A stretch of DNA of 64,000 nt from an uncultured Sunxiuqinia sp. Lineage in GTDB: Bacteria > Bacteroidota > Bacteroidia > Bacteroidales > Prolixibacteraceae. The notes under the pieces are model-generated. The model was not told the DNA's origin, made no database searches, and worked only from the letters and a program-made list of their open reading frames with translations. Positions within the stretch are counted from its first letter, which is position 1, and the number at the start of each line of letters is the position of its first letter. The DNA lies in NCBI RefSeq assembly GCF_963678245.1, contig NZ_OY782767.1:682001-746000 (forward strand). Reading direction: 5' to 3'. Positions 1 through 64,000 of this stretch are shown here, in pieces. Position numbers and translations under genes: made by a program.

Positions 1-866
1 CTTTCCAGCGTGCGAATTGACGTTGTCCCCACAGCGATGAGCTTAGCTTTATGTGGGATGAGTTTTTCAATGAGCTGGCGCGAAACAACAATTGTTTCCG
101 AGTGCATCTCGTGCTCGGCAATGGTGGCAGACTTAACCGGTTTAAAAGTTCCGGCACCAACGTGCAGCGTCACTTCTGCCAGCGATATTGATTTTTCCTT
201 CAACGATTGAAACACTGCATCGGTAAAATGCAAGCCGGCTGTTGGAGCGGCCACCGAACCTTCTATTTTCGAATAAATCGTTTGATACCGTTCGTGGTCG
301 CTGGCTTCTGTCTCGCGATGTAGGTAGGGTGGTATCGGTAATATTCCGCAGGCTTCAATCAGCGAGGCAAAGTCAACCGCCGGATTGTTCCAGCTAAATT
401 GAACAACCACGTTGCCATTTTCCTGATTCAATTTTTTTGCCACCAGGGTAATCGCTTTTCCATTTACGTCCACTTGCCGCTCCAGAGGTTCCTTTTTCCA
501 TTTTTTTAAATTGCCGACCATGCAATTCCAACTACATTGTTGGGTTTGCTGAAACGCAAGTTGATAGTCGGCAGGCGAATCCGGATCAAGACAGAAAATC
601 TCTATTTGTGCCCCCGTTTTTTTCTGAAATGGAAGTCGCGCACGAATAACTTTGGTATTATTCGAGACCAGTAAACTCTTTTCGGGCAAATAATCAGTAA
701 TTGAGCGAAAGATGGCATCTGATATCTGACCATTTTCCCAAACGAGTAATTTCGACGCATCGCGTTCGGTGAGTGGATATTTCGCAATACGTTCGTCCGG
801 CAAATTGTAGTTCAATGCCTGTGCACTTTGATTAAAAACCGGTTTTATAGAAGTTTTTTCGCTCAT
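1..866 (-). CDS. queA: S-adenosylmethionine:tRNA ribosyltransferase-isomerase QueA (3' end outside window)
   Basis: QueA transfers and isomerises the ribosyl part of SAM onto 7-aminomethyl-deazaguanine in tRNA, giving epoxyqueuosine, the step before queuosine. I translated the minus strand from the ATG at 866: 288 complete codons are open to the window edge and no stop is seen, so the C-terminus is missing. Family landmarks are visible: an N-terminal segment with LPDERIAKYP and NNTKVIRARL, the signature AAPTAGLHF near residue 205, LHVGAGTFKPV, the AEHEMHSE motif, and GTTSIRTLE just before the edge. The start is supported by a TACTTTTG promoter box at 873-880 that would give an almost leaderless mRNA. 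It is divergent from the DUF2027 gene. Identification is secure; only the C-terminal length is unknown. Confidence 0.93.
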   Translation of the reverse strand, partial: MSEKTSIKPVFNQSAQALNYNLPDERIAKYPLTERDASKLLVWENGQISDAIFRSITDYLPEKSLLVSNNTKVIRARLPFQKKTGAQIEIFCLDPDSPADYQLAFQQTQQCSWNCMVGNLKKWKKEPLERQVDVNGKAITLVAKKLNQENGNVVVQFSWNNPAVDFASLIEACGILPIPPYLHRETEASDHERYQTIYSKIEGSVAAPTAGLHFTDAVFQSLKEKSISLAEVTLHVGAGTFKPVKSATIAEHEMHSETIVVSRQLIEKLIPHKAKLIAVGTTSIRTLE

Positions 867-872
867 GAGCGG

Positions 873-880
873 CAAAAGTA
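873..880 (-). promoter_or_regulatory. Bacteroidota -7 promoter box for queA
   Basis: On the minus strand the sequence reads TACTTTTG, a full match to the Bacteroidota -7 consensus TAnnTTTG. It ends 6 bases before the queA ATG, so the transcript would have a very short leader. No good -33 TTTG was found. Confidence 0.5.
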
Positions 881-911
881 CTGAAATATTATTTTCAGTT
901 AAAATTGTTCT

Positions 912-919
912 TAGTTTTG
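912..919 (+). promoter_or_regulatory. Bacteroidota -7 promoter box for the DUF2027 gene
   Basis: TAGTTTTG matches the TAnnTTTG consensus and lies 19 bases upstream of the ATG at 939. Together with the queA box it defines a compact divergent promoter region of about 70 bases. Confidence 0.5.
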
Positions 920-938
920 TGGTAAAATATAGTGAACT

Positions 939-1976
939 ATGATAAAAGTAGGAGATCGGGTAAAGTTTATGAATGATGTCGGTGGCGGCGTTGTTACCAA
1001 AGTAGTTAGTAAGTCTTTGGTTCATGTTGAAAATGAAGACGGTTTCGAGATTCCGACTTTAGTGTCTGACTTAGTAGTTATTGCCGACGAACAGTATGCT
1101 GAAAAACCAAGTGTAGAACAATTTGCAGCACAAGCTAATCCGAAAAAGCCGGAACCGGTTAGTGAACCGGTAAAGGAGGAAGTGGTGCTGATTAAAGGAA
1201 ATGACAAACCCAATTTTCAGTTGGCCTTTGTGCCTGAGAATAGTCAAAATCCGCTGGAAGGAACTATCAAACTGTATTTAATCAACGACAGTAACTTTTC
1301 CGTTTTATATCATTTTTCTGAGTTGAAAGGAAGCGAATACACCAGTAAGGAAGCGGGGGAGTTGGAGCCGAATACGAAATTGTGGTTGGATTCAATTGCC
1401 CAGGTTGACATTGCTGAGCTGCCGGAGTATTTCTTTCAGTTAATCTGCTATCGCGAAAAAGCAAGTCAGTTGGAACGTCCTGTAGAAGCTTCAGTGAAAA
1501 TTAACCCGGTGAAGTTTTATAAGTCGGGTAGTTTTGTGTCCAACGAGTTTTTCAATGAAAAAGCGATGGTCATGAGACTAAACCCAAACCCGATGGAAAA
1601 GGTGGTTGAAGCCTTGACCGAAAAGGAGGTAAAGAAAGCGGTAAGTGCAAAAGAGCCTGCCCGTAAACGAAGGCGAGTTGTCGAAAATACGGATATGCTG
1701 GAGGTGGATTTACATATTCACGAGTTGATTGATGATACCGCCGGACTCTCGAACAAGGAAATGTTGGATTTACAAATGAAACATTTTCATGAGAAAATGG
1801 ATGAGGCGATTAAAAAGCGGATAAAGAAAGCCGTTTTTATTCATGGCCTTGGAAACGGAACACTGAAACAGGAAATTCGTCGGGAGCTAACGCATAAGTA
1901 TAGAAAATACAACTTTCAGGATGCCAGCTTTCAGGAATATGGCTATGGGGCAACCATGGTTATTCTGCATAAATAA
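939..1976 (+). CDS. DUF2027 protein with C-terminal Smr domain
   Basis: A 345-residue cytoplasmic protein. Residues 1-50 form a small beta-rich, KOW/SH3-like segment (VGDRVKFMNDVGGGVV). The middle matches the Bacteroidota-specific DUF2027 layout, and from about residue 250 there is a Smr (small MutS-related) domain with its two hallmarks, the LEVDLHIHEL opening and the HGLGNGTLK loop. Smr domains bind and can nick nucleic acids, in MutS2 and in ribosome or RNA quality control; no MutS ATPase part is present here. A basic linker (ARKRRR) precedes the Smr domain. The family is recognised but the function in Bacteroidota is not known to me. It is a single gene, followed immediately by the RNase P RNA on the same strand; whether that has meaning is unknown. 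Confidence 0.85.
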   Translation: MIKVGDRVKFMNDVGGGVVTKVVSKSLVHVENEDGFEIPTLVSDLVVIADEQYAEKPSVEQFAAQANPKKPEPVSEPVKEEVVLIKGNDKPNFQLAFVPENSQNPLEGTIKLYLINDSNFSVLYHFSELKGSEYTSKEAGELEPNTKLWLDSIAQVDIAELPEYFFQLICYREKASQLERPVEASVKINPVKFYKSGSFVSNEFFNEKAMVMRLNPNPMEKVVEALTEKEVKKAVSAKEPARKRRRVVENTDMLEVDLHIHELIDDTAGLSNKEMLDLQMKHFHEKMDEAIKKRIKKAVFIHGLGNGTLKQEIRRELTHKYRKYNFQDASFQEYGYGATMVILHK

Positions 1977-2009
1977 ATTGAGCTGATTAGAATAGTTCAG
2001 CGTTTTTCA

Positions 2010-2017
2010 TAATTTTG
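2010..2017 (+). promoter_or_regulatory. -7 promoter box for RNase P RNA
   Basis: TAATTTTG is an exact TAnnTTTG match ending 3 bases before the predicted RNA 5' end at about 2021, the expected distance for a Bacteroidota promoter. No clear -33 TTTG is present. Confidence 0.6.
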
Positions 2018-2020
2018 CAG

Positions 2021-2397
2021 CGCAGACCGCTCTATCGCTCTTCAATTTATATTGAAGGGAGGAAAGTCCGGGCAACAGAGGGCACCATGTTTCTTAATTG
2101 GAAGGCGGGCGAAAGCTTGCAGTAGTGTAACAGAAAATGACCACCTCGGCTTCCCGGGGAAAGGGTGAAAAGGTGAGGTAAGAGCTCACCGGTTTCGGAG
2201 GTAACTTCGAGGGCCGTACACCTCGTGGGTTGCAAGACCAAATATATCACGACCAGGAGCTGCCCGTTCCATTTCAACCTGGTTGAAAGTCGTGAGGGGT
2301 AGGTTGCTAGATCGTAGCAGTGATGCTGCGGCCAGATAAATGATAGAGGCTCTCCGTCTTTAGGTGGAGGGTACAGAACCCGGCTTACAGGTTTGCG
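2021..2397 (+). ncRNA. rnpB: RNase P RNA (bacterial class A)
   Basis: Catalytic RNA of ribonuclease P, which matures tRNA 5' ends. The universally conserved blocks are present in order: GAGGAAAGTCCGGGC at about 2059-2073, AGAGCTCACCG near 2181, and ACAGAACCCGGCTTACAG near 2372. The P1 helix can be drawn between CGCAGACC (2021-2028) and GGTTTGCG (2390-2397), which sets the ends to within a few bases and gives about 377 nt. A promoter box lies just upstream and a strong intrinsic terminator just downstream. The minus-strand reading frame across this region is spurious. Confidence 0.96.
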
Positions 2398-2411
2398 TTT
2401 TTAATTTTATA

Positions 2412-2466
2412 AACAGACAAACTATTTTTTTCAATGATATGTTAAGATAGTTTGTCTGTTTTTTTT
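2412..2466 (+). terminator. Intrinsic terminator after rnpB
   Basis: A 14-bp perfect stem, AACAGACAAACTAT (2412-2425) with ATAGTTTGTCTGTT (2447-2460), is followed by a run of T. It closes the rnpB transcript and insulates the next gene. Confidence 0.88.
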
Positions 2467-2496
2467 ATACCTTTTAGGTGATAAACAAATCCATTC

Positions 2497-3927
2497 ATGA
2501 AAAAGAGTTTACTAGTGCTTAGCACATTATTTTTTGCTGTTACTGTAGTTGTTGCACAGATAGCTGATACCAATTCAACGCTGACAATTCATTCAAACAC
2601 GATCATTTCAAGTGGCGACGGTGTTCCCTTTTGGTTGCAAATGAATCAGCAGGGAATGATTGATGATTCCGATCCGATTCAGGAGCTATTTATTTTAGAC
2701 TATGACAAGCAAGCTGATCGTAATCTACAAGATAAATTTCAACTGGCCTATGGAGTGAACTTAGTTGGCCGATTATCGGAGAACTCGACTTTTAATCCGA
2801 ATGAATACTGGGCACAGCTGCACTTTAAAAGATGGTTTTTGCATGTTGGAGCAAAGGCTGAACCGATTTTTGCCAATGGCTTATCGTTAACCAACGGAAA
2901 CTTTTACCTGTCGAATAACGCACGTCCATTACCACGCGTTGGTTTTGGAACAGCCGACTTCAAGCTATTTCAAAATGGATGGTTGAGTAAGTTCGCTTTT
3001 GATTTTGAGTACAATGAGTATTTATTAGTTGATAACCGAATTGTTGATGATGGGAACTTACACCATAAACGATTGGATGTAAATTATTCAATAACCGACA
3101 AGTGGACTTTCTCAGCCGGTGTGGATCATTGGGTATTTTGGGGTGGGACATATACATCAAGCAGTGGTGATTTTATAATGCCTGGGTTTGAAGATTATTT
3201 CAGATATATAACTGGTAGGGTAGGAAGTAACGATGCCCCGGCAATTGATCGGGCTAACGTGGCGGGAAACCAGCTCGGTCAGTATTTAGCCTCTTTGGAG
3301 TACGATGGCGAAAGCGATTATCTGAAATTGTATTGGCAACACCCTTGGGAAGATCGCTCAGGCATTCAGCTGGAAAATGCTCCTGACGGTTTGTGGGGAA
3401 TTTATTGGAAGCATGTTGCTGATAAACCCTTTATAGAGTCGGCTGTGCTGGAATATGCCAACACCAGAGATCAAAGTGGGCAACATCACAAATACCATCC
3501 AGATCCAAGCCGACCTGATTATGAGGTTGGCGAAGGAGAAGACAATTATTTTACGCATGGCGTTTATAAATCGGGTTTTGTGAGTTATGATCGAATGATT
3601 GGAATTCCATTATTCATTCCGATTTTTAATGAGGACGGAGTTTCGAAAGGGTTTGATAATACCCGGTTTTTGGCAATTCACAATGGCTTAAGTGGATGGA
3701 TCAATAACTCAATCGAATGGAAAACGAAGCTTAGCTATTCGAAGCACTATGGGAGGCACAATGCCGAGTATGCTTCACCTAAAGAGTTTCTTTCGGCATC
3801 AGTTCAAGCAACGTACATATTGCCAAATATTCCTCTACGGTGTGGTATTCAGCTAGCTTATGATCACGGTTCAATATTGCCGTCCGATTTTGGAGCGGCT
3901 GTTAAACTGAGCTATTCATTGAAATAA
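2497..3927 (+). CDS. Capsule assembly Wzi family outer-membrane protein
   Basis: A 476-residue protein with a cleavable signal peptide (hydrophobic residues 5-20, ending VVVAQ) and a body of alternating aromatic/polar strands typical of an outer-membrane beta-barrel. Length and composition (ISSGDGVPFWLQMNQQG near the N-terminus, repeated short WxxK/YxxE strands, a C-terminal strand ending LSYSLK) fit the Wzi-like family. E. coli Wzi anchors capsule at the surface as a barrel lectin. In Bacteroidota the family is broader, and binding of a specific polysaccharide here is inference. It lies near a lipid-carrier sugar transferase and an UpxY regulator, which supports an envelope-polysaccharide role. 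It converges with the transferase gene over a hairpin that includes its own stop codon. Confidence 0.8.
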   Translation: MKKSLLVLSTLFFAVTVVVAQIADTNSTLTIHSNTIISSGDGVPFWLQMNQQGMIDDSDPIQELFILDYDKQADRNLQDKFQLAYGVNLVGRLSENSTFNPNEYWAQLHFKRWFLHVGAKAEPIFANGLSLTNGNFYLSNNARPLPRVGFGTADFKLFQNGWLSKFAFDFEYNEYLLVDNRIVDDGNLHHKRLDVNYSITDKWTFSAGVDHWVFWGGTYTSSSGDFIMPGFEDYFRYITGRVGSNDAPAIDRANVAGNQLGQYLASLEYDGESDYLKLYWQHPWEDRSGIQLENAPDGLWGIYWKHVADKPFIESAVLEYANTRDQSGQHHKYHPDPSRPDYEVGEGEDNYFTHGVYKSGFVSYDRMIGIPLFIPIFNEDGVSKGFDNTRFLAIHNGLSGWINNSIEWKTKLSYSKHYGRHNAEYASPKEFLSASVQATYILPNIPLRCGIQLAYDHGSILPSDFGAAVKLSYSLK

Positions 3928-3946
3928 TCGACAGGATTATTGTTTT
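3923..3946 (+). terminator. Short hairpin terminator between wzi-like gene and transferase gene
   Basis: AATAATC (3923-3929), loop GACAG, GATTATT (3935-3941), then GTTTT. The stem contains the stop codon of the upstream gene. It is weak and AT-rich, but sits exactly between two convergent genes. Confidence 0.45.
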
Positions 3947-5108
3947 AAGCAAGCCTCTTTTTTGACCTGATAAATTTGAATGGATCTTGGTGAACCGGAA
4001 TTCCAGTTGATAGAACACGACGTGTAAGTTGTATTTGTTTTGATCTTTTCTTCATAATTTTTTCGGAGCGTCTGTGCAAATATCCTATTACCGCAAAACT
4101 GATTGCCAGCGTTAAAAGAAAACTGAAAGTTGTCGATAAGTAAGCTTGTGATGATATGCTCAATGAAACAAAGAATAACGTGTATAATATCAAAAAAACA
4201 CTCGCTTGAATATGTTGCATCCCGGAGCGAATTAGAATATGATGAATATGATTCATATCTGCCGAAAAAGGAGAACGCTTCTGATAAAGACGTATAGCAA
4301 ACACCCGTAAAGTATCGGTAACCGGTACAATGAGTAACGAAAGAATAAAGTTAGGCGCATTGTGAATTTTGACCATCTCAGGTGCCGTCACGTTAAAGCT
4401 TAAAAATTTAATCGCCAGAATACCTAATAAGCATCCTAATATTAAAGAGCCTGTATCGCCCATAAATATTTTATTTTCTTTTCCCCAAAGGTTAAAGCGT
4501 AAAAAGGCTAATAAACTTCCGGCTACCGCAAAACTCAAAATGGTGTATGCAAAGTGTCCGGTTATCAGAAAGCATACACCCAGTATTGATGAAACCAACA
4601 TTGTGATTGAAGCTGCAAGCCCATCAATCCCATCAATTAAGTTTATCGCATTGATAAGAAAAAGTAGAAGCATAAATGAAATTGGGGCACTCATCCAAAT
4701 ACTAATTTGGTTGAGGTAAAATAAGTTTGATAAGCTGCTGATTTGCACATTGCCCATAAAAACCAAAATGCCGGCAGCTAATACCTGAATCAACAATTTT
4801 TTCATTGGAGCAATGATCAGGATATCATCTTTCAGTCCGATGAAAAATAATAAGATAAGCGCAGCAAGTATGTATCTGAATTCGGGAAACTCAATCTGTC
4901 CAATGAACAAGATTGAACTTAAGGTTATTCCAATGAAAATACTGACACCGCCTAATGTAGGGATAACAGTTTTGTTTAATTTTCGTGAATTTGGTACGTC
5001 AAATAATTTTTTTTCTTGTGAAATACGCACGATTGGGGGAATGCATACATAAGTGATGAGAAAACTTATAATGATTGTGCAGAATATGTAGAATAAGTAT
5101 TGTTCCAT
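3945..5108 (-). CDS. Undecaprenyl-phosphate N-acetylhexosamine-1-phosphate transferase (WecA/TagO/MraY family)
   Basis: An integral membrane enzyme that moves a sugar-1-phosphate, usually GlcNAc-1-P from UDP-GlcNAc, onto undecaprenyl phosphate, starting a surface polysaccharide. The 387-residue product has about 10-11 hydrophobic segments and the family's cytoplasmic motifs: TLGGVSIF after the first helix, a GLKDDIL metal-binding Asp pair, NLIDGIDGLA, the GDTGSL loop, and the C-terminal MNHIHH histidine motif that distinguishes WecA/TagO-like enzymes from MraY. The C-terminus is a basic cytoplasmic tail (RRSEKIMKKRSKQ). It is a single gene, not in a large glycan operon; the exact donor sugar cannot be read from the sequence. 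Confidence 0.88.
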   Translation of the reverse strand: MEQYLFYIFCTIIISFLITYVCIPPIVRISQEKKLFDVPNSRKLNKTVIPTLGGVSIFIGITLSSILFIGQIEFPEFRYILAALILLFFIGLKDDILIIAPMKKLLIQVLAAGILVFMGNVQISSLSNLFYLNQISIWMSAPISFMLLLFLINAINLIDGIDGLAASITMLVSSILGVCFLITGHFAYTILSFAVAGSLLAFLRFNLWGKENKIFMGDTGSLILGCLLGILAIKFLSFNVTAPEMVKIHNAPNFILSLLIVPVTDTLRVFAIRLYQKRSPFSADMNHIHHILIRSGMQHIQASVFLILYTLFFVSLSISSQAYLSTTFSFLLTLAISFAVIGYLHRRSEKIMKKRSKQIQLTRRVLSTGIPVHQDPFKFIRSKKRLA

Positions 5109-5453
5109 AGATGAATGGTTTAATTCAAAGGTAACACTTTAATATGTTTGTTAGCAGATTTTAATATTATTAAAATGTTTTCTTTTGTCTTTTTTTGTGT
5201 TGTAATGATATGTAAATATTTGTTAGTCTATTCTTTGTGAATTATCATAGGAGAAACCTATCGATTGATAAAATTAGATCAAGTACTTTGCTTCCGGTGA
5301 AAGTGACAGTGTCGACTAAATGTTGTGTATAGATTGCTTTCATTTTTTATTTAATGATTATTTTTGACGCTGGATAAATCACAATTAGGATTATTATTAA
5401 ACATGATGGTACTTTTAAATAATAGTTGCGTTGGCTAATTATATTTTTTTGTT
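5109..5453. other. AT-rich 345-bp divergent intergenic region
   Basis: No reading frame or RNA was recognised between the transferase start (minus) and upxY (plus). It contains a small hairpin ATAGG-AGAAA-CCTAT near 5250 and a promoter-like TATTTTTG box at 5359-5366 facing upxY, which leaves a leader of roughly 80 nt. UpxY-type genes in Bacteroides have regulated promoters, but no invertible-repeat pair was seen here. Confidence 0.4.
5359..5366 (+). promoter_or_regulatory. Candidate -7 promoter box for the upxY-like gene
   Basis: TATTTTTG matches TAnnTTTG, with a TTG about 22 bases upstream (5334-5336) as a possible -33 element. Confidence 0.4.
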
Positions 5454-5975
5454 ATGCTGAAAAAAGGGGATTACAAATGGCATGCCGTTTATGTCAAATC
5501 GCGTGCAGAGAAAAGATCATTCGAAGACATTGTATCTAAAGGTATAGATGCCTATTTGCCGCTTAAAATATCGAAGAAAAAATGGAGCGATCGGATTAAG
5601 GTTGTAGAAGAACCTCTTATTCGGGGCTATCTGTTTGTAAAGGTCAGTAATCGGGAGTATGTTAAGGTTTTACAAGCTTCCGGAGTTGTCGCTTATGTTA
5701 GTTTTGGAGGAAAGCGAGCCGAGATTCCGGAAAAGCAAATTCAGGATTTAAGAGTATTTCTGGAAGAACTTAATGACGCCGTACAAGTTACCAATGAAAA
5801 CCTGACTAAGGGCGAGAAAGTGAAGGTTTTGAGTGGCCCATTGGAAGGAATGGAAGGAGAGATCTCAGAGATCAAAGGTCGAAAAAGAATCGGGATGCGT
5901 TTTGAATCGCTAGGATGCTCTGTTTTTGCTGATGTTTCAATAGAACTAGTAGAAAAAGTTGAATCAATAAAATAG
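5454..5975 (+). CDS. UpxY family transcription antiterminator (NusG paralogue)
   Basis: A 173-residue NusG-like protein. Residues 6-100 are the NGN domain that binds RNA polymerase (WHAVYVKSRAEKR, then EEPLIRGYLFV, a strongly conserved NusG/UpxY signature). Residues 118-170 hold the KOW domain (GEKVKVLSGPLEGMEGEI). UpxY proteins are encoded first in Bacteroides capsule operons and prevent premature termination in their own long operon. Here the next gene, 3 bases away, is on the opposite strand, so there is no polysaccharide operon downstream. It is therefore an orphan, or it acts in trans or at another envelope locus. Flanking genes (Wzi, WecA-like, VanZ) look like scattered members of such a locus. 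Confidence 0.88.
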   Translation: MLKKGDYKWHAVYVKSRAEKRSFEDIVSKGIDAYLPLKISKKKWSDRIKVVEEPLIRGYLFVKVSNREYVKVLQASGVVAYVSFGGKRAEIPEKQIQDLRVFLEELNDAVQVTNENLTKGEKVKVLSGPLEGMEGEISEIKGRKRIGMRFESLGCSVFADVSIELVEKVESIK

Positions 5976-5978
5976 GTT

Positions 5979-6392
5979 TTATATCTTTAATTTATTGATA
6001 ATGAGTTTGTATATAGCAATTCCTATTATTACACCCGAGATATTGGCACAGATATCAAGCAAAGAAAAATGTCTGCCTAAACGCATGGTAATTTGAAGGA
6101 ATTCCATAAAAACGCCCCAGCCAACAATAAACGAGTATAGCTTCCAACGTTCGATATTAGTTTTCACATGAAAGGTCCACAAAATTAGGAGCGAGAATAG
6201 AAAGTACATCATCATGTGAATTAATTTGTCAGCTCCCGGGAATAAAGGCACCTTTGGAAAATCGTCCAAAGGTAGCAAAGACAGCAAGACAATGATGCCA
6301 AGATAGAGGACTGATATTAGTAGTCTTATCTCAAATGAAAATAAGCTGAAGATTTTTTTTATTATTTTGTTGTCGATCTCTACTTCTTTCAT
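5979..6392 (-). CDS. VanZ-like family membrane protein
   Basis: A 137-residue protein with four hydrophobic helices (about residues 22-42, 57-75, 85-103, 113-132). It has the VanZ-family features: DKLIHMMMYFLF in the second helix region and an EFLQ...GRHFSLLDICANISGVIIG block near the end. VanZ of enterococci gives low-level teicoplanin resistance, but the biochemical role of the wide family is not established and I do not assign resistance here. It converges tail-to-tail with upxY with only 3 bases between the stop codons. Confidence 0.82.
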   Translation of the reverse strand: MKEVEIDNKIIKKIFSLFSFEIRLLISVLYLGIIVLLSLLPLDDFPKVPLFPGADKLIHMMMYFLFSLLILWTFHVKTNIERWKLYSFIVGWGVFMEFLQITMRLGRHFSLLDICANISGVIIGIAIYKLIINKLKI

Positions 6393-6519
6393 TTTTTATG
6401 AGTTGATTTTTTCAAATTGATAACTTTTTTTTCAATGTGATAAAGTTTAGGGGTGGTATTCGGAATTGATATCTTCGATTAATTTAGATTCATAGAAACA
6501 AATTTATGCTTATTATGGT

Positions 6520-6542
6520 TGAAACATCATTGTCATGTTTCA
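6520..6542. promoter_or_regulatory. Inverted repeat upstream of the helical unknown gene
   Basis: TGAAACAT (6520-6527), a 7-base spacer, then ATGTTTCA (6535-6542): a perfect 8-bp inverted repeat 30 bases before the ATG at 6573. It could be an operator or a 5'-leader hairpin; nothing distinguishes the two. Confidence 0.35.
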
Positions 6543-6572
6543 GTTATCAAATAATTAATACAAAAATCATTC

Positions 6573-7049
6573 ATGAAAACTGCTTCACTAAAACAAATAA
6601 GAGATGAACTAAAAATCTATTCTTCTGAAGATTTACAATCGTTATGTATCAGGCTAGCAAAGTACAAAAAGGATAATAAGGAATTACTCAGTTATTTATT
6701 GTTTGAAGCTGATGATGAAGTAGCCTATATTCAGTCGGTAAAGGATGAGATTGATAGCGGTTTTGAATGTATGAACCGGAAAAGTACTTATTTTATTAAA
6801 AAGAGCTTGCGCAAAATACTAAGAGATATGACCAAGTACATCAAGTACTCGGGAATTAAAACGACTGAACTGGATTTATTGATCTATTTCTGTCGCAAAA
6901 TTAGAACCTCGAAAATCCCTCTCAACAGGAGTTTAGAGTTGCGGAATATTTATGCTCGTCAGGTTATTAAGATTGAGAACTTGCTTAAGAAACTCCATGA
7001 AGATATTCAATTTGACTATCATGATGATGTTCGATTTTTGAAAGTATAA
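6573..7049 (+). CDS. Conserved-looking helical protein of unknown function
   Basis: A 158-residue, Lys/Leu/Ile-rich, predicted all-alpha cytoplasmic protein with no signal peptide, membrane segment or Cys cluster. It starts KTASLKQIRDELKIYSSEDL and has a strongly basic centre (KKSLRKILRDMTKYIKYSG). I do not recognise a named family. It stands alone between VanZ (divergent) and fabI (convergent), and shares a bidirectional terminator with fabI. Codon use looks like its neighbours, which supports a real gene. Confidence 0.7.
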   Translation: MKTASLKQIRDELKIYSSEDLQSLCIRLAKYKKDNKELLSYLLFEADDEVAYIQSVKDEIDSGFECMNRKSTYFIKKSLRKILRDMTKYIKYSGIKTTELDLLIYFCRKIRTSKIPLNRSLELRNIYARQVIKIENLLKKLHEDIQFDYHDDVRFLKV

Positions 7050-7080
7050 AAAAGACGATGCCATTAAAACTTCGTCTTTT
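7050..7080. terminator. Bidirectional terminator between the helical unknown and fabI
   Basis: AAAAGACGA (7050-7058) pairs with TCGTCTTTT (7072-7080). A-rich on one side and T-rich on the other, so it can serve both convergent genes. Confidence 0.75.
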
Positions 7081-7100
7081 ATATTAATTGTTGTTTTCGA

Positions 7101-7967
7101 TTAATCGTATTGATGTTCTCCTTCTGCTGGACCACAATCGCAATCACAATCAAGCCCTTTTTCATATTGTTCAAGGGCTCTTAAACTCATTCCCATCGAT
7201 GAAAATCCTCCGTCGTGGAAAAGGTTTTGCATGGTTACTTTCTTCGTTAAATCGGAGAAAAGCGTGATGCAGTAATTTGCACACTCATCACCTGTTGCAT
7301 TACCAAGCGGAGACATACGCTCGCCAAAGTCAAGCAGTTTGTCCATTCCCTTTACACCACTACCGGCAGTGGTCACTGTTGGCGATTGCGAAACGGTATT
7401 GATCCGTACGTTACGTTCACGCCCATAAATGTACCCAAAACTACGTCCGATTGACTCCAGCAATGATTTAGCATCGGCCATATCATTATACCCATAAAAA
7501 GTACGCTGAGCGGCAACATAAGAAAGGGCAACCACAGATCCCCATTCATTTATGGCGTCTAACTTTCGTGAAACCTGAAGTACTTTGTGGAATGAAATCG
7601 CTGAGATATCAAGCGTCTTTTCGAGATAGCTGTAATCAAGGTCGCTATAGTGGCGACCTTTTCTAACATTGGGCGACATTCCTATTGAGTGTAAAACAAA
7701 ATCAATTTTACCTCCAAGGACTTCCATTGATTTTTTTACGAGGTTTTCAAGTTCTTCAACATTAGTGGCATCTGCAGGAATTAACTCTGCACCACATTTT
7801 TCAGCTAGTTTAGCTGTGTCTCCCATTCGTAAGGCAATGGAAGTATTGGTAAGTGTGAAGGTTGCTCCTTCTTCGTGGGCTCTTTCAGCTACTTTCCATG
7901 CAATGGAGTCAGCATTTAAAGCACCAAAAATAATTCCCTTTTTACCTTTAAGTAAATTATAAGCCAT
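7101..7967 (-). CDS. fabI: Enoyl-[acyl-carrier-protein] reductase FabI
   Basis: NADH-dependent final reductive step of fatty-acid elongation (type II system, cytoplasm). The 288-residue protein is of usual FabI length plus a short tail. It has the modified N-terminal nucleotide-binding loop of FabI (GIIFGALNADSIAW), HSIGMSPN, and the catalytic Tyr-X6-Lys within YGYNDMADAK near residues 157-164 in place of the classical SDR YxxxK. INTVSQSPTVTTAGSG and LFHDGGFSSMGM are also typical. Odd feature: the C-terminus ends in a Cys/Asp-rich stretch (LDCDCDCGPAEGEHQYD), a possible metal-binding tail; I cannot tell whether it matters. A second, FabK-like flavoprotein lies at 51098-52054 but is better called a nitronate monooxygenase. 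Confidence 0.93.
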   Translation of the reverse strand: MAYNLLKGKKGIIFGALNADSIAWKVAERAHEEGATFTLTNTSIALRMGDTAKLAEKCGAELIPADATNVEELENLVKKSMEVLGGKIDFVLHSIGMSPNVRKGRHYSDLDYSYLEKTLDISAISFHKVLQVSRKLDAINEWGSVVALSYVAAQRTFYGYNDMADAKSLLESIGRSFGYIYGRERNVRINTVSQSPTVTTAGSGVKGMDKLLDFGERMSPLGNATGDECANYCITLFSDLTKKVTMQNLFHDGGFSSMGMSLRALEQYEKGLDCDCDCGPAEGEHQYD

Positions 7968-8030
7968 GATTTTAAATTTATGAGTAAAACAACTCTCGTT
8001 TAAAATGGTTGTAAAAAATTATCATACAAC

Positions 8031-8052
8031 AAAAAACCGGCTTTTGCCGGCT
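8031..8052 (-). terminator. Intrinsic terminator of the Bat operon
   Basis: On the minus strand GCCGG-CAAAA-GCCGG style pairing (CCGGC at 8037-8041, GCCGG at 8046-8050) is followed by TTTTTTG. It lies just after the batE stop, so the eight-gene minus-strand run ends here. Confidence 0.8.
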
Positions 8053-8062
8053 GATTTGATTT

Positions 8063-8812
8063 TTAAATCTTTTCTATGTAGCTGACAGGGAGCCATCCCT
8101 GATTGCCATCAGCTATTCGAACCTCTATCCAGTTTCCCAAACTGTCTTTTATTTCCACTTTTAGCCCTTCGTGAATCAAGAATAAATCTGTACCACTTTC
8201 CGATGGCGAACTTTTAACAGTAACACTAGGTTGAGTAATTATGGCAAAATTGTGGTTCTTCATTCGATTTTTCTGCCGTGCGGCAAAGTTATAACTAAAA
8301 ATTGAAATGCCTATAATAAAAATGCCCAGCCAAAAAGAGAGCCGTTTTATTGCTATTGTCCGGGTAAAAAGAAATAGTCCGGATAGAATTAGAACTAAGA
8401 TAAATGAACTAATGCTGATTTTAGCCCATCCATCAGTCGAAAACTGATTGGCAATATTGTTCCACCATCGAATAAAAAATACTTTAGGAAGTGGATCAAT
8501 GGCATCAACGACATGCTGGTTGGCCAGTTCGAGGTTGAATTGGATATCTTCATCTTTTGGTGCCAATAATTTGGCACGTTCGTAATTGATGATTGCCTGA
8601 GTAACCTGACCGGATTTAAAGTAAGCATTGCCCAGATTGAAATAAACTTCGGCTGACTCTAAATTACCATTGAGAATCTCGTTATATGCTTCAATAGCCT
8701 GATCGTATTCCTGATTCGTATAATGCTCATTTGCTTTTTCGAGTAAATTTTGTTGAGCGAGGGCGTTCAGCGAAAAGAATAGAATGAATATGATTTGAAA
8801 AAATGTTTTCAT
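8063..8812 (-). CDS. batE: BatE: TPR protein with C-terminal SH3-like domain
   Basis: Last gene of the Bat operon. 249 residues: signal peptide at the N-terminus, TPR motifs over about residues 20-95 (ANEHYTNQEYDQAIEAYNEIL, AEVYFNLGNAYFKSGQ), two hydrophobic segments around 130-165, and a bacterial SH3-type domain at the C-terminus (VKSSPSESGTD ... GWLPVSYIEKI). Topology suggests a periplasm-facing adaptor anchored in the inner membrane. Bat proteins were first linked to aerotolerance in Bacteroides fragilis and are thought to form an envelope complex; the mechanism is not established. A 13-bp gap separates it from batD. Confidence 0.85.
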   Translation of the reverse strand: MKTFFQIIFILFFSLNALAQQNLLEKANEHYTNQEYDQAIEAYNEILNGNLESAEVYFNLGNAYFKSGQVTQAIINYERAKLLAPKDEDIQFNLELANQHVVDAIDPLPKVFFIRWWNNIANQFSTDGWAKISISSFILVLILSGLFLFTRTIAIKRLSFWLGIFIIGISIFSYNFAARQKNRMKNHNFAIITQPSVTVKSSPSESGTDLFLIHEGLKVEIKDSLGNWIEVRIADGNQGWLPVSYIEKI

Positions 8813-8825
8813 TGTTTTTTTCCTA

Positions 8826-10640
8826 TTAACGAATTTGTTTTTCCAATTTCCCCATTAAGCCGGCGGCTTTATCGTATAGTTCTGCTTTAGTCGAGTCAAC
8901 TGCACTTGGTGCATATCGGGCGTATTCGCACGTGTCGACAATATGAATGAAGTCGGTAATTACCTCTGGTGAAACCTGACGTTTTTCTAGAGATTCCGAA
9001 GCATTTTGCCTGTTCATATCAGCAAGCGGAATACTCAATTTATCACTCAAATATCCCCAAAAAGCTTTTAAAACAGACTCGTAGAAAGCCTCATCGTTAT
9101 CATTTTTTAAATGACCAGCAGCAACCTTCAAGTGTTTACGAGCTACTTTATTGGCTTTCTTGTTTCGAACAAGTTGCATATTGGAATTCTCTTTCAGTTT
9201 TTTACGATATACCAAGGCTATCACAGTAAATAATAATGCAGCACCCAAATAAAGCAGGTAAAAAGCTAAACTTCCGAAGAACGAAGATTCCTTGGGCTTC
9301 AGTTTATACTTACCTTGTTTAATGAAGCGGATGTCTTTTCCAATAAAGCGCACATCTTCTTTCGAATAGGCACTGGTAACCGTTGTATTTTGGTCATCAT
9401 TTCCTTTTTCTACCTGAAGCGTAAACTCTTTGGAATGAGCGTATTCGAAATTTCTACTAGCCGGGTTAAAGCTGGCAAATTTAACAGGCGGAATAGAATA
9501 TTCACCTGCAAAACGCGGAATAAACAAATATTCAAATGTTTTGCTTCCGGTTAATCCGCCGTTCGATGTATTTAAATTCTCGCTGGTCTTCGGATCGTAA
9601 ACTTCAAAATCAGCTGGGAATTCAACATTAGGAGCATCAATCAGTCGCAAATTTCCGCTTCCCGAAATGGTAATCTTCAACGTCGCTGCTTCGTTCGATT
9701 TAAGCTGAGCTTTGTCCAACGAAGCCGAAAACTTTAAATTACCAACACCGCCGGTAAAGCTTGCTGGTTCTGAAGGTAAATTTTTAACATTGATTGAAAC
9801 CGGAGGACTAACCACTTTAGCCTGAATGTTTCGATAATTATCGAAGAAATCGTCGAAGAAGCTTCGCTGCTGGCGAATGCGTTGTCTAACCAAACAGGTG
9901 ATTTCAAAAGGATCGATGGTTATTTTTCCTGTTTGCTGTGGAAAAAGTATGGTTTTCTTCAATACGCCAACCTGGTATATCTTGTTGTTGTATACTTCTC
10001 GTGTAAAGCTAATCTGATTTGGAATGTCAATCTCCTGTGTCCAAAATCCGGCGTAGGAGGGGAGTTTTACATCATCAAAATTAGTGATTGGAACATCGGG
10101 AGCAACGTAAATTTTAACAGTCGCTATAATTTGTTCACCCTTATAAACGTTGCGTTTATCCAGATCCACTTTCACAAAAAGGTCATCTTTATCGATAGAA
10201 CCACTGGCAGCAGTTGATGATTGCTGCCGTTGATTGTTGGTAGAACTTTGTGGCTTTTGTCCCTTGACTACCTGAATACTCAACTCATTGGATTCATATA
10301 CTTTTCCATCAACTTTTATGGATGCAGGGCGAATAGTAAACTTGCCTTCTTCTTTAGCACGTAAAATAAAAATATAAGAAAAACTGACCGATTGAGTCGT
10401 CTTTCCGTTAATAATTTGCACACTCGAACTTTGCGAGGTTGATGGCCCCATTAAAACATCAAAATTAGATATGTCGGGTAATTGCAAATCGGTGCCACGT
10501 TCGTTTAATGTAAATGATAAACGAAACTGTTCACCTACAGAGACCACATTTGGTCCCGACATGGTAAATCTTACGCTGTCGGCATCTGCAAAAAATGCCG
10601 GAATGAGGAGTAATAGTGTTACAATAAGTTTTTTAGTCAT
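8826..10640 (-). CDS. batD: BatD: large periplasmic oxygen-tolerance protein
   Basis: 604 residues, signal peptide (about 1-21, ending ADADS), then repeated Ig-like beta domains (FTMSGPNVVSVGEQFRLSF at the start; a second copy FSASLDKAQLKSNEAATLKI near residue 305), one transmembrane helix near 460-480 (FYLLYLGAALLFTVIALVY) and a basic cytoplasmic helical tail (LRARKHLK-type). This is the BatD layout: a large extracytoplasmic part anchored by one helix. A Gln/Ser-rich linker lies around 130-145. It sits between batC and batE. Its tail resembles that of the shorter protein at 13525-14517, suggesting the two share a fold and partner. Confidence 0.88.
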   Translation of the reverse strand: MTKKLIVTLLLLIPAFFADADSVRFTMSGPNVVSVGEQFRLSFTLNERGTDLQLPDISNFDVLMGPSTSQSSSVQIINGKTTQSVSFSYIFILRAKEEGKFTIRPASIKVDGKVYESNELSIQVVKGQKPQSSTNNQRQQSSTAASGSIDKDDLFVKVDLDKRNVYKGEQIIATVKIYVAPDVPITNFDDVKLPSYAGFWTQEIDIPNQISFTREVYNNKIYQVGVLKKTILFPQQTGKITIDPFEITCLVRQRIRQQRSFFDDFFDNYRNIQAKVVSPPVSINVKNLPSEPASFTGGVGNLKFSASLDKAQLKSNEAATLKITISGSGNLRLIDAPNVEFPADFEVYDPKTSENLNTSNGGLTGSKTFEYLFIPRFAGEYSIPPVKFASFNPASRNFEYAHSKEFTLQVEKGNDDQNTTVTSAYSKEDVRFIGKDIRFIKQGKYKLKPKESSFFGSLAFYLLYLGAALLFTVIALVYRKKLKENSNMQLVRNKKANKVARKHLKVAAGHLKNDNDEAFYESVLKAFWGYLSDKLSIPLADMNRQNASESLEKRQVSPEVITDFIHIVDTCEYARYAPSAVDSTKAELYDKAAGLMGKLEKQIR

Positions 10641-10692
10641 CTTGCTTAATTATGCTCGATTGAAATTTTTGTTAAAATTAACAAATAATCAG

Positions 10693-11477
<785 letters not shown>

Positions 11478-11478
<1 letters not shown>

Positions 11479-12509
11479 TATCCAAATAATTTGACGTTTT
11501 TCAAATATTTGTTCTTTCTCTCTAACAGTAAAAAGTCAATTAATAGCAATAGAATAGAAAATCCTAAAAACCATTGAAACTGGTCTTCATAATCTGAATA
11601 AACCAACGATTCCATTTCTGCCTCTTCCATTTTGTCAATTTCGTTGAAAAGGGTATTTAATCCTACCTGAGCATTGTTGGCTCGCACATAGATTCCATTT
11701 CCAGCCGCCGCAATCTGTTGCAGCATTTCCTCATTCAGTTTGGTTACCACTACGTTTCCTTCTTTGTCTTTACGATAATCTCTTTGTCCGTTTTTATATA
11801 CAGGAATCGGTCCTCCTTGAGGAAGTCCCATACCAATGGTGTGAACAATAATTCCTTTTTCCGCTGCAGCAGTAGCTGCGCCGATAGCATCGTCTTCGTG
11901 GTTTTCACCATCAGTAATAATAATGATGGCTTTATTACCTTCAAATTGTGGACTAAAGGATGACGTTGCTAGGTCGATGGCCGCTCCAATGGCTGTGCCT
12001 TGTCGCGGAACAATATTCGTGCTGACGGCGTTTAAAAACAGCTTGGCCGACGGATAATCAGTTGTGATTGGAAGTTGCGTGTAGGCATCACCAGCAAACA
12101 CAATTAAGCCAATTTTATCGTTATTCAAATTATCGACCAAGCGGGAAATGGCACGTTTTGCACGCTCCAGCCGATTCGGCTGTATGTCTTCGGCTAACAT
12201 CGAGTTGGAAACATCCAATCCTATAATCAGTTCAACACCTTCTCGTTTTACTGTTTTTAATTTACTCCCAAACTGAGGTCTTGCAATTGCTATTATTAGT
12301 GAGGCGATTGCAAAAAGCCAAATGATAAATTTAACAACCGGGCGCGAATGGCTTACATTCGGCATCAGTTTGCTGACCGTTTCTGGCTTACCAAATCGTT
12401 CCAACGCTTTGCGACGGCTTCTTCGTGTAATCCAAAAAAGAACAATCAGCACGGGTATAATTGCCAGTGCATATAAGTATTCAATATGTGCAAATCTGAA
12501 CATTTCCAT
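11478..12509 (-). CDS. batB: BatB: membrane protein with von Willebrand factor A domain
   Basis: 343 residues. Two N-terminal transmembrane helices (about 10-28 and 58-78), a VWA domain from about 90 to 285, and a C-terminal helix (about 315-333). The metal-ion-dependent adhesion site is intact: D99-x-S-x-S (LDVSNSMLAED), the TD pair in ITTDYP, and ITDGENHED. The intact site suggests divalent-metal-dependent protein binding. Paired with the related batA 12 bp upstream, the usual tandem arrangement in Bacteroidota. Confidence 0.9.
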
Positions 12510-12521
12510 AGTCTTTCCTTT

Positions 12522-13514
12522 TTAAGGAATGTTTCTGAATAAAGTTGTTTTCAAGAATAAACCACCAAGAAGAATAATACCTGCGAGAAATGCATAGCGC
12601 TCAAATTCTTCATCTTTACGACTGTATTCTTTGATTTCCATTTTCGATTTTTCCAGTTTGTCAATTTCCTGGTAAATCTGAATCAATTTGTCATTGTTGG
12701 TAGCCCTAAAATAGCGACCGTCAGTGATGTCAGCAATTTTCTGTAAGGTTTCCTCATCAATTTTCACTTCCACATCGCGCATTTGTGTGCCAAATGGTGT
12801 TTGCACAGGGTAGGGAGCTGTACCAATTGTTCCAACACCAACTGTATAAACACGAATTCCGTATGTTTTTGCCAACTCGGCAGCTGTTTCGGGAGCAATT
12901 TCACCGCGGTTATTTTCTCCATCGGTTAGTAAAATAATTACTTTACTGATGGCATCGCTTTCTTTAAGACGAGCAACTGATGTCGCTAATCCATTTCCAA
13001 TGGCAGTGCCATCTTCAATCATACCACTTTCGATATCATTAAATAAGTTGATCAGCACTGCATGATCGGTTGTCAGCGGGCATTGGGTGAAACTCTCACC
13101 CGAAAAAACCACTAAGCCCATTTTGTCATTCTGTCTTCCCGAGATAAACTCAGTTGCCACGCTCTTTGCAGCATCTAAACGGTTTGGTTGAAAGTCTTGT
13201 GCCAGCATCGAGCTGGAAATATCCAATGCAATTACAATGTCGATTCCCTCTGTTTTTACATCTTGCCAGCTATTTGACGATTGCGGACGGGCTAATGCAA
13301 GGGTAAGAAGACCAATGCCTGCCAGTTGCATTACAAAAGGTAAGTGTCTGAGGTAGTGCTTCCAGCTTTTCGAAAGTCCGGAAAATCCTTTAATTGATGA
13401 ATACCGGATACTTGCCCCCGCTTTGCGATACTTAAAGATGTACCATGCAATTATTGGTATTAACACCAACAGCAGGTAAAAAAATTCCGGGTTTTTATAT
13501 GTTATTCCATTCAT
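12522..13514 (-). CDS. batA: BatA: membrane protein with von Willebrand factor A domain
   Basis: 330 residues, same plan as BatB: two N-terminal membrane helices (about 10-27, 58-76), a VWA domain with complete MIDAS (D98-x-S-x-S in LDISSSMLAQD, LTTDHA, LLTDGENNRG), and a C-terminal membrane helix (about 308-325). It lies 10 bp after the BatD-like gene and 12 bp before batB. BatA and BatB are paralogues by the shared NRLxxAK helix after the MIDAS. Confidence 0.9.
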   Translation of the reverse strand: MNGITYKNPEFFYLLLVLIPIIAWYIFKYRKAGASIRYSSIKGFSGLSKSWKHYLRHLPFVMQLAGIGLLTLALARPQSSNSWQDVKTEGIDIVIALDISSSMLAQDFQPNRLDAAKSVATEFISGRQNDKMGLVVFSGESFTQCPLTTDHAVLINLFNDIESGMIEDGTAIGNGLATSVARLKESDAISKVIILLTDGENNRGEIAPETAAELAKTYGIRVYTVGVGTIGTAPYPVQTPFGTQMRDVEVKIDEETLQKIADITDGRYFRATNNDKLIQIYQEIDKLEKSKMEIKEYSRKDEEFERYAFLAGIILLGGLFLKTTLFRNIP

Positions 13515-13524
13515 CTCGTACTCT

Positions 13525-14517
13525 TTATTTTAATACAACATCTTCACCTTCGCAATCGTCGGTTGGCTGACTTTGCTTTTTGTCTTCCTTTTTTGTTTGA
13601 TTTACAAAAAGATAGGCATTCATTAAAGTCAGGTTGTGATCATCGGGCAATGGCTGATATTTGGCAAATTTAACGAGGTCGGCGAGCGTCAGTATATTTT
13701 TTAACTCTTCAAATGATTTTCCTGCAACCAGTGTCTTGCGTTGTTCAAAAGCTTGGATTGTTTCATCTGTAGTGTATTCCATTGCTTGAATATTGAAACG
13801 ATCTTCAATATAGGTTCTAAGTGTATCTGACACCAGACTGTAGTAAGCTTTTATTTCTTCGGTTTGCCATAGCTTTTCTTCCTTGATCCGGTCGAGTTCC
13901 CGCAATGCGATAATATGAGCCGGCTCTTTGGGTTTCACTGGTTTCGCGAAAATAGGCTTGTTTTTGCGTCTCCGTTGAATGTAATAAAATAGGAAGAAAA
14001 TCATCGCTCCAATTAGAATTGCTCCTAAAATATAGGGAGACACTTCTTTTAATGTTACGGGTGCGTCGTATGGTTTTTTAATGTCTGTCGGCCCTTTTGT
14101 TGTGTCTATGGGCATGCTGTGTACAAAAAACTCGGCGGGAAGCGTTTCAATGGTATCGTAGAGCTCATCATATTTTAACAGAAATCGAAATGGTGGAACC
14201 ACCTGCTTTCCACTATCAAACGATGTGATTGTCAGATTTTGGATAATCTTGATCTGGTCTTTCTCATCCAACTGAAAAGTGTCCAGTGGCGATTTGTCAA
14301 TAATTTCTACTGTCGCCGAAAGTGAATCTCCAATTATAGGAAATTCAATTCCCACATTGGTGGGCTGATCCAACTCAATCCGAAGGTTGATTTGATCTCC
14401 AATCAGAATGTTGGTTGAATCGATGATTGCCCGAGCCTGTATCTTTTGCGCCTGAACCGTGGTTGTCTGCCACAAAAGCAGGGCAAGTACAAACGCTATC
14501 GTTTTATGTCCTTTCAT
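13525..14517 (-). CDS. BatD-like membrane-anchored protein of the Bat operon
   Basis: 330 residues. Signal peptide (1-23, ending VQAQ), one extracytoplasmic Ig-like domain (about 25-150; IIDSTNILIGDQINLRIEL), a single transmembrane helix (about 163-182), a basic RRRRKNK stop-transfer, and a cytoplasmic alpha-helical domain (PAHIIALRELDRIKEEKLW, then DTLRTYIEDRFNIQAMEYTT). The tail resembles a C-terminal domain common in proteins encoded between DUF58 and batA. It has no accepted symbol that I know. The gaps to its neighbours are 12 and 10 bp, so it is surely in the operon. Confidence 0.82.
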   Translation of the reverse strand: MKGHKTIAFVLALLLWQTTTVQAQKIQARAIIDSTNILIGDQINLRIELDQPTNVGIEFPIIGDSLSATVEIIDKSPLDTFQLDEKDQIKIIQNLTITSFDSGKQVVPPFRFLLKYDELYDTIETLPAEFFVHSMPIDTTKGPTDIKKPYDAPVTLKEVSPYILGAILIGAMIFFLFYYIQRRRKNKPIFAKPVKPKEPAHIIALRELDRIKEEKLWQTEEIKAYYSLVSDTLRTYIEDRFNIQAMEYTTDETIQAFEQRKTLVAGKSFEELKNILTLADLVKFAKYQPLPDDHNLTLMNAYLFVNQTKKEDKKQSQPTDDCEGEDVVLK

Positions 14518-14529
14518 GCTTTTTTCTTT

Positions 14530-15402
14530 TTATCCGCGCTTCTTAAATAGCGTCATCAGCGATTTGATATAATCTTCGTTCGTGTTGATATTTGCATAAT
14601 CAACACCACTTTTCTTAAAGGTTGTGTCCAGTTTTAGACTTGTGTCACGCCACCATTTGTCATACGTGTCGCGTACTTTCTTGCTGCTGCTATCTACCCA
14701 AACGTATTCATTCGTTTCAGCGTCTTTTAGTTTGATCATGCCAATTGGTGGCAATTGCGTTTCCCGTTCGTCGTAAATCCGCAGGGCTACAATGTCGTGT
14801 TTACTATTAGCAATAGTCAGCGCTTTATCAAAATCAGGATCATTTTGCAGGAAGTCGGAAATAATAAAACCGGTACATCGTTTTTTGATGGCATTGGTCA
14901 TGTAACGGATTGCCTCGGTGATGTTTGTTCCTTTGTTTTCCGGTTCAAAATCAATTAACTCGCGAATGATTCGCAAAATATGCGACTTCCCTTTCTTTGG
15001 CGGGATGAATTTCTCAATTTTTTCAGAAAAGAAGATCACCCCAATTTTATCATTGTTTTGAATGGCTGAGAAAGACAGAATTGCTGAAATCTCAGTAATA
15101 ACATTCTTCTTAAATATGTCCAATGAACCAAAATCACGTGATCCACTAACATCAATTAGCAGCATGACTGTTAACTCACGCTCTTCTTCAAATATTTTAA
15201 TGTACGGTTTGTTGTATCGGGCAGTCACGTTCCAGTCGATACTTCGAACATCGTCACCAAACTGGTATTCGCGCACTTCGCTGAAAGCCATCCCACGGCC
15301 TTTAAAGGCCGAATGGTACTCGCCGGCAAAGATATTGCGACTCAATCCGCGGGTTTTAATTTCAATCTTTCGTACCTTTTTTAGTAGTTCCGTGTGTTCC
15401 AT
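14530..15402 (-). CDS. DUF58 (VWA-like) protein of the MoxR/Bat system
   Basis: 290-residue soluble protein of the DUF58 family, which has a VWA-like fold. Recognisable blocks: the N-terminal SRNIFAGEYHSAFKGRGMAF segment with REYQFGDDVRSIDWNVTAR, the DUF58 signature, and the MIDAS-like LLIDVSGSRDFG. It is usually encoded directly after a MoxR AAA+ ATPase, as here, and likely acts as its partner at the membrane. Downstream genes follow within 12 bp. There is a 90-bp gap to moxR that holds a TTTCAAA-type repeat. Confidence 0.9.
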   Translation of the reverse strand: MEHTELLKKVRKIEIKTRGLSRNIFAGEYHSAFKGRGMAFSEVREYQFGDDVRSIDWNVTARYNKPYIKIFEEERELTVMLLIDVSGSRDFGSLDIFKKNVITEISAILSFSAIQNNDKIGVIFFSEKIEKFIPPKKGKSHILRIIRELIDFEPENKGTNITEAIRYMTNAIKKRCTGFIISDFLQNDPDFDKALTIANSKHDIVALRIYDERETQLPPIGMIKLKDAETNEYVWVDSSSKKVRDTYDKWWRDTSLKLDTTFKKSGVDYANINTNEDYIKSLMTLFKKRG

Positions 15403-15412
15403 CTCTTTTTAG

Positions 15413-15450
15413 TTTTCAAATTTCAAATTTCAAATTCCGAATTTCAAATA
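15413..15450. repeat. AT-rich tandem-like TTTCAAA repeat inside the Bat operon
   Basis: Four near-identical units of TTTCAAAT/TTTCAAAA follow one another in the gap between moxR and the DUF58 gene. A similar block (GTTTCAAATTCCAAG) lies at about 41297-41311 in another operon gap. It looks like a short dispersed element or simple repeat; no open frame is present. Confidence 0.45.
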
Positions 15451-15492
15451 GGGAAACAACTCAAAATCCGAAACGAGTAACTCAAAACTTAT

Positions 15493-16488
15493 TTACGGAA
15501 CTTCAACAGTGTTCAGAATATCGGTGATGATTTCTTCAGAAGTGATGTTGTTGGCTTCGGCTTCGTAACTTAATCCAATACGATGACGCATTACATCATG
15601 ACAAACGGCGCGTACATCTTCGGGGACAACGTAGCCACGGCGCTTGATAAACGCATATGCTTTTGATGCCTGTGCCAAACTAATACTTGCGCGGGGTGAG
15701 CCTCCATAAGAAATCATATCGGCATACTTTTCAAGTTTGTATTCTTTAGGATCGCGGGTCGCAAAAACAATGTCAACGATGTATTTGCTGATTTTTTCAT
15801 CCAGATAGACATCTTTCACTACATCTCGTGCATTTAGAATGTCCTGTGTTTTTAGAATCGCTGTTGCTTTGGGAAATTGCTTTAGTAAGTTCTGCTGGAT
15901 GATCAACCTTTCTTCTTCTTTTTTTGGATAGTTGATAACCACTTTCAGCATAAAACGGTCGACCTGAGCTTCGGGCAGTGGGTAAGTACCTTCCTGTTCA
16001 ATGGGGTTTTGAGTGGCCATTACTAAAAATGGTTCCTGAAGTTTAAAGGTTTCGTCTCCAATAGTAATTTGGCGTTCCTGCATCGCCTCGAGCAGAGCTG
16101 ATTGCACTTTAGCGGGTGCCCGGTTTATTTCGTCAGCCAACACGAAATTGGTAAAAATAGGTCCTTTCTTTACGATAAATTCTTCGTTTTTCTGACTGTA
16201 AATAAGCGTACCCAACAAGTCGGCAGGCAATAAATCCGGAGTAAATTGGATACGGGCAAAATCGGCATTAATGGTTTGCGAAAGCGTATTAATGGCTAAC
16301 GTTTTTGCAAGTCCCGGTACACCTTCCAGTAAAATGTGTCCGCCCGACAGCAAACCGATTAGTAAACTCTCAACCAAATGCTTTTGGCCAACAATGACCT
16401 TGTTCATTTCGATGTTTAGCAAATCCACAAAAGAACTTTCTTTTTGGATTCGTTCGTTCAATTCGCGTATATCAACTGCTTGATCCAT
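15493..16488 (-). CDS. moxR: MoxR family AAA+ ATPase, first gene of the Bat operon
   Basis: A chaperone-like AAA+ ATPase that works with VWA proteins. Counting from the ATG at 16488 the product has 331 residues: Walker A GVPGLAKT at 56-63, Walker B LADEINRAP, sensor-1 ATQNPIEQEGTYPLPEAQ, and the arginine-finger helix VDRFMLK. I prefer this ATG (MDQAVDIREL) to the in-frame GTG at 16521, which would add 11 basic residues not expected in the family. It heads an eight-gene minus-strand operon ending at the terminator at 8031-8052. Confidence 0.93.
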   Translation of the reverse strand: MDQAVDIRELNERIQKESSFVDLLNIEMNKVIVGQKHLVESLLIGLLSGGHILLEGVPGLAKTLAINTLSQTINADFARIQFTPDLLPADLLGTLIYSQKNEEFIVKKGPIFTNFVLADEINRAPAKVQSALLEAMQERQITIGDETFKLQEPFLVMATQNPIEQEGTYPLPEAQVDRFMLKVVINYPKKEEERLIIQQNLLKQFPKATAILKTQDILNARDVVKDVYLDEKISKYIVDIVFATRDPKEYKLEKYADMISYGGSPRASISLAQASKAYAFIKRRGYVVPEDVRAVCHDVMRHRIGLSYEAEANNITSEEIITDILNTVEVP

Positions 16489-16649
16489 ATTTAAAATTGT
16501 TTGTTTTCGATTTCGGTTCACGAAAATAGTGCAAACTTGTACTAAAAAGGATGTAAACTTGTTAAAAATTGTTAAGTTAACTTTCCTATGAAAGCGCTGT
16601 AAAATTAATAATTTCAGACGTTCATTCGTCCCTTTTCTGATATCTTTTT

Positions 16650-16657
16650 TACTTTTG
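16650..16657 (+). promoter_or_regulatory. -7 promoter box for truA
   Basis: TACTTTTG matches TAnnTTTG and lies 16 bases before the truA start codon. A TTCG at 16625-16628 is a one-mismatch -33 candidate 21 bases upstream. Confidence 0.5.
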
Positions 16658-16673
16658 CTAAAAAGCTAATATT

Positions 16674-17438
16674 TTGAAGCAACGATATTTTATTGAGCTG
16701 GCATATAATGGTACTCGTTTTCACGGTTGGCAAGTACAACCTAATGCTGTGAGCGTGCAGGAAACATTGGCAAAAGCGTTGAGTTTAATTTGTCGGGAGG
16801 AGATTGCACTGACAGGAGCAGGACGGACAGACACCGGAGTGCATGCGAGTTATTTTGTTGCTCACTTCGAATCGGAAAATGCAAACCTGGATAATCCTTA
16901 TTTTGCCTATAAACTGAATAGCTTTTTAGGAGCTGATATTGTCATTTATCGTGTGAGTAAGGTGAGTGAGACGGCACATACTCGTTTTGACGCGACATCC
17001 CGAACTTATCACTACTTCATAAATCGGCAAAAAGATCCTTTTGCACAAGAGACATCATGGTATTTTAAGCATCCGTTGAATGTTTATCAAATGAATATGG
17101 CTTGTGCTGTATTGTTTGATTACACCGATTTTACGAGTTTTAGCAAGTTGCACACAGATGTGAAAACCAATGATTGCAAGATATACGATGTCCGTTGGGT
17201 GGAGAAAGGAAATCAGTTGATTTTTACGATTAAGGCAGATCGGTTTTTGCGAAATATGGTTCGGGCAATTGTTGGAACCATGATTCAAGTAGGGCAGGGA
17301 AAAATGACTATTCAGGATTTTAAGCGAGCAATTGAGTTAAAAGATCGCGGAGCAGCTGGAGTTTCCGCGCCGCCTCAGGGATTGTTCTTGTCAAATATTG
17401 CTTATCCCGAATCTGTATTCCAGCGTATGGAAGAATAG
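16674..17438 (+). CDS. truA: tRNA pseudouridine(38-40) synthase TruA
   Basis: Makes pseudouridine at positions 38-40 of the tRNA anticodon arm. 254 residues, normal length. It has the TruA opening YFIELAYNGTRFHGWQ, the catalytic-Asp motif AGRTDTGVHA near residues 45-54, RTYHYFINRQKDPF, and the RNMVRAIVGTM block. The start is a TTG codon: no ATG lies in frame upstream, the translated N-terminus fits the family exactly, and a promoter box ends 16 bases before it. Confidence 0.95.
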   Translation: MKQRYFIELAYNGTRFHGWQVQPNAVSVQETLAKALSLICREEIALTGAGRTDTGVHASYFVAHFESENANLDNPYFAYKLNSFLGADIVIYRVSKVSETAHTRFDATSRTYHYFINRQKDPFAQETSWYFKHPLNVYQMNMACAVLFDYTDFTSFSKLHTDVKTNDCKIYDVRWVEKGNQLIFTIKADRFLRNMVRAIVGTMIQVGQGKMTIQDFKRAIELKDRGAAGVSAPPQGLFLSNIAYPESVFQRMEE

Positions 17439-17539
17439 ACACTTTTGCTGGTATAAGATGAATGCTCTCATTCGTGTGCTATTATCGTATTATTGGTTAA
17501 ATTAGTAGTCTGGAAAAATTAACAAATCAATTAACTATT

Positions 17540-18985
17540 ATGAATCGAACCATTTTAGGAGGCATTGTAGCTTTTGCTATTCTGACTTCCTGTCAAACTT
17601 CTCAAAATCAAAACAAAAATGAAGAAACTAGTCCCAATATAGTCTATATTCTTGCTGATGATTTAGGCTATGGTGATATAGGTTGTTACGGACAACAAAA
17701 GTTTCAAACTCCTAATATCGATCGACTTGCTAGCCGGGGAATGATTTTCACGCAGCATTATGCTGGCTGCACGGTTTGTGCTCCCTCCAGATCATCGCTT
17801 TTAACCGGGCAGGATACCGGCCATACACCTATTCGTGGCAATATTGGTAGAAAGCCCGAAGGTCAGGTTCCGCTGACGGCGCAGGCCTATACAATACCGG
17901 AAATGCTCAAAGAACATGGTTATCTTACCGGTGCCTTTGGTAAATGGGGTTTGGGATTTATTGAGACCGAAGGAGATCCGAAAAAGCAGGGGATTGATGT
18001 GTTTTACGGCTACAATTGTCAAACGCTGGCGCATAATTATTATCCGGATCATCTTTGGAGTAATCACGAACGAATAGAATTGGATAAAAATGTTGATGAT
18101 CAGTTTGAACAATATGCTCCTGAACTAATTCATCAGAAAGCACTGGAGTTTCTGGAAGAGAATAAAGATACCAGTTTTTTCATGTTTTACCCCACCACTA
18201 TTCCCCATGCAGAGTTGTTGTTACCAGAGGAATATCTAAACAAATATAGAGGAGTATTTATGCCGGAAAATGTATACGAAGGAGCCAATCCAGGTGATGA
18301 ACGGTTTCGAAAGGGTGCATATGGTTACCAGCCCGAGTCTCATGCTGCTTTTGCGGCTATGGTTACTTTGCTCGATAAGCAGGTTGGCGAAATTGTTGAT
18401 AAGTTGGAAGAACTGGGATTAGCTGAGAACACCCTTGTTATTTTTACTTCCGACAATGGTCCACATGTTGAAGGAGGGGCTGATCCGGATTATTTCGATA
18501 GTAACGGTCCACTGAAAGGTTATAAGCGCGATTTGTATGAAGGAGGTATTCGAGAACCAATGATTGCAGTTTGGCCGGGGAAAATAAAGGCTGCAAGCAC
18601 TACTGATCATATCTCTGCCTTTTGGGATGTGATGCCTACTTTTGCTGAGCTTTTTGATGCCGAAACTCCAGAAAATATTCAGGGGATTTCATTTTTGCCA
18701 ACTTTGTTGGACAAAGAAGGTCAGCAAGAACACGACCATTTGTATTGGGAATTTCATGAAAAAGGCGGAAGACAGGCTATTCGCAAGGGGAATTGGAAGT
18801 ATGTAAGTTACAACGTGCTTGATCCGGAAAAAGTGACTGTTGAGCTTTACGACTTGTCAGAAGATATTGGAGAGGAGAATAATGTTGCAGAAGAGTACCC
18901 CGACGTTGTTCAGGAAATGCAACAGATTTTGAATGGAGTGCGTGTTCCTTCAGAACTATTTCCATTTTCACCTGTCCAAAATTAA
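17540..18985 (+). CDS. Lipoprotein sulfatase (arylsulfatase family S1)
   Basis: 481 residues with a lipoprotein signal (ILTSC, Cys18), so probably exported to the cell surface or periplasmic leaflet. The sulfatase core is complete: metal ligands in LADDLGYGDIGCYG (Asp40-Asp41), and the maturation motif C80-A-P-S-R84 with LLTG after it, in which the Cys is oxidised to formylglycine by an anaerobic or aerobic maturase. GKWGLGF and TSDNGPH supply the remaining ligands. The substrate cannot be deduced; such enzymes in Bacteroidota often desulfate polysaccharides or glycans. No SusC/SusD pair or glycoside hydrolase is adjacent, so it is not in a visible polysaccharide utilisation locus. Confidence 0.9.
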   Translation: MNRTILGGIVAFAILTSCQTSQNQNKNEETSPNIVYILADDLGYGDIGCYGQQKFQTPNIDRLASRGMIFTQHYAGCTVCAPSRSSLLTGQDTGHTPIRGNIGRKPEGQVPLTAQAYTIPEMLKEHGYLTGAFGKWGLGFIETEGDPKKQGIDVFYGYNCQTLAHNYYPDHLWSNHERIELDKNVDDQFEQYAPELIHQKALEFLEENKDTSFFMFYPTTIPHAELLLPEEYLNKYRGVFMPENVYEGANPGDERFRKGAYGYQPESHAAFAAMVTLLDKQVGEIVDKLEELGLAENTLVIFTSDNGPHVEGGADPDYFDSNGPLKGYKRDLYEGGIREPMIAVWPGKIKAASTTDHISAFWDVMPTFAELFDAETPENIQGISFLPTLLDKEGQQEHDHLYWEFHEKGGRQAIRKGNWKYVSYNVLDPEKVTVELYDLSEDIGEENNVAEEYPDVVQEMQQILNGVRVPSELFPFSPVQN

Positions 18986-19075
18986 GCTCATTTCAATCGG
19001 TCAAATCTGGATATAAGCTGTTGATTAGGTAATCTTTGCGTATGAAGTTTGACGAACGCAATGGTAATAAAACAA

Positions 19076-19100
19076 GAAAGGCCGGATATCCCGGCCTTTC
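19076..19100 (-). terminator. Terminator of tkt (possibly bidirectional)
   Basis: GAAAGGCCGG (19076-19085), 5-base loop, CCGGCCTTTC (19091-19100): a perfect 10-bp GC-rich stem. On the minus strand it is followed by TTGTTTTATT, fitting termination of tkt. Confidence 0.85.
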
Positions 19101-19120
19101 GGTTTGTATGTTTGTTGCTA

Positions 19121-21145
19121 TTAAGCCAAAAGCTTTTTCACTTGATTGTATACATTTTGCCCGGTGAAACCTAGTTTTTCATCAAGCACTGTGTAGGGGG
19201 CCGAGAATCCAAATGATTCCATTCCGAATACAAAACCGTCTGCTCCGACTAAACCTTCCAGTGTAACTGGAAGTCCGGCAGACATTCCGAATTTTTTAAC
19301 ACCAGCAGGAAGAACTTCTGCTTGGTATGCTTTGCTCTGAGATCGGAAAAGTCCTTCAGAAGGTACTGAAACGATACGGCATTTAACACCATCCTTCTCC
19401 AGTAATTCAGCTCCGGCAACTAAGGTGCTGACCTCTGACCCGCTGGCAAGAAGAATCACGTCAGGAGTTCCTTCAGTGTCGGTTACAATATAGGCACCCT
19501 TTTCTGCCTTTAAAGCTTCGGAATAACGATCTTCCGCTGGAAGGTTCGCAATATTCTGACGAGACAAAATTAGGGCTGTTGGTGTTTTTGTATTCTCCAA
19601 TGCCATTTTCCAAGCTACGGTTGTTTCTTCAGAGTCAGCAGGGCGAATAACCAATGCTGAATTATCGCCGTGATGGTTTTTCAATTTTTCCAACAAGCGA
19701 ATTTGAGCTTCTTGTTCAACCGGCTGGTGAGTTGGACCATCTTCTCCCACGCGGAAAGCATCGTGAGTCCATACAAATTTAACAGGAAGTTCCATTAAAG
19801 CCGAAAGGCGAACTGCAGGTTTTTGGTAGTCACTAAATACGAAGAATGTTCCGCATACAGGAATGATGCCACCATGCAATGCCATTCCGTTCATTAATGC
19901 GGCCATCGTTAACTCACAAACTCCTGCCTGAAGAAATGCGCCTGAGAAATCTCCTTTTGTGAAAGCTGTTGTTTTCTTTAAAAATCCGTCCGTTTTATCA
20001 GAGTTTGATAAGTCGGCTGAAGCTACAATCATGTTTTCAACTTCTTCAGCAAATGCTGCAAGTACTGTTGCAGAAGCACCACGCGTAGCTGCACCCGCTT
20101 TTTGTTCAATCTTACTGAAATCAAAGTCGAGAGTCTCTTTCGAGAAGAACTTTTCAAGTTTTTTTGCTAACTCAGGGTTTGCTTTTGCCCACTCGGCTTG
20201 TTTGGCTTTCTTTTCTGCTGCGGCAGCAATAAGTTCTTCGTTTCTGTTCTTGAAAAAATCTTCTACATCAGGGAAAATTTGGAACGGATTGTCAGAATCT
20301 CCACCAAGGTTCTCGATTGTTTTTTTCAAAGAACCACCTGCTGCACCCAGTGGCTGTCCGTGGGTTGAACACTGACCTTCGAAACAAACCCCTTCTTCGG
20401 TAACAGCACCTTTACCCATGATAGTTTTACCAATAATCAAGGTTGGTTTTTCTTTTTCTGCCTGGGCTATTTGCAATGCACCACTAATTGCTTCAATGTT
20501 GTTTCCTTCAATCATTTCGACTCGCCATCCCCAAGCTTCATATTTTTTAGCAGTATCTTCTATCGTTACGGCATTCGTTTCGGTAGAAAGCTGAATGTCA
20601 TTTGAATCGTAAAACATGATCAGGTTGCTAAGACCCAGATATCCGGCAATACGGCCAGCTCCTTGCGATATTTCTTCCTGAACACCTCCATCAGAAATGA
20701 ATGTATATGTTTTGTGAGCCATCCAATCACCAAAACGTTCAACCAAAAAACGTTCAGCAATAGCAGCACCAACGGCCATTGTGTGACCTTGTCCTAACGG
20801 CCCCGATGTGTTTTCAACACCTCGTTCAACATCAACTTCAGGATGTCCGGGAGTTACACTTTCCCATTGGCGGAAATTGGATAAATCATCCATGTTATAT
20901 TTTCCAGTTAACGAAAGAATGGAATACAACATTGGCGACATGTGACCCGGATCCAAAAAGAAACGATCTCTGTTTTCCCAGCTCATGTCAGAGGGATCAT
21001 AGTTTAAAAACTCTGAATACAATACGCTTACAAAATCAGCTCCGCCCATGGCACCACCAGGATGGCCAGATTTTGCTTTTTCAACCATTGCAGCCGAAAG
21101 TATACGAACATTATCTGCTGCTTTTTCAATCAACTTGTTACTCAT
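19121..21145 (-). CDS. tkt: Transketolase
   Basis: ThDP-dependent transfer of two-carbon units in the non-oxidative pentose phosphate pathway. A full-length single chain of 674 residues. Visible motifs: KSGHPGGAMGGADF near residues 25-38, the ThDP-binding GDG-type segment as FISDGGVQEE near 150, GPLGQGHTMAVG, and in the pyrimidine domain VWTHDAFRVGEDGPTHQPVEQ near residue 460. It would take up pentose phosphates made by Gnd (36334-37788). It has its own promoter-like box and terminator, so it is monocistronic. Confidence 0.96.
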   Translation of the reverse strand: MSNKLIEKAADNVRILSAAMVEKAKSGHPGGAMGGADFVSVLYSEFLNYDPSDMSWENRDRFFLDPGHMSPMLYSILSLTGKYNMDDLSNFRQWESVTPGHPEVDVERGVENTSGPLGQGHTMAVGAAIAERFLVERFGDWMAHKTYTFISDGGVQEEISQGAGRIAGYLGLSNLIMFYDSNDIQLSTETNAVTIEDTAKKYEAWGWRVEMIEGNNIEAISGALQIAQAEKEKPTLIIGKTIMGKGAVTEEGVCFEGQCSTHGQPLGAAGGSLKKTIENLGGDSDNPFQIFPDVEDFFKNRNEELIAAAAEKKAKQAEWAKANPELAKKLEKFFSKETLDFDFSKIEQKAGAATRGASATVLAAFAEEVENMIVASADLSNSDKTDGFLKKTTAFTKGDFSGAFLQAGVCELTMAALMNGMALHGGIIPVCGTFFVFSDYQKPAVRLSALMELPVKFVWTHDAFRVGEDGPTHQPVEQEAQIRLLEKLKNHHGDNSALVIRPADSEETTVAWKMALENTKTPTALILSRQNIANLPAEDRYSEALKAEKGAYIVTDTEGTPDVILLASGSEVSTLVAGAELLEKDGVKCRIVSVPSEGLFRSQSKAYQAEVLPAGVKKFGMSAGLPVTLEGLVGADGFVFGMESFGFSAPYTVLDEKLGFTGQNVYNQVKKLLA

Positions 21146-21203
21146 GATTTAATTTTTTGCCAGAATTTAAATTTCAAGTTTTATGTGTTTTTTCAAACGT
21201 ACG

Positions 21204-21211
21204 CAAAAATA
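21204..21211 (-). promoter_or_regulatory. -7 promoter box for tkt
   Basis: On the minus strand TATTTTTG matches TAnnTTTG. It lies about 58 bases upstream of the tkt ATG at 21145. Confidence 0.4.
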
Positions 21212-21244
21212 AAATTATTTGCGAGCTGTAAGGAATAAAAACAA

Positions 21245-21289
21245 GGATACCGGTTTCGGAAAGCGAAAGCTTAACATGAACCGGTATCC
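21245..21289 (-). terminator. Terminator of serA
   Basis: GGATACCGGTT (21245-21255) pairs with AACCGGTATCC (21279-21289), an 11-bp perfect stem. On the minus strand it is followed by TTGTTTTTATT. Confidence 0.85.
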
Positions 21290-21310
21290 CTTTTCTCATT
21301 GTTAATAGGT

Positions 21311-22480
21311 TTATTGAATCATTCGAACCATAATAACTCCCTCTATTGCTGCAATTTTATCAGCTAATACAGGATCTGCTTCTTTACGATCGACATCAAT
21401 AATATTGTAGGCTATTTCAGCTTTATTACGATTTAGCATGTTTGAAATATTGTAACCTTCTGATGCCAATAGGGTTGCGATTTGACTTACCATGTTTGGC
21501 ACATTTTTATTGGCAACAACAATTCGCGCTCCACCGGTACGTTCCATCTCTGCTGGTGGAAAGTTTACCGAGTTGATAATATTTCCATTTTCCAAAAACT
21601 CTTGTATCTGATCAACAGCCATGACCGCACAATTCGTTTCTGATTCGGCAGTTGATGCTCCCAGGTGAGGAATTGAAATGACGTTTTTCATTTTCAGTGT
21701 CTCTTCATCAGGGAAGTCGGTAATATAACGAGCTACTTTGCCTGATTCAATGGCGTCTGCTAAATCTGCATGATTAACCAGACCTCCACGAGCAAAGTTC
21801 ATCAATCGAGCTCCGTCTTTCATCATCTTGAATTTATCTTTATTGATGAATCCTTTGGTTTCGGCAGTTAATGGAATTTGAAGTGTTATATAGTCGGCAT
21901 TTGCCAACAACGATTCCATCCCTTCAGCCTGCTTAACATTGCGGCTCAGTTTCCATGCGTGTTTTACAGAAATAAACGGGTCGTATCCCAATACGGTCAT
22001 TCCGAGAGCTTGAGCAGCATTGGCAACCAAAACACCAATTGCTCCTAAACCTATAACTGCTAGTGTTTTACCGCGAATTTCCTGACCTGCAAAGTTTTTC
22101 TTTCCGGCTTCAACCAGCGCTGGAACTTCGTCGCCTTTGCCGATGAGCGATTTAGCCCATTCGATAGAACCGGCAATGTCTCGGGAAGTAAGCATTAAAC
22201 CTGCGATTGTCAGTTCTTTTACAGCATGAGCATTTGCTCCCGGCGTGTTAAATACGACAATCCCTTGATTTGTACACTTATCAATTGGAATATTATTAAC
22301 CCCGGCTCCAGCGCGAGCGATGGCTTTCAAGCTAGATGGAAATTCCATATCGTGCATTTTCATACTTCTTACGATAATTCCATCGGGATTCGCAAATTCA
22401 CTGGCGATTTCATATTGATCTAAGGGGAAATTTTTCAACCCAACTGGATCAATCTTATTCAAGGTCTGAATCTTAAACAT
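21311..22480 (-). CDS. serA: D-3-phosphoglycerate dehydrogenase (with C-terminal ACT domain)
   Basis: First committed step of serine synthesis: 3-phosphoglycerate plus NAD+ to 3-phosphohydroxypyruvate. 389 residues in the D-2-hydroxyacid dehydrogenase fold: GAGVNNIPIDKC, the Rossmann motif GLGAIG near 145, NFARGGLV with the substrate-binding Arg, and the catalytic His in IPHLGAST near residue 270. A small ACT-like domain (about 320-389; NVPNMVSQIATLLASEGYNI) may give serine feedback inhibition. No serC is adjacent, unlike in many Bacteroidota. A different hydroxyacid specificity is possible but less likely. Confidence 0.88.
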   Translation of the reverse strand: MFKIQTLNKIDPVGLKNFPLDQYEIASEFANPDGIIVRSMKMHDMEFPSSLKAIARAGAGVNNIPIDKCTNQGIVVFNTPGANAHAVKELTIAGLMLTSRDIAGSIEWAKSLIGKGDEVPALVEAGKKNFAGQEIRGKTLAVIGLGAIGVLVANAAQALGMTVLGYDPFISVKHAWKLSRNVKQAEGMESLLANADYITLQIPLTAETKGFINKDKFKMMKDGARLMNFARGGLVNHADLADAIESGKVARYITDFPDEETLKMKNVISIPHLGASTAESETNCAVMAVDQIQEFLENGNIINSVNFPPAEMERTGGARIVVANKNVPNMVSQIATLLASEGYNISNMLNRNKAEIAYNIIDVDRKEADPVLADKIAAIEGVIMVRMIQ

Positions 22481-22657
22481 AGATATATATTTTCAATAAT
22501 TGATTTTGCCTTTATGTAGTAGCTTTAAAAAGTGTGACAAAGATCAGAATTTTATTTAAGAATTGATATTTTTCGGTTTGCTTTTTTGAAGGATATTAAC
22601 TTTTAAGTAGCTTATTGTATTGGATCATTTTTGTGTTTCTATTTGAAACTAAGTTTG

Positions 22658-23239
22658 CTACTTTCCTTTTCTCCAGCGCTGGCTTGGTTGCACAAAACCG
22701 GGCGCTCCTTTGCTAATCATTTTAATATCTTCGATAGAATAAAAGGCATTCGGATTATAGGTAAGCATGATTTCAGTTACCTTTTTTATTTCGTTGCGTT
22801 TTATTATGGTGTAAATTACAGCCACTTTTTCGTTGGCTCCCTGAGCTTCATGATAGGTTACTCCGTAACCACTTGCTTTCAATTTTGCAATTAGGTTGTC
22901 GGCACTTTTGCGTGTAATAATCTGTAATTGAACAATTCCAACGGCTAATTTTTCTTCGATAATTAAACCTACTAAATTTCCGGTAGCAAAACCAGCACCA
23001 TAGGCCACATAAGCTACCCAATTGTCAATGTTCTGAATGATCTTACTCATGGTAACCAGCCAGATGATTACCTCAAAAAAACCGAGCAAAGGAGCGATAT
23101 ACTTTTGTCCTTTAGAGACCATGACAATGCGAAGTGTTCCAACAGTCACATCGCTTATGCGAGCCAGAAAGATCAGAAGAGGTAATACAACGTATGAAAA
23201 AAGGTTGCCTTCGAAAAAATTTACGCTTAGAATTTCCAT
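22658..23239 (-). CDS. UPF0316/DUF5698 membrane protein with DUF2179 domain
   Basis: 193 residues. Three transmembrane helices occupy about residues 13-30, 45-65 and 72-92 (the DUF5698 part, with ARISDVTVGTLRIVMVSKG between helices). A soluble DUF2179 domain fills the C-terminus (VQLQIITRKSADNLIAKL ... GFVQPSQRWRKGK). The same C-terminal domain type occurs in the YitT protein at 29952-30875. Function is unknown; DUF2179 may be a small-ligand sensor. It starts 64 bp after prfC ends, on the same strand. Confidence 0.85.
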   Translation of the reverse strand: MEILSVNFFEGNLFSYVVLPLLIFLARISDVTVGTLRIVMVSKGQKYIAPLLGFFEVIIWLVTMSKIIQNIDNWVAYVAYGAGFATGNLVGLIIEEKLAVGIVQLQIITRKSADNLIAKLKASGYGVTYHEAQGANEKVAVIYTIIKRNEIKKVTEIMLTYNPNAFYSIEDIKMISKGAPGFVQPSQRWRKGK

Positions 23240-23303
23240 ACCTAGGTTTTCCTAAAATTAGAAAAATATCGATTCAATACAAAAGTCCGAGAGAAAGGGG
23301 GAG

Positions 23304-24878
23304 CTAGAATTCGCTGGTGAAATGGAACTTAACGTCTTTAAATTCATCTTGTGCCATTTGCAAAATAAAACCTGAATCAGCCATAAAAACATCTCTTCCT
23401 CGCTTATCAACAGCCATTTTCTGGTGTTTTCGTTTTTTGAACTCACTTAGCACTTTCGGATCAGCGCATTCAATCCAGCAAGCTTTATGCATATTTAAAT
23501 GTTCGAACCGGCACTTGGCTCCATATTCGTGCAATAAACGATATTCAATTACTTCGAACTGAAGCTGACCCACTGTTCCAATTATTTTACGGCCATTGAA
23601 TTGGCTGGTAAATAACTGGGCAACACCTTCGTCCATAAGCTGGTCAACGCCTTTGGCAAGCTGTTTCGATTTCATGGGGTCGGCATTTTCAATAAAGCGG
23701 AACAATTCGGGCGAGAAGCTCGGTAGTCCTTTGAAATGGATTTCTTCACCTTCGGTTATTGAATCGCCAATGACCAGATTGCCAGAGTCGGGAACTCCGA
23801 TAATATCACCCGGATAGGCTTCCTCAATAATTTCTTTTTGCGAAGCCATAAATGCTGTTGGGCTCGAAATTCGAAGTGATTTACCAGTTCGAACGTGCTT
23901 GTAAGGTTTGTTACGCTCAAATTTGCCAGAGCATATTTTTACAAAGGCAATTCGGCTGCGGTGATTGGGGTCGATATTGGCGTGGATTTTGAAAATAAAC
24001 CCAGTAAAGCTATCTTCCTCCGGTTTTATTTCACGCTCTTCCGTTATGCTCGGACGTGGAGAAGGCGCAATTTCAACAAAGGCATCAAGCAACTCCTGAA
24101 CTCCAAAGTTATATAATGCACTACCAAAAAACACGGGTGCTAAATTTCCTTTCAAATATTCCTGATGATCAAATTCAGGATAAACTCCTTCTAGCAATTC
24201 CAATTCTTCTCGTAAAACGTCGGCATCGTCGCCGATATATTCTTCCAATTCAGGACTGCTGACATCTTTAAAGTCAATACCTTCTTCAATCTGCTGGACA
24301 TTGGCATCAAACAACCTCAAGCTACGATTATAGATGTTGTAAACACCTTTAAAATCGGGTCCACTATTAATTGGCCAACTTAGTGGGCGTGTACTAATCT
24401 GAAGTTGGTTTTCAATTTCATCCAGCAGGTCAAACGTGTCTTGCGAAGGCCGATCGAGCTTGTTAACAAAAACAATAACCGGTGTTTTTCGCATCCGGCA
24501 TACATTCATCAATTTCTCGGTTTGTGGCTCAACTCCTTTGGCTGCGTCAATCACAATAATAACGCTGTCAACAGCAGTTAGCGTGCGGAATGTATCTTCC
24601 TGAAAGTCTTGGTGACCAGGTGTATCCAGAATATTCACTTTGTACTTGCGATATTCAAACCCCATTACCGAAGTTGCTACCGAGATACCTCTTTGGCGTT
24701 CAATCTCCATGAAGTCGGAAGTTGCACCTTTTTTGATTTTATTGCTTTTTACAGCTCCCGCAACTCTGATTGCCCCTCCAAAAAGTAAAAGCTTCTCCGT
24801 TAATGTCGTTTTCCCGGCATCGGGGTGACTAACAATTCCAAAAGTTCTTCTTCGTTTGATCTCTTCTTTAAAGCCCAT
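23304..24878 (-). CDS. prfC: Peptide chain release factor 3
   Basis: GTPase that removes RF1/RF2 from the ribosome after termination. 524 residues, typical for RF3. G1 loop SHPDAGKTT at 17-25, G2 with [12 protein letters not shown]3 DTPGHQDF, G4 NKLDRP near 138, then domain II/III with [14 protein letters not shown] near the C-terminus, which separates RF3 from EF-G. The start [19 protein letters not shown] matches the family. Confidence 0.96.
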
Positions 24879-24932
24879 AAAATATATTTGAGCTGCAAAA
24901 ATAGAATTTTTTGAAGAATAAATGGTGAGTAA

Positions 24933-26036
24933 TTATTGGATTGATTTTGATACAAAACGCCAAAGCTTCTTGTGAAATTTTTGTCCATCGCTTCCGATGC
25001 GATCAAAGTATGATTTAGGCTGATCTGACGGCGAGAAAATTAAGGAATCGGCAGGGTAGTATAATTCCGGGATTTCAGGATGGAACTGGACCCCAAAAAC
25101 ATTTGGATACTTTTTGTGATGAATTCCTTCAATTACCTTTTTATCCATTGACCAAGCTGTAATTTCCCAACATTTATTGGGGTCTTTAATTGCTTGGTGA
25201 TGTGCACTTAAAACAGGTGGAGAAACTTCTTTTTTCCATTTGACATCTTCGGCAAAAAAGCCACCTTCGGGAAGTCTTAATTGATGAAAGTTTACATTCA
25301 TCAACTTATCGTTGGTAAATATTTCCTGCCAATAATTCCGATGTATTTTGTCTCTATCAAACTCTACAATTTCTGATGGATCGTCTGTGCCATAAATTTC
25401 GGCAGGAATATCTTGTACCATTTTCCCACCTGTGGCAACATTCATGGTCTGCATACCTAAACAAAACCCGCAAATAAAATATTTGGGATTCTTCTCAAGT
25501 AAAGGTACATAGTCCGGGCTCTGCGATCCTCCAAGTAAGTGGAAAGCCAGAGAGAGCTCGAATAAGTGCCGATATGGATCGGTGACTACAGCATACCGGT
25601 TTTCTTCGTCGTATGTAATTGGTTGTATGTCGGGGCCACCAAAAAAGAAAATACCGAGAGTCTGATCAAATAACACTTCAAAATTATGTGTAAAATCATT
25701 CTCAGTGTAGATGTTTTCAGGGGTCAGTAGTCCGGTGAGATGTTGCAAGTGAAATTTGCTGAGCTCATTATCCCGAATATAATTGATCGATTGGTTGTAG
25801 TTGTAATTTTCAAAACTGTAATAAATACCAACAATTTCAGATTCTCCTATAAATAGAAAGTGGTTGTCAATCAGGTATTTCATCCGCTCTATATTTTGTA
25901 CGGTAGGATGAGCCATCAAAATATAAGTTTTTCCTGCTTCTCCGCCGTCCTTAAAATAGTCTTGAGCAACAGTTGGAAAATTGGTAAAAAAGCATGCAAC
26001 GACAAGAAAAAATAGTGTAGTTTTTCTCATTCTCAT
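24933..26036 (-). CDS. Exported class I glutamine amidotransferase-like (C26-type) hydrolase
   Basis: 367 residues with a clear signal peptide (about 1-24, TLFFLVVACFFTNFPTVAQ), so periplasmic or surface located. After an N-terminal region of unknown fold comes a class I amidotransferase/gamma-glutamyl hydrolase domain: the FFFGGPDIQP oxyanion segment, the nucleophile elbow GFCLGMQ with Cys near residue 192, and the C-terminal His-Glu in GVQFHPEIPE near 320. The triad looks intact. Cytoplasmic relatives such as PuuD split gamma-glutamyl amides; export suggests use on extracellular gamma-glutamyl compounds or peptidoglycan fragments, which is inference. No synthetase partner is encoded nearby. 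Confidence 0.78.
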   Translation of the reverse strand: MRMRKTTLFFLVVACFFTNFPTVAQDYFKDGGEAGKTYILMAHPTVQNIERMKYLIDNHFLFIGESEIVGIYYSFENYNYNQSINYIRDNELSKFHLQHLTGLLTPENIYTENDFTHNFEVLFDQTLGIFFFGGPDIQPITYDEENRYAVVTDPYRHLFELSLAFHLLGGSQSPDYVPLLEKNPKYFICGFCLGMQTMNVATGGKMVQDIPAEIYGTDDPSEIVEFDRDKIHRNYWQEIFTNDKLMNVNFHQLRLPEGGFFAEDVKWKKEVSPPVLSAHHQAIKDPNKCWEITAWSMDKKVIEGIHHKKYPNVFGVQFHPEIPELYYPADSLIFSPSDQPKSYFDRIGSDGQKFHKKLWRFVSKSIQ

Positions 26037-26161
26037 AGGTTGGGTTTGTGATGTTACAAAGGTTGAAATTAATATTTTTCCACCAGATGATGAAAAAATG
26101 TTATTAACTTATATTTTTATTGCTATTTTTAATTTCATAAATCAGGAAAAAACGAATCCTC

Positions 26162-27556
26162 ATGTCTTTAAAACTATTTATGCTGAATGCCTTTGGAGGT
26201 ATAAAAGCCACGTCAAAAGTCGAGTCTGCGAAAGAGTCTCTTTTGAATGATTACCGGGTATTTAAAGAAGTTCAGCAGTCAGGCGAGTTGAAAGAATTCA
26301 TAGAGCTACAGGAAAAAGTCACTGCCGAGTCGTTTAAAAAGCTAAAAACCGAATTAAAATCATTGATGTTTAAAGGGAGTCCCGAAGAGCGTCAGTTAAA
26401 GCAATTTGAAAAGCTAAAAGGAAATAAACGCCTAAAGAGGTATTACGAAACATTGGAGTCCTCAGATTTGAAACGGTTTCGAGAATTAAAAAACGGAGAT
26501 AGTCTTAATCGTTACTTTGAGCTCGAAAAGCAAATTTCGCGGGGAACTGATAAGGAACAGAAAACTGAACTCAATGAGCTGAAATCTTCGAATGATGTGA
26601 GCTTTTTTATGAAATATCCTAAAACATCTGCCTATAAAAATTTTCTTAGAATGGATCAGTCGAAGGAAAAGGCGACTTATGAAGGGTTGAAGAAAATTAT
26701 TGAAAGTGAAAACTATCAGAAACACAGAGCGTATTTGGAAGATCCGAAAAAGTGGGAGAATACAGATGAGTATCGCGATGAGAAGCGGTATGAAGTGCTG
26801 AAAAACAAACCGGAGATTGTTCTTTATTTGAAGTACAAGGACTCGAACGCTTTTGAGTTTTTTGAAAACTGGAACCTCGCTTTTGAGGATCGATTTGAGA
26901 ATGGAACATTGGACGAGAACAAATGGAAAACTATAAATTACTGGGCTGAAAAAACTGTAGGCCACAATTTCTCACAGGTCGGCGATTTGCACGCTTTTGG
27001 TAATGGGAAAAATATTCATCTAAAAGACCGGTGTTTAAAAATTCAGGTGAGCAAGGATAAGATAAACTCATTGGTATGGAATCCAGCTGTCGGATTTGTT
27101 GAAAATGAATTTGATTACTCCTCTGATAATTTGACTACCGGAGGCTTGTTTCAGTCGAAGTACGGGGTGTTTGAAGCAAAGATTAGATACAATCCGGGTA
27201 AAAGCTTTCAAGATGTCTGTTATCTTGCCGATGAAGAAAATTCATTGCGATTAAACTTACTTGAAACAGGAGTGAGAAATCAGTTTGGAGTGAGTCGGAA
27301 TTCGAGTGGAAAGCAAGAAGATACATCTTTCTCTTTGTCAGGATTATCTGCTGGCAAGTTCTATATCTTTACATTGGTGTGGGAGAATAATAAGTTGACT
27401 TGGAAAATCAATGATAAGGAAATTTATACCAGCTCAGTATGCGTACCCGATTATCCAATGTTTATTAATTTGGCTGCCCTTGTTGTTCGGGAGAATGCAG
27501 ACCTTCCGCATAATTTTGAGATTGATTGGCTGAAGTTTTATAAAAGAGCAAATTAA
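26162..27556 (+). CDS. Cytoplasmic helical-repeat protein with catalytically degenerate GH16/LamG-like C-terminal domain
   Basis: 464 residues without a signal peptide. Residues about 30-235 are Lys/Glu/Phe/Tyr-rich and read as irregular helical repeats of 30-40 residues built round a pattern like Y/F-x-x-LKxS/N-x-x-x-x-F/Y (RFRELKNGDSLNRYFELEKQ, RYEVLKNKPEIVLYLKYKDS). From about residue 237 there is a beta-jelly-roll domain: FEDRFENGTLDENKWK, GLFQSKYGVFEAKIRY, FTLVWENNKLTWKIN, ending FEIDWLKFYK, the order seen in GH16 glucanases. The GH16 catalytic E-x-D-x-x-E motif is absent where expected, so it is probably a binding module. I do not know a named family with this architecture. Confidence 0.72.
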   Translation: MSLKLFMLNAFGGIKATSKVESAKESLLNDYRVFKEVQQSGELKEFIELQEKVTAESFKKLKTELKSLMFKGSPEERQLKQFEKLKGNKRLKRYYETLESSDLKRFRELKNGDSLNRYFELEKQISRGTDKEQKTELNELKSSNDVSFFMKYPKTSAYKNFLRMDQSKEKATYEGLKKIIESENYQKHRAYLEDPKKWENTDEYRDEKRYEVLKNKPEIVLYLKYKDSNAFEFFENWNLAFEDRFENGTLDENKWKTINYWAEKTVGHNFSQVGDLHAFGNGKNIHLKDRCLKIQVSKDKINSLVWNPAVGFVENEFDYSSDNLTTGGLFQSKYGVFEAKIRYNPGKSFQDVCYLADEENSLRLNLLETGVRNQFGVSRNSSGKQEDTSFSLSGLSAGKFYIFTLVWENNKLTWKINDKEIYTSSVCVPDYPMFINLAALVVRENADLPHNFEIDWLKFYKRAN

Positions 27557-27571
27557 GATCAAGGTATTTTG

Positions 27572-29860
27572 TTAATATCCTTTTTTGTTAAACAATACAT
27601 ATCCAAAGCTAAAGACAACATAAAACTTAGTGTCTTCTTTCTCGAAATAATTGAGCGTTAAACTCACCGGACCAAGCCCGGTGTGGTAAACAACTCCCCC
27701 AAGTCCCATTAATTTCAAAGTCGAAAATCGATCAGGGTCATAAAAACCTTTGTAATTGTCGCCTTCGTTAATTCTACGGTAGGGCAAAAAAGCATAACCT
27801 TCAAGCCTTAAATGCATTTGATTGGTCAGATAAAAAACCGATTTTAAGCCGGCTGAAATATATTTGTTTGCGCGATATTTCTTTAAAAAAACGGTTTGAC
27901 TAAACGGTGTAGGTGCAAAAGTATTTGCTGCGAGCAGTGTCGCTGTGTAGTTGCTAAATACGTTTTTATTACTAAAAACTCCTTCGCCATATAGTCCCAG
28001 ACTGAAACGTCGCGAAAGCGAAAAGTAGTTATCATATTTCCCCTTTAAAGTAAGAAATTCGTGGTTGGCAATAAATCCTTGATTGAATGGAGAATTTGTG
28101 CCTGTTTTATACTTTTCTGTTCCTGTGGTATAGGTAATTCCTATTTTCGAAGAAATGCCCTCTGTGGCAAATTGCTTGTAGTTTTGTGAATTTTTTTCGA
28201 GTCCAATATTTGCCGAAAAAGCATCAAAGTTAGTTTGTTCAGCAATGTCATCTTTTTTTATTGATTCGTTGATGTAATAGGTGTCTGAAGCTACCGAATA
28301 ACTTGTTCCGAGAGTGAATTTCCCGTGCGTATTTATAGGCATCCCAATTTCAAACCGAACGTTATTTTCGTCTTGAATAACGAAGGGTGAACTAACATCT
28401 TCGAAAAAGAATTCGTTGCTGCTGGAGAAATAATCCCATCGGTTTAGGGAGAAATACCCGGACAGGTAGAATGGAGTTTTCGTTGGAAAATCAATTCTAC
28501 CACCAGTTTTTATTGAACTGTAAAAACGACCAAAATAGATATTGCTACTCAGGGTATAAGCTCGGTCATCAAAAAATAGGTAATCGAGAGTTAAGAATCC
28601 CTGATTGATTGGTTTTGTTGATACGTTCCCTCCAAATTTTATCTCCAGAGCCTTGGCTTTTTTTACTTTTAAATGGATGTCAAAATAGCCAGTTTCTTTG
28701 TTGTATATGGAAACCGGACGGATTGATCTTAACTGTGGGTCAGCGACCAACTTAAAATATTCTCTGCGTAGCTCATCTAATCCGATAACGTCGTTCTTGT
28801 GTTTTATGCTTTGGATAATGTATTTGCGCTGCATGGGATCAGAAACTCCTTCAACTTGTACGTTCTGAAATTTGAGCCTTGGTTTACGGATATTAAAAGC
28901 TGTCCTCTTACTTTCTAATTTCTGTTGCGAAACTCTTCTTTTTACCAGCATTTTAATGCTGTCCATTCGTGTTGTTGCCGTTTGGTAACCAGCTTTTTCG
29001 ATACTCAGTATTTTGCCAAAGTCCAATAAGTTTATATTTGAAAATTTTGTTTCAAGCAAGACGCCTCTGCCTGGCGGTATGTAATAGTCCGTTTTTTGCA
29101 TGATCAAATTTTCCAACTGAGCCATCACATCATCTTCATTAGGGCGGCGTGCATTATTGGCTACTTTGTGACCAATGATGATGTCAGGATTAAACGTTTC
29201 GATAGTGTTTTTTACGGGAAAATTATTGACAATTCCACCGTCAAAAGCTAATGCTCCATCAATTAGAATGGGCTTGAAATATAAAGGGAATGTCATTGAA
29301 GCACGAACAGCTTCTCCTAAGTCTCCACCTCGCAGCTCAATTTCTTTATTTTCATATACATCGGTTGCAATGCAGAGGAAAGGAACCATTAGGTTATCAA
29401 AATTGTAGTCGCAAACAGCATTGGTCGATGAAAATAATTCCATAAATGCAAAGTCCATTTGTTCTTCGGGAATTATGTTGGTAGGAAGCAGGAGTTTTAA
29501 TTTATCGTCTGTTCTTTGCAAATCCAAATTTAACCATGATGGACTCTCCTCCAGTTTGCGAAAGAAGTATCGGTATTCTTCCTGTATTTTTCCTGTCGAC
29601 CAAAATTTGAATTTATCAGAAAGAAAAAGCTTTTCCATTTCTTCGGGCGAGTATCCGGCGGCATATAAACCAGCAACAATTGCACCCATGGACGTACCTG
29701 CTATATAGTCGATAGGAATATTATTTTCTTCCAGAGCCTTAATAACACCAATATGCGCTAGCCCTTTTGCGCCACCACCACTTAGTACTAATCCAACTGT
29801 TTGTGCATTCGTTAGCTGAATGACCGAAAATAGGCAGAGAATGGTGAAAATCTGTTTCAT
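27572..29860 (-). CDS. Patatin-like phospholipase fused to POTRA/BamA-type outer-membrane barrel
   Basis: 762 residues with signal peptide (1-19). The patatin domain, about 21-320, has the glycine-rich oxyanion loop GGGAKGLAH (28-36), the nucleophile GTSMG (55-59, Ser57) and the catalytic Asp in FDGGIVNNFP near 205. A POTRA-like linker follows (about 335-420; FQNVQVEGVSDPMQRKYI), then a membrane beta-barrel of the surface-antigen/BamA type to the C-terminus (last strand YVVFSFGYVLFNKKGY). This is the PlpD/type Vd-like design, common in Bacteroidota. Patatin lipases cut acyl chains from phospholipids; the domain would lie in the periplasm or be exposed, depending on barrel topology. Convergent with the helical-repeat gene, with 15 bases between them. 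Confidence 0.88.
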   Translation of the reverse strand: MKQIFTILCLFSVIQLTNAQTVGLVLSGGGAKGLAHIGVIKALEENNIPIDYIAGTSMGAIVAGLYAAGYSPEEMEKLFLSDKFKFWSTGKIQEEYRYFFRKLEESPSWLNLDLQRTDDKLKLLLPTNIIPEEQMDFAFMELFSSTNAVCDYNFDNLMVPFLCIATDVYENKEIELRGGDLGEAVRASMTFPLYFKPILIDGALAFDGGIVNNFPVKNTIETFNPDIIIGHKVANNARRPNEDDVMAQLENLIMQKTDYYIPPGRGVLLETKFSNINLLDFGKILSIEKAGYQTATTRMDSIKMLVKRRVSQQKLESKRTAFNIRKPRLKFQNVQVEGVSDPMQRKYIIQSIKHKNDVIGLDELRREYFKLVADPQLRSIRPVSIYNKETGYFDIHLKVKKAKALEIKFGGNVSTKPINQGFLTLDYLFFDDRAYTLSSNIYFGRFYSSIKTGGRIDFPTKTPFYLSGYFSLNRWDYFSSSNEFFFEDVSSPFVIQDENNVRFEIGMPINTHGKFTLGTSYSVASDTYYINESIKKDDIAEQTNFDAFSANIGLEKNSQNYKQFATEGISSKIGITYTTGTEKYKTGTNSPFNQGFIANHEFLTLKGKYDNYFSLSRRFSLGLYGEGVFSNKNVFSNYTATLLAANTFAPTPFSQTVFLKKYRANKYISAGLKSVFYLTNQMHLRLEGYAFLPYRRINEGDNYKGFYDPDRFSTLKLMGLGGVVYHTGLGPVSLTLNYFEKEDTKFYVVFSFGYVLFNKKGY

Positions 29861-29951
29861 GACATTATTGGACTGAGACTAGAAGTCTTAAGGAACTTCG
29901 AATTTAAAAAAAACAAATGCTAATTAAAAGACTTGTTTCTTTAAATCATTA

Positions 29952-30875
29952 TTATGAATCGGTTTTCATTTTTATCGACTGAAATCCTTCACCTAAGATT
30001 TCGCGGGTGTCCATTACTGTTATAAATGCATTAGGGTCTATTTGGCTGATGTATTGTTCCAGGATGGCTACTTCGCGCCGGCTTACTACAGTGTAAATGA
30101 TGTTTTTATCTTCGCCGCTGTACATTCCTGTTCCCTTTAAATAGGTGCCTCCTCGCTCTATGTCAACCAATATTTTATTTTTAATTTCTTCATGTTTGTC
30201 CGAAATGATCAAGAGGGCCTTATTGTAATTTGAGCCTTCAAGTATGAAGTCAATTGCCCTGCCGGTTATGTAAATAGCAAGCCACGAATAAAGAGGGATT
30301 TGCCATTCGCGGAAGGCTATTAGTCCCAGTAGCACAATTATCGAATCGACATAAATCATCAATTGCCCAAGTTGTAAGCTGGTATACTTGGCAATAATCA
30401 TAGCAATAATATCCGATCCTCCTGATGTTGCTCTGGACTTAAAAATTAGTCCCAGTCCAACACCGAGCAACACGCCCCCAAATACACAAGAGAGCAACAC
30501 GTCTTGGACAAGAGGAGCATCGCCAACTTCTCTGAAATATGTTATCATGTCCATAAAAACAGAGGTGAGAACAAAGCCAATTATTGTTTTCACCCCAAAG
30601 CGAGGACCTAAAATCTTAATTCCTGCGATGGTCAGCGGGACATTGACTATTAAGCCAAATAATCCTATTGGAAATCCTTTAGGCCAAAATGGAAATAGTC
30701 CTTCCGTTAGGTAATGTACAACAATGGCAATACCGTACACGCCACCCGGTACAATTTTATGTGGAGTCATAAAATAAACAAACCCTACTGCAACTAAAAG
30801 TGCTCCGATTGTAATAAACGTGTATTCCTTAAACCATTTCAGGGTAAATAATTTTTCTTTCTGTAAAAATGCCAT
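29952..30875 (-). CDS. YitT family membrane protein (DUF161 plus DUF2179)
   Basis: 307 residues. Five to six transmembrane helices over residues about 17-215, with family signatures MTPHKIVPGGVYGIAIVVHY and the SRATSGGSDIIAMIIAKY block. A cytoplasmic DUF2179 domain follows (about 225-300; VVSRREVAILEQYISQIDPN, ending in an MDTREILGEGF motif). Transport has been suggested for the family but the substrate is unknown. Single gene. Confidence 0.88.
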   Translation of the reverse strand: MAFLQKEKLFTLKWFKEYTFITIGALLVAVGFVYFMTPHKIVPGGVYGIAIVVHYLTEGLFPFWPKGFPIGLFGLIVNVPLTIAGIKILGPRFGVKTIIGFVLTSVFMDMITYFREVGDAPLVQDVLLSCVFGGVLLGVGLGLIFKSRATSGGSDIIAMIIAKYTSLQLGQLMIYVDSIIVLLGLIAFREWQIPLYSWLAIYITGRAIDFILEGSNYNKALLIISDKHEEIKNKILVDIERGGTYLKGTGMYSGEDKNIIYTVVSRREVAILEQYISQIDPNAFITVMDTREILGEGFQSIKMKTDS

Positions 30876-30997
30876 GCTGAACTATTTTAATTTCAAAATA
30901 ACGAGTTGGAGAGCTAATAAGCTGTGATATTTATCAACAAATATAAAATCCACTGAATTAATTTCTTCTTTGTTGGAGTTGCAAAAAAAGGCAAAAA

Positions 30998-31024
30998 AAA
31001 AGGCCTTCGATTCGAAGGCCTTTT
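30998..31024 (-). terminator. Terminator of rplS
   Basis: GGCCTTCGA (31002-31010), one base, TCGAAGGCC (31012-31020), flanked by A and T runs on both sides. Strong on the minus strand, where it is followed by TTTTTTTT. Confidence 0.88.
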
Positions 31025-31043
31025 CTTATAATGAGGTCTGATT

Positions 31044-31391
31044 TTAGAATCTTTTTTCTTTGATTCGGGCTTTTTTACCGGTACGTTCACGTTGGTAAAA
31101 GATACGTGCGCGACGTACACTACCAGTTTTGTTAACGTCAATACCTTCAATAAATGGAGAGGTCATCGGGAAAATACGCTCAACGCCAATGTTCCCAGAC
31201 ATTTTACGTACTGTGAATGTCTTGTTTGTTCCGGCACCTTTTACCTGAATAACTACACCACGGAAGTCCTGAATACGCTCTTTGCTTCCCTCTCTAATTT
31301 TGTAGTGTACAGTAATGGTGTCACCGGCGCTAAATTTGGGGAGGTTGTTTACAACCTCAAAAGCTTGTTCGGCTACTTTAATTAAATCCAT
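31044..31391 (-). CDS. rplS: 50S ribosomal protein bL19
   Basis: 115 residues, normal length. Diagnostic segments: FSAGDTITVHYKIREGSKERIQ, FRGVVIQVKG, FTVRKMSGNIGVERIFP, and the basic C-terminus RRARIFYQRERTGKKARIKEKRF. In this genome it is separated from trmD/rimM/rpsP, with which it is often grouped. It has its own well-formed promoter, a leader hairpin and a terminator, so it is a monocistronic, probably autonomously regulated ribosomal gene. Confidence 0.97.
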   Translation of the reverse strand: MDLIKVAEQAFEVVNNLPKFSAGDTITVHYKIREGSKERIQDFRGVVIQVKGAGTNKTFTVRKMSGNIGVERIFPMTSPFIEGIDVNKTGSVRRARIFYQRERTGKKARIKEKRF

Positions 31392-31407
31392 CGTTTTTAA
31401 GTTTTAC

Positions 31408-31440
31408 GCAATATTACACAGCTACAGTGTAAGAGATTGC
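31408..31440 (-). promoter_or_regulatory. Leader hairpin of rplS, possible autoregulatory r-protein leader
   Basis: In the short 5' leader, GCAAT (31408-31412) pairs with ATTGC (31436-31440) and TTACAC (31414-31419) with GTGTAA (31427-31432), leaving a 7-base loop and a small asymmetric internal loop. The fold lies between the promoter and the start codon. Many ribosomal-protein genes have such leaders bound by their own product; that role is inference here. Confidence 0.5.
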
Positions 31441-31451
31441 TGAATTTGGCG

Positions 31452-31481
31452 CAAAATTAGCATTATTTATTGGCGAACAAA
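31452..31481 (-). promoter_or_regulatory. rplS promoter, full -33/-7 pair
   Basis: On the minus strand TTTG (31478-31481), 18 bases, then TAATTTTG (31452-31459). Both boxes match the Bacteroidota consensus exactly with normal spacing, the best promoter in the window. Confidence 0.75.
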
Positions 31482-31498
31482 ACTATTTATCTCTTTTT

Positions 31499-33181
31499 TT
31501 AGTGTCCGGCACCGCCAATTACTTTAAAATGATTCCCTGTACTTTTTGTAATCGCCTTGTACCACCATTCAGGGTATCCGGGTTGGTCTGGAAATGCAGG
31601 GAGTCCGTGTTCATTTGTTTCGAATTTTCCATTCTTCTCTTTTTTGATGTTCCCATCAATATATTTTACAAGCAGGTAATGATAGAGGTCGCGCCAGTCG
31701 TCTGTCATATTATTGGCTTCGTTAATCGAATATTCGGTTAAAAATGCACGAGCTTTTTCTGCTCCTTCTGTTTCATAAAGCATTTTTGCTGCTTGATCTA
31801 TGGCAGGAGTGTAAGCTATAAATTTCCCTTCAATTTCAGATTGTAGTTCTCTGACATGTTCAATCATGGAGTCGTAACGCAGGTAGGTAAAGTTAGATAC
31901 CGTATTGAAAACCCAAAAAGCAGAAGTTTCAGAGTAAGTAAGCAGATCTCCATTACCAACTGCAAAACATTCCGGCGTTTCTGTTATGCCACAGTACATC
32001 GGTGCATAGCAGGTACTGTAGGTGTCGTCTACTCCAAACCAAAGAATTCCACCAATCGGATTTGGAAGCCACGAACGACTCTGCGAGACGAATGAAAATC
32101 CGGTTTGCTGTGTCGATACAGCGCGCTCATTGCAATATTCAACCGAATCAACTTCCCAGGTTAGTCCGCGCCAGCGATATGGCAATTTATAGGGACCTGC
32201 GCCAATGTCTTGAGTCATGTCCAGCTCGGTACCTTCAAAATGATCTCGCATCATTTCCATTACATCTTTCACGCTAAGTTTTTCATCTGGTTTTATCCAC
32301 AATGGTAAACGGTTTGAAGCGTAATTGGCAATGGTATCGTGCTCAATTATTCCTTTTGCATAATCCGTGTATTTATCCATGCCTGAAGTCACCTGGTTGA
32401 ACCCTGCCCATACACGAGCTTCGCAAAAACGAGCTCCACCAAAGTCAATCGGAGCATAAACATCTGAAAAACTAAAGTCTTTATTTTTGCCATCAAACCA
32501 TCCTTTTTCGCGGGCAAAAGAAATAACATCTTTGGAGTACATGCAATTTTGGGTGTCATTCAATGGGAAGTTTGTGATGCGAGCCTGGTTAGCATGTCCG
32601 CTAATATATCCATCGGGTATTCGACGGGCTACCCATACCGCACCTTTTTCGCCTTCTCCTTTACCAATCATTTCCATTATCCAGACTTCATTAGGATCGG
32701 AAATTGAAAAAGATTCTCCGCTGCTATAATATCCAAATTGATCGACCAATTCGGTCATGACCTTGATAGCTTCACGTGCACTTTTTGAACGCTGAAGAGC
32801 CACATACATCAGGCTGCCGTAATCCATAATAGCATCAGACTGGTGGTGTAATTCTTCCCTGCCTCCATAGGTGGTTTCACCAATAGCAACCTGGAATTCG
32901 TTCATATTACCAACCACACTGTAGGTATGTTCAACTTCGGGGATAACACCCAGAAATTTTCCGGTATCCCACTCGTAGATATTTCTGGTAGCCCCTTCCG
33001 GATGATCAGCTGCCGGAAAGTAATATAACTCACCAAACAAGGTGTGAGAGTCTGCCGCGTAGGTAATCATGGTCGATCCATCGGTCGACGCACCTTTAGT
33101 GACTAAGAAATTTGTACAAGCCCAGCTATATGCTGAACCAATGAAAACGAGTAAAGCAATTAAACTTGTCCTTTTTATCAT
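31499..33181 (-). CDS. Exported C69-family dipeptidase
   Basis: 560 residues. A signal peptide ends at SWA, exposing Cys22 (CTNFLVTKGASTDGST), the expected N-terminal nucleophile of C69 (Ntn-fold) dipeptidases. Other family features: MITYAADSHTLFG, GMNEFQVAIGETTYGG-type block and SAREAIKVMTELVDQFGYYSSGESFS. It cleaves dipeptides, some members releasing D-Ala or acting on broad substrates; specificity is not readable. Periplasmic or secreted. Codon use is like its neighbours. Confidence 0.9.
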   Translation of the reverse strand: MIKRTSLIALLVFIGSAYSWACTNFLVTKGASTDGSTMITYAADSHTLFGELYYFPAADHPEGATRNIYEWDTGKFLGVIPEVEHTYSVVGNMNEFQVAIGETTYGGREELHHQSDAIMDYGSLMYVALQRSKSAREAIKVMTELVDQFGYYSSGESFSISDPNEVWIMEMIGKGEGEKGAVWVARRIPDGYISGHANQARITNFPLNDTQNCMYSKDVISFAREKGWFDGKNKDFSFSDVYAPIDFGGARFCEARVWAGFNQVTSGMDKYTDYAKGIIEHDTIANYASNRLPLWIKPDEKLSVKDVMEMMRDHFEGTELDMTQDIGAGPYKLPYRWRGLTWEVDSVEYCNERAVSTQQTGFSFVSQSRSWLPNPIGGILWFGVDDTYSTCYAPMYCGITETPECFAVGNGDLLTYSETSAFWVFNTVSNFTYLRYDSMIEHVRELQSEIEGKFIAYTPAIDQAAKMLYETEGAEKARAFLTEYSINEANNMTDDWRDLYHYLLVKYIDGNIKKEKNGKFETNEHGLPAFPDQPGYPEWWYKAITKSTGNHFKVIGGAGH

Positions 33182-33597
33182 TCTTTTATTTTTTATAATC
33201 TGGTTGATATTCTATGTAAAAGGCTTCAAAAATGTAAAAAAATAACCGAACAGGAAATGAGATTATTCAAATATTCAACAATCATCATTTTGAAAAAGCC
33301 GTTTGAAACAAAAAGCCTACTTCTTTTAATTATGATTTATAAAACTATCATTTCTTATGGGAGTCTGCTAAATTAATCCCAAATTTATAGTTTTAAAGGA
33401 AACGAAGAAAATCACAAGAGGTAAAGCTCCGTATTTTTAAAGTTATTTTGAAATTGTTACATACTAAACGAGCATATAATAATTTTCACACACATACAGC
33501 TGGATTATTAAATGAGTTCTATCGAATGAGCTTGCAAATTCTATAAAATAAACGATAGGATTATAAAGGCCTTTTAAAATTTAAAATTATAAATGAG
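33182..33597. other. 416-bp AT-rich intergenic region without recognised genes
   Basis: Both flanking genes point outwards, so it should hold two promoters. I found no exact -33/-7 pair, no tRNA-like or riboswitch-like fold and no open frame of interest. Confidence 0.4.
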
Positions 33598-34332
33598 ATG
33601 AAATACAAAGCTTTTCATAAAATGTCATATGGAATGTATCTGGTAGCCTCAGAGTTAGACGGTGAAAAATCAGGATACATTGCAAATACAGCTTTTCAGG
33701 TTACTAATTCGCCGGAGCAAGTCGCAATTTCGTGCCATAAGGACAATCTCACAACTGATGTGATTCGAAAGGCAGGTGCTTTTTCTGTTTCAATATTAAA
33801 AAAGGAACTGAACGTGAAGTTGATCGGTGAGTTTGGGTTTAACTCGGGTGACACTGTGGATAAGTTTAAAGATGTAGAGATAAAAACGGCTCAAACAGGA
33901 ATGCCAATTGTAATTAATGAGAGTGTGGCATGGTTAGATTGTAAAGTAACTCATACTGTTGATATTGGTTCGCACTGGATGATTATTGGCGAAGTTGTTG
34001 ACAGTGATGTGGTGCTGGATGAAGAGCCCTTGACTTATGCTTATTATCGAGAAAAATATAAAATGTATTCACCCAAAAACTCACCAACATATATTGAGCA
34101 GGATACGCTAAAAAAAGAGGAAGAAGAGAGTAAAACTGAAGAATCAGGGGAAAATGCGGAACAGGGTGACGACGCTTCTCCACATGTTTGTGTTATTTGT
34201 GGTTATACTTACGATCCTGAGGTTGGCGATCCAACGATGGGAATTGAACCAGGTACTCTGTTTGAAGATTTACCGGATGATTATAAGTGTCCAATCTGTA
34301 ATGCGCCGAAAGACTATTTCAAAAAAGCTTAG
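33598..34332 (+). CDS. Flavoredoxin/flavin reductase-rubredoxin fusion protein
   Basis: 244 residues in two parts. Residues 1-160 form a flavin-reductase-like FMN-binding domain ([55 protein letters not shown]). An acidic Lys/Glu linker (about 163-190) leads to a complete rubredoxin (about 191-244) with both Cys pairs, [15 protein letters not shown] and [11 protein letters not shown], which bind one iron. This is the layout of high-molecular-weight rubredoxins, which feed electrons to O2- or NO-reducing flavodiiron proteins in anaerobes. It suggests anaerobic or microaerobic life; the partner is not in this window. Confidence 0.92.
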
Positions 34333-34346
34333 TCTTTGTTAATGGA

Positions 34347-34514
34347 TTACATTTGGGCAGCGCCAATAGCCCAATCAGGATACTCGAAGAGATCGATTGA
34401 CAATACTTAAGTTCCTTAAAATATTGTTAATACAGCTATTAAAATGATGGCGATGATGTTCAGGAGAAATCCGGTTTTCATCATTTCTATCATGGATAAA
34501 TTACATGTGCCAAC
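34347..34514 (-). pseudogene. Decayed 3' end of an SLC13/DASS-type anion permease
   Basis: Translation of the minus strand gives NLSMIEMMKTGFLLNII, then AIILIAVLTIF, a stop, GT, a second stop, then VLSIDLFEYPDWAIGAAQM and a final stop. The order (Gly-rich loop, MMKxGF, hydrophobic last helix, short tail ending PDWA) fits the C-terminus of sodium/dicarboxylate symporters of the SLC13 family. Upstream of about 34514 the similarity stops, so only about 50 codons remain. The two internal stops mean it is not functional. Assignment is from memory of the family pattern and needs a translated search. Confidence 0.55.
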
Positions 34515-34587
34515 AGTCGTTCAAGTCAAATTACTTAACTTAACGTTGAACGATTTTTATTCGTTGTTGTTCAAGCTGAATTTGGGC

Positions 34588-34628
34588 AAGAAAAAGTCCC
34601 ATTCTTAAAAGAATGGGACTTTTTCTTG
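34588..34628 (-). terminator. Terminator of guaB
   Basis: GAAAAAGTCCCATTCTT (34590-34606), AA loop, AAGAATGGGACTTTTTC (34609-34625): a 17-bp perfect stem with an embedded A/T tract, immediately after the guaB stop. Confidence 0.9.
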
Positions 34629-34643
34629 AGGTGTGTTTTTATA

Positions 34644-36140
34644 TTACATGTTGGTATCTTTTAAAATAACATCGTGTGCACCGCCTTCAACAATACTGGT
34701 AGCCGAAACCAGTGTAATTTTAGCCTCGTCTTTTAGTTGTTGAATAGAGATTGACCCACAGCTGCACATGGTTGATTTCATTTTCCCTATAGTAATATCC
34801 AAATTGTCTTTCAACTTGCCAGCGTAAGGAACATAACTATCAACACCTTCTTCGAACTTTAGTCCGGTGCTTCCACCCATGTCGTAACGTTGCCAGTTAC
34901 GTGCACGGTTCGATCCTTCTCCCCAATACTCTTTTACGTAACGATTATTTACCATCATTTTACGAGTAGGACTTTCATCAAAACGTGCAAAATAACGTCC
35001 CATCATCAGGAAGTCGGCACCCATAGCCAATGCCAATACCATGTGGTAATCCTGTACAATACCACCATCAGAACAGATTGGGATGTATGTACCAGTTTTT
35101 TTGAAGTATTCATCGCGTGCTGCTGCCACTTCAATGATTGAGGTGGCTTGACCACGACCAATTCCTTTTTGCTCGCGGGTGATACAAATAGAACCACCTC
35201 CAATACCAACTTTAATGAAATCGGCGCCAGCTTCAGCTAAAAAAAGGAATCCTTCTTTGTCAACGACATTACCAGCTCCAATTTTTACATTGCCATTGAA
35301 TTCTTGTTTAACCCATTCCACTGTTTCGCGTTGCCAAGATGAAAAGCCGTCTGATGAATCAACACATAATACGTCGGCTCCTGCGGCAACCAATTCCGGA
35401 ACACGTTCTTTATAGTCGCGGCTGTTAATGCCGGCTCCAACCATTAGCTTTTTATTTCCATCCGACAGTTCGTTCGGGTGTTCTTTATGGCTTTCGTAAT
35501 CTTTTCTGAAAACGAAATATTGTAGGTTTTGATTTTTATCGACGATTGGGAGACTGTTTAATTTGTTGTCCCAAATAATGTCGTTAGCCTCATTCAATGC
35601 AATTCCGAGTTCCCCTTTGATGATTTTATCATAAGGGGTCATGAAGTCTTTTACTTTCTTATCCAGCGAATCACGGCTGACACGGTAGTCACGTCCGGTA
35701 ACAATACCTAATAATTTCCCATTGGCAGTTCCGTCTGCAGTAATCCCCACGGTTGAATGCCCTGTTTTTTCAATCAATTCAATTACATCGGCTAAGGTGT
35801 CCTCAGGTGTTAAGTTCGAATCGCTTTCAACAAAGCCAGACTTGAATTTTTTTACTTTACGCACCATTTCGGCTTGCGTTTCGATTGGCTGCGATCCAAA
35901 GATAAAAGATAATCCGCCATTTCGAGCCAAGGCAATTGCCATATTATGATCGGAAACCGATTGCATGATTGCCGAAACAAACGGAACATTTAATTCCATA
36001 CTAGGCTTTTCGCCTTTTTTAAAGCTTACCAATGGAGCTTTTAACGAAACGTTGTCAGGTACACAGTCCTTGTCGGTTAGACCGGGAATCAGCAAATATT
36101 CGCTAAAGGTTCTTGAGACTTCATTTGAGTACTTCGCCAT
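34644..36140 (-). CDS. guaB: Inosine-5'-monophosphate dehydrogenase
   Basis: Oxidises IMP to XMP, the rate-limiting step to GMP. 498 residues with a TIM barrel interrupted by a CBS pair at about 100-215 ([33 protein letters not shown]). The catalytic loop [20 protein letters not shown] carries the active-site Cys near residue 321, and [20 protein letters not shown] binds IMP phosphate. The start lies 32 bases downstream of a TAGTTTTG promoter box. It ends in a strong terminator, so it is a single-gene unit on the same strand as, but separate from, gnd. Confidence 0.94.
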
Positions 36141-36171
36141 AATATATCAGCTTTTGGATTGAAAAATTGCG

Positions 36172-36179
36172 CAAAACTA
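36172..36179 (-). promoter_or_regulatory. -7 promoter box for guaB
   Basis: On the minus strand TAGTTTTG matches TAnnTTTG; no clear -33 TTTG. Confidence 0.5.
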
Positions 36180-36253
36180 CAATATTTTTAGAAAGTTTTG
36201 GTGGTTTTGGTTTAAAAAGAATGAATATTTATATTCACATCTGACCGGAAGTG

Positions 36254-36289
36254 CAAGAAGCTACTTTCCTTATAGGAAGCAGCTTCTTG
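36254..36289. terminator. Hairpin after gnd, probable end of the minus-strand hexuronate arm
   Basis: CAAGAAGCTACTTTCC (36254-36269) pairs with GGAAGCAGCTTCTTG (36275-36289) with one mismatch. There is no good T-run on the minus strand, so termination could be partial or factor-dependent. It lies 45 bases past the gnd stop. Confidence 0.5.
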
Positions 36290-36333
36290 AGTATAAATTA
36301 TAGAATTGATCTATTGCTCTATTTTGAGCATGC

Positions 36334-37788
36334 CTAAACGTCATAAGTTGATGATGCGGTATCACCCCCGCGACCAGTCCAGTTGGTGTGGAAAAATTCG
36401 CCACGTGGTTTGTCTAAACGTTCGTAGGTGTGTGCTCCAAAGTAATCACGCTGAGCTTGCAGTAAGTTTGCAGGCAAGCGTTCGCTGCGTATTCCATCAA
36501 AATAGCACAATGCTGAAGTTAATGATGGTACCGGAACTCCGTGAGAAAGTGCTGTTGCACAAACTCGTCTCCAACCAGCCTGAGCTTTTTCAACTTTATC
36601 TTTAAAGTAAGGATCAAGTAGCAAATTGGCTAGGTTTGGATTGTTGTCGAATGCAGATTTGATATCAGCTAAGAAAACCGAACGAATGATACAACCGCCA
36701 CGCCACATCAGGGCAATGCCGCCGTAGTTCAGGTTCCAGTTATGTTCCTTGGCTGCTTCCATCATGAGGTTGTACCCCTGAGCATATGAAATGATTTTTG
36801 CACCAAATAAGGCATCTTTCAAGTCATTAATCATTTGAACTTTGTCGCCATCAAACTTTGTCTTTGGGCCTTCAATTACTTTTGAGGCTTCAACACGCAA
36901 ATCCTTTTGCGCTGATAAACAACGTGCAAATACTGATTCGCCAATCAGGGTCAATGGAATACCGAGATCTAGTGCTGCTACGCCAGTCCATTTTCCGGTA
37001 CCTTTTTGTCCGGCGGTGTCCAGGATTTTTTCAACCAGCGGTTCGCCATCTTCATCTTTAAAACCGAGGATATCGCGAGTAATCTCAATTAGGTAAGAGT
37101 CCAATACATCGTTATTCCATTCTTTGAAAACCTCGTGCATTTCATCGGCATCCATGCCAAGTAGTTCTTTCATCATTTGGTAGGCTTCGCAAATAATTTG
37201 CATATCGCCGTACTCAATGCCGTTGTGAACCATCTTTACAAAATGCCCGGCGCCATCTTCACCAACCCAGTCGCAACAAGGCTCGTTGTCTTCCACTTTG
37301 GCTGCCACGGCCTGAAAAATTTCTTTCACGTGTGGCCACGCTGCGGGCGATCCGCCCGGCATCATTGATGGCCCTTTTAAAGCACCTTCTTCGCCACCCG
37401 AAACACCAGTTCCAATGTAAAGCAGACCTTTGCTTTCTACATACTTCGTTCTTCTAATCGTGTCGGGGAAGTGAGAGTTACCGCCATCGATAATAATATC
37501 GCCTTTTTCCAGATGAGGAATCAGTAATTCAATGAAGTCATCAACCGGTTTCCCCGCTTTTACAAGCATCATTACTTTTCGGGGTTTTTCTAAAGAAGCT
37601 ACTAAATCTTCGATAGAGTGAGCTCCAATGAAATTCTTTCCGGCACCTCGTCCGTTTACAAATTTGTCTACTTTTTCAACTGTGCGGTTGTATACCGCAA
37701 CCGTGTAGCCTTTACTTTCCATGTTTAAAACCAGGTTTTCGCCCATTACAGCTAACCCAATTAAACCGATGTCTGCTAATTTTGCCAT
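36334..37788 (-). CDS. gnd: 6-phosphogluconate dehydrogenase (decarboxylating)
   Basis: 6-phosphogluconate plus NAD(P)+ to ribulose-5-phosphate plus CO2. 484 residues, the long dimeric form. N-terminal Rossmann GLIGLAVMGENL (7-18), the VYNRT motif after strand 2, DGGNSHFPDT, the SGGEEGALKGPSMMPGG substrate loop, catalytic FVKMVHNGIEYGDMQ, and DTAGQKGTGKWT; the C-terminal TNWTGRGGDTASSTYDV is also typical. It starts 42 bp after pdxB on the same strand, at the end of a run that begins with lacI. This links it by position to the hexuronate genes; see findings. Confidence 0.95.
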   Translation of the reverse strand: MAKLADIGLIGLAVMGENLVLNMESKGYTVAVYNRTVEKVDKFVNGRGAGKNFIGAHSIEDLVASLEKPRKVMMLVKAGKPVDDFIELLIPHLEKGDIIIDGGNSHFPDTIRRTKYVESKGLLYIGTGVSGGEEGALKGPSMMPGGSPAAWPHVKEIFQAVAAKVEDNEPCCDWVGEDGAGHFVKMVHNGIEYGDMQIICEAYQMMKELLGMDADEMHEVFKEWNNDVLDSYLIEITRDILGFKDEDGEPLVEKILDTAGQKGTGKWTGVAALDLGIPLTLIGESVFARCLSAQKDLRVEASKVIEGPKTKFDGDKVQMINDLKDALFGAKIISYAQGYNLMMEAAKEHNWNLNYGGIALMWRGGCIIRSVFLADIKSAFDNNPNLANLLLDPYFKDKVEKAQAGWRRVCATALSHGVPVPSLTSALCYFDGIRSERLPANLLQAQRDYFGAHTYERLDKPRGEFFHTNWTGRGGDTASSTYDV

Positions 37789-37830
37789 TTTTTTATAATT
37801 TATTTTCTTTTCTGTTAGTTATATTGAATG

Positions 37831-38958
37831 TCAAATTGAAATATTGAATCCAAGTTGTTTCAGTTTTTCAAGTGTTACGTCATCTATATTTTTAGGTTTA
37901 ATTGTAAAAATGGGATATTCTCTTCGTACAGGATAATCGCCGCGTAGCTTCTCAAACTGTTCTGGACTATTCCTCAAACGTTGGTCATCGCTCCTGATAT
38001 CGTAAGTGAAAAGAATTGCTTCACCAATGATTGCTTCCTCTGTACGATTTAAACCATCCAGATTGATTATTGTTTGCTCTGGTAGATCGACTCCCTGTGG
38101 TTGCCAACCGTCAATACCAAGGTTGAAAAATTGACTGATTGCCTGAATGCTCATCATTGTTCCATTGGCTTTCCCATCCTTTGAGTACCCTGCTATGTGG
38201 GGTGTTGCCAGATCAACCAGCTGTAACAGGTTACGGTCGATGTCGGGTTCGCGTTCCCAGCAATCCAACACCATTCCTGAAATTTGTCCTCGCTCAATAG
38301 CTGATTCGCCGGCAAATGTGTCGACTACCTCACCCCGGCACGTGTTAAAAATGATCGGGCAATGTTCTAACGAGTTAAAAAAAAGCGAGTTTGCCATATG
38401 GAAAGTTGCATCTTCTCCATGCATGGTCAATGGTACATGGAAGGTGATAATGTCTGAATTTGAGATTATCTCCTGAAAGTTGACGAACTGATCCGATCCT
38501 TCTGCACGTTTCCTGGGAGGGTCGTTTAGCAGAACTTTCATGCCTAGTAGCTCGCATATTTTGGCCACTTTAGATCCAACCTGACCAACACCGACAATGC
38601 CGATGGTTTTATCTTTTAGCTGAAAGCCTTTTTTCTCAGCCAGAACAAATAAGGCAGAGGCAATGTATTGTTCTACAGACTTGCTGTTGCAACCAGGGGC
38701 ATTCGTCCATTCTATTCCGGCTTGTTTGCAGAAATCAGAGTCAATGTGATCAAAGCCAATGGTTGCAGTAGCAATAAAGCTGACGGTTGAATTCTTTAAT
38801 AATGCTTCATTGCAAATTGTGCGAGTTCGCGTAATCAGGGCATCAGCATTTTTTACAATTTCAGGAGTCGTTTTTGCTCCCGGTAGATAAACCACTTCTC
38901 CAAAAGGTTCTAATGCTCCTTTTATGTATGGTATTTTATCGTCTATTATAAATTTCAT
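37831..38958 (-). CDS. pdxB: 4-phosphoerythronate dehydrogenase
   Basis: Second step of pyridoxal phosphate synthesis: 4-phospho-D-erythronate to 2-oxo-3-hydroxy-4-phosphobutanoate. I start at the ATG at 38958 (MKFIIDDKIPYIKGAL), which overlaps the upstream stop as ATGA; this gives 375 residues. Motifs: TATIGFDHIDSDFC, NAPGCNSKSVEQYI, Rossmann GVGQVGSKVA, catalytic NTCRGEVVD and TPHIAGYSKDGKANGT. The GYSxDGK extension and a C-terminal dimerisation domain (about 285-375) set it apart from SerA. It is translationally coupled to the Gfo/Idh gene. Confidence 0.9.
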   Translation of the reverse strand: MKFIIDDKIPYIKGALEPFGEVVYLPGAKTTPEIVKNADALITRTRTICNEALLKNSTVSFIATATIGFDHIDSDFCKQAGIEWTNAPGCNSKSVEQYIASALFVLAEKKGFQLKDKTIGIVGVGQVGSKVAKICELLGMKVLLNDPPRKRAEGSDQFVNFQEIISNSDIITFHVPLTMHGEDATFHMANSLFFNSLEHCPIIFNTCRGEVVDTFAGESAIERGQISGMVLDCWEREPDIDRNLLQLVDLATPHIAGYSKDGKANGTMMSIQAISQFFNLGIDGWQPQGVDLPEQTIINLDGLNRTEEAIIGEAILFTYDIRSDDQRLRNSPEQFEKLRGDYPVRREYPIFTIKPKNIDDVTLEKLKQLGFNISI

Positions 38959-39950
38959 TTTCGATAATAATCTTTTACAATTTCTTCCATTACCCAACTG
39001 GTTCGTGCTGCTGATTTTCCAGTGCTCGGACATTTTCCAATACCTCTCAATTCATCAATTACCAGTTGAATATGATTTCCTCCAGCATGTTCTGGTTGGT
39101 CAAAATCGTAAAATAGCTCTCCCTGTTCTGTTATTAATTTGAGTCTAGTAGGGTTGAAACAGGCAAAACTGAGCTTTCCTTTTGTTCCCAGAATTTCAAT
39201 GGTATCTTCTTCGGATGAAGAATCAACAACGAAACTCCAGCTTCCCGTTCCCAAAACTCCACATTCAAATTCAAATGAAGCAGTAACGGTATCTTCTGCC
39301 GGATAATATCCAGCTCTGTTTTGGGCTTGCCCGCTTGCTTTCGCTATTGGGCCGAAAATAAAATCCAGAAAATCCAGTTCGTGTGAGCCCATGTCATAAA
39401 ACAAACCGGCACCTGCAATTTCTGGTTTTATGCGCCAAGGGAGCTTCTCCTTACTTAAGTTTTGTTCTTTTGAAGAGGCAAAAAAACGGATATTTACAGC
39501 TAATGTTTTGCCAAGAATATCATGATCCAGAAGCTCTTTCACTTTCAGAAATAATGGTAATGCACGCCGATAGTAGGCTACAAAAATAGGCATTCCTGTT
39601 TCTTCTGAAACTTGGATCATTCTCTCACACTCTGCATAGGTTTTTGCCATCGGCTTTTCAATATAAACCGGTTTGTCTGCTCGCATGGCCTTTATGGCAT
39701 ATTCAGCATGCATATTGGGTGGAGTTGCCACATATACGGCATTTACCTCAGTATCGTTTATCAGCTGGTCAGCATCGTCGTACCAGCGCGATACCTGATG
39801 ACGTTTGGCATAATCTTCAGCCAGTTTGCCATTTCTGCGCATCACAGCAACCAAACTTGAGTGTTCTAATTTGTAGAGTGGGGGACCATTCTTTTTTTCA
39901 GTGACATCGCCACATCCAATAATTCCCCATTTGATTTTATCTAGCTTCAT
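38955..39950 (-). CDS. Gfo/Idh/MocA family oxidoreductase
   Basis: 331 residues. An N-terminal NAD(P)-binding Rossmann domain (WGIIGCGDVTEKKNGP at 8-23), the conserved EKPMAKT motif near residue 98 whose Lys is catalytic in the family, and a C-terminal alpha/beta domain with the GAGLFYDMGSHELDFLDF block carrying the expected His. The substrate is probably a sugar, polyol or sugar acid, but cannot be named. It overlaps pdxB by 4 bases and follows the LarA-like gene after 33 bp, so it belongs to the minus-strand hexuronate arm by position. Confidence 0.85.
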   Translation of the reverse strand: MKLDKIKWGIIGCGDVTEKKNGPPLYKLEHSSLVAVMRRNGKLAEDYAKRHQVSRWYDDADQLINDTEVNAVYVATPPNMHAEYAIKAMRADKPVYIEKPMAKTYAECERMIQVSEETGMPIFVAYYRRALPLFLKVKELLDHDILGKTLAVNIRFFASSKEQNLSKEKLPWRIKPEIAGAGLFYDMGSHELDFLDFIFGPIAKASGQAQNRAGYYPAEDTVTASFEFECGVLGTGSWSFVVDSSSEEDTIEILGTKGKLSFACFNPTRLKLITEQGELFYDFDQPEHAGGNHIQLVIDELRGIGKCPSTGKSAARTSWVMEEIVKDYYRK

Positions 39951-39983
39951 TTAGTACAACGAGAGTTTCCGGTAACTGATAAA

Positions 39984-41273
39984 TTAATACTTAAAGCGAT
40001 CTTTAAATGCCCAGAGCCCGATTGCTGGATTTGAGATGTAGAATACTTCCTCCCCATTTGGCAAAGTATTGTATCCATCTTTCAAGACTTCCGGATTGTA
40101 TCGGGCAGTGATTTCATCGTAATCGCCATATTTGAATCCAACACTTTCTATTTCTTCGCGGCTTAAATTACCGGTTTTTTTGCCCGGACAGTAAGTAATA
40201 CTGAAACGCCCTTCGGAAGAACCATGAATTAGGTGAGCAGCAGCACTTAAATTGTTTCGAAGCTCTTCATTTTCATCACACGATTTAAGAGTTGCCGGAG
40301 TTCCAAAGTAGCCATATTTGCGAATTAACCGGTCAATCTCTTTATCTTCTCCAAACTCTTTTAGAGCCGGAGCTAATACGATTAATTCACCATCATCATC
40401 AATAGCCATTCGAGTACGATAAACCGATTTGTTTCCCAACCAGGTTGATTTGAATTCAGTGGGATCGAGCCAAACGACTACTTTTCTCAATGGTTTATCC
40501 AGCATTTCAAAATTCACTTGCAATGAAAGCTTGGCAGCTTTGTCAAATACTTCGTAATCGTCGCCAATAAATAAACCACGGGTTTTTACTTTTCCGTCCG
40601 TTTTATCTAATCCAACCACCGTTTGAACATACAAAATAGGTAGGTTCTGTGTGAAATTATCAGAAGCATAATTGAAAATACGTCGTACTGGCGTGTCTGC
40701 ATGTCCCATCATTCGTTCCATTCCATAGGCAGCACCTACAAAGTGGCTCTTGTTGATTCCTTCAACACCTCCGGTTCCGACAAATACATTTTTGTTGTAA
40801 TTAGCCATGCCCACAACTTCGTGGGGGACAACCTGCCCGATTGATAAAATCAGGTCGAAGTTTCCCTCCAACAAAAGTTTATTAACCTGAGCTGGCCAAG
40901 GAAAATCGACAGCACCTTCTGAGACTTCTTTTACAAACTCGGCGGGTACTTCGCCAACAGTTACGACATCATTTCTCCAATCGTGCTCGCGAATCAATGA
41001 TTTTGGTAAGCTGCCAAACATATGGCTAATTTGTCCATCAGTCATAGGAGAGTGGGTTCCCAATGCCGGAAGAACATCGGTTAACTTATCTCCGTAAAAC
41101 TTCCACGTCAGTTCGGTTAATTCTCCCGACCGACTCGGTAATCTGGTGTAATCTGGCGGAATAGCCAACACTTTGTTGACTCCTTGTATTTGTTCCAACG
41201 CATGATAAAGTCCCTTTTTGAGGTCTTCATTTGTTAGTTCATGTTCAGGTGAACCTATCTCGTAATATAGCAT
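39984..41273 (-). CDS. LarA-type nickel-pincer hydroxyacid racemase/epimerase, possibly D-mannonate/D-gluconate 2-epimerase
   Basis: 429 residues of the LarA (DUF2088) family, enzymes that use a nickel-pincer nucleotide to invert the alpha-carbon of 2-hydroxyacids. Visible: D41-Y-T-R44 in place of the usual DxTR, His74 in LGTHSPMT, His151 in VVPHEVVG, Lys161 in NYNKN and His177 in KSHF. The His151-Lys161-His177 spacing (10 and 16) equals that of H174-K184-H200 in lactate racemase LarA, so the catalytic and cofactor-binding residues appear intact. The family includes gluconate 2-epimerase. Placement after the mannonate oxidoreductase and a sugar kinase suggests a C6 aldonate substrate (inference). 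LarB, LarC and LarE, needed to make the cofactor, are not in the window. Confidence 0.82.
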   Translation of the reverse strand: MLYYEIGSPEHELTNEDLKKGLYHALEQIQGVNKVLAIPPDYTRLPSRSGELTELTWKFYGDKLTDVLPALGTHSPMTDGQISHMFGSLPKSLIREHDWRNDVVTVGEVPAEFVKEVSEGAVDFPWPAQVNKLLLEGNFDLILSIGQVVPHEVVGMANYNKNVFVGTGGVEGINKSHFVGAAYGMERMMGHADTPVRRIFNYASDNFTQNLPILYVQTVVGLDKTDGKVKTRGLFIGDDYEVFDKAAKLSLQVNFEMLDKPLRKVVVWLDPTEFKSTWLGNKSVYRTRMAIDDDGELIVLAPALKEFGEDKEIDRLIRKYGYFGTPATLKSCDENEELRNNLSAAAHLIHGSSEGRFSITYCPGKKTGNLSREEIESVGFKYGDYDEITARYNPEVLKDGYNTLPNGEEVFYISNPAIGLWAFKDRFKY

Positions 41274-41296
41274 TGTAATTCAGTTTTGAGTTCGAA

Positions 41297-41311
41297 GTTT
41301 CAAATTCCAAG
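41297..41311. repeat. Short GTTTCAAATTCCAAG element in an operon gap
   Basis: It lies in the 74-bp gap between the LarA-like gene and the PfkB kinase gene and resembles the TTTCAAA block at 15413-15450. Possibly the same kind of dispersed short repeat. Confidence 0.3.
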
Positions 41312-41347
41312 TTGAGACATAATCTACCACTTGGAACCTTTGTATAA

Positions 41348-42430
41348 TCATCGTTTCACCCGTGCATTTCCTTCCCAGATGCTCCAAACCATATCTTCAT
41401 CGGCTGGTTGAGCGTAATCGGTAAGGAATGTGGTTGCCATGGCTCCTGTTGCCCAGCCAAACTGTGGCCATTTTTCAGGATTCCAATCTTTTAAAATTCC
41501 GTAAAGCAGTCCACCAACAAATCCGTCACCACCTCCAATACGATCTAAAACATTAATAGTGCGAGGCATTATTACCTGCCAGTTGTCGTCTCCTTCCAAC
41601 ATGATGGCTCCCCAAAGGTGCTCGTTCACGCTAACAACTTCACGCAAGGTAGTGGCAAAAACTGAGGCATTGGGAAATGCCTTCTTAACTCGCCCAATCA
41701 TTCCTTTGAATCCCTCAATTTCTTCCTCAATGCCTTTACCTCCGGCTTCAGGTCCTTCTATTCCTAAGCATAGTTGGAAATCTTCTTCATTACCAATCAG
41801 TATATCTGAAACAGAAGCTATCTCTGTAAAGTTTTCGCGTAATTCTTTGTCACGACCTTTCCAAAATGATGCTCTGTAGTTCAAGTCAAATGAAATACGG
41901 GTTCCATATTTTTTTGCTGCACGTGCTATTTCCAAGCAGAATGTACTGGTTTCTGGCGACAGGGCTGCAATCAAACCGGATAGATGTACGATTTGCACAC
42001 CTTCTTGCCCAAAAATACGCTCCAAGTCAAAGTCCTTTACATTCAATGTTCTTCCAACTTCTCCGGCACGATCATTTTGTACACGGGGTCCGCGAGATCC
42101 ATATCCGCTGTCAGCAATATTAAACTGATGTCGGTATCCCCAAGGATCTCCCTGTTCAACTTCGGGTCCTTCGTAGTCCATGTGTCGACTTTTCAGGTTG
42201 CTTTTTATGAATTTTGCAACCGGGCTTCCTTTCACAAAAGTTGTAAGCACTTTTACCGGAAGTCCGAGAAAAGAGGCAATACTTGCCACATTTGTTTCGG
42301 CACTGGTTGCCTGCATTTTAAACATATCGCTACTATGTACCGGCTGTCCGTTAACAGGAGTAATGCGCACCCCCATACTTGTAGGCACAATCAGCGAATA
42401 TTTGCAGTCTTTTTTTAATTTTAAGCTCAT
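41348..42430 (-). CDS. PfkB family sugar/sugar-acid kinase
   Basis: 360 residues counting from the ATG at 42430 (MSLKLKKDCKYSLIVPTSMG); an in-frame start at 42487 would add 19 residues that look untranslated. It is a ribokinase-fold kinase: VHLSGLIAALS, FDLNYRASFWKGR, the anion-hole/catalytic-base motif RIGGGDGFVGGLLYG near residue 320 and a C-terminal ATP-site helix. It differs from kdgK at 47490-48527 (low identity by eye, no shared N-terminus), so the locus has two PfkB kinases. The substrate may be KDG, gluconate or another sugar acid; the position between the mannonate oxidoreductase and the LarA-like epimerase makes gluconate worth testing. Confidence 0.82.
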   Translation of the reverse strand: MSLKLKKDCKYSLIVPTSMGVRITPVNGQPVHSSDMFKMQATSAETNVASIASFLGLPVKVLTTFVKGSPVAKFIKSNLKSRHMDYEGPEVEQGDPWGYRHQFNIADSGYGSRGPRVQNDRAGEVGRTLNVKDFDLERIFGQEGVQIVHLSGLIAALSPETSTFCLEIARAAKKYGTRISFDLNYRASFWKGRDKELRENFTEIASVSDILIGNEEDFQLCLGIEGPEAGGKGIEEEIEGFKGMIGRVKKAFPNASVFATTLREVVSVNEHLWGAIMLEGDDNWQVIMPRTINVLDRIGGGDGFVGGLLYGILKDWNPEKWPQFGWATGAMATTFLTDYAQPADEDMVWSIWEGNARVKR

Positions 42431-42549
42431 CTCTATTTTGACTTTAAATTTTGAATAATTGATTTGACAGATTGTTTGACATTCCAATACACGCCCTCTA
42501 CCGGGTGTGTACCTGAAATGACAGTGACTTGTTACGGAAAGCGATAAAA

Positions 42550-43401
42550 TTATACGCCACCAAAGGCGTTGTAACCTCCATCGACCGGAATTGTAATACC
42601 CGTAATGAAACCTGAAATGTCTGAGATCAGAAATAAGGTAGCACCTTGTAAGTCTTGCGGATCTCCAAATTTTCCCATCGGCGTGTTGTTTACAATCTTT
42701 TGACCACGAGGCGAAAAGTTTCCGGTTTTTTCATCCATCACTAAAAAGCGGTTTTGGCTGGTAATGAAAAAGCCTGGAGCAACACCGTTTACCCGAATAC
42801 CTATTTTTGCAAAGTGAACGGCCAGCCATTCGGTGAAATTATTAATTGAGGCTTTTGCAGCCGAATAAGCGGGGATTTTGGTCAATGGCTTGTAAGCATT
42901 CATTGAAGAGACATTCAGAATAACTCCTTTTTTATTTTTTAACATGTCTTTTGTGAAAACCATCGATGGCAATATCGTACCCTTAAAGTTTAAGTCGAAT
43001 ACTTTGTCAAAACCGTTCAAGTCTAACCCATAAAAGGTGTCTTCCAGTTTGTCCATATTTTCCTCAGTCATTTCTTCCACTTTGGTTGTGGCTCCTGGAT
43101 TATTTCCTCCTGCACAGTTAATCAAGATGTCGATAGGACCAAGCTTTTCACGAATTATCTCATTGGCCTTTTCAAGCGACGCTTTATCCAGGACATTGGC
43201 CTCTACACCAATAATTTTTGTATCGAATTCAGCAGCGAGTTTTGCTGCGGCTTTTTCGGCAGAGGCGGGACTGCTCCCACCAACTGCTATTTTTACACCA
43301 ACCGAAGCCATTGCTTTTACCATTTCGCTGCCAATAACTCCCGATCCACCGGTTATTACACACACTTTACCCTTGAGGTCTTTAAAACTAATTGGTTCCA
43401 T
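42550..43401 (-). CDS. uxuB: SDR-type D-mannonate oxidoreductase (fructuronate reductase)
   Basis: 283-residue short-chain dehydrogenase. Cofactor motif TGGSGVIG (17-24), NCAGGNNPG, the catalytic Ser in NVSSMNAY and Tyr/Lys in YSAAKAS, GVAPGFF and a C-terminal VDGGYNAFGGV. It resembles the SDR fructuronate reductases (B. subtilis YjmF/UxuB type) in the long insertion after NAAG (MEKLED-like, about 105-130) and the QNRFL segment. It would reduce D-fructuronate to D-mannonate. It overlaps the lacI 3' end by 14 bp, so the two are transcribed together. Gluconate 5-dehydrogenase-like activity is the main alternative. Confidence 0.82.
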   Translation of the reverse strand: MEPISFKDLKGKVCVITGGSGVIGSEMVKAMASVGVKIAVGGSSPASAEKAAAKLAAEFDTKIIGVEANVLDKASLEKANEIIREKLGPIDILINCAGGNNPGATTKVEEMTEENMDKLEDTFYGLDLNGFDKVFDLNFKGTILPSMVFTKDMLKNKKGVILNVSSMNAYKPLTKIPAYSAAKASINNFTEWLAVHFAKIGIRVNGVAPGFFITSQNRFLVMDEKTGNFSPRGQKIVNNTPMGKFGDPQDLQGATLFLISDISGFITGITIPVDGGYNAFGGV

Positions 43402-44467
43402 AATTATTTGTATTAAATTCTTGGTAGAAATCCAGGTTTTCTTTAGTTAAAATATCAATCGAAGTGTAATTTTCCAGAGAAACTTCTTTCTTCAGAATAA
43501 TATATTGAAATAGGGTGTTTATGGCTTGATAGCCCTGTTCTTCGGGGCGCTGGCAAATTAGGAAATCTACCAGATTTTTTCGGACACTTTCTTTGTTGCC
43601 CGGAATAAGATCGTGACCTACAAGCCTGATGTTTTTGATTTTTCTTTTTTCGAGGTATTCCGCTACTTTATATACCTGAGAATTGGTTACAAAGATGCCT
43701 TGGATATTCTGGTCTTTTTTTAGTTCCTTTTCAATTTGAGCAAAGTAGGTTTTTGAAGAGGTGTCGTTGATTTCAATGGTAATAATTTTTTTGCTTGTAC
43801 CTCCATTTTGTTTGAAATAGTTGTAAAAACCTTTTTCGCGTTGAACCAAATGGTTTTGATTGTCCATTTCGGTTGCAAAGTGTATAATTAGTATTGTCGA
43901 AGCAGCTGGTACCGAAAAGTCAAGAAGCTTTGCAGCTAGTGTCCCACTTTGGAATGAATTCTGGCCGATATAACTTAGTTTTTTACTTTCCTTAATATTT
44001 GAGTCAATAAAAACGAAAGGAATCTTTTTTGATTCAAGTTCTTTTATAAATGCCTTGGCTTCCCTTGAGAAAAAAGGAGCTAAAACAACGCCGTCATGAT
44101 CGTTTTTTATAAGTTCGTTGGCTTTGCCTACGAAGGAGTTGGCATCATCTTGAGCAAATTTATAAATCTTGATCGCAATTCCGTATTGTTGAATTTCGTC
44201 GTACGCACGTCGCATTCCATTTAAAGGTTTGTTCCAGTATGCTTCGTCTGCGGATGAATCTGGAATAAGAACAGCTAGCGAGTGTGTTCTTTTTGAAGCT
44301 AGAGCACTTGCCAAAATATTCGGGTGGTAGTCGAGTTCTTCAATGATTTTCATGATTTTCTCTTTCGTAGCTTTCGACACTTCGCCACGCTTATGAAGAA
44401 CACGGTCTACGGTTCCAATCGAAACATTTGCTTTTTCGGCAATGTCTTTTATTCTTATTCTTTTTAT
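43388..44467 (-). CDS. LacI family transcriptional regulator, start codon not canonical
   Basis: The DNA-binding domain is intact: reading upstream of the GTG at 44380 in frame gives RIRIKDIAEKANVSIG then TVDRVLHKRGEVSKATKEK, a normal LacI helix-turn-helix and hinge (YHPNILASALASKRT). About 330 residues of periplasmic-binding-like ligand domain follow. The frame is open to 44508 but contains no ATG, GTG or TTG before the HTH. The codon where a start is expected is ATA (44465-44467). An out-of-frame ATG at 44479-44481 would join the HTH frame if one base were added near 44468. Either an unusual start, a sequence error or a real frameshift. It heads the minus-strand arm and probably controls both arms through the operators at 44537 and 44627. 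Confidence 0.8.
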   Translation of the reverse strand: MKRIRIKDIAEKANVSIGTVDRVLHKRGEVSKATKEKIMKIIEELDYHPNILASALASKRTHSLAVLIPDSSADEAYWNKPLNGMRRAYDEIQQYGIAIKIYKFAQDDANSFVGKANELIKNDHDGVVLAPFFSREAKAFIKELESKKIPFVFIDSNIKESKKLSYIGQNSFQSGTLAAKLLDFSVPAASTILIIHFATEMDNQNHLVQREKGFYNYFKQNGGTSKKIITIEINDTSSKTYFAQIEKELKKDQNIQGIFVTNSQVYKVAEYLEKRKIKNIRLVGHDLIPGNKESVRKNLVDFLICQRPEEQGYQAINTLFQYIILKKEVSLENYTSIDILTKENLDFYQEFNTNNYGTN

Positions 44468-44510
44468 TGGTTTGATGACATTTTGTATTAAGTTATTGAA
44501 CTCCTTAAAA

Positions 44511-44518
44511 CAAAACTA
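44511..44518 (-). promoter_or_regulatory. -7 promoter box for lacI and the minus-strand arm
   Basis: On the minus strand TAGTTTTG is a full TAnnTTTG match. The operator at 44537-44550 lies 18 bases upstream of it, on the -33 region, so the regulator would block its own promoter. Confidence 0.6.
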
Positions 44519-44536
44519 TGCAATTTTTTTAAATTT

Positions 44537-44550
44537 CGTGTGCGAACACG
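44537..44550. promoter_or_regulatory. LacI-type operator 1
   Basis: CGTGTGCGAACACG: an imperfect palindrome with 5-bp arms CGTGT/ACACG and the central CG typical of LacI-family sites. Twenty bases around it (44532-44551) are repeated identically at 44622-44641, centre-to-centre 90 bp. Confidence 0.8.
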
Positions 44551-44626
44551 GAAAAAACTATTGTATAACATTTTTTGGCTGAATTTTGTTTTTTTGTATG
44601 GCCCAGAAGAATAAAAATTCTAATTT

Positions 44627-44640
44627 CGTGTGCGAACACG
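44627..44640. promoter_or_regulatory. LacI-type operator 2
   Basis: Identical to operator 1 including flanks. It overlaps a TAATTTCG sequence (44621-44628), a one-mismatch -7 box for the uxaE transcript, so binding would repress the plus-strand arm; two sites 90 bp apart could allow looping. Confidence 0.8.
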
Positions 44641-44701
44641 GGGTAAAAACATGTTTGTCATGTCTTGGAGAGATTGATTGATAATTAAATAAATATATAC
44701 C

Positions 44702-45949
44702 ATGGAATTAAGTAAGTACAGTTTTGGAGTGGGTGATCGTTTTTCTCACCAAGGAGAAGCTCAGTTAAGAGCAATTGTTAAGGCTAATCAAGCTGGTGTT
44801 AATGTCAGTCCAGTATGGAATAAATCCAATCGGGAGCACAGCAATGTGAAGACCAAGCCGGACGATGTGCGAACCGAAGCTGATGCGGCGGTGAAAGCAT
44901 TAGGGTATGGATTACCTTATTATGTAGATGCTGACCATATTAACTTAACCACTGTGGCTCCGTTTGTGAAAGGTGCTGACTTTTTTACTCTTGATGTGGC
45001 CGGTTATATTGGCAACGAAAGCTCAAAAGAGTCAGTTGATGCTTTTTTGTCTTCTTGTGAAAAGTATAAAGGAGCTCTGAAGATTCCGGGTATCAAAGAT
45101 GACATTCAGGTAGATGATAGTTTGCTGGCAAAAGTTGTTGAGAACTTTTTAGCCGCAACCGAAGAAGCTGCAGCTATTTATAAATACTTAGTTGAAAAGA
45201 AAGGACAGGGAAATTTCATTGCTGAGGTGTCTATGGATGAAGTTGAAAATCCACAAACTCCGGTTGAGTTATTCTTTATTCTGAAAATGTTGGCTGATAA
45301 AGGTGTGCCTGTTCAAACAATTGCGCCGAAATTTACCGGTCGCTTCAACAAAGGAGTCGACTATGTTGGTGATTTAGATCAGTTTGCCAAGGAGTTTGAA
45401 GAGGACTTAATGGTGATTGCATATGCAGTTAAGGAATTCGGACTTCCTTCAGACCTTAAGTTGAGTGTGCACTCAGGTAGCGATAAGTTTTCAATTTATC
45501 CGATTATGGCCGACATTATCAAGAAGCATGATAAAGGCCTACACATAAAAACAGCAGGAACAACTTGGTTAGAAGAAGTTATTGGGTTAGCCCTGTCTGG
45601 AGGAGAGGCATTGGAGGCTGCAAAAGAAGTTTATGCGACAGCACTTGGACGTAAAGAGGAATTGTGCGCGCCCTACGCTGATGTGATTGATATTAAAGAC
45701 AATGAGTTGCCAACGGTTGAAGAAGTAAATGGTTGGGATAGCGAAAAATTTGCCAATACGTTACGCCATATTCCCGGACATGCCGATTACAATCCTAATT
45801 TCCGTCAGTTGATTCATGTCGGATATAAAGTGGCAGCAGAAATGGGAGAGCGTTACTACACTTTATTGGAAAATAATGCGGAGGTAATTGGAAACTGCGT
45901 AGAAGAAAATATTTTTGATCGTCATTTAAAACGATTATTCAATTTGTAA
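44702..45949 (+). CDS. uxaE: Tagaturonate epimerase (UxaE family)
   Basis: 415-residue cytoplasmic protein, start MELSKYSFGVGDRFSHQGEA, a family-typical opening. UxaE, defined in Thermotoga maritima, interconverts D-tagaturonate and D-fructuronate, so galacturonate can enter the glucuronate branch without altronate enzymes. The call rests on family resemblance (GDRFSHQGEAQL, DADHINLTT, KFTGRFNKGVDYVGD, LSVHSGSDKFSIYP) and on its place directly before uxaC. It carries several conserved His/Asp/Lys candidates for metal and substrate binding, but I cannot map them. First gene of the plus-strand arm, under operator 2. Confidence 0.82.
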   Translation: MELSKYSFGVGDRFSHQGEAQLRAIVKANQAGVNVSPVWNKSNREHSNVKTKPDDVRTEADAAVKALGYGLPYYVDADHINLTTVAPFVKGADFFTLDVAGYIGNESSKESVDAFLSSCEKYKGALKIPGIKDDIQVDDSLLAKVVENFLAATEEAAAIYKYLVEKKGQGNFIAEVSMDEVENPQTPVELFFILKMLADKGVPVQTIAPKFTGRFNKGVDYVGDLDQFAKEFEEDLMVIAYAVKEFGLPSDLKLSVHSGSDKFSIYPIMADIIKKHDKGLHIKTAGTTWLEEVIGLALSGGEALEAAKEVYATALGRKEELCAPYADVIDIKDNELPTVEEVNGWDSEKFANTLRHIPGHADYNPNFRQLIHVGYKVAAEMGERYYTLLENNAEVIGNCVEENIFDRHLKRLFNL

Positions 45950-45979
45950 ATTCATAGAAAAATAAAAAACCGAGTATTG

Positions 45980-47380
45980 ATGAAGAAGTTTATGGATGAG
46001 AACTTTCTGTTGCAAACAGAAACTGCTCAGAAACTGTATCACGAACATGCGGCTAAAATGCCGATTTTTGACTATCACTGTCACATTTCGCCCAAAGAAA
46101 TAGCCGAAGATAAAACATTTGATAACATAACTCAGATCTGGTTGTATGGCGATCATTATAAGTGGCGCGCTATGCGAACGAATGGTGTTGACGAACGCTA
46201 TTGTACCGGAGATGCCAGCGACTGGGAGAAATTTGAAAAATGGGCAGAGACGGTGCCTCACACCTTGAGAAATCCACTGTACCACTGGACTCATTTAGAG
46301 TTGAAGAAGTTTTTTGGAATAGACAAGGTTCTTAGTCCAGACACCGCTAAGGAGATTTGGGATGAGTGTAATGCCAAATTAACATCTGGTAGTTACTCCT
46401 GCCGCGATATTATTCGTATGGCGAATGTCGACACAATTTGCACAACTGATGATCCTGTTGATAACCTAGAGCATCACCGCGCAATTAAAGAAAGTGGTTT
46501 TGAAGTAAAAGTATTACCAGCTTGGCGTCCTGATAAAGCGATGATGGTTGAAGATAAAGATTTCTTCAACGATTACGTTGATCAGTTAGCTGAAGCTGCA
46601 AATGTAGAGATTGATAGTTTCGATGCTTTTATGGTTGCCTTGGATAAGCGTCATCAATTTTTTCATGATAATGGTTGTCGATTGTCTGACCATGGCTTGG
46701 ATACCGCTTTTGCAGAAGATTATTCAGAGGATGAGATTAATGCAATTTTTGACAAAATTCGTTCTCTGAAAAACCTGTCTGCGATTGAAATCCTGAAATT
46801 TAAATCGTGCATGTTATACGAATTTGGAATCATGGATAATTCGCGCGGATGGACGCAGCAATTCCATATTGGAGCACAACGAAATAATAATACACGCTTG
46901 TTTAACAAGCTAGGGCCAGATACAGGATTCGACTCGATAGGAGATGTTCCGGTAGCTGCTCCGCTAGCGAAATTATTGAATCGTTTAGATTTGGAAGATA
47001 AATTAAGCAAAACTATTCTATACAATCTGAATCCTCGCGATAATGAACTGTATGCGACAATGATTGGAAATTTCCAGGATGGATCGGTTCCCGGAAAAAT
47101 GCAATATGGTTCAGGGTGGTGGTTTTTGGATCAGAAAGATGGTATGAAAAAGCAAATGAATGCGCTTTCGAACCTTGGACTATTGAGCCGCTTCGTTGGA
47201 ATGTTAACAGATTCACGCAGCTTTTTATCGTATACACGTCACGAATATTTCCGCAGAACACTATGTAATCTGCTTGGGAATGATGTTGAGAATGGTGAAA
47301 TTCCAGCAAATATGGAGCTATTGGGTGAGATGGTTGAGAATATTTGTTACAACAATGCAAAAAGCTATTTTAATTTTTAA
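45980..47380 (+). CDS. uxaC: Glucuronate/galacturonate isomerase UxaC
   Basis: Interconverts D-glucuronate with D-fructuronate and D-galacturonate with D-tagaturonate. 466 residues from the ATG at 45980 (a TTG directly before it at 45977 is less likely). Amidohydrolase-like HCH in IFDYHCHISPKEI near residue 30, IWLYGDHYKWRAMRTNGV, TTDDPVDNLEHH, the GSGWWFLDQKDGM loop and the LTDSRSFLSYTRHEYFRR ending. Length and motifs are typical. It starts 30 bp after uxaE and is surely co-transcribed. Confidence 0.95.
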   Translation: MKKFMDENFLLQTETAQKLYHEHAAKMPIFDYHCHISPKEIAEDKTFDNITQIWLYGDHYKWRAMRTNGVDERYCTGDASDWEKFEKWAETVPHTLRNPLYHWTHLELKKFFGIDKVLSPDTAKEIWDECNAKLTSGSYSCRDIIRMANVDTICTTDDPVDNLEHHRAIKESGFEVKVLPAWRPDKAMMVEDKDFFNDYVDQLAEAANVEIDSFDAFMVALDKRHQFFHDNGCRLSDHGLDTAFAEDYSEDEINAIFDKIRSLKNLSAIEILKFKSCMLYEFGIMDNSRGWTQQFHIGAQRNNNTRLFNKLGPDTGFDSIGDVPVAAPLAKLLNRLDLEDKLSKTILYNLNPRDNELYATMIGNFQDGSVPGKMQYGSGWWFLDQKDGMKKQMNALSNLGLLSRFVGMLTDSRSFLSYTRHEYFRRTLCNLLGNDVENGEIPANMELLGEMVENICYNNAKSYFNF

Positions 47381-47445
47381 TGAAATTCACACATTTCGGA
47401 ACAAGAAAGATACTATTTGTATTGATTCTTTTCGAAATGTCTTTT

Positions 47446-47453
47446 ATTTTTGC
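47446..47453 (+). promoter_or_regulatory. Internal promoter -7 box for kdgK-eda-transporter
   Basis: TATTTTTG matches TAnnTTTG; TTG at 47423-47425 lies 20 bases upstream as a -33 candidate. The last two bases overlap the operator palindrome. Confidence 0.6.
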
Positions 47454-47465
47454 AATCGATTGCAC
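47452..47465. promoter_or_regulatory. Perfect 14-bp palindromic operator at the kdgK promoter
   Basis: TGCAATCGATTGCA is its own reverse complement, contains the LacI/GalR core AAnCGnTT, and overlaps the -7 box, an ideal repressor position. It differs from the CGTGTGCGAACACG sites, so a second regulator from outside the window is likely. Confidence 0.7.
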
Positions 47466-47489
47466 AAAGAAATTAAAGTTAATTAAAAG

Positions 47490-48527
47490 ATGAATAAAAA
47501 AGTTGTAACGTTTGGAGAGATCATGTTGCGCTTAGCAACTCCAGGGTATTTAAGGTTTAATCAGGCTGATAGTCTGAACGCCACTTTTGGTGGTGGAGAA
47601 GCTAATGTAGCCGTTTCGTTGGCTAACTACGGTATTCCTGTTGATTTTGTAACTCGTCTTCCTAAAAATGACATAGCCCGCGCCTGTAAAATGGATTTGA
47701 GAGGATATGGAGTAGGAGTAGACAAGATTATTGAAGGTGGAGACCGTGTAGGTATTTACTTCCTTGAAACTGGTGCGGTAAGCCGCGGTAGTAAAGTCGT
47801 TTATGACCGTGCCCATTCTGCGATTTCTGAAATTAAGCCAGGAATGATTGATTGGGATGAAGTATTTGAAGGAGCAGGCTGGTTTCACTGGACTGGTATC
47901 ACTCCAGCAATCTCACAAGGCGCTGCCGATGTTTGTTTGGAAGCTATTCAGAAAGCAAATGAAAAAGGGATCACGGTATCATGTGATTTGAACTACCGCA
48001 AAAACTTGTGGAAATATGGTAAATCATGTGGCGAAGTAATGCCAGCATTGGTTGCCGGAACCGATGTGATTTTAGGTAACGAAGAAGATGCTGCTATGGC
48101 TTTGGATATCCATCCTGAAGGAGTAGATGTAACAGGTGGTCATGTTGAAGGAGCTGCTTATGAATCAGTTTCGAAACAAATTATGGCTAAATTCCCTCGC
48201 TGTAAAAAGGTAATTACAACTTTGCGTGGTTCAATCAATGCAAATCACAACAGCTGGGCTGGTGTACTTTGGGATGGCAAGAAGCTATTCGAATCTCGTC
48301 AGTACCAGATTACTCACATTGTTGACCGTGTTGGTGGTGGTGATTCTTTTATGGGTGGTTTAATTTACGGATTATTGACTTATCCGGACGATGATCAGAA
48401 TGCACTGGAATTTGCAGTAGCTGCTTCTTGTTTGAAGCACACGATCTATGGCGATTACAACCAGGCTACACTGGAAGAAGTAGAGAAATTAATGGGTGGC
48501 GATGCGTCAGGACGTGTTGCTCGTTAA
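47490..48527 (+). CDS. kdgK: 2-dehydro-3-deoxygluconokinase
   Basis: Phosphorylates KDG to KDPG. 345-residue PfkB-family kinase: VVTFGEIMLRL at the start, FGGGEANVAVSLANYG substrate lid, CDLNYRKNLW, TTLRGS, and the catalytic VDRVGGGDSFMGGLIYG near residue 280. These match the Bacteroidota KdgK type well. It lies 109 bp after uxaC with its own promoter and operator in the gap, and 88 bp before eda. Confidence 0.92.
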   Translation: MNKKVVTFGEIMLRLATPGYLRFNQADSLNATFGGGEANVAVSLANYGIPVDFVTRLPKNDIARACKMDLRGYGVGVDKIIEGGDRVGIYFLETGAVSRGSKVVYDRAHSAISEIKPGMIDWDEVFEGAGWFHWTGITPAISQGAADVCLEAIQKANEKGITVSCDLNYRKNLWKYGKSCGEVMPALVAGTDVILGNEEDAAMALDIHPEGVDVTGGHVEGAAYESVSKQIMAKFPRCKKVITTLRGSINANHNSWAGVLWDGKKLFESRQYQITHIVDRVGGGDSFMGGLIYGLLTYPDDDQNALEFAVAASCLKHTIYGDYNQATLEEVEKLMGGDASGRVAR

Positions 48528-48554
48528 GTTATAAAATAGTTGATAATGAATGAT

Positions 48555-48600
48555 GGGGTTCAGAAGTCTTTATACTTCTGGATTCCATAATTCTTTTTAA
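48555..48600 (+). terminator. Hairpin with T-run between kdgK and eda, possible attenuator
   Basis: GGGGTTCAGAAGT (48555-48567) pairs with ACTTCTGGATTCC (48574-48586), allowing G-U pairs, with a 6-base loop, then TTCTTTTT. It may lower expression of eda and the transporter relative to kdgK, or protect the kdgK mRNA end. Confidence 0.45.
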
Positions 48601-48615
48601 TACAGACATAAAAAA

Positions 48616-49284
48616 ATGGCTAGATTTTCGAGAATACAAGTAGCGCAAGTGATGAAAGAAACTGGTATTGTCCCAGTATTTTATCACGCTGATGTTGAAT
48701 TGTGTAAACAAGTTATTAAAGCTTGTTACGATGGTGGAATTCGGGTGTTCGAATTTACGAACCGTGGTGATTTTGCTGCTGAGGTTTTTGGTGAATTAAC
48801 AAAATGGTCGGCTAAAGAATGCCCTGAAATGATCATGGGAGTTGGTTCAATTATCGATGAGGCAACTACTGCATTGTATATTTCTATTGGTGCAAACTTT
48901 ATTGTTTCTCCGTTGATTGACGAAGGAATGGCAAAAGTTTGTAACAAACGTAAAATTGCCTGGAGCCCAGGTTGTGGATCAGTAACTGAAATTGGCCGTG
49001 CGCACGAGCTCGGTTGCGAAGTCGTAAAAATATTCCCTGGTTCTTCGGTTGGCGGACCTGAGTTTGTTAAAGGTGTGATGGGGCCAATGCCATATGCAAG
49101 CATTATGCCTACTGGAGGGGTTTCTCCGGATGAAGAAAACCTGACTAGCTGGTTTAAAGCTGGTGTGCATTGTGTAGGAATGGGGTCACAGTTATTTCCT
49201 AAAGATGTGTTAGCAAAAAAAGATTTTTCCTATATTTCGACGAAATGTAAAGAGGCTATTAGTATCGTGGGAAAATTACGCTAA
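48616..49284 (+). CDS. eda: KDPG aldolase (2-dehydro-3-deoxy-phosphogluconate aldolase)
   Basis: Splits KDPG to pyruvate and glyceraldehyde-3-phosphate. 222 residues, the class I aldolase size. VFEFTNRGD carries the general-base Glu near residue 47, IVSPLIDEGMAKVCN is the phosphate-side loop, and VVKIFPGSSVGGPEFVK contains the Schiff-base Lys near residue 137; MPTGGVSPDEEN follows as usual. Third step of the plus arm, directly after kdgK and 44 bp before the transporter. Confidence 0.94.
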   Translation: MARFSRIQVAQVMKETGIVPVFYHADVELCKQVIKACYDGGIRVFEFTNRGDFAAEVFGELTKWSAKECPEMIMGVGSIIDEATTALYISIGANFIVSPLIDEGMAKVCNKRKIAWSPGCGSVTEIGRAHELGCEVVKIFPGSSVGGPEFVKGVMGPMPYASIMPTGGVSPDEENLTSWFKAGVHCVGMGSQLFPKDVLAKKDFSYISTKCKEAISIVGKLR

Positions 49285-49328
49285 GTTGGCTGCAAATTAA
49301 TTAAACCAATAAATAAAAGTTTTTTATT

Positions 49329-50879
49329 ATGTCGTTAAATCAAGTTACAGAGAAAGTGTCCAAATACCGGTGGACAATTGTGGCTATGTTGTTTATGGCA
49401 ACTACTGTAAACTACTTAGACCGCCAGGTACTATCGTTAACCTGGAAAGATTTTATTGCTCCGGAGTTCCACTGGACAGATAATGATTATGGAACGATCA
49501 CTGCATGGTTCTCTGCATTCTATGCTATTGGCCTTTTGTTTGCTGGTCGATTTGTCGATTGGTTAGATACCAAAAAAGGATATATGTGGGCCATCGGCAT
49601 TTGGTCGGTTGGAGCTGTTTTACACGCATTTTGTGGAATTGCTACCTCCGGAATAGTTTCTGGCCATTGGTTGGTAGGCTTTGGAGAAGCACGTGAACAC
49701 ATTGAACAATTTATTAATACAACTGGTGATATTGCCAGAGTATTAAATGTGAGTGTTGTACTCTTTATTTTTGCTCGTTTAGTATTGGCAATCGGAGAGG
49801 CAGGTAACTTCCCAGCTGCGATTAAAACAACTGCTGAATATTTCCCCAAAAAAGACCGCGCTTATGCGACATCTATTTTTAACGCTGGAGCAACAGTCGG
49901 TGCGTTAGCTGCGCCTGTTACTATTCCATTATTGGCGAAACATTTTGGATGGGAAGCTGCTTTTATTGTGATTGGTGGTCTCGGTTTTATATGGATGGGA
50001 TGGTGGCAGTTTGGTTATGCTAAGCCGGATAAGCATCCTAAAGTGAATAAAGCTGAGTTGGAATATATTAACTTAGATGATGATGATCCGGATGCAGGAA
50101 AAACGGATGAAGAGATTGCTGCTAAAGGTAAGAAGATGAGCATGATTAAACTGTTGAAATACAGACAAACATGGGCTTTCGCTTTTGGTAAATTTATGAC
50201 TGATGGTGTGTGGTGGTTCTATTTGTTTTGGACTCCGGCATACTTGAGCTCGGTATATGGAATGGAAACTTCTGATACGGCAGCACAATTAGCTCTGTTT
50301 GTTCTATATGCAATTACACTATTTTCAATTATTGGTGGTTGGTTACCCACTTACTTTGTTGAAAACAAAGGAATGCATCCTTACGCAGGCCGAATGAAAG
50401 CAATGTTGATTTTTGCCTTTTTCCCATTGTTAGCTGTATTTGCGCAACCGTTGGGACACTTAACATACTGGTTTCCGGTTATTATTATTGGTATAGCAGG
50501 TGCTGCACACCAAGCGTGGTCTGCAAATATCTTTACCACCGTGAGTGATATGTTTCCTAAAGCTGCAGTAGCAACAGTTACTGGTATTGGTGGGTTAGCT
50601 GGTGGCTTAGGATCAGTATTAATTAATAAAGGTTCGGGGTTATTATTCGACTTCTCGAGAGGATCAACTATGGTGCTTGATCTGGAAGTACCAATGACCA
50701 GAGATTTATTTGAGAGTGGTTCTCAATTTGTCAGAGAACCGATGAACTTCCTCGGATATGTGGGGATTGAAGCTGGTTATTTTATTATTTTCGGAATATG
50801 TGCTATTGCTTACCTCATTGGCTGGGTCGTAATGAAATCTTTGGTACCAAAATACAAACCTATTACGAATTTGGATTAG
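49329..50879 (+). CDS. MFS hexuronate transporter (ExuT-like, anion:cation symporter family)
   Basis: 516-residue, 12-helix major-facilitator protein. The start VNYLDRQVLSLTW after helix 1 and the SIFNAGATVGALAAPVTIPLLA segment are hallmarks of the ACS family that includes E. coli ExuT and Bacteroidota hexuronate importers. Two unusual hydrophilic insertions are visible: a 35-residue stretch near 100-140 (GEAREHIEQFINTTGDI) and a Pro/Asp/Lys-rich central loop near 235-270 (LDDDDPDAGKTDEEIAAKG). Last gene of the plus arm; import of glucuronate/galacturonate is inferred from the operon. A terminator follows at 50941. Confidence 0.88.
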   Translation: MSLNQVTEKVSKYRWTIVAMLFMATTVNYLDRQVLSLTWKDFIAPEFHWTDNDYGTITAWFSAFYAIGLLFAGRFVDWLDTKKGYMWAIGIWSVGAVLHAFCGIATSGIVSGHWLVGFGEAREHIEQFINTTGDIARVLNVSVVLFIFARLVLAIGEAGNFPAAIKTTAEYFPKKDRAYATSIFNAGATVGALAAPVTIPLLAKHFGWEAAFIVIGGLGFIWMGWWQFGYAKPDKHPKVNKAELEYINLDDDDPDAGKTDEEIAAKGKKMSMIKLLKYRQTWAFAFGKFMTDGVWWFYLFWTPAYLSSVYGMETSDTAAQLALFVLYAITLFSIIGGWLPTYFVENKGMHPYAGRMKAMLIFAFFPLLAVFAQPLGHLTYWFPVIIIGIAGAAHQAWSANIFTTVSDMFPKAAVATVTGIGGLAGGLGSVLINKGSGLLFDFSRGSTMVLDLEVPMTRDLFESGSQFVREPMNFLGYVGIEAGYFIIFGICAIAYLIGWVVMKSLVPKYKPITNLD

Positions 50880-50940
50880 TTCTAAATTCATAAAATTTTG
50901 AAAGGCTCTTAATAAAAGCTTCCAAAGTTTATAAGAATAG

Positions 50941-50976
50941 AAAGAGAGTGGCTACTTGTAGTTGCTCTCTTTTTGT
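50941..50976 (+). terminator. Terminator of the plus-strand hexuronate operon
   Basis: AAAGAGAGTGGCTAC pairs, with some G-U, to GTAGTTGCTCTCTTT with a 2-base loop, followed by TTTG. It separates the transporter from the next gene. Confidence 0.75.
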
Positions 50977-51036
50977 ATTATGCTTGTCAGTCGCTGAAAT
51001 AGGGTTGCAAAAAAAAGTTATCAAGAGGATTTCTGT

Positions 51037-51044
51037 TACCTTTG
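51037..51044 (+). promoter_or_regulatory. -7 promoter box for the nitronate monooxygenase gene
   Basis: TACCTTTG matches TAnnTTTG. Being downstream of the possible start at 50948, it supports the internal start at 51098. Confidence 0.55.
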
Positions 51045-51097
51045 CACCTTCAAAAAACAAGTCGTTGGTTTACGATATATTAAAAGTAGAATTAGGT

Positions 51098-52054
51098 ATG
51101 CGAAATAGAATTACAGAACTGTTCGGGATAAAATATCCTGTTATATCTGGCGGGATGGTTTGGTGCAGTGGATGGAAACTAGCAGCGGCTGTCAGTAATA
51201 ACGGTGGACTTGGATTGATTGGTTCCGGTTCAATGCACCCAGAAACATTACTCGAACACATTCAGAAGATCAAAAAAGCTACCAATAAGCCTTTTGGCGT
51301 AAATGTTCCTCTGTTATATCCGCAGATCGATGAGATTATGAAAATCATTGTTGCAGAGAAAGTGCCTATCGTTTTCACCTCGGCAGGAAGTCCAAAAAAA
51401 TGGACCGGATTTTTGAAGGAACAAGGCATAATTGTAGCTCACGTTATCGCCAGTTCGTACTTCGCAAAAAAGTGCGAAGAGGCCGGGGTTGATGCTATTG
51501 TAGCCGAAGGATTTGAAGCTGGCGGACATAATGGTCGCGAGGAAACAACCACCATGACCCTAATCCCATCGGTGCGAAAAGCCACTTCGCTACCCGTAAT
51601 GGCAGCCGGAGGTATTGGCAGTGGTAAAGCGATGTTAGCAGCGATGGCACTCGGTGCAGATGGAGTTCAGGTTGGAAGTCGGTTCGCACTTACTCAGGAG
51701 TCATCGGCTCACGATAACTTTAAGAAGTTAGTTGCCGAATTGGGCGAAGGGGCGACAAAACTATCGCTTAAAAAACTGGCGCCAGTTCGACTGATTAAAA
51801 ATGATTTTTTTAAGCAGGTTGCTGAAGCTGAGTTGCGAGGTGCTGATGCCGGAGAGCTCAGTATTTTACTTGGTAAAGGACGAGCAAAACGGGGAATGTT
51901 TGAAGGTGACCTAGAGCAAGGTGAGCTCGAAATAGGGCAGGTTGTAGCACAATTTGAAGATATTCCATCGGCCGGAGAAGTGATGACCCGCTTGATTGCG
52001 GAATATGAACAAGTACGAACAGAGCTTGTTGAAGGTGCTAGTTTCAATTTTTAA
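51098..52054 (+). CDS. Nitronate monooxygenase-like NAD(P)H-dependent flavin oxidoreductase
   Basis: 318 residues from the ATG at 51098 (MRNRITELFGIKYPVISGG). The longer frame back to 50948 runs through the terminator and promoter, so I reject it. TIM-barrel FMN protein: GGMVWCSGWKLAAAVSNNGGLG at the N-terminus, the catalytic-His motif AEGFEAGGHNG near residue 145, and the phosphate-binding MAAGGIGSGKAM plus GADGVQVGSRFALTQES. It is related both to nitronate monooxygenases and to the enoyl reductase FabK. Since a full FabI is present at 7101-7967, nitronate or other oxidoreductase activity is favoured. Separate from the hexuronate operon. Confidence 0.82.
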   Translation: MRNRITELFGIKYPVISGGMVWCSGWKLAAAVSNNGGLGLIGSGSMHPETLLEHIQKIKKATNKPFGVNVPLLYPQIDEIMKIIVAEKVPIVFTSAGSPKKWTGFLKEQGIIVAHVIASSYFAKKCEEAGVDAIVAEGFEAGGHNGREETTTMTLIPSVRKATSLPVMAAGGIGSGKAMLAAMALGADGVQVGSRFALTQESSAHDNFKKLVAELGEGATKLSLKKLAPVRLIKNDFFKQVAEAELRGADAGELSILLGKGRAKRGMFEGDLEQGELEIGQVVAQFEDIPSAGEVMTRLIAEYEQVRTELVEGASFNF

Positions 52055-52086
52055 AAATCAATTCAAAAAAATACTAGTAAATTTAT

Positions 52087-53325
52087 ATGGTAAAATTTTA
52101 CCGTGAACAGCTTGAAAATGGGCTGCAGTTAATTATTTATCCGGATTACTCAACACCAATGGTTGCGCTGGATGTATGTTATCATGTTGGAGCTAAAAAT
52201 GAATCTCCGGAACGAACAGGCTTTGCTCACTTGTTTGAGCACCTCATGTTTGGTGGCACTAAAAACATTCCGAATTACGATGATGCTTTGCAGCAAGCAG
52301 GGGGAGAGAATAATGCCTACACAACGAATGATTTGACGAATTACTATTTGACAGTTCCTAAAGAAAATTTAGAAATTGGCTTTTGGTTGGAATCAGACCG
52401 CATGTTGGAACTGGATTTTTCTCAGGAAAAGCTCGATATTCAGAGAAATGTGGTGATTGAAGAGTTTAAACAACGAAACCTCAATCAACCTTATGGCGAT
52501 GTTTGGCCGTTACTACGCGAACTGACTTACAAGGTTCATCCTTATCAGTGGCAAACCATCGGAAAGAATATTAGCCACATTGAAGATGCCAGTCTGCAAG
52601 AAGTTAAAGATTTCTTCTATCGCTTTTATGCGCCCGATAATGCCGCTTTGATTTTAAGTGGAAATGTGGATCGTGACGAATGCCTACGTTTGGCGATTAA
52701 GTGGTTTGGCTCAATTCCGAGCCGAAATGTAAAAAAGGGCGCCATTCCAATAGAGCCGGAACAAGCAAGTTTTAGGGAAATGACTGTTGTGCGAGATGTG
52801 CCGGACACAGCTTTGTATATGGCCTTTCATATAGCTGGCAGGACTCAGCGCGAGTATTATATTTGTGATTTGATCTCAGATGTGCTGTCCAACGGAAACA
52901 GCTCGCGCATGTATCAGCGGTTAATTAAAGAGCAAAAATTATTTATTGAACTGGATGCTTATCTTTCCGGAGACCACGATCCGGGCTTGTTTATTGTCTC
53001 TGGTAAGTTAGCTAACGGCGTTACGATTGAGCAAGCGAAAAAAGCAGTTTGGATCGAGTTGAAAAGCATGCAACAAGAGTTGGTGCCAACTATTGAGCTT
53101 GAAAAAGTGAAAAATAAGTTGGAGGCTAACCTAGTTTATTCACAGATGAATTACCTGCATATGGCTCAGGAACTGGCAAGTTTTGAAAACATTGATCGGG
53201 CTGAACGAATTAACGAGCAAATTGATATTTATCGTTCGGTGGCCAGTGCCGACTTGATGATAACTGCCCAGAAGATCTTTTCAGAACCTAATTGCTCACA
53301 ACTTAATTATCTAGCAAAAAAATGA
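52087..53325 (+). CDS. M16 zinc peptidase, catalytic subunit
   Basis: 412-residue pitrilysin-family protein with the inverted zinc motif H48-L-F-E-H52 (GFAHLFEHLMFGGT) and a downstream Glu in the WLESDRMLELDFSQEKLDIQ to NVVIEEFKQR region as third ligand. No signal peptide, so cytoplasmic. The paired gene starts in its last codons (ATGA overlap at 53322-53325), so they are translationally coupled and almost certainly form an alpha/beta heterodimer, as for mitochondrial processing peptidase-like bacterial pairs. Substrates are unknown. Confidence 0.92.
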   Translation: MVKFYREQLENGLQLIIYPDYSTPMVALDVCYHVGAKNESPERTGFAHLFEHLMFGGTKNIPNYDDALQQAGGENNAYTTNDLTNYYLTVPKENLEIGFWLESDRMLELDFSQEKLDIQRNVVIEEFKQRNLNQPYGDVWPLLRELTYKVHPYQWQTIGKNISHIEDASLQEVKDFFYRFYAPDNAALILSGNVDRDECLRLAIKWFGSIPSRNVKKGAIPIEPEQASFREMTVVRDVPDTALYMAFHIAGRTQREYYICDLISDVLSNGNSSRMYQRLIKEQKLFIELDAYLSGDHDPGLFIVSGKLANGVTIEQAKKAVWIELKSMQQELVPTIELEKVKNKLEANLVYSQMNYLHMAQELASFENIDRAERINEQIDIYRSVASADLMITAQKIFSEPNCSQLNYLAKK

Positions 53326-54596
53326 TAGATCGTACGATACAACCACCCATTTACGAAACAAAGAAACCGCTAATTATTAAGCCCGTATCTTTGCAGCTTA
53401 ATAATGATATTCCGGTGCATTTTCTTCAGGCCGGAACGCAGGAAGTAACCCGCTTAGAGTTTGTTTTTGATGCTGGTCTTTGGTACGAAGATAAGCCCTT
53501 GCAAGCTGTACTTACAAATGCCATGTTGCAAGAAGGAAGTGCGAATTATTCAGGTGCACGGATTGCTGAAATCTTTGATTTTAGAGGAGCCTATATTCAG
53601 TTTGTCTCCGATCATCATTTGGGAACTATTAGCCTGATCAGCCTGAATAAACATTTGCCTTATTTGTTACCGGTTGTCGAAGATTTAATCAAGCGACCAT
53701 CGTTCGATGCAAATGAATTTGAAACGCTGTCGAAACGAAGAAAGCAACGCTTTTTACTAGAAAATGAGAAGGTAAAAGTACTTTGCCAAAAGAAGTTTTC
53801 AGAAGGATTGTTTGGCAAGAATCATCCCTATTCGCATACTGTTACTGCTGATGATTTTGATCGTTTGGCAAGTTCTGATTTGGCGGATTTCTACCAAAGA
53901 TTTTATCATGCCGAAAATTGTCAGATTATGGCTTCTGGAAACATGGATGCCAGTTTGCTAGAACTACTAAATAAGCATTTTGGTGATTCGAATTGGAGAG
54001 GAGAGAAGCAGGTTCAACAAAAAAGAACGATTCAGCAATTGCAGGAAAAGCAACTACGCGTTGTTAAAAATGACGCCATTCAATCAGCAATTCGGGTTGG
54101 ACGTTTGATGGTAAGAAAGGATCATTCGGATTATATCGGTTTACAGGTTTTGAATACTGTTTTGGGTGGATATTTCAGCTCTCGGCTCATGATGAATATT
54201 CGCGAGGAAAAAGGCTATACTTATGGAATTGGTTCGTCAGTGATGAGTTTAAATGAAGCCGGTTATTTTGTAATTGCTACCGAAACTGATAAAAAATATG
54301 AGGAGGCGACGATTACAGAAATATTCCTGGAACTGAAAAAGCTTCGTGAAGAATTAATCCCTGAAGCAGAGTTGAGTCGGGTTTGCCAATACTTATTAGG
54401 CGAATTTGTTCGCGATTTTGATGGCCCGTTTGCACAGGCTCAGTCATTTCGAGCGGTGAACGATTTTGGTTTGGGCTACGAATTTTACGAGCAATATTAT
54501 CAGCTTTTGAAAGCTATTAAACCGGAAGATTTGCAGTTATTAGCACAAAAATATTTTAATGACGACGATTTTTATACCGTAATTGCAGGCGCTTAA
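53322..54596 (+). CDS. M16 peptidase-like non-catalytic partner
   Basis: 424 residues with the M16 fold but no HxxEH; the corresponding stretch (NAMLQEGSANYSGARIAEIFD) lacks His. The conserved R-Y substrate-binding pair is retained in the C-terminal half as MMNIREEKGYTYGIG. This is the usual inactive subunit of two-gene M16B proteases. The adjacent DMT transporter follows after 13 bp, so the three may be co-transcribed. Confidence 0.9.
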   Translation: MIDRTIQPPIYETKKPLIIKPVSLQLNNDIPVHFLQAGTQEVTRLEFVFDAGLWYEDKPLQAVLTNAMLQEGSANYSGARIAEIFDFRGAYIQFVSDHHLGTISLISLNKHLPYLLPVVEDLIKRPSFDANEFETLSKRRKQRFLLENEKVKVLCQKKFSEGLFGKNHPYSHTVTADDFDRLASSDLADFYQRFYHAENCQIMASGNMDASLLELLNKHFGDSNWRGEKQVQQKRTIQQLQEKQLRVVKNDAIQSAIRVGRLMVRKDHSDYIGLQVLNTVLGGYFSSRLMMNIREEKGYTYGIGSSVMSLNEAGYFVIATETDKKYEEATITEIFLELKKLREELIPEAELSRVCQYLLGEFVRDFDGPFAQAQSFRAVNDFGLGYEFYEQYYQLLKAIKPEDLQLLAQKYFNDDDFYTVIAGA

Positions 54597-54608
54597 TAAC
54601 AACGATTC

Positions 54609-55541
54609 ATGAAGAACCTTTTTTCAAATACTATTTTTTTGGCTATCGTAGCTTGCCTGTTGTGGTCTTCGGCTTTTGTTGGTGTGAAAATCGGTTTGCA
54701 ATATCACACACCATTCCAGTTTGCAGGAGTGCGGTTTACTCTTTCTGGTTTAATGCTGTTTTTCTTTTTCAACAGCTACCGAAAATACATGGCACAGATC
54801 AAGGAGCATTGGCGGTTCATTTCTCTGATCGGATTGCTTCAAACAGTCATTCAATACATGTTTTTTTATTCGGGAATTAACTTGCTTCCGGCTTCCATAG
54901 CCGCACTAATCATAGGCTCTTCGCCATTGTTTATCTCGGTGGTTTCACACTTTAGTTTCCAGAATGATAAAATGAATTGGCTGAAAACCATAAGCATTTT
55001 GTTGGGAGTTGTTGGCGTAGCAATCATTAGTCTCGGGCGGAGAGAATTGCCTTCGGGTGTAAAAATAAGTCTGCTTGGAATTGCATTGCTTTTGGCGAAT
55101 AATTTTGTTTCGGGCTTCTCGAATGTGTTGGTTGCTAAAAAGCCGGCACGCTTGACTCCAATCGTTTTAAGCTCATCGTCGCTATTTTTTGGCGGAATTG
55201 GGTTGATCATTATTTCAATCCCAGTTGAAGGTTATGGCATAAAATCATTAGCTCCTGAGTATTTTGTCGCACTAGCGTGGTTGAGCTTCTTGTCGGCAGC
55301 AGCTTTTACAATCTGGTTTGGTTTGTTGCAACGCCCGGGAGTTAAAGTCTCAGTTCTGAATACCTGGAAGTTTTTAGTTCCGGTAGCCGGAGCAATGTTA
55401 AGTTGGATGATCATACCCGATGAATCCCCGGATTTGATTTCTATTGCGGGTATGTTGGTCATTGCGTCATCTTTGTTGCTTTTGAATTATTCGAACCGAA
55501 AAGCTGCAAGGTTGGAACGCGAAAATGCCAAGGCCATTTGA
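54609..55541 (+). CDS. EamA/DMT superfamily transporter
   Basis: 310 residues with ten predicted helices in two EamA repeats (about 5-140 and 150-290). First repeat LLWSSAFVGVKIGLQYHTPFQF; second ends VPVAGAMLSWMIIPDESPDL. These drug/metabolite exporters carry amino acids, nucleosides or drugs; the substrate is unknown. It follows the peptidase pair by 13 bp. Directly downstream is the broken SRPBCC gene. Confidence 0.85.
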   Translation: MKNLFSNTIFLAIVACLLWSSAFVGVKIGLQYHTPFQFAGVRFTLSGLMLFFFFNSYRKYMAQIKEHWRFISLIGLLQTVIQYMFFYSGINLLPASIAALIIGSSPLFISVVSHFSFQNDKMNWLKTISILLGVVGVAIISLGRRELPSGVKISLLGIALLLANNFVSGFSNVLVAKKPARLTPIVLSSSSLFFGGIGLIIISIPVEGYGIKSLAPEYFVALAWLSFLSAAAFTIWFGLLQRPGVKVSVLNTWKFLVPVAGAMLSWMIIPDESPDLISIAGMLVIASSLLLLNYSNRKAARLERENAKAI

Positions 55542-55549
55542 TTTTGTGG

Positions 55550-55970
55550 TTAATCTTCTTTTTCAGCTTCTAGTTTCAGTTCGTAGAGGTTTTTTGCCAT
55601 CCCATCGGCTAAAGTCTTTTGCAGCACTCCCGCTAAAAAGCCTTCTATGCTTTCTTGAACAACCACCAACGTTGATTTTCCTTTAGGTTCTAGCTACCAG
55701 TTATGAACAACTTTTATCCACAGCATTTTGCCTGTCCATCCAAGTTCCGAAGGGGAGTTAGCCGTATGGATTTCCGATTTTATTCGTAAGCCTCCAGCTA
55801 TTCAAAGAAACTTTTTACCGTTAGCTGCCCGTCCATCTATCGAAGCTTTGGAAACCTCGCTTTGTCACGTTGCTCAGGCATTGATTGACGATAACACTTT
55901 GTGCCGACGCATGAACAAGTAGTTCTGCTTCGTGAAATGCCGGCGCTTTTTTGTTGACTTCAATATTCAT
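55550..55970 (-). pseudogene. SRPBCC-fold (polyketide cyclase/START-like) gene, broken
   Basis: The minus strand from the ATG at 55970 reads MNIEVNKKAPAFHEAELLVH then ASAQSV, after which the frame is wrong. In a second frame, the rest of a normal SRPBCC protein continues: SEVSKASIDGRAANGKKF, then GGLRIKSEIHTANSPSELGW, VVVQESIEGFLAGVLQ and KNLYELKLEAEKED to the stop at 55550. Two in-frame stops, TGA after GKKFL and TAG after KVVHNW, stand where the family would have Trp/Tyr. A deletion plus frameshift near residue 28 removes about ten residues. The positions of the damage show a real pseudogene, recent enough to be still readable. The plus-strand frame across it is spurious. Confidence 0.85.
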
Positions 55971-56041
55971 TTTGATCCCTTTTCAATAGTAAAGTCTATT
56001 ATTTAGCAACGTTGTTTTGAACTTGTTTTGTATTCGATTAT

Positions 56042-56845
56042 TCAGTCGCAATCATCTTCTAAGTTTAGCAGTTCTACTTTTCGGAAATCAATAGGATGGC
56101 TTTCACCTTGCAAGGAGATTGAACCGCTTTTCAATAAATTGTTTCCATTAGGCGGTAACAATTTTTGGTAGTTTGGATCGCGTTCGTCGAGCTGAGGTTT
56201 CGAGTACTGCATCACAATTTCACCATCAATAATATGCTTGACGATTGAGTCACCTCTGACTTCTATTTCGGCAGTAACCCAGTGATTGTCCAGGTAGGTT
56301 TTGGAATTCGAACTAATGCAGTGATCTAATACGAGTTTTCCGTCCATTACGACATTGGTTCCGGGAGTACAAAGGTTTAAGTTTGATCGCTCTTCTGTTT
56401 TAGTACCTCCAAGTAGTTGAACTTCGATGCATATGGGGAATTGCTGACCTTTTTCCATGCTTTCAGGACTTTGTCCGTGTATCATAATTCCACTGTTTCG
56501 ATTGGCCCATTGTGGTCCTCCAGGAGCCTGTTTTCCAACAAACCGATACTCAACACGTATTTTATAATGCGAAAAGTTGTGCTTGTAAAATAGGTGCCCA
56601 AATTCGCCATCAAAGGTTTCGTACCCATCGTATCTAACCTTCAAGAGGCCATCTTCAACCCGAAACGTATTTTTATAATTTTCTCCTAACTCATGTTTTG
56701 TGATTTTTACTTGCCAATCATTTAAGTCTTCTCCGTTGAAAAGTTGAATCCATCCCTTTTCTTCTTTGGGGTGAAAAGAACAAAACAGCAGGATCGCGAA
56801 AAAGGACATCGCGAAGATTCTTAGTTTGAATTGAACGTTTTTCAT
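56042..56845 (-). CDS. Exported DUF1080 (3-keto-disaccharide hydrolase-like) protein
   Basis: 267 residues: signal peptide (1-25), then one DUF1080 jelly-roll domain: WIQLFNGEDLNDWQ, FEHNFSHYKIRVEYRF-like strand, GIMIHGQSPESM, CIEVQLLGG and a DGEIVMQYSKPQLD strand. The family is common in Bacteroidota and planctomycetes; members include 3-keto-glucoside hydrolases and binding domains, so function is only suggested. Single gene; a short C-terminal acidic tail (NLEDDCD). Confidence 0.83.
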   Translation of the reverse strand: MKNVQFKLRIFAMSFFAILLFCSFHPKEEKGWIQLFNGEDLNDWQVKITKHELGENYKNTFRVEDGLLKVRYDGYETFDGEFGHLFYKHNFSHYKIRVEYRFVGKQAPGGPQWANRNSGIMIHGQSPESMEKGQQFPICIEVQLLGGTKTEERSNLNLCTPGTNVVMDGKLVLDHCISSNSKTYLDNHWVTAEIEVRGDSIVKHIIDGEIVMQYSKPQLDERDPNYQKLLPPNGNNLLKSGSISLQGESHPIDFRKVELLNLEDDCD

Positions 56846-56975
56846 AATAAGTGATTTAGTGGCCTGTTAAATTAGTGTTTTTTTGAATTGAATAATTCTG
56901 TGTGTGAGTTATTAATTTTAGCAGTGTTTTTCTTGTCTATTATTTGACTGGTCATCGAGAATATATTAGTTATTG

Positions 56976-56999
56976 ACTATTTGGTTAAACTATTTGGTT
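56976..56999. promoter_or_regulatory. Two direct copies of ACTATTTGGTT upstream of tetR
   Basis: ACTATTTGGTT at 56976-56986 and again at 56989-56999, 13 bp apart. The same motif occurs inverted at 57047-57064. Probably part of the TetR operator region. Confidence 0.6.
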
Positions 57000-57046
57000 G
57001 ATTTATTAGGATTTTATTTTTGAACTCCATACTTTTGATCAAATGT

Positions 57047-57064
57047 TTTAACCAAATAGTTAAA
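57047..57064. promoter_or_regulatory. TetR operator at the efflux operon promoter
   Basis: TTTAAC-CAAATA-GTTAAA, a perfect 6-bp dyad with 6-base spacer, 12 bases before the tetR ATG at 57077. It fits autoregulation by the encoded TetR protein. Confidence 0.65.
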
Positions 57065-57076
57065 CCTGATGATTAA

Positions 57077-57688
57077 ATGAATACACAACAAGATAATACG
57101 GAAGACAAAATTTTAGATGCCGCTACAGATGTCTTCTTAAATAAAGGGATGGAAGGAGCACGGATGCAGGAAATAGCAGATAAAGCAAGTATCAATAAGG
57201 CCTTGTTGCATTATTATTTTCGAAGCAAAGATAAATTGTTTGATGCGATACTTACCAAGATTATGAACGTGGCTTTTCCACAAATCGGCAAGATTTTCTT
57301 TTCTGATCTTCCTTTTTGGGAACGGGTTGAGCAAGTCATTGATATTTACATTACGCTCTTGTTAAAACATCCACAGCTGCCGGCATTCTTAATTAAAGAA
57401 ATGAATCGGGAAGGGTCTCTTCTATTTAAATTCATAGAAAAGCAGCATTTTGCGATTCAACCAATATTAAAAGAAATCCAGAATGCTATGGATCGTGGAG
57501 AAGTCATTCAAATGAAGCCGGAGCATTTGGTGATAAATGTGCTTGGAATGTGTGTTTTCCCCTTTGCGGCGAGGCCGATGATTAAGAATGCAATCTTGAA
57601 CGGACGAGATGATTTGCTGAATGAGTTTTTAGAACAGCGCAGATCTGAAGTAAAGGAATTTATAATAAGAGCTATTCAACCACAATAA
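57077..57688 (+). CDS. TetR family transcriptional regulator of the efflux operon
   Basis: 203 residues. N-terminal helix-turn-helix at about 10-55 (ILDAATDVFLNKGMEGARMQ, SINKALLHYYFRSKDKLFDAI) is the TetR signature; the rest is the variable ligand-binding helical domain. It is the first gene of an operon with TolC, HlyD and ABC genes 11-130 bp apart, arranged like E. coli cecR-ybhG-ybhFSR, where the regulator represses the pump. The inducer is unknown. Confidence 0.92.
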   Translation: MNTQQDNTEDKILDAATDVFLNKGMEGARMQEIADKASINKALLHYYFRSKDKLFDAILTKIMNVAFPQIGKIFFSDLPFWERVEQVIDIYITLLLKHPQLPAFLIKEMNREGSLLFKFIEKQHFAIQPILKEIQNAMDRGEVIQMKPEHLVINVLGMCVFPFAARPMIKNAILNGRDDLLNEFLEQRRSEVKEFIIRAIQPQ

Positions 57689-57699
57689 ACAAGTGTGTT

Positions 57700-58971
57700 A
57701 TGAGAATTAGGAAATTAGTTATTTTACTTTGGTTCTTACTCCCAGCTCAATTACTATTGGCACAGGAACCGGTGACCATAGAGCAATGTCAGCAGTGGGC
57801 GAGAGATTATCACCCATTGTTGAAGCAAGAGGAGATTTACAAAAAAATGTCAGCATTGAAATTTGAAAACAATGCAACCAATTATTTGCCACAAATTGAT
57901 CTGAAAGCACAAGCTACTTATCAATCAGAGGTGACGAAGATTGGTATTTCTTTACCTAATATGAACATTCCGGAGATTTCGAAAGACCAGTATAAAATGT
58001 ACCTGGATGTGAAGCAGACGATTTGGGATGGTGGGTTAACCAAAGCGAATGAAATACTGGAACGAGCTAAGGAAAAGTCGAATCTTCAAGGAGTTGAAGT
58101 GGAGCTCTATCAAGTAAGGGAGCGAGTCAATCGTTTGTTCTTTACCAGCTTCCTTATTCAGCAAAACCTGGAGTTGCTGGTTAAAAAGCAAGAAACGCTG
58201 GATTCGCGTAAGAGCCGAATGGAAACTGCAGTGGAACAAGGTATGCTGTTGGCTTCGGAGTTAGACCAGATTTTGGCTGAGCAAATTAAAGTAAAGCAGC
58301 AGCAAATCGAATTGCAATCAAATCGTGAAACGGTACTTTCAGCGTTGTCAATTCTAACAGGAAAGCAGTTGGATGATTTGCAGAATCTTACGATTGAATC
58401 AACTGAATTTAATCTAAATAATGACTTGCATCGACCGGAACTGAAGCTGTTTGAAACGCAAACGGATTTATTGGTCGCATCATCCGATTTGCTTCACAAA
58501 AAACGCAATCCTAAGTTATTTGGTTTCGGACAAGCAGGTTACGGGCGACCGGGATTAAACATGCTTAATAATGATTTTAGTACTTATGGTTTAGTTGGCG
58601 TTGGCCTGAATTGGACAGTATTTGATTGGAAGAATACGCGACGTGAACGAGAACTTATCCAGTTACAACAGCAGTTGATTAATACGCAACAGCAGCAGTT
58701 TGAGCGAAATGTTAATATCGCAATGGACGGCGAATACCGCAAAATAAAACAATTGGAAAACATTCTTAAAAGTGATCGGGAGCTCATCGAACTGCAGGAA
58801 CGCATTACGCGGAGTTCTGCCTCAAAGCTCGAAAACGGAACAATTACATCATCAGATTACATTCAGGACTTGAATGCAGAAATATCTGCGCGAATCACTT
58901 TAGAAACACATAAAATACAAGTGGAAGCGGCGAAAATTAATTACCATACAATCAAAGGGAATAACTATTAA
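57700..58971 (+). CDS. TolC family outer-membrane efflux protein
   Basis: 423 residues with signal peptide (1-21, ending LLLAQ). Contains the two structurally repeated coiled-coil halves of TolC proteins; GVGLNWTVFDWKNTRRERELIQ in the second half is a hallmark, as is a periodic hydrophobic Gln/Asn pattern in the helices. It forms the outer-membrane channel for the pump encoded downstream. 11 bp after tetR. Confidence 0.88.
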   Translation: MRIRKLVILLWFLLPAQLLLAQEPVTIEQCQQWARDYHPLLKQEEIYKKMSALKFENNATNYLPQIDLKAQATYQSEVTKIGISLPNMNIPEISKDQYKMYLDVKQTIWDGGLTKANEILERAKEKSNLQGVEVELYQVRERVNRLFFTSFLIQQNLELLVKKQETLDSRKSRMETAVEQGMLLASELDQILAEQIKVKQQQIELQSNRETVLSALSILTGKQLDDLQNLTIESTEFNLNNDLHRPELKLFETQTDLLVASSDLLHKKRNPKLFGFGQAGYGRPGLNMLNNDFSTYGLVGVGLNWTVFDWKNTRRERELIQLQQQLINTQQQQFERNVNIAMDGEYRKIKQLENILKSDRELIELQERITRSSASKLENGTITSSDYIQDLNAEISARITLETHKIQVEAAKINYHTIKGNNY

Positions 58972-58981
58972 AATAGAAAAT

Positions 58982-59863
58982 ATGAAGATTCAATACTTTC
59001 TCATATTGGCATTAATTGCATTAGTATCGTGTAACGGAAACGATGATCAATCCGACGCTTTTGGAAATTTCGAAATCGAAGAAGTCATTGTTTCGTCGGA
59101 GATAACCGGAAAGCTTATCAATTTTAATTTAGAACAGGGAGATGAGGTAAAACAAGGACAACTGTTGGCTTTGGTGGATACCGCGCAGCTCAGCCTACAA
59201 ATTGAACAACTGAAAGCTCAGAAGAAAGTTGTAGCCAGTAGAAAGGTGAATTTGAATGCTCAGGTTGAAGTGCAAAAAGAACAGATTGAAACCCTGAAGA
59301 TTGAACAGAAACGAATACATCAGATGTTTGCCGGTAAAGCAGCTACACGGCAGCAAGTAGATGACCTTGATGGAAAGGTGCGGATTTTGGAAAAGCAATT
59401 GACAAGTATTCAAAGCCAGTTTGTGCCGGAGAATAGTGAGCTGGACGTGTTGGATGCTCAGCTGGCTATTGCAAAAGATAAATTGGGTAAATGTTTTATC
59501 TCTAGTTTGATGGACGGAGTAGTTCTTGAAAAGTATCTGAAGTTAGGGGAGTTGGCTGCTTCGGGTAAAGCTCTTGTAAAATTGGGTGATTTGTCAACAC
59601 TCGATTTGCGAGTTTTCGTTAGTGGGGCACAATTAGCAAACATCAAACTTGGTCAGCAAGTCGAAGTTTTGATTGATAAGAATAAGGATGAAAATCAATC
59701 ACTAACGGGCAAGGTATCCTGGATTTCGCCAGAAGCTGAATTTACTCCCAAGATCATTCAAACGAAGGAAGAACGGGTGAAACTGGTTTATGCCGTGAAA
59801 GTTCAGGTGAAAAATGATGGCCGACTAAAAATTGGGATGCCCGGAGAAGTGAACTTTCAGTGA
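58982..59863 (+). CDS. HlyD/YbhG-type membrane fusion lipoprotein
   Basis: 293 residues with a lipobox (LIALVSC, Cys17), so anchored in the inner membrane by lipid. Order: biotinyl-lipoyl-like half (GKLINFNLEQGDEVKQGQLL), long coiled-coil hairpin (about 75-150, IEQLKAQKKVVASRKVNLN), second lipoyl half (LMDGVVLEKYLKLGELAA) and a beta-barrel domain. It bridges the ABC-2 exporter and the TolC protein. Similar to YbhG. Confidence 0.88.
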   Translation: MKIQYFLILALIALVSCNGNDDQSDAFGNFEIEEVIVSSEITGKLINFNLEQGDEVKQGQLLALVDTAQLSLQIEQLKAQKKVVASRKVNLNAQVEVQKEQIETLKIEQKRIHQMFAGKAATRQQVDDLDGKVRILEKQLTSIQSQFVPENSELDVLDAQLAIAKDKLGKCFISSLMDGVVLEKYLKLGELAASGKALVKLGDLSTLDLRVFVSGAQLANIKLGQQVEVLIDKNKDENQSLTGKVSWISPEAEFTPKIIQTKEERVKLVYAVKVQVKNDGRLKIGMPGEVNFQ

Positions 59864-59916
59864 TCGGCTGTTTAGTTTTCTCTTAAGCAATTACCGAAAA
59901 TTTGGAATTTTTACTC

Positions 59917-60828
59917 ATGATTAAAATTGAAAAAATATCAAAATCGTACCAAGATGCCAAAGCTCTGAAAAATATCTCTTTCGAGGTAAATGATGGCGAG
60001 TTGTTTGGGCTAATCGGTCCGGATGGAGCAGGAAAGACGACCTTGATGAGGATTCTGATGACACTATTGATTCAGGATGAAGGAAGTGCCAATATGAATG
60101 GGCTGGATGTCGTTAACGACTACAAAAAGATCCGACAGCTGGTCGGCTACATGCCTGGACGTTTTTCGTTGTATCAGGATTTGACTGTGGAGGAGAACCT
60201 ATCGTTTTTTGCAACGGTGTTCGGAACAACGATTGAAGAGAACTACAAGCTCATTCGGGATATTTACGTTCAGATTGAACCTTTCAAAAATCGACTGGCA
60301 GGAAAGCTTTCAGGAGGAATGAAACAAAAACTGGCATTGTCGTGCGCTCTGATTCATAAGCCTGAGATTTTGGTATTGGATGAGCCAACTACCGGAGTTG
60401 ATGCTGTGTCGCGCAAAGAGTTTTGGGACATGCTAAAAAAGCTTCAGAAGCAGGGAATCACGATTCTGGTTTCTACTCCTTATATGGATGAAGCAGGCCT
60501 TTGTGATCGGGTGGCGTTGATGCAGGACGGGGAGGTGCTGAGTATCGATACCCCTTCGCGAATTGTAGAAAACTATTCGAGTACCTTGTTGGCCGCCCGC
60601 TCCGACGAGATGCACCGATTGATTGAAGACTTGCGTCATTGGAAGAAGATTGATTCGGCGTATGCCTTCGGACAATTTGCTCACGTGACTCCCAAAGATG
60701 ATGAGATGGAAGCTGTAGAGTTGGAGCAATATCTGATGCGTAAAAAGCATAATAACCTGCAGGTACACGAAATTGCACCCAGTATCGAGGATGTTTTTAT
60801 GGCACTGATGACTCGAGGTAAATCGTAG
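59917..60828 (+). CDS. ABC transporter ATP-binding protein (first half of a YbhF-like pair)
   Basis: 303 residues from the ATG at 59917; the in-frame TTG at 59902 is less likely. Walker A GPDGAGKTT (34-42), signature LSGGMKQKLALS, Walker B ILVLDEPTTGVD and the H-loop region, where the usual His is replaced (VSTPYMDEA). The Pro-for-His at the switch position is common in the first half of YbhF-type ATPases and suggests a reduced hydrolysis site. 53 bp after the HlyD gene. Confidence 0.9.
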   Translation: MIKIEKISKSYQDAKALKNISFEVNDGELFGLIGPDGAGKTTLMRILMTLLIQDEGSANMNGLDVVNDYKKIRQLVGYMPGRFSLYQDLTVEENLSFFATVFGTTIEENYKLIRDIYVQIEPFKNRLAGKLSGGMKQKLALSCALIHKPEILVLDEPTTGVDAVSRKEFWDMLKKLQKQGITILVSTPYMDEAGLCDRVALMQDGEVLSIDTPSRIVENYSSTLLAARSDEMHRLIEDLRHWKKIDSAYAFGQFAHVTPKDDEMEAVELEQYLMRKKHNNLQVHEIAPSIEDVFMALMTRGKS

Positions 60829-60957
60829 TGAACAGCTCAGTATGGTAGTGTTAAAAGGTCGTCTATGGATTTCAAGGGATTATTGTATTGGTTAATAAGA
60901 AGGCGTTCAGGTACAGATTCAACATCCCGCAAAATTTGGTTGTAAAGGAGAAGATTG

Positions 60958-61764
60958 ATGAAACAAGAAAAAATTGAGAGTAGCGAACTGGGTCCTACGA
61001 CCGCGACTCAAAACTTGTCTGCCGAGTGTACACTTGTCATATCAGTTAAAAACTTAGTCAAAAAGTTTGGGCACTTCGTTGCGAATGACCACCTGACTTT
61101 CGATGTGTTTAAAGGTGAGATCTTTGGATTTCTGGGAGCCAACGGCGCCGGAAAAACAACTGCGATGCGTATTCTTTGTGGGTTGAGTAGCCCCACGTCG
61201 GGAGAATTGACGGTTAGTGGTTACGATGTTTATAAACAAGCTGAGCTCATCAAACGAAACATTGGCTATATGAGTCAGAAATTTTCGTTGTACGAGGATA
61301 TGACGGTTGCGGAAAATATTCGATTTTACGCCGGCATTTATGGGCTCTCGGTCAAGCAACGCAAGGAAAAAGAACAAGTGATGCTTCAGAAACTAAATCT
61401 GGAGTCGGTACGAGATAAACTGATTGCTTCTTTACCATTGGGATGGAAGCAAAAATTAGCTTTTTCAATTGCGCTTCTTCACGATCCAAAGATTATTTTT
61501 CTCGATGAGCCAACGGGTGGTGTCGACCCGATTACCCGTCGGCAATTTTGGGACTTGATTTACGAAGCCGCAGCCGAAGGGAAAACTATTTTTGTAACCA
61601 CTCACTATATGGATGAAGCAGAATATTGTAACCGGGTTTCCATTATGGTGGATGGTCGAATTGCCGCATTGGATACGCCGGATAATTTAAAAAAGCGGTT
61701 CAATGCGCAGGATATGAATGGGGTGTTTTTACAATTGGCTCGTTCTGCGACTCGAACCGATTGA
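60958..61764 (+). CDS. ABC transporter ATP-binding protein (second half of a YbhF-like pair)
   Basis: 268 residues from ATG 60958, preceded by an AAGGAG (60945-60950) close to a Shine-Dalgarno position, unusual in this window. Walker A GANGAGKTT (60-68), Walker B IIFLDEPTGGVD, normal H-loop VTTHYMDEAEY. The signature is degenerate: LPLGWKQK in place of LSGGQ. Together with the first ATPase this gives one consensus and one degenerate composite site, as in YbhF, where both halves are fused. A heterodimeric exporter is the likely product. Confidence 0.9.
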   Translation: MKQEKIESSELGPTTATQNLSAECTLVISVKNLVKKFGHFVANDHLTFDVFKGEIFGFLGANGAGKTTAMRILCGLSSPTSGELTVSGYDVYKQAELIKRNIGYMSQKFSLYEDMTVAENIRFYAGIYGLSVKQRKEKEQVMLQKLNLESVRDKLIASLPLGWKQKLAFSIALLHDPKIIFLDEPTGGVDPITRRQFWDLIYEAAAEGKTIFVTTHYMDEAEYCNRVSIMVDGRIAALDTPDNLKKRFNAQDMNGVFLQLARSATRTD

Positions 61765-61848
61765 TTTAATCACAGAGTTGAACTACTATAAATTCTATTC
61801 CACTCTGTGGTATATTATTTTAAAAGATAAGATATAAAAATTCAATTT

Positions 61849-62955
61849 ATGGATCGCTTCCTCGGTTTTTTTAAAAAAGAATTCTTTCACATTTTTCGCG
61901 ATAGGCGGACTATGATTATCCTTTTCGGAATACCGATCATCCAATTGATGTTGTTTGGGACGGTGATTACCAACGAGATAAAAGATGCACGTATCGCTAT
62001 TTTCGATCAGTCGAAAGATGAGATGACCCAAGAGATCACCTCCAAGTTATTATCATCAGGATATTTCTTGCTCGATCAGAACTTACAAACGACCAATGAT
62101 ATTGAAGCCATTCTCAAAAAGGGAAGAGTGAAGGAAGTTCTGATATTTGGTCGTGATTTCAGTCGTAAGCTGAAGCGGGAAGGAAAGGCTGATATTCAGA
62201 TTATTGCCGATGCATCTGATCCAAACCTGGCCAAAATGTTGACTTCGTACACCACGGGCATTATTAACGATTATATTTTTAAGAAAATGGATGATTTGCA
62301 CCTTCCCATGCAAATTGAGCCGGAAGTGCGCATGGTCTACAACGAAAATTTGCAATCTGTTTACATGTTTGTACCAGGCATTATGGCCATGATCCTGATG
62401 TTGATCTCAGCAATGATGACTTCTATTTCCATCACCCGAGAAAAGGAACTCGGCACCATGGAGATTCTTCTGGTTTCGCCCTTACGACCGATTCAAATTA
62501 TCCTTGGAAAAGTAACACCTTACTTGCTGTTGTCGATTATCAATGCCGTTTTGATTTTGGGGATTGGTCATTTTATTTTTGGTGTACCGATAAAAGGAAG
62601 TTGGGTTCTACTGATGGGTGAAAGTGTGCTGTTTATCCTGATGGCACTGTGTGTGGGAATCATGATTTCGTCGCTGTCGAAAACACAAATGGTGGCTATG
62701 TTTATTTCCGTCATCGCCTTGATGTTGCCGACTATCTTGCTGTCGGGCTTTATTTTTTCCATCGAGAATATGCCGCTGTCCTTACAAGTGGTTTCGCACA
62801 TCATTCCGCCACGTTGGTTTATCGTCATCCTGCGTAATATTATGCTGAAAGGCGTGGGCATAGCTTATGTCTGGAAAGAAACACTGGTGCTGGTTTTTAT
62901 GGCACTACTGTTTGTAACTATTGCGGTTAAGAAGTTTAAAACGAGATTGGAGTAG
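61849..62955 (+). CDS. ABC-2 type permease (YbhS/YbhR-like)
   Basis: 368 residues. One N-terminal helix after the basic FFKKEFFHIFRDRRTMIILFG opening, a large extracytoplasmic domain (about 45-170) and five C-terminal helices, including SISITREKELGTMEILLVSPL, the ABC-2 signature. Acts with the two ATPases and the second permease. Confidence 0.9.
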   Translation: MDRFLGFFKKEFFHIFRDRRTMIILFGIPIIQLMLFGTVITNEIKDARIAIFDQSKDEMTQEITSKLLSSGYFLLDQNLQTTNDIEAILKKGRVKEVLIFGRDFSRKLKREGKADIQIIADASDPNLAKMLTSYTTGIINDYIFKKMDDLHLPMQIEPEVRMVYNENLQSVYMFVPGIMAMILMLISAMMTSISITREKELGTMEILLVSPLRPIQIILGKVTPYLLLSIINAVLILGIGHFIFGVPIKGSWVLLMGESVLFILMALCVGIMISSLSKTQMVAMFISVIALMLPTILLSGFIFSIENMPLSLQVVSHIIPPRWFIVILRNIMLKGVGIAYVWKETLVLVFMALLFVTIAVKKFKTRLE

Positions 62956-63017
62956 AATGGAAAATAATAAAATTCAATGGAAAACGGAGGAAGAAGATAG
63001 TCTTCAATAGCCCTACT

Positions 63018-64000
63018 ATGAAAACAATAAAATACATACTTCAAAAGGAGTTTATTCAGGTTTTGCGGAATAAAACCATGTTGCGGATGATTATCATGCT
63101 GCCGTTGATGCAGATGCTGGTGCTGGTGTTTGCCGCAACCTACGATCTGAAGGACGTTGATGTTTATGTGGTCGATAAGGATCTGTCTGATGCCAGTCGC
63201 GGATTGGTTAACCATTTCGAGGCCTCGCCCTTCTTTAATATTCATGATGCATCATTCGATCTGGAAGATGGCATGAATCAACTCAAAAAGGAAGAATCGG
63301 ATTTTATTCTTGTTATACCACCTGATTTTGAGCGTTCACTGGTTCGGGATGATAAAGTTGGTGTACAGTTATTAATTAATGCGATTGACGGAAATAAGGC
63401 ATCGCTAATTTATCAGTACACCCGCAGTATTATTTCGGGCTACAACAAGGAAGTTATTATGAAATGGAAAAGCTTGCCCGAATTTAACCCACCCATGCGT
63501 GTTGAATTTTCCGATAGCTACTGGTTTAATCCCGAGCTGGATTACAAATGGTACATGGCTCCCGGAATTCTTTCGATATTGGTCACAATTATTGGCATGT
63601 TCCTGTCGGGGATGAACTTGGTACGTGAGAAGGAGATGGGAACCATTGAGCAGTTGAATGTTACGCCAATCAAAAAATGGCAGTTCATTGTTGGTAAGTT
63701 GTTGCCTTTCCTCGTTATTGCACTGCTCGATCTGGCTTTTGGCCTCGTGATTGCCCGAGTGGTTTTCAATTTACCGATTGAAGGAAGTCTGGTATTGCTG
63801 TTCGGTTTTGGAGCTCTTTACCTTGTTGGAGTACTCGGACTGGGGCTGTTTATTTCTACCGTAACCGAAACCCAGCAACAGGTCATGTTTATTACCTTCT
63901 TTTTTATGATGGTTTTTATTTTGATGGGGGGGGGATTTACACCAGTTGAAAGTATGCCACATTGGGCGCAGCAACTCAACCGGATCAATCCAATCTATTA
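63018..64000 (+). CDS. Second ABC-2 type permease, 3' end outside window
   Basis: I translated 327 codons from the ATG at 63018; the frame is open to the edge with no stop. N-terminal IKYILQKEFIQVLRNKTM, an extracytoplasmic domain, then GMNLVREKEMGTIEQLNVTPI and a TPVESMPHWAQ loop just before the edge, the same plan as the first permease and similar to YbhR. It contains nine consecutive G at about 63926-63934 (coding Gly-Gly-Gly), which keeps the frame as given. Confidence 0.9.
   Translation, partial: MKTIKYILQKEFIQVLRNKTMLRMIIMLPLMQMLVLVFAATYDLKDVDVYVVDKDLSDASRGLVNHFEASPFFNIHDASFDLEDGMNQLKKEESDFILVIPPDFERSLVRDDKVGVQLLINAIDGNKASLIYQYTRSIISGYNKEVIMKWKSLPEFNPPMRVEFSDSYWFNPELDYKWYMAPGILSILVTIIGMFLSGMNLVREKEMGTIEQLNVTPIKKWQFIVGKLLPFLVIALLDLAFGLVIARVVFNLPIEGSLVLLFGFGALYLVGVLGLGLFISTVTETQQQVMFITFFFMMVFILMGGGFTPVESMPHWAQQLNRINPIY

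Follow-up and report, generated by a model that had tools for sequence, protein, structure and literature searches.

A LacI-linked hexuronate gene cluster in Sunxiuqinia that probably feeds the oxidative pentose phosphate pathway

We analyzed 64,000 nucleotides of DNA from an uncultured Sunxiuqinia sp. (contig NZ_OY782767.1, positions 682,001 to 746,000), and this whole stretch is called the window. Between 36334 and about 44476 lie the seven minus-strand genes of the original prediction, lacI, SDR, PfkB, LarA-like, Gfo/Idh, pdxB, and gnd; all were found, and NCBIfam and Pfam profile matches bore out their families. The run and the stem-loop behind it are as follows.

36254..36289, minus strand: stem-loop 3' of gnd (fold of 36215-36305, -26.2 kcal/mol, z -4.80)
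36334..37788, minus strand: gnd, NADP-type decarboxylating 6-phosphogluconate dehydrogenase (TIGR00873, 765 bits, cut-off 427)
37831..38958, minus strand: pdxB-like D-2-hydroxyacid dehydrogenase (4-phosphoerythronate dehydrogenase; NF001309, 440 bits, cut-off 434; PF11890)
38955..39950, minus strand: Gfo/Idh/MocA oxidoreductase (PF01408/PF22725), variable among relatives
39984..41273, minus strand: group-18 LarA homolog, predicted to epimerize hexonates (mannonate/gluconate) at C2 with a nickel-pincer cofactor (NF052594, 658 bits, cut-off 500)
41348..42430, minus strand: PfkB-family kinase, predicted gluconate or mannonate 6-kinase, distinct from KDG kinase (PF00294; motif comparison with KdgK)
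42550..43401, minus strand: SDR, predicted fructuronate reductase/D-mannonate oxidoreductase (NF006132, 361 bits, cut-off 281)
43388 to about 44467-44476, start codon uncertain, minus strand: LacI-family regulator (PF00356, PF13407)

By these coordinates, lacI and the SDR gene overlap by 14 bp and the Gfo/Idh and pdxB genes by 4 bp, and the gaps measure 119 bp (SDR-PfkB, the largest), 74 bp (PfkB-LarA), 33 bp (LarA-Gfo), and 42 bp (pdxB-gnd). The LacI reading frame has no ATG, GTG, or TTG ahead of the helix-turn-helix; the candidate start is an ATC at 44474-44476. None of 200 shuffles folded as well as the stem-loop after gnd, which is absent from the terminator-scan output because no T run follows it. 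Given so strong a structure, the transcription unit may end here, ahead of the IMP dehydrogenase gene. Bacteroidota promoters carry a -33/-7 consensus, for which a search gave no match within 36000-45200; the promoter scan found 16 promoters, fewer than the shuffle mean of 23.5.

Facing away from this run is a divergent operon (44702-50879), uxaE-uxaC-kdgK-kdgA-MFS, which the original prediction did not include. A palindrome occurs twice in the spacer between the two.

44537..44550, no strand: operator-like site CGTGTTCGCACACG, a perfect palindrome in the divergent spacer
44627..44640, no strand: second copy of the palindrome, 90 bp from the first
44702..45949, plus strand: uxaE, tagaturonate/fructuronate epimerase (PF16257, E 7e-60)
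45977..47380, plus strand: uxaC, uronate isomerase (NF002794, 672 bits, cut-off 387)
47490..48527, plus strand: kdgK, PfkB of KDG kinase type, separate from the larA-side PfkB (PF00294; motifs)
48616..49284, plus strand: kdgA/eda, KDPG aldolase (NF005499, 374 bits, cut-off 275; PF01081)
49329..50879, plus strand: MFS transporter, possibly a hexuronate permease (PF07690; position)

The best NCBIfam match of kdgK was NF041633 (an aldolase/sugar kinase fusion), under the model cut-off. An exact-site search of the genome returned four copies of the palindrome, the two in the divergent spacer and two upstream of uxaB-uxaA, and none at uxuA. Its place at the divergent promoter and its recurrence at another member of the presumed regulon mark it as a putative operator and suggest one LacI regulon over both uronate branches. 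We also scored 80 larA loci of named relatives, with loci cut by contig ends counted as misses. Among the 59 of these with lacI, the exact palindrome lies near the lacI start in 43, forming a pair spaced 89 to 90 bp in 20, and is missing in 16; one of 16 genomes had no site.

The SDR-kinase-larA-gnd neighborhood recurs in other Bacteroidota, where the original prediction had proposed to search for it. Going upstream from larA, the first labelled gene is PfkB in 74 of the 80 named loci, and within 10 kb on the larA strand we found gnd in 65, pdxB in 68, and Gfo/Idh in 43; a run that recurs this often among the 80 named relatives is not chance. A second set comprised 22 near-complete distant Bacteroidota genomes, all with a group-18 LarA. 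Their fetched stretches hold, on either strand, gnd (21), an SDR (20), UxaC or UxaE (17), and a PfkB-family kinase (17), and in 13 loci the kinase directly adjoins larA on the same strand. The five stretches where the PfkB kinase is missing count against the pathway. Pfam upheld the divergent UxaC/UxaE assignments in all 10 proteins tested, and the five SDRs tested all exceeded the D-mannonate oxidoreductase cut-off.

The original prediction also held that the route dispenses with mannonate dehydratase. This does not apply to the window genome, which has a full-length uxuA (mannonate dehydratase) beside a second SDR on another contig and uxaB-uxaA on another contig as well. The organism therefore needs no larA branch for uronate use, and the larA run is here an additional branch, not a replacement of the dehydratase. 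The claim fares better in the distant genomes that keep the run: UxuA was not matched in 16 of the 22, altronate dehydratase in 21, and neither of them in 15, counts that cover group-18 LarA carriers only. Against the pathway, UxaC/UxaE are missing from the fetched stretch in four of those 15. ManD-type mannonate dehydratase was considered as a hidden substitute. None of 23 genomes exceeded the cut-off of NF011654, which we take to be the model for ManD-type enzymes, and 19 of the 23 gave weak enolase-superfamily matches below it, so that this rejection is incomplete. Several of the distant clusters include KDPG aldolase, which fits KDG arriving from KduI/KduD but could also reflect flow through 6-phosphogluconate dehydratase. 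The counts of gnd and of missing dehydratases in the 22 distant genomes are the strongest evidence for the pathway.

The presence of uxuA invites another account, that of an ordinary uronate operon in which uxuA takes the mannonate flux, while larA-pfkB-gnd serves mainly gluconate use or balance, or the supply of pentose and NADPH. Paludibacter-type loci, with uxuA inside the same run (17/80), point the same way. So does gnd, the only 6PGD C-terminal domain in the genome (one PF00393 match), which rules out a second copy for the ordinary pathway; with zwf-pgl located elsewhere, the normal oxidative pentose phosphate pathway probably relies on this gnd as well. A normal uxuA, co-regulated elsewhere and carrying all flux, had been named as fatal to the proposed route. 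The gene is there, but the palindrome, present at uxaB-uxaA, is missing from it, and a divergent AraC-type gene lies beside it. Considering also that 16 of the 22 distant genomes have the run but no match to UxuA, we judge this account quite improbable.

In the LarA-like protein of the window, residues D41, H74, H151, and K282 correspond to the catalytic D72, H108, H174, and K298 of LarA, and R44, K161, and H177 to the NPN-binding R75, K184, and H200, as placed by motif and by alignment with 4NAR. A PDB search with the window protein, at E up to 1, matched 4NAR only (E 9.8e-37); this is T. maritima GntE2, an enzyme assayed on D-mannonate (PMC7583248). PMC11770544 describes E, V, A, and H at LarA F175, F176, W358, and T359 as usual for GntEs. 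All four are present here as E152, V153, A346, and H347, the latter pair being placed through the 4NAR alignment rather than a LarA structure. Catalytic, NPN, and E,V,A,H residues are kept in every group-18 protein compared, 80 from the named and 22 from the distant set; identity to the other LarA proteins found in 11 Bacteroidota stretches is 26 to 30%. Cofactor genes, which the original prediction had suggested seeking elsewhere, were all three found as larE-larC-larB, above cut-offs, on contig C4 of the same genome. A second group-18 LarA gene, on contig C7, might have been a spare copy within another uronate operon; we rejected this, since nothing else at its locus matched the reference genes and its one tested neighbor is a methyltransferase. 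From its sequence, we infer that the window protein is a mannonate/gluconate C2-epimerase; hexonate epimerization is a prediction for group 18, with no assayed member found in the available text of PMC7583248 or PMC11770544.

The SDR, LarA, and kinase might alternatively handle other hexonates, such as altronate/allonate or gulonate/idonate, with gnd left to general pentose phosphate supply. The SDR's specificity comes from its family and that of group 18 is predicted, and the reported KM of GntE for mannonate is high (T. maritima, 17 mM; C. glutamicum, 120 mM; PMC7583248). However, the gnd of nearly all the distant stretches needs 6-phosphogluconate, which is reachable from mannonate and not from altronate/allonate or gulonate/idonate, and UxaE/UxaC would provide fructuronate. 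We therefore think other substrates very improbable.

The larA-side PfkB reads ETNVAS, PRVQNDRA, and GGGDGF where the window KdgK reads EANVAV, KVVYDRA, and GGGDSF. The KdgK motifs, whose compared residues presumably contact KDG, are thus not found in it, and these differences, together with the separate KdgK-type gene in the divergent operon, led us to reject it as the KDG kinase. Across loci the slot is filled by two PfkB subfamilies, neither like KDG kinase. A PfkB gluconokinase model was absent among the protein's NCBIfam matches, and P-loop gluconokinase (GntK) was above cut-off in none of 23 genomes. Its position and its departure from the KdgK motifs lead us to predict a gluconate or mannonate 6-kinase. 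Separately, PFK-family (PF00365) and HAD-type genes lie near larA in some distant loci. The transaldolase-free pentose phosphate pathway employs a sedoheptulose-phosphate kinase; these genes may have that role rather than act on hexonates, and we set them aside as candidates for the hexonate kinase.

Mannonate could also be phosphorylated first, with PfkB making 6-phosphomannonate and LarA epimerizing it to 6-phosphogluconate, an order that the original prediction left out of account. The PfkB gene does stand between those for the SDR and LarA, its motifs are unlike those of KdgK, and mannonate kinase and 6-phosphomannonate 2-epimerase activities were shown in Lactobacillus suebicus extracts (PMC6978723). 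Gene order, however, is weak evidence of reaction order, LarA has the residues of GntE enzymes acting on free mannonate, and the passages covered describe no phosphorylated acid as the substrate of an NPN enzyme. We consider phosphorylation before epimerization rather unlikely.

We favor the following route, in which epimerization would precede phosphorylation. UxaC would yield fructuronate and tagaturonate, interconverted by UxaE. Tagaturonate would pass through UxaB-UxaA, encoded on another contig under the same palindrome, to KDG and on to KdgK-KdgA. The SDR would reduce fructuronate, and the D-mannonate formed would be epimerized at C2 by group-18 LarA, with nickel-pincer cofactor from LarE-LarC-LarB, to give D-gluconate. 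Phosphorylation by the PfkB kinase would then lead to 6-phosphogluconate, and decarboxylation by Gnd to ribulose 5-phosphate. Since Gnd yields reductant, the cost at the SDR would be roughly recovered. The families UxaC/UxaE, SDR, LarA, PfkB, and Gnd co-occur at the window locus, with the specificities of SDR, epimerase, and kinase predicted. The chain from fructuronate to Gnd in the original prediction thus stands as regards families, NPN supply, GntE residues, and recurring neighborhood, but not as a dehydratase-free pathway of this genome. On evidence that is comparative, not biochemical, the window probably holds a hexuronate regulon linked to LacI, one branch of which leads to the oxidative pentose phosphate pathway.

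The closest known system is the UxaR hexuronate regulon of Thermotoga maritima, reportedly the subject of a study by Rodionova in 2012 (Env Microbiol). Its roles, namely UxaE, a fructuronate reductase (UxaD), a LarA-type GntE, a gluconate kinase, Gnd, and a single hexuronate regulator, are those predicted for the window genes. It differs in the regulator (GntR family versus LacI), the epimerase (LarA group 20 versus group 18), and the kinase (GntK, which we take to be of the FGGY family, versus PfkB). The regulon, aldH-pelB-gnd-uxaRED-gntEK, is described in PMC3750489, PMC6978723, and PMC7583248, the last of which reports GntE assays. PMC3750489 also places kdgAK-uxuBA within the regulon, whereas in the window genome the site is at uxaB-uxaA and not at uxuA. 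GntE1, GntE2, and LarAH15 (PMC7583248, PMC11770544) are like the window LarA in catalytic, NPN, and E,V,A,H residues. L. suebicus likewise goes from uronate through mannonate to 6-phosphogluconate without mannonate dehydratase; unlike our main proposal, it phosphorylates before epimerizing and ends in phosphoketolase, and it is known from extract activities, with genes not identified (PMC6978723). LacI-family control of glucuronate/galacturonate genes is shared with Bacteroides thetaiotaomicron KdgR/UxaR/UxuR (PMC3878776) and Algoriphagus marincola UxuR2 (PMC5507952), a likeness by description rather than by motif or membership; the available text of the two papers mentions no LarA-type epimerase or gnd in these regulons. 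The chemistry of the route is thus not new, having been proposed for T. maritima (PMC6978723, PMC3750489, PMC7583248). New, as far as literature searches show, are the Bacteroidota version, its regulon, and the genomes with neither classical dehydratase.

Uronic acids from the polymers of plants and algae make up a large carbon source, in whose breakdown Bacteroidota play a major part. The textbook fate of saturated hexuronates leads through UxuA or UxaA to pyruvate. The cluster described here probably gives a Bacteroidota bacterium another route, in which a nickel-cofactor epimerase carries uronic acids toward the pentose phosphate pathway, alongside the dehydratase or in its place. We see an even chance that several Bacteroidota lineages gave up both classical dehydratases and can dispose of saturated hexuronates only through LarA group 18 and an undescribed PfkB-type hexonate kinase. 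If the route is true, some Bacteroidota turn hexuronates into ribulose 5-phosphate and CO2 in a nearly redox-neutral way, using a rare nickel cofactor, and metabolic models would be mistaken in scoring such genomes as incomplete for uronate use. It would also give LarA group 18 a substrate and define a new kinase, both directly testable. Should the nickel epimerase be the only outlet, growth on uronates would be nickel-dependent in the lineages without both dehydratases.

The seven genes of the original prediction, running from lacI through an SDR, a PfkB kinase, a LarA-like protein, a Gfo/Idh protein, and pdxB to gnd, were confirmed where it had placed them on the minus strand, with two overlaps and gaps of at most 119 bp. 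Upstream lies a divergently oriented uxaE-uxaC-kdgK-kdgA-MFS cluster, and together the two are one uronate locus. Fold analysis found a strong stem-loop 3' of gnd, ahead of an IMP dehydrogenase gene; it is absent from the terminator-scan output. The genome has a single copy of gnd, and zwf-pgl is found at another place, away from it. The vitamin B6 gene pdxB (37831-38958) sits within the uronate operon. Ahead of the helix-turn-helix, the frame of lacI lacks ATG, GTG, and TTG, which is also the case in many of the Prolixibacteraceae relatives examined; one of these codons does occur in a few relatives. Because ATC or ATT, mostly followed by AAA, recurs at about the same position of the lacI frames (44467-44500 in the window), a rare start codon is suggested.

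Genes around larA were labeled according to their top BLAST hits among reference proteins from the window's genome. PfkB is the next labeled gene upstream of larA in 74 of the 80 larA loci of named relatives (named loci), and within 10 kb on the strand of larA, gnd is present in 65 of them, pdxB in 68, and lacI in 59; misses are not absences, since many loci end at contig ends. The window's SDR type was labeled in 32 named loci and the other SDR type in 36. Paludibacter-type loci carry uxaE, an SDR, and often uxuA (17 of the 80) inside the same run. Two more genes lie beyond lacI in five loci, the second being split into two ORFs in one; in the locus tested (L022), they encode mannitol-dehydrogenase-family and altronate-dehydratase-family proteins, i.e., uxaB-uxaA. 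The run was also sought in other Bacteroidota. Among 392 sampled genomes, 45 match the model of LarA group 18 and 23, the window's own included, pass its cutoff. For the 22 others (distant genomes), stretches of up to about 9 kb on either side of larA, shorter at contig ends, were counted on both strands: 21 contain gnd, 20 contain an SDR, 17 contain UxaC or UxaE, and 17 contain a PfkB-family kinase; all 10 divergent UxaC and UxaE matches checked with Pfam were confirmed. A pdxB-like gene is present in just 5 of these 22 stretches, compared with its larA-strand count within 10 kb in the named loci.

Small ORFs are repeatedly inserted into spacers of the run in relatives. The five tested comprise four 23S_rRNA_IVP (PF05635) and one PDDEXK_3 (PF13366) proteins.

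Small spacer ORFs tested, by locus of the relative
L006:9578-9943, small ORF in a spacer of the run
L009:9564-9926, small ORF in a spacer of the run
L024:12524-12892, small ORF in a spacer of the run
L083:4618-4968, small ORF in a spacer of the run
L016:13691-14083, small ORF in a spacer of the run

A motif scan of 48 unlabeled operon ORFs in 35 loci suggests that 24 are IVP-like and 8 GxxExxY-like. Imperfect inverted repeats flank the small ORF in all five pfkB-larA spacers examined; the window's own spacer (41274-41347) holds a hairpin alone (z of -1.62, 11 of 200 shuffles equally good).

Proteins from Sunxiuqinia share 92% identity with the window LarA, and that genus also supplies the four nearest named records among the best 80 of 486 relatives. 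The window LarA reaches 658 bits (cutoff 500) with the NCBIfam model NF052594, described as a "nickel-dependent putative hexonate epimerase" and named NPN_18; this name agrees with group 18 in the LarA classification by Desguin et al. 2020 (PMC7583248). In the available part of that paper, D-mannonate/D-gluconate epimerase activity was assayed for members of groups 19 and 20, group 18 action on hexonate is a hypothesis only, and 4NAR, the sole PDB relative of the window LarA by sequence (E up to 1), is identified as T. maritima GntE2. According to the accessible text of a 2024 paper (PMC11770544), gluconate 2-epimerases (GntE) usually have E, V, A, and H at four substrate positions; its main text as accessible does not mention "group 18." The window LarA carries all four and also has the catalytic and cofactor residues, as do all 80 named relatives and all 22 distant group 18 proteins. 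In eleven more divergent Bacteroidota LarA proteins, the catalytic residues are retained, as is the first E; V stands at the second position in 6, A at the third in 2, and H at the fourth in none. As for the larB, larC, and larE genes sought elsewhere in the genome, they are found together on another contig. The gene 3' of larB (L087:3410-4108) encodes a membrane protein with a DsbD_2 domain, which could transport metal for the nickel cofactor. A second group 18 LarA of the window's genome (L001 / L088:8981-10261, contig C7) sits on a long branch and has all the GntE residues, E, V, A, and H as well as the catalytic and cofactor ones; no labeled uronate genes were found around it.

In 13 of the 22 distant loci, a PfkB-family gene lies directly beside larA on the same strand; it is further off in 4, and 5 have none. 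Two subfamilies occur there, the window's type with 79 to 84% identity in five genomes and another whose best PfkB matches are 30 to 39% identical. Both depart from KDG kinase (KdgK) in the same blocks, and P-loop gluconokinase did not exceed the cutoff in any of the 23 genomes (weak matches in 3). These features suit a predicted hexonate kinase acting on gluconate or mannonate. According to the available part of PMC6978723, Lactobacillus suebicus phosphorylates mannonate before epimerization, as known from activities with the genes unnamed; the two steps could therefore come in either order, and by analogy mannonate may be phosphorylated first and epimerized afterwards. The originally predicted order, epimerase and then kinase, is most likely. 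PFK-family genes were seen near larA in some distant genomes, namely in L129, L132, L143, and L145 (by a PF00365 test for L132 and L143 and by resemblance for the rest), and the nearest PDB entries of the L132 protein are PPi-dependent phosphofructokinases. A HAD-like gene of 296 to 298 amino acids is near larA in the same four loci and in L134 and L138 (tested in L132, L138, and L143, the others by resemblance).

CGTGTTCGCACACG occurs twice, in perfect form, in the lacI/uxaE spacer, the copies being separated by 90 bp, and the only two further exact copies in the genome are both just upstream of uxaB-uxaA. Allowing two mismatches added one place besides reverse readings of known sites; because a reversed control pattern gave similar numbers, weight is given to the exact sites only. 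Near the lacI start, CGTGTNCGNACACG is present in 43 of the 59 named loci with a labeled lacI (16 are without it), as a pair spaced 89 to 90 bp in 20. Sixteen named-locus genomes, hand-picked to span both gene arrangements, yielded 31 palindrome sites, with 15 of the genomes contributing and one having no site; the reversed control produced a single site. Nineteen sites are at lacI loci, and the other 12 fall within 10 retrieved regions: upstream of uxaB-uxaA in 6, upstream of lacI and of uxaE, with the operons separated, in 2 (one genome), upstream of uxaC-kdgK-kdgA in 1, and between uxaC and lacI in 1. No uxuA lying outside the run has any of these 31 sites. Given sites at uxaB-uxaA and the run and not at the outside uxuA, the site-bearing operons would lead tagaturonate to altronate dehydratase and mannonate to the larA run.

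The original prediction of a route without mannonate dehydratase (UxuA) does not hold for the window's genome, since a full-length UxuA is encoded on contig C4. Its gene adjoins a second SDR gene, whose product also passes the D-mannonate oxidoreductase model, and a divergently transcribed AraC-type gene; uxaB and uxaA are on contig C8. Among the 22 distant genomes, UxuA (PF03786) had no match in 16, which are 98 to 100% complete (two in a single contig), altronate dehydratase (PF04295) had none in 21, and neither was matched in 15. UxaC or UxaE lies around larA in 11 of these 15, the exceptions being G062, G078, G124, and G224. The ManD-type model gave no match above the cutoff in the 23 genomes (weak matches in 19). 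Of the 80 named-locus genomes, for which completeness is not listed, 48 were searched: a UxuA match of some kind occurs in 35, in a few as fragments only, and 13 have none; altronate dehydratase is also missing in 4 of the 8 searched among these 13. The dehydratase-less genomes are the strongest evidence for the route, on counts that cover only genomes with a group 18 LarA.

The idea of this route reportedly originated with Rodionova in 2012. No description of it in Bacteroidota was found among the papers listed in literature searches, some of them capped, as judged by title and abstract opening, and the LarA step in Bacteroidota is not described in the available parts of PMC5507952, PMC3878776, and PMC7953866; within this literature, a Bacteroidota form of an already known route appears new. 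As a whole, the pathway interpretation is probably correct, with enzyme substrates predicted throughout. The run is an additional branch in the window's genome and possibly the sole outlet in some relatives.
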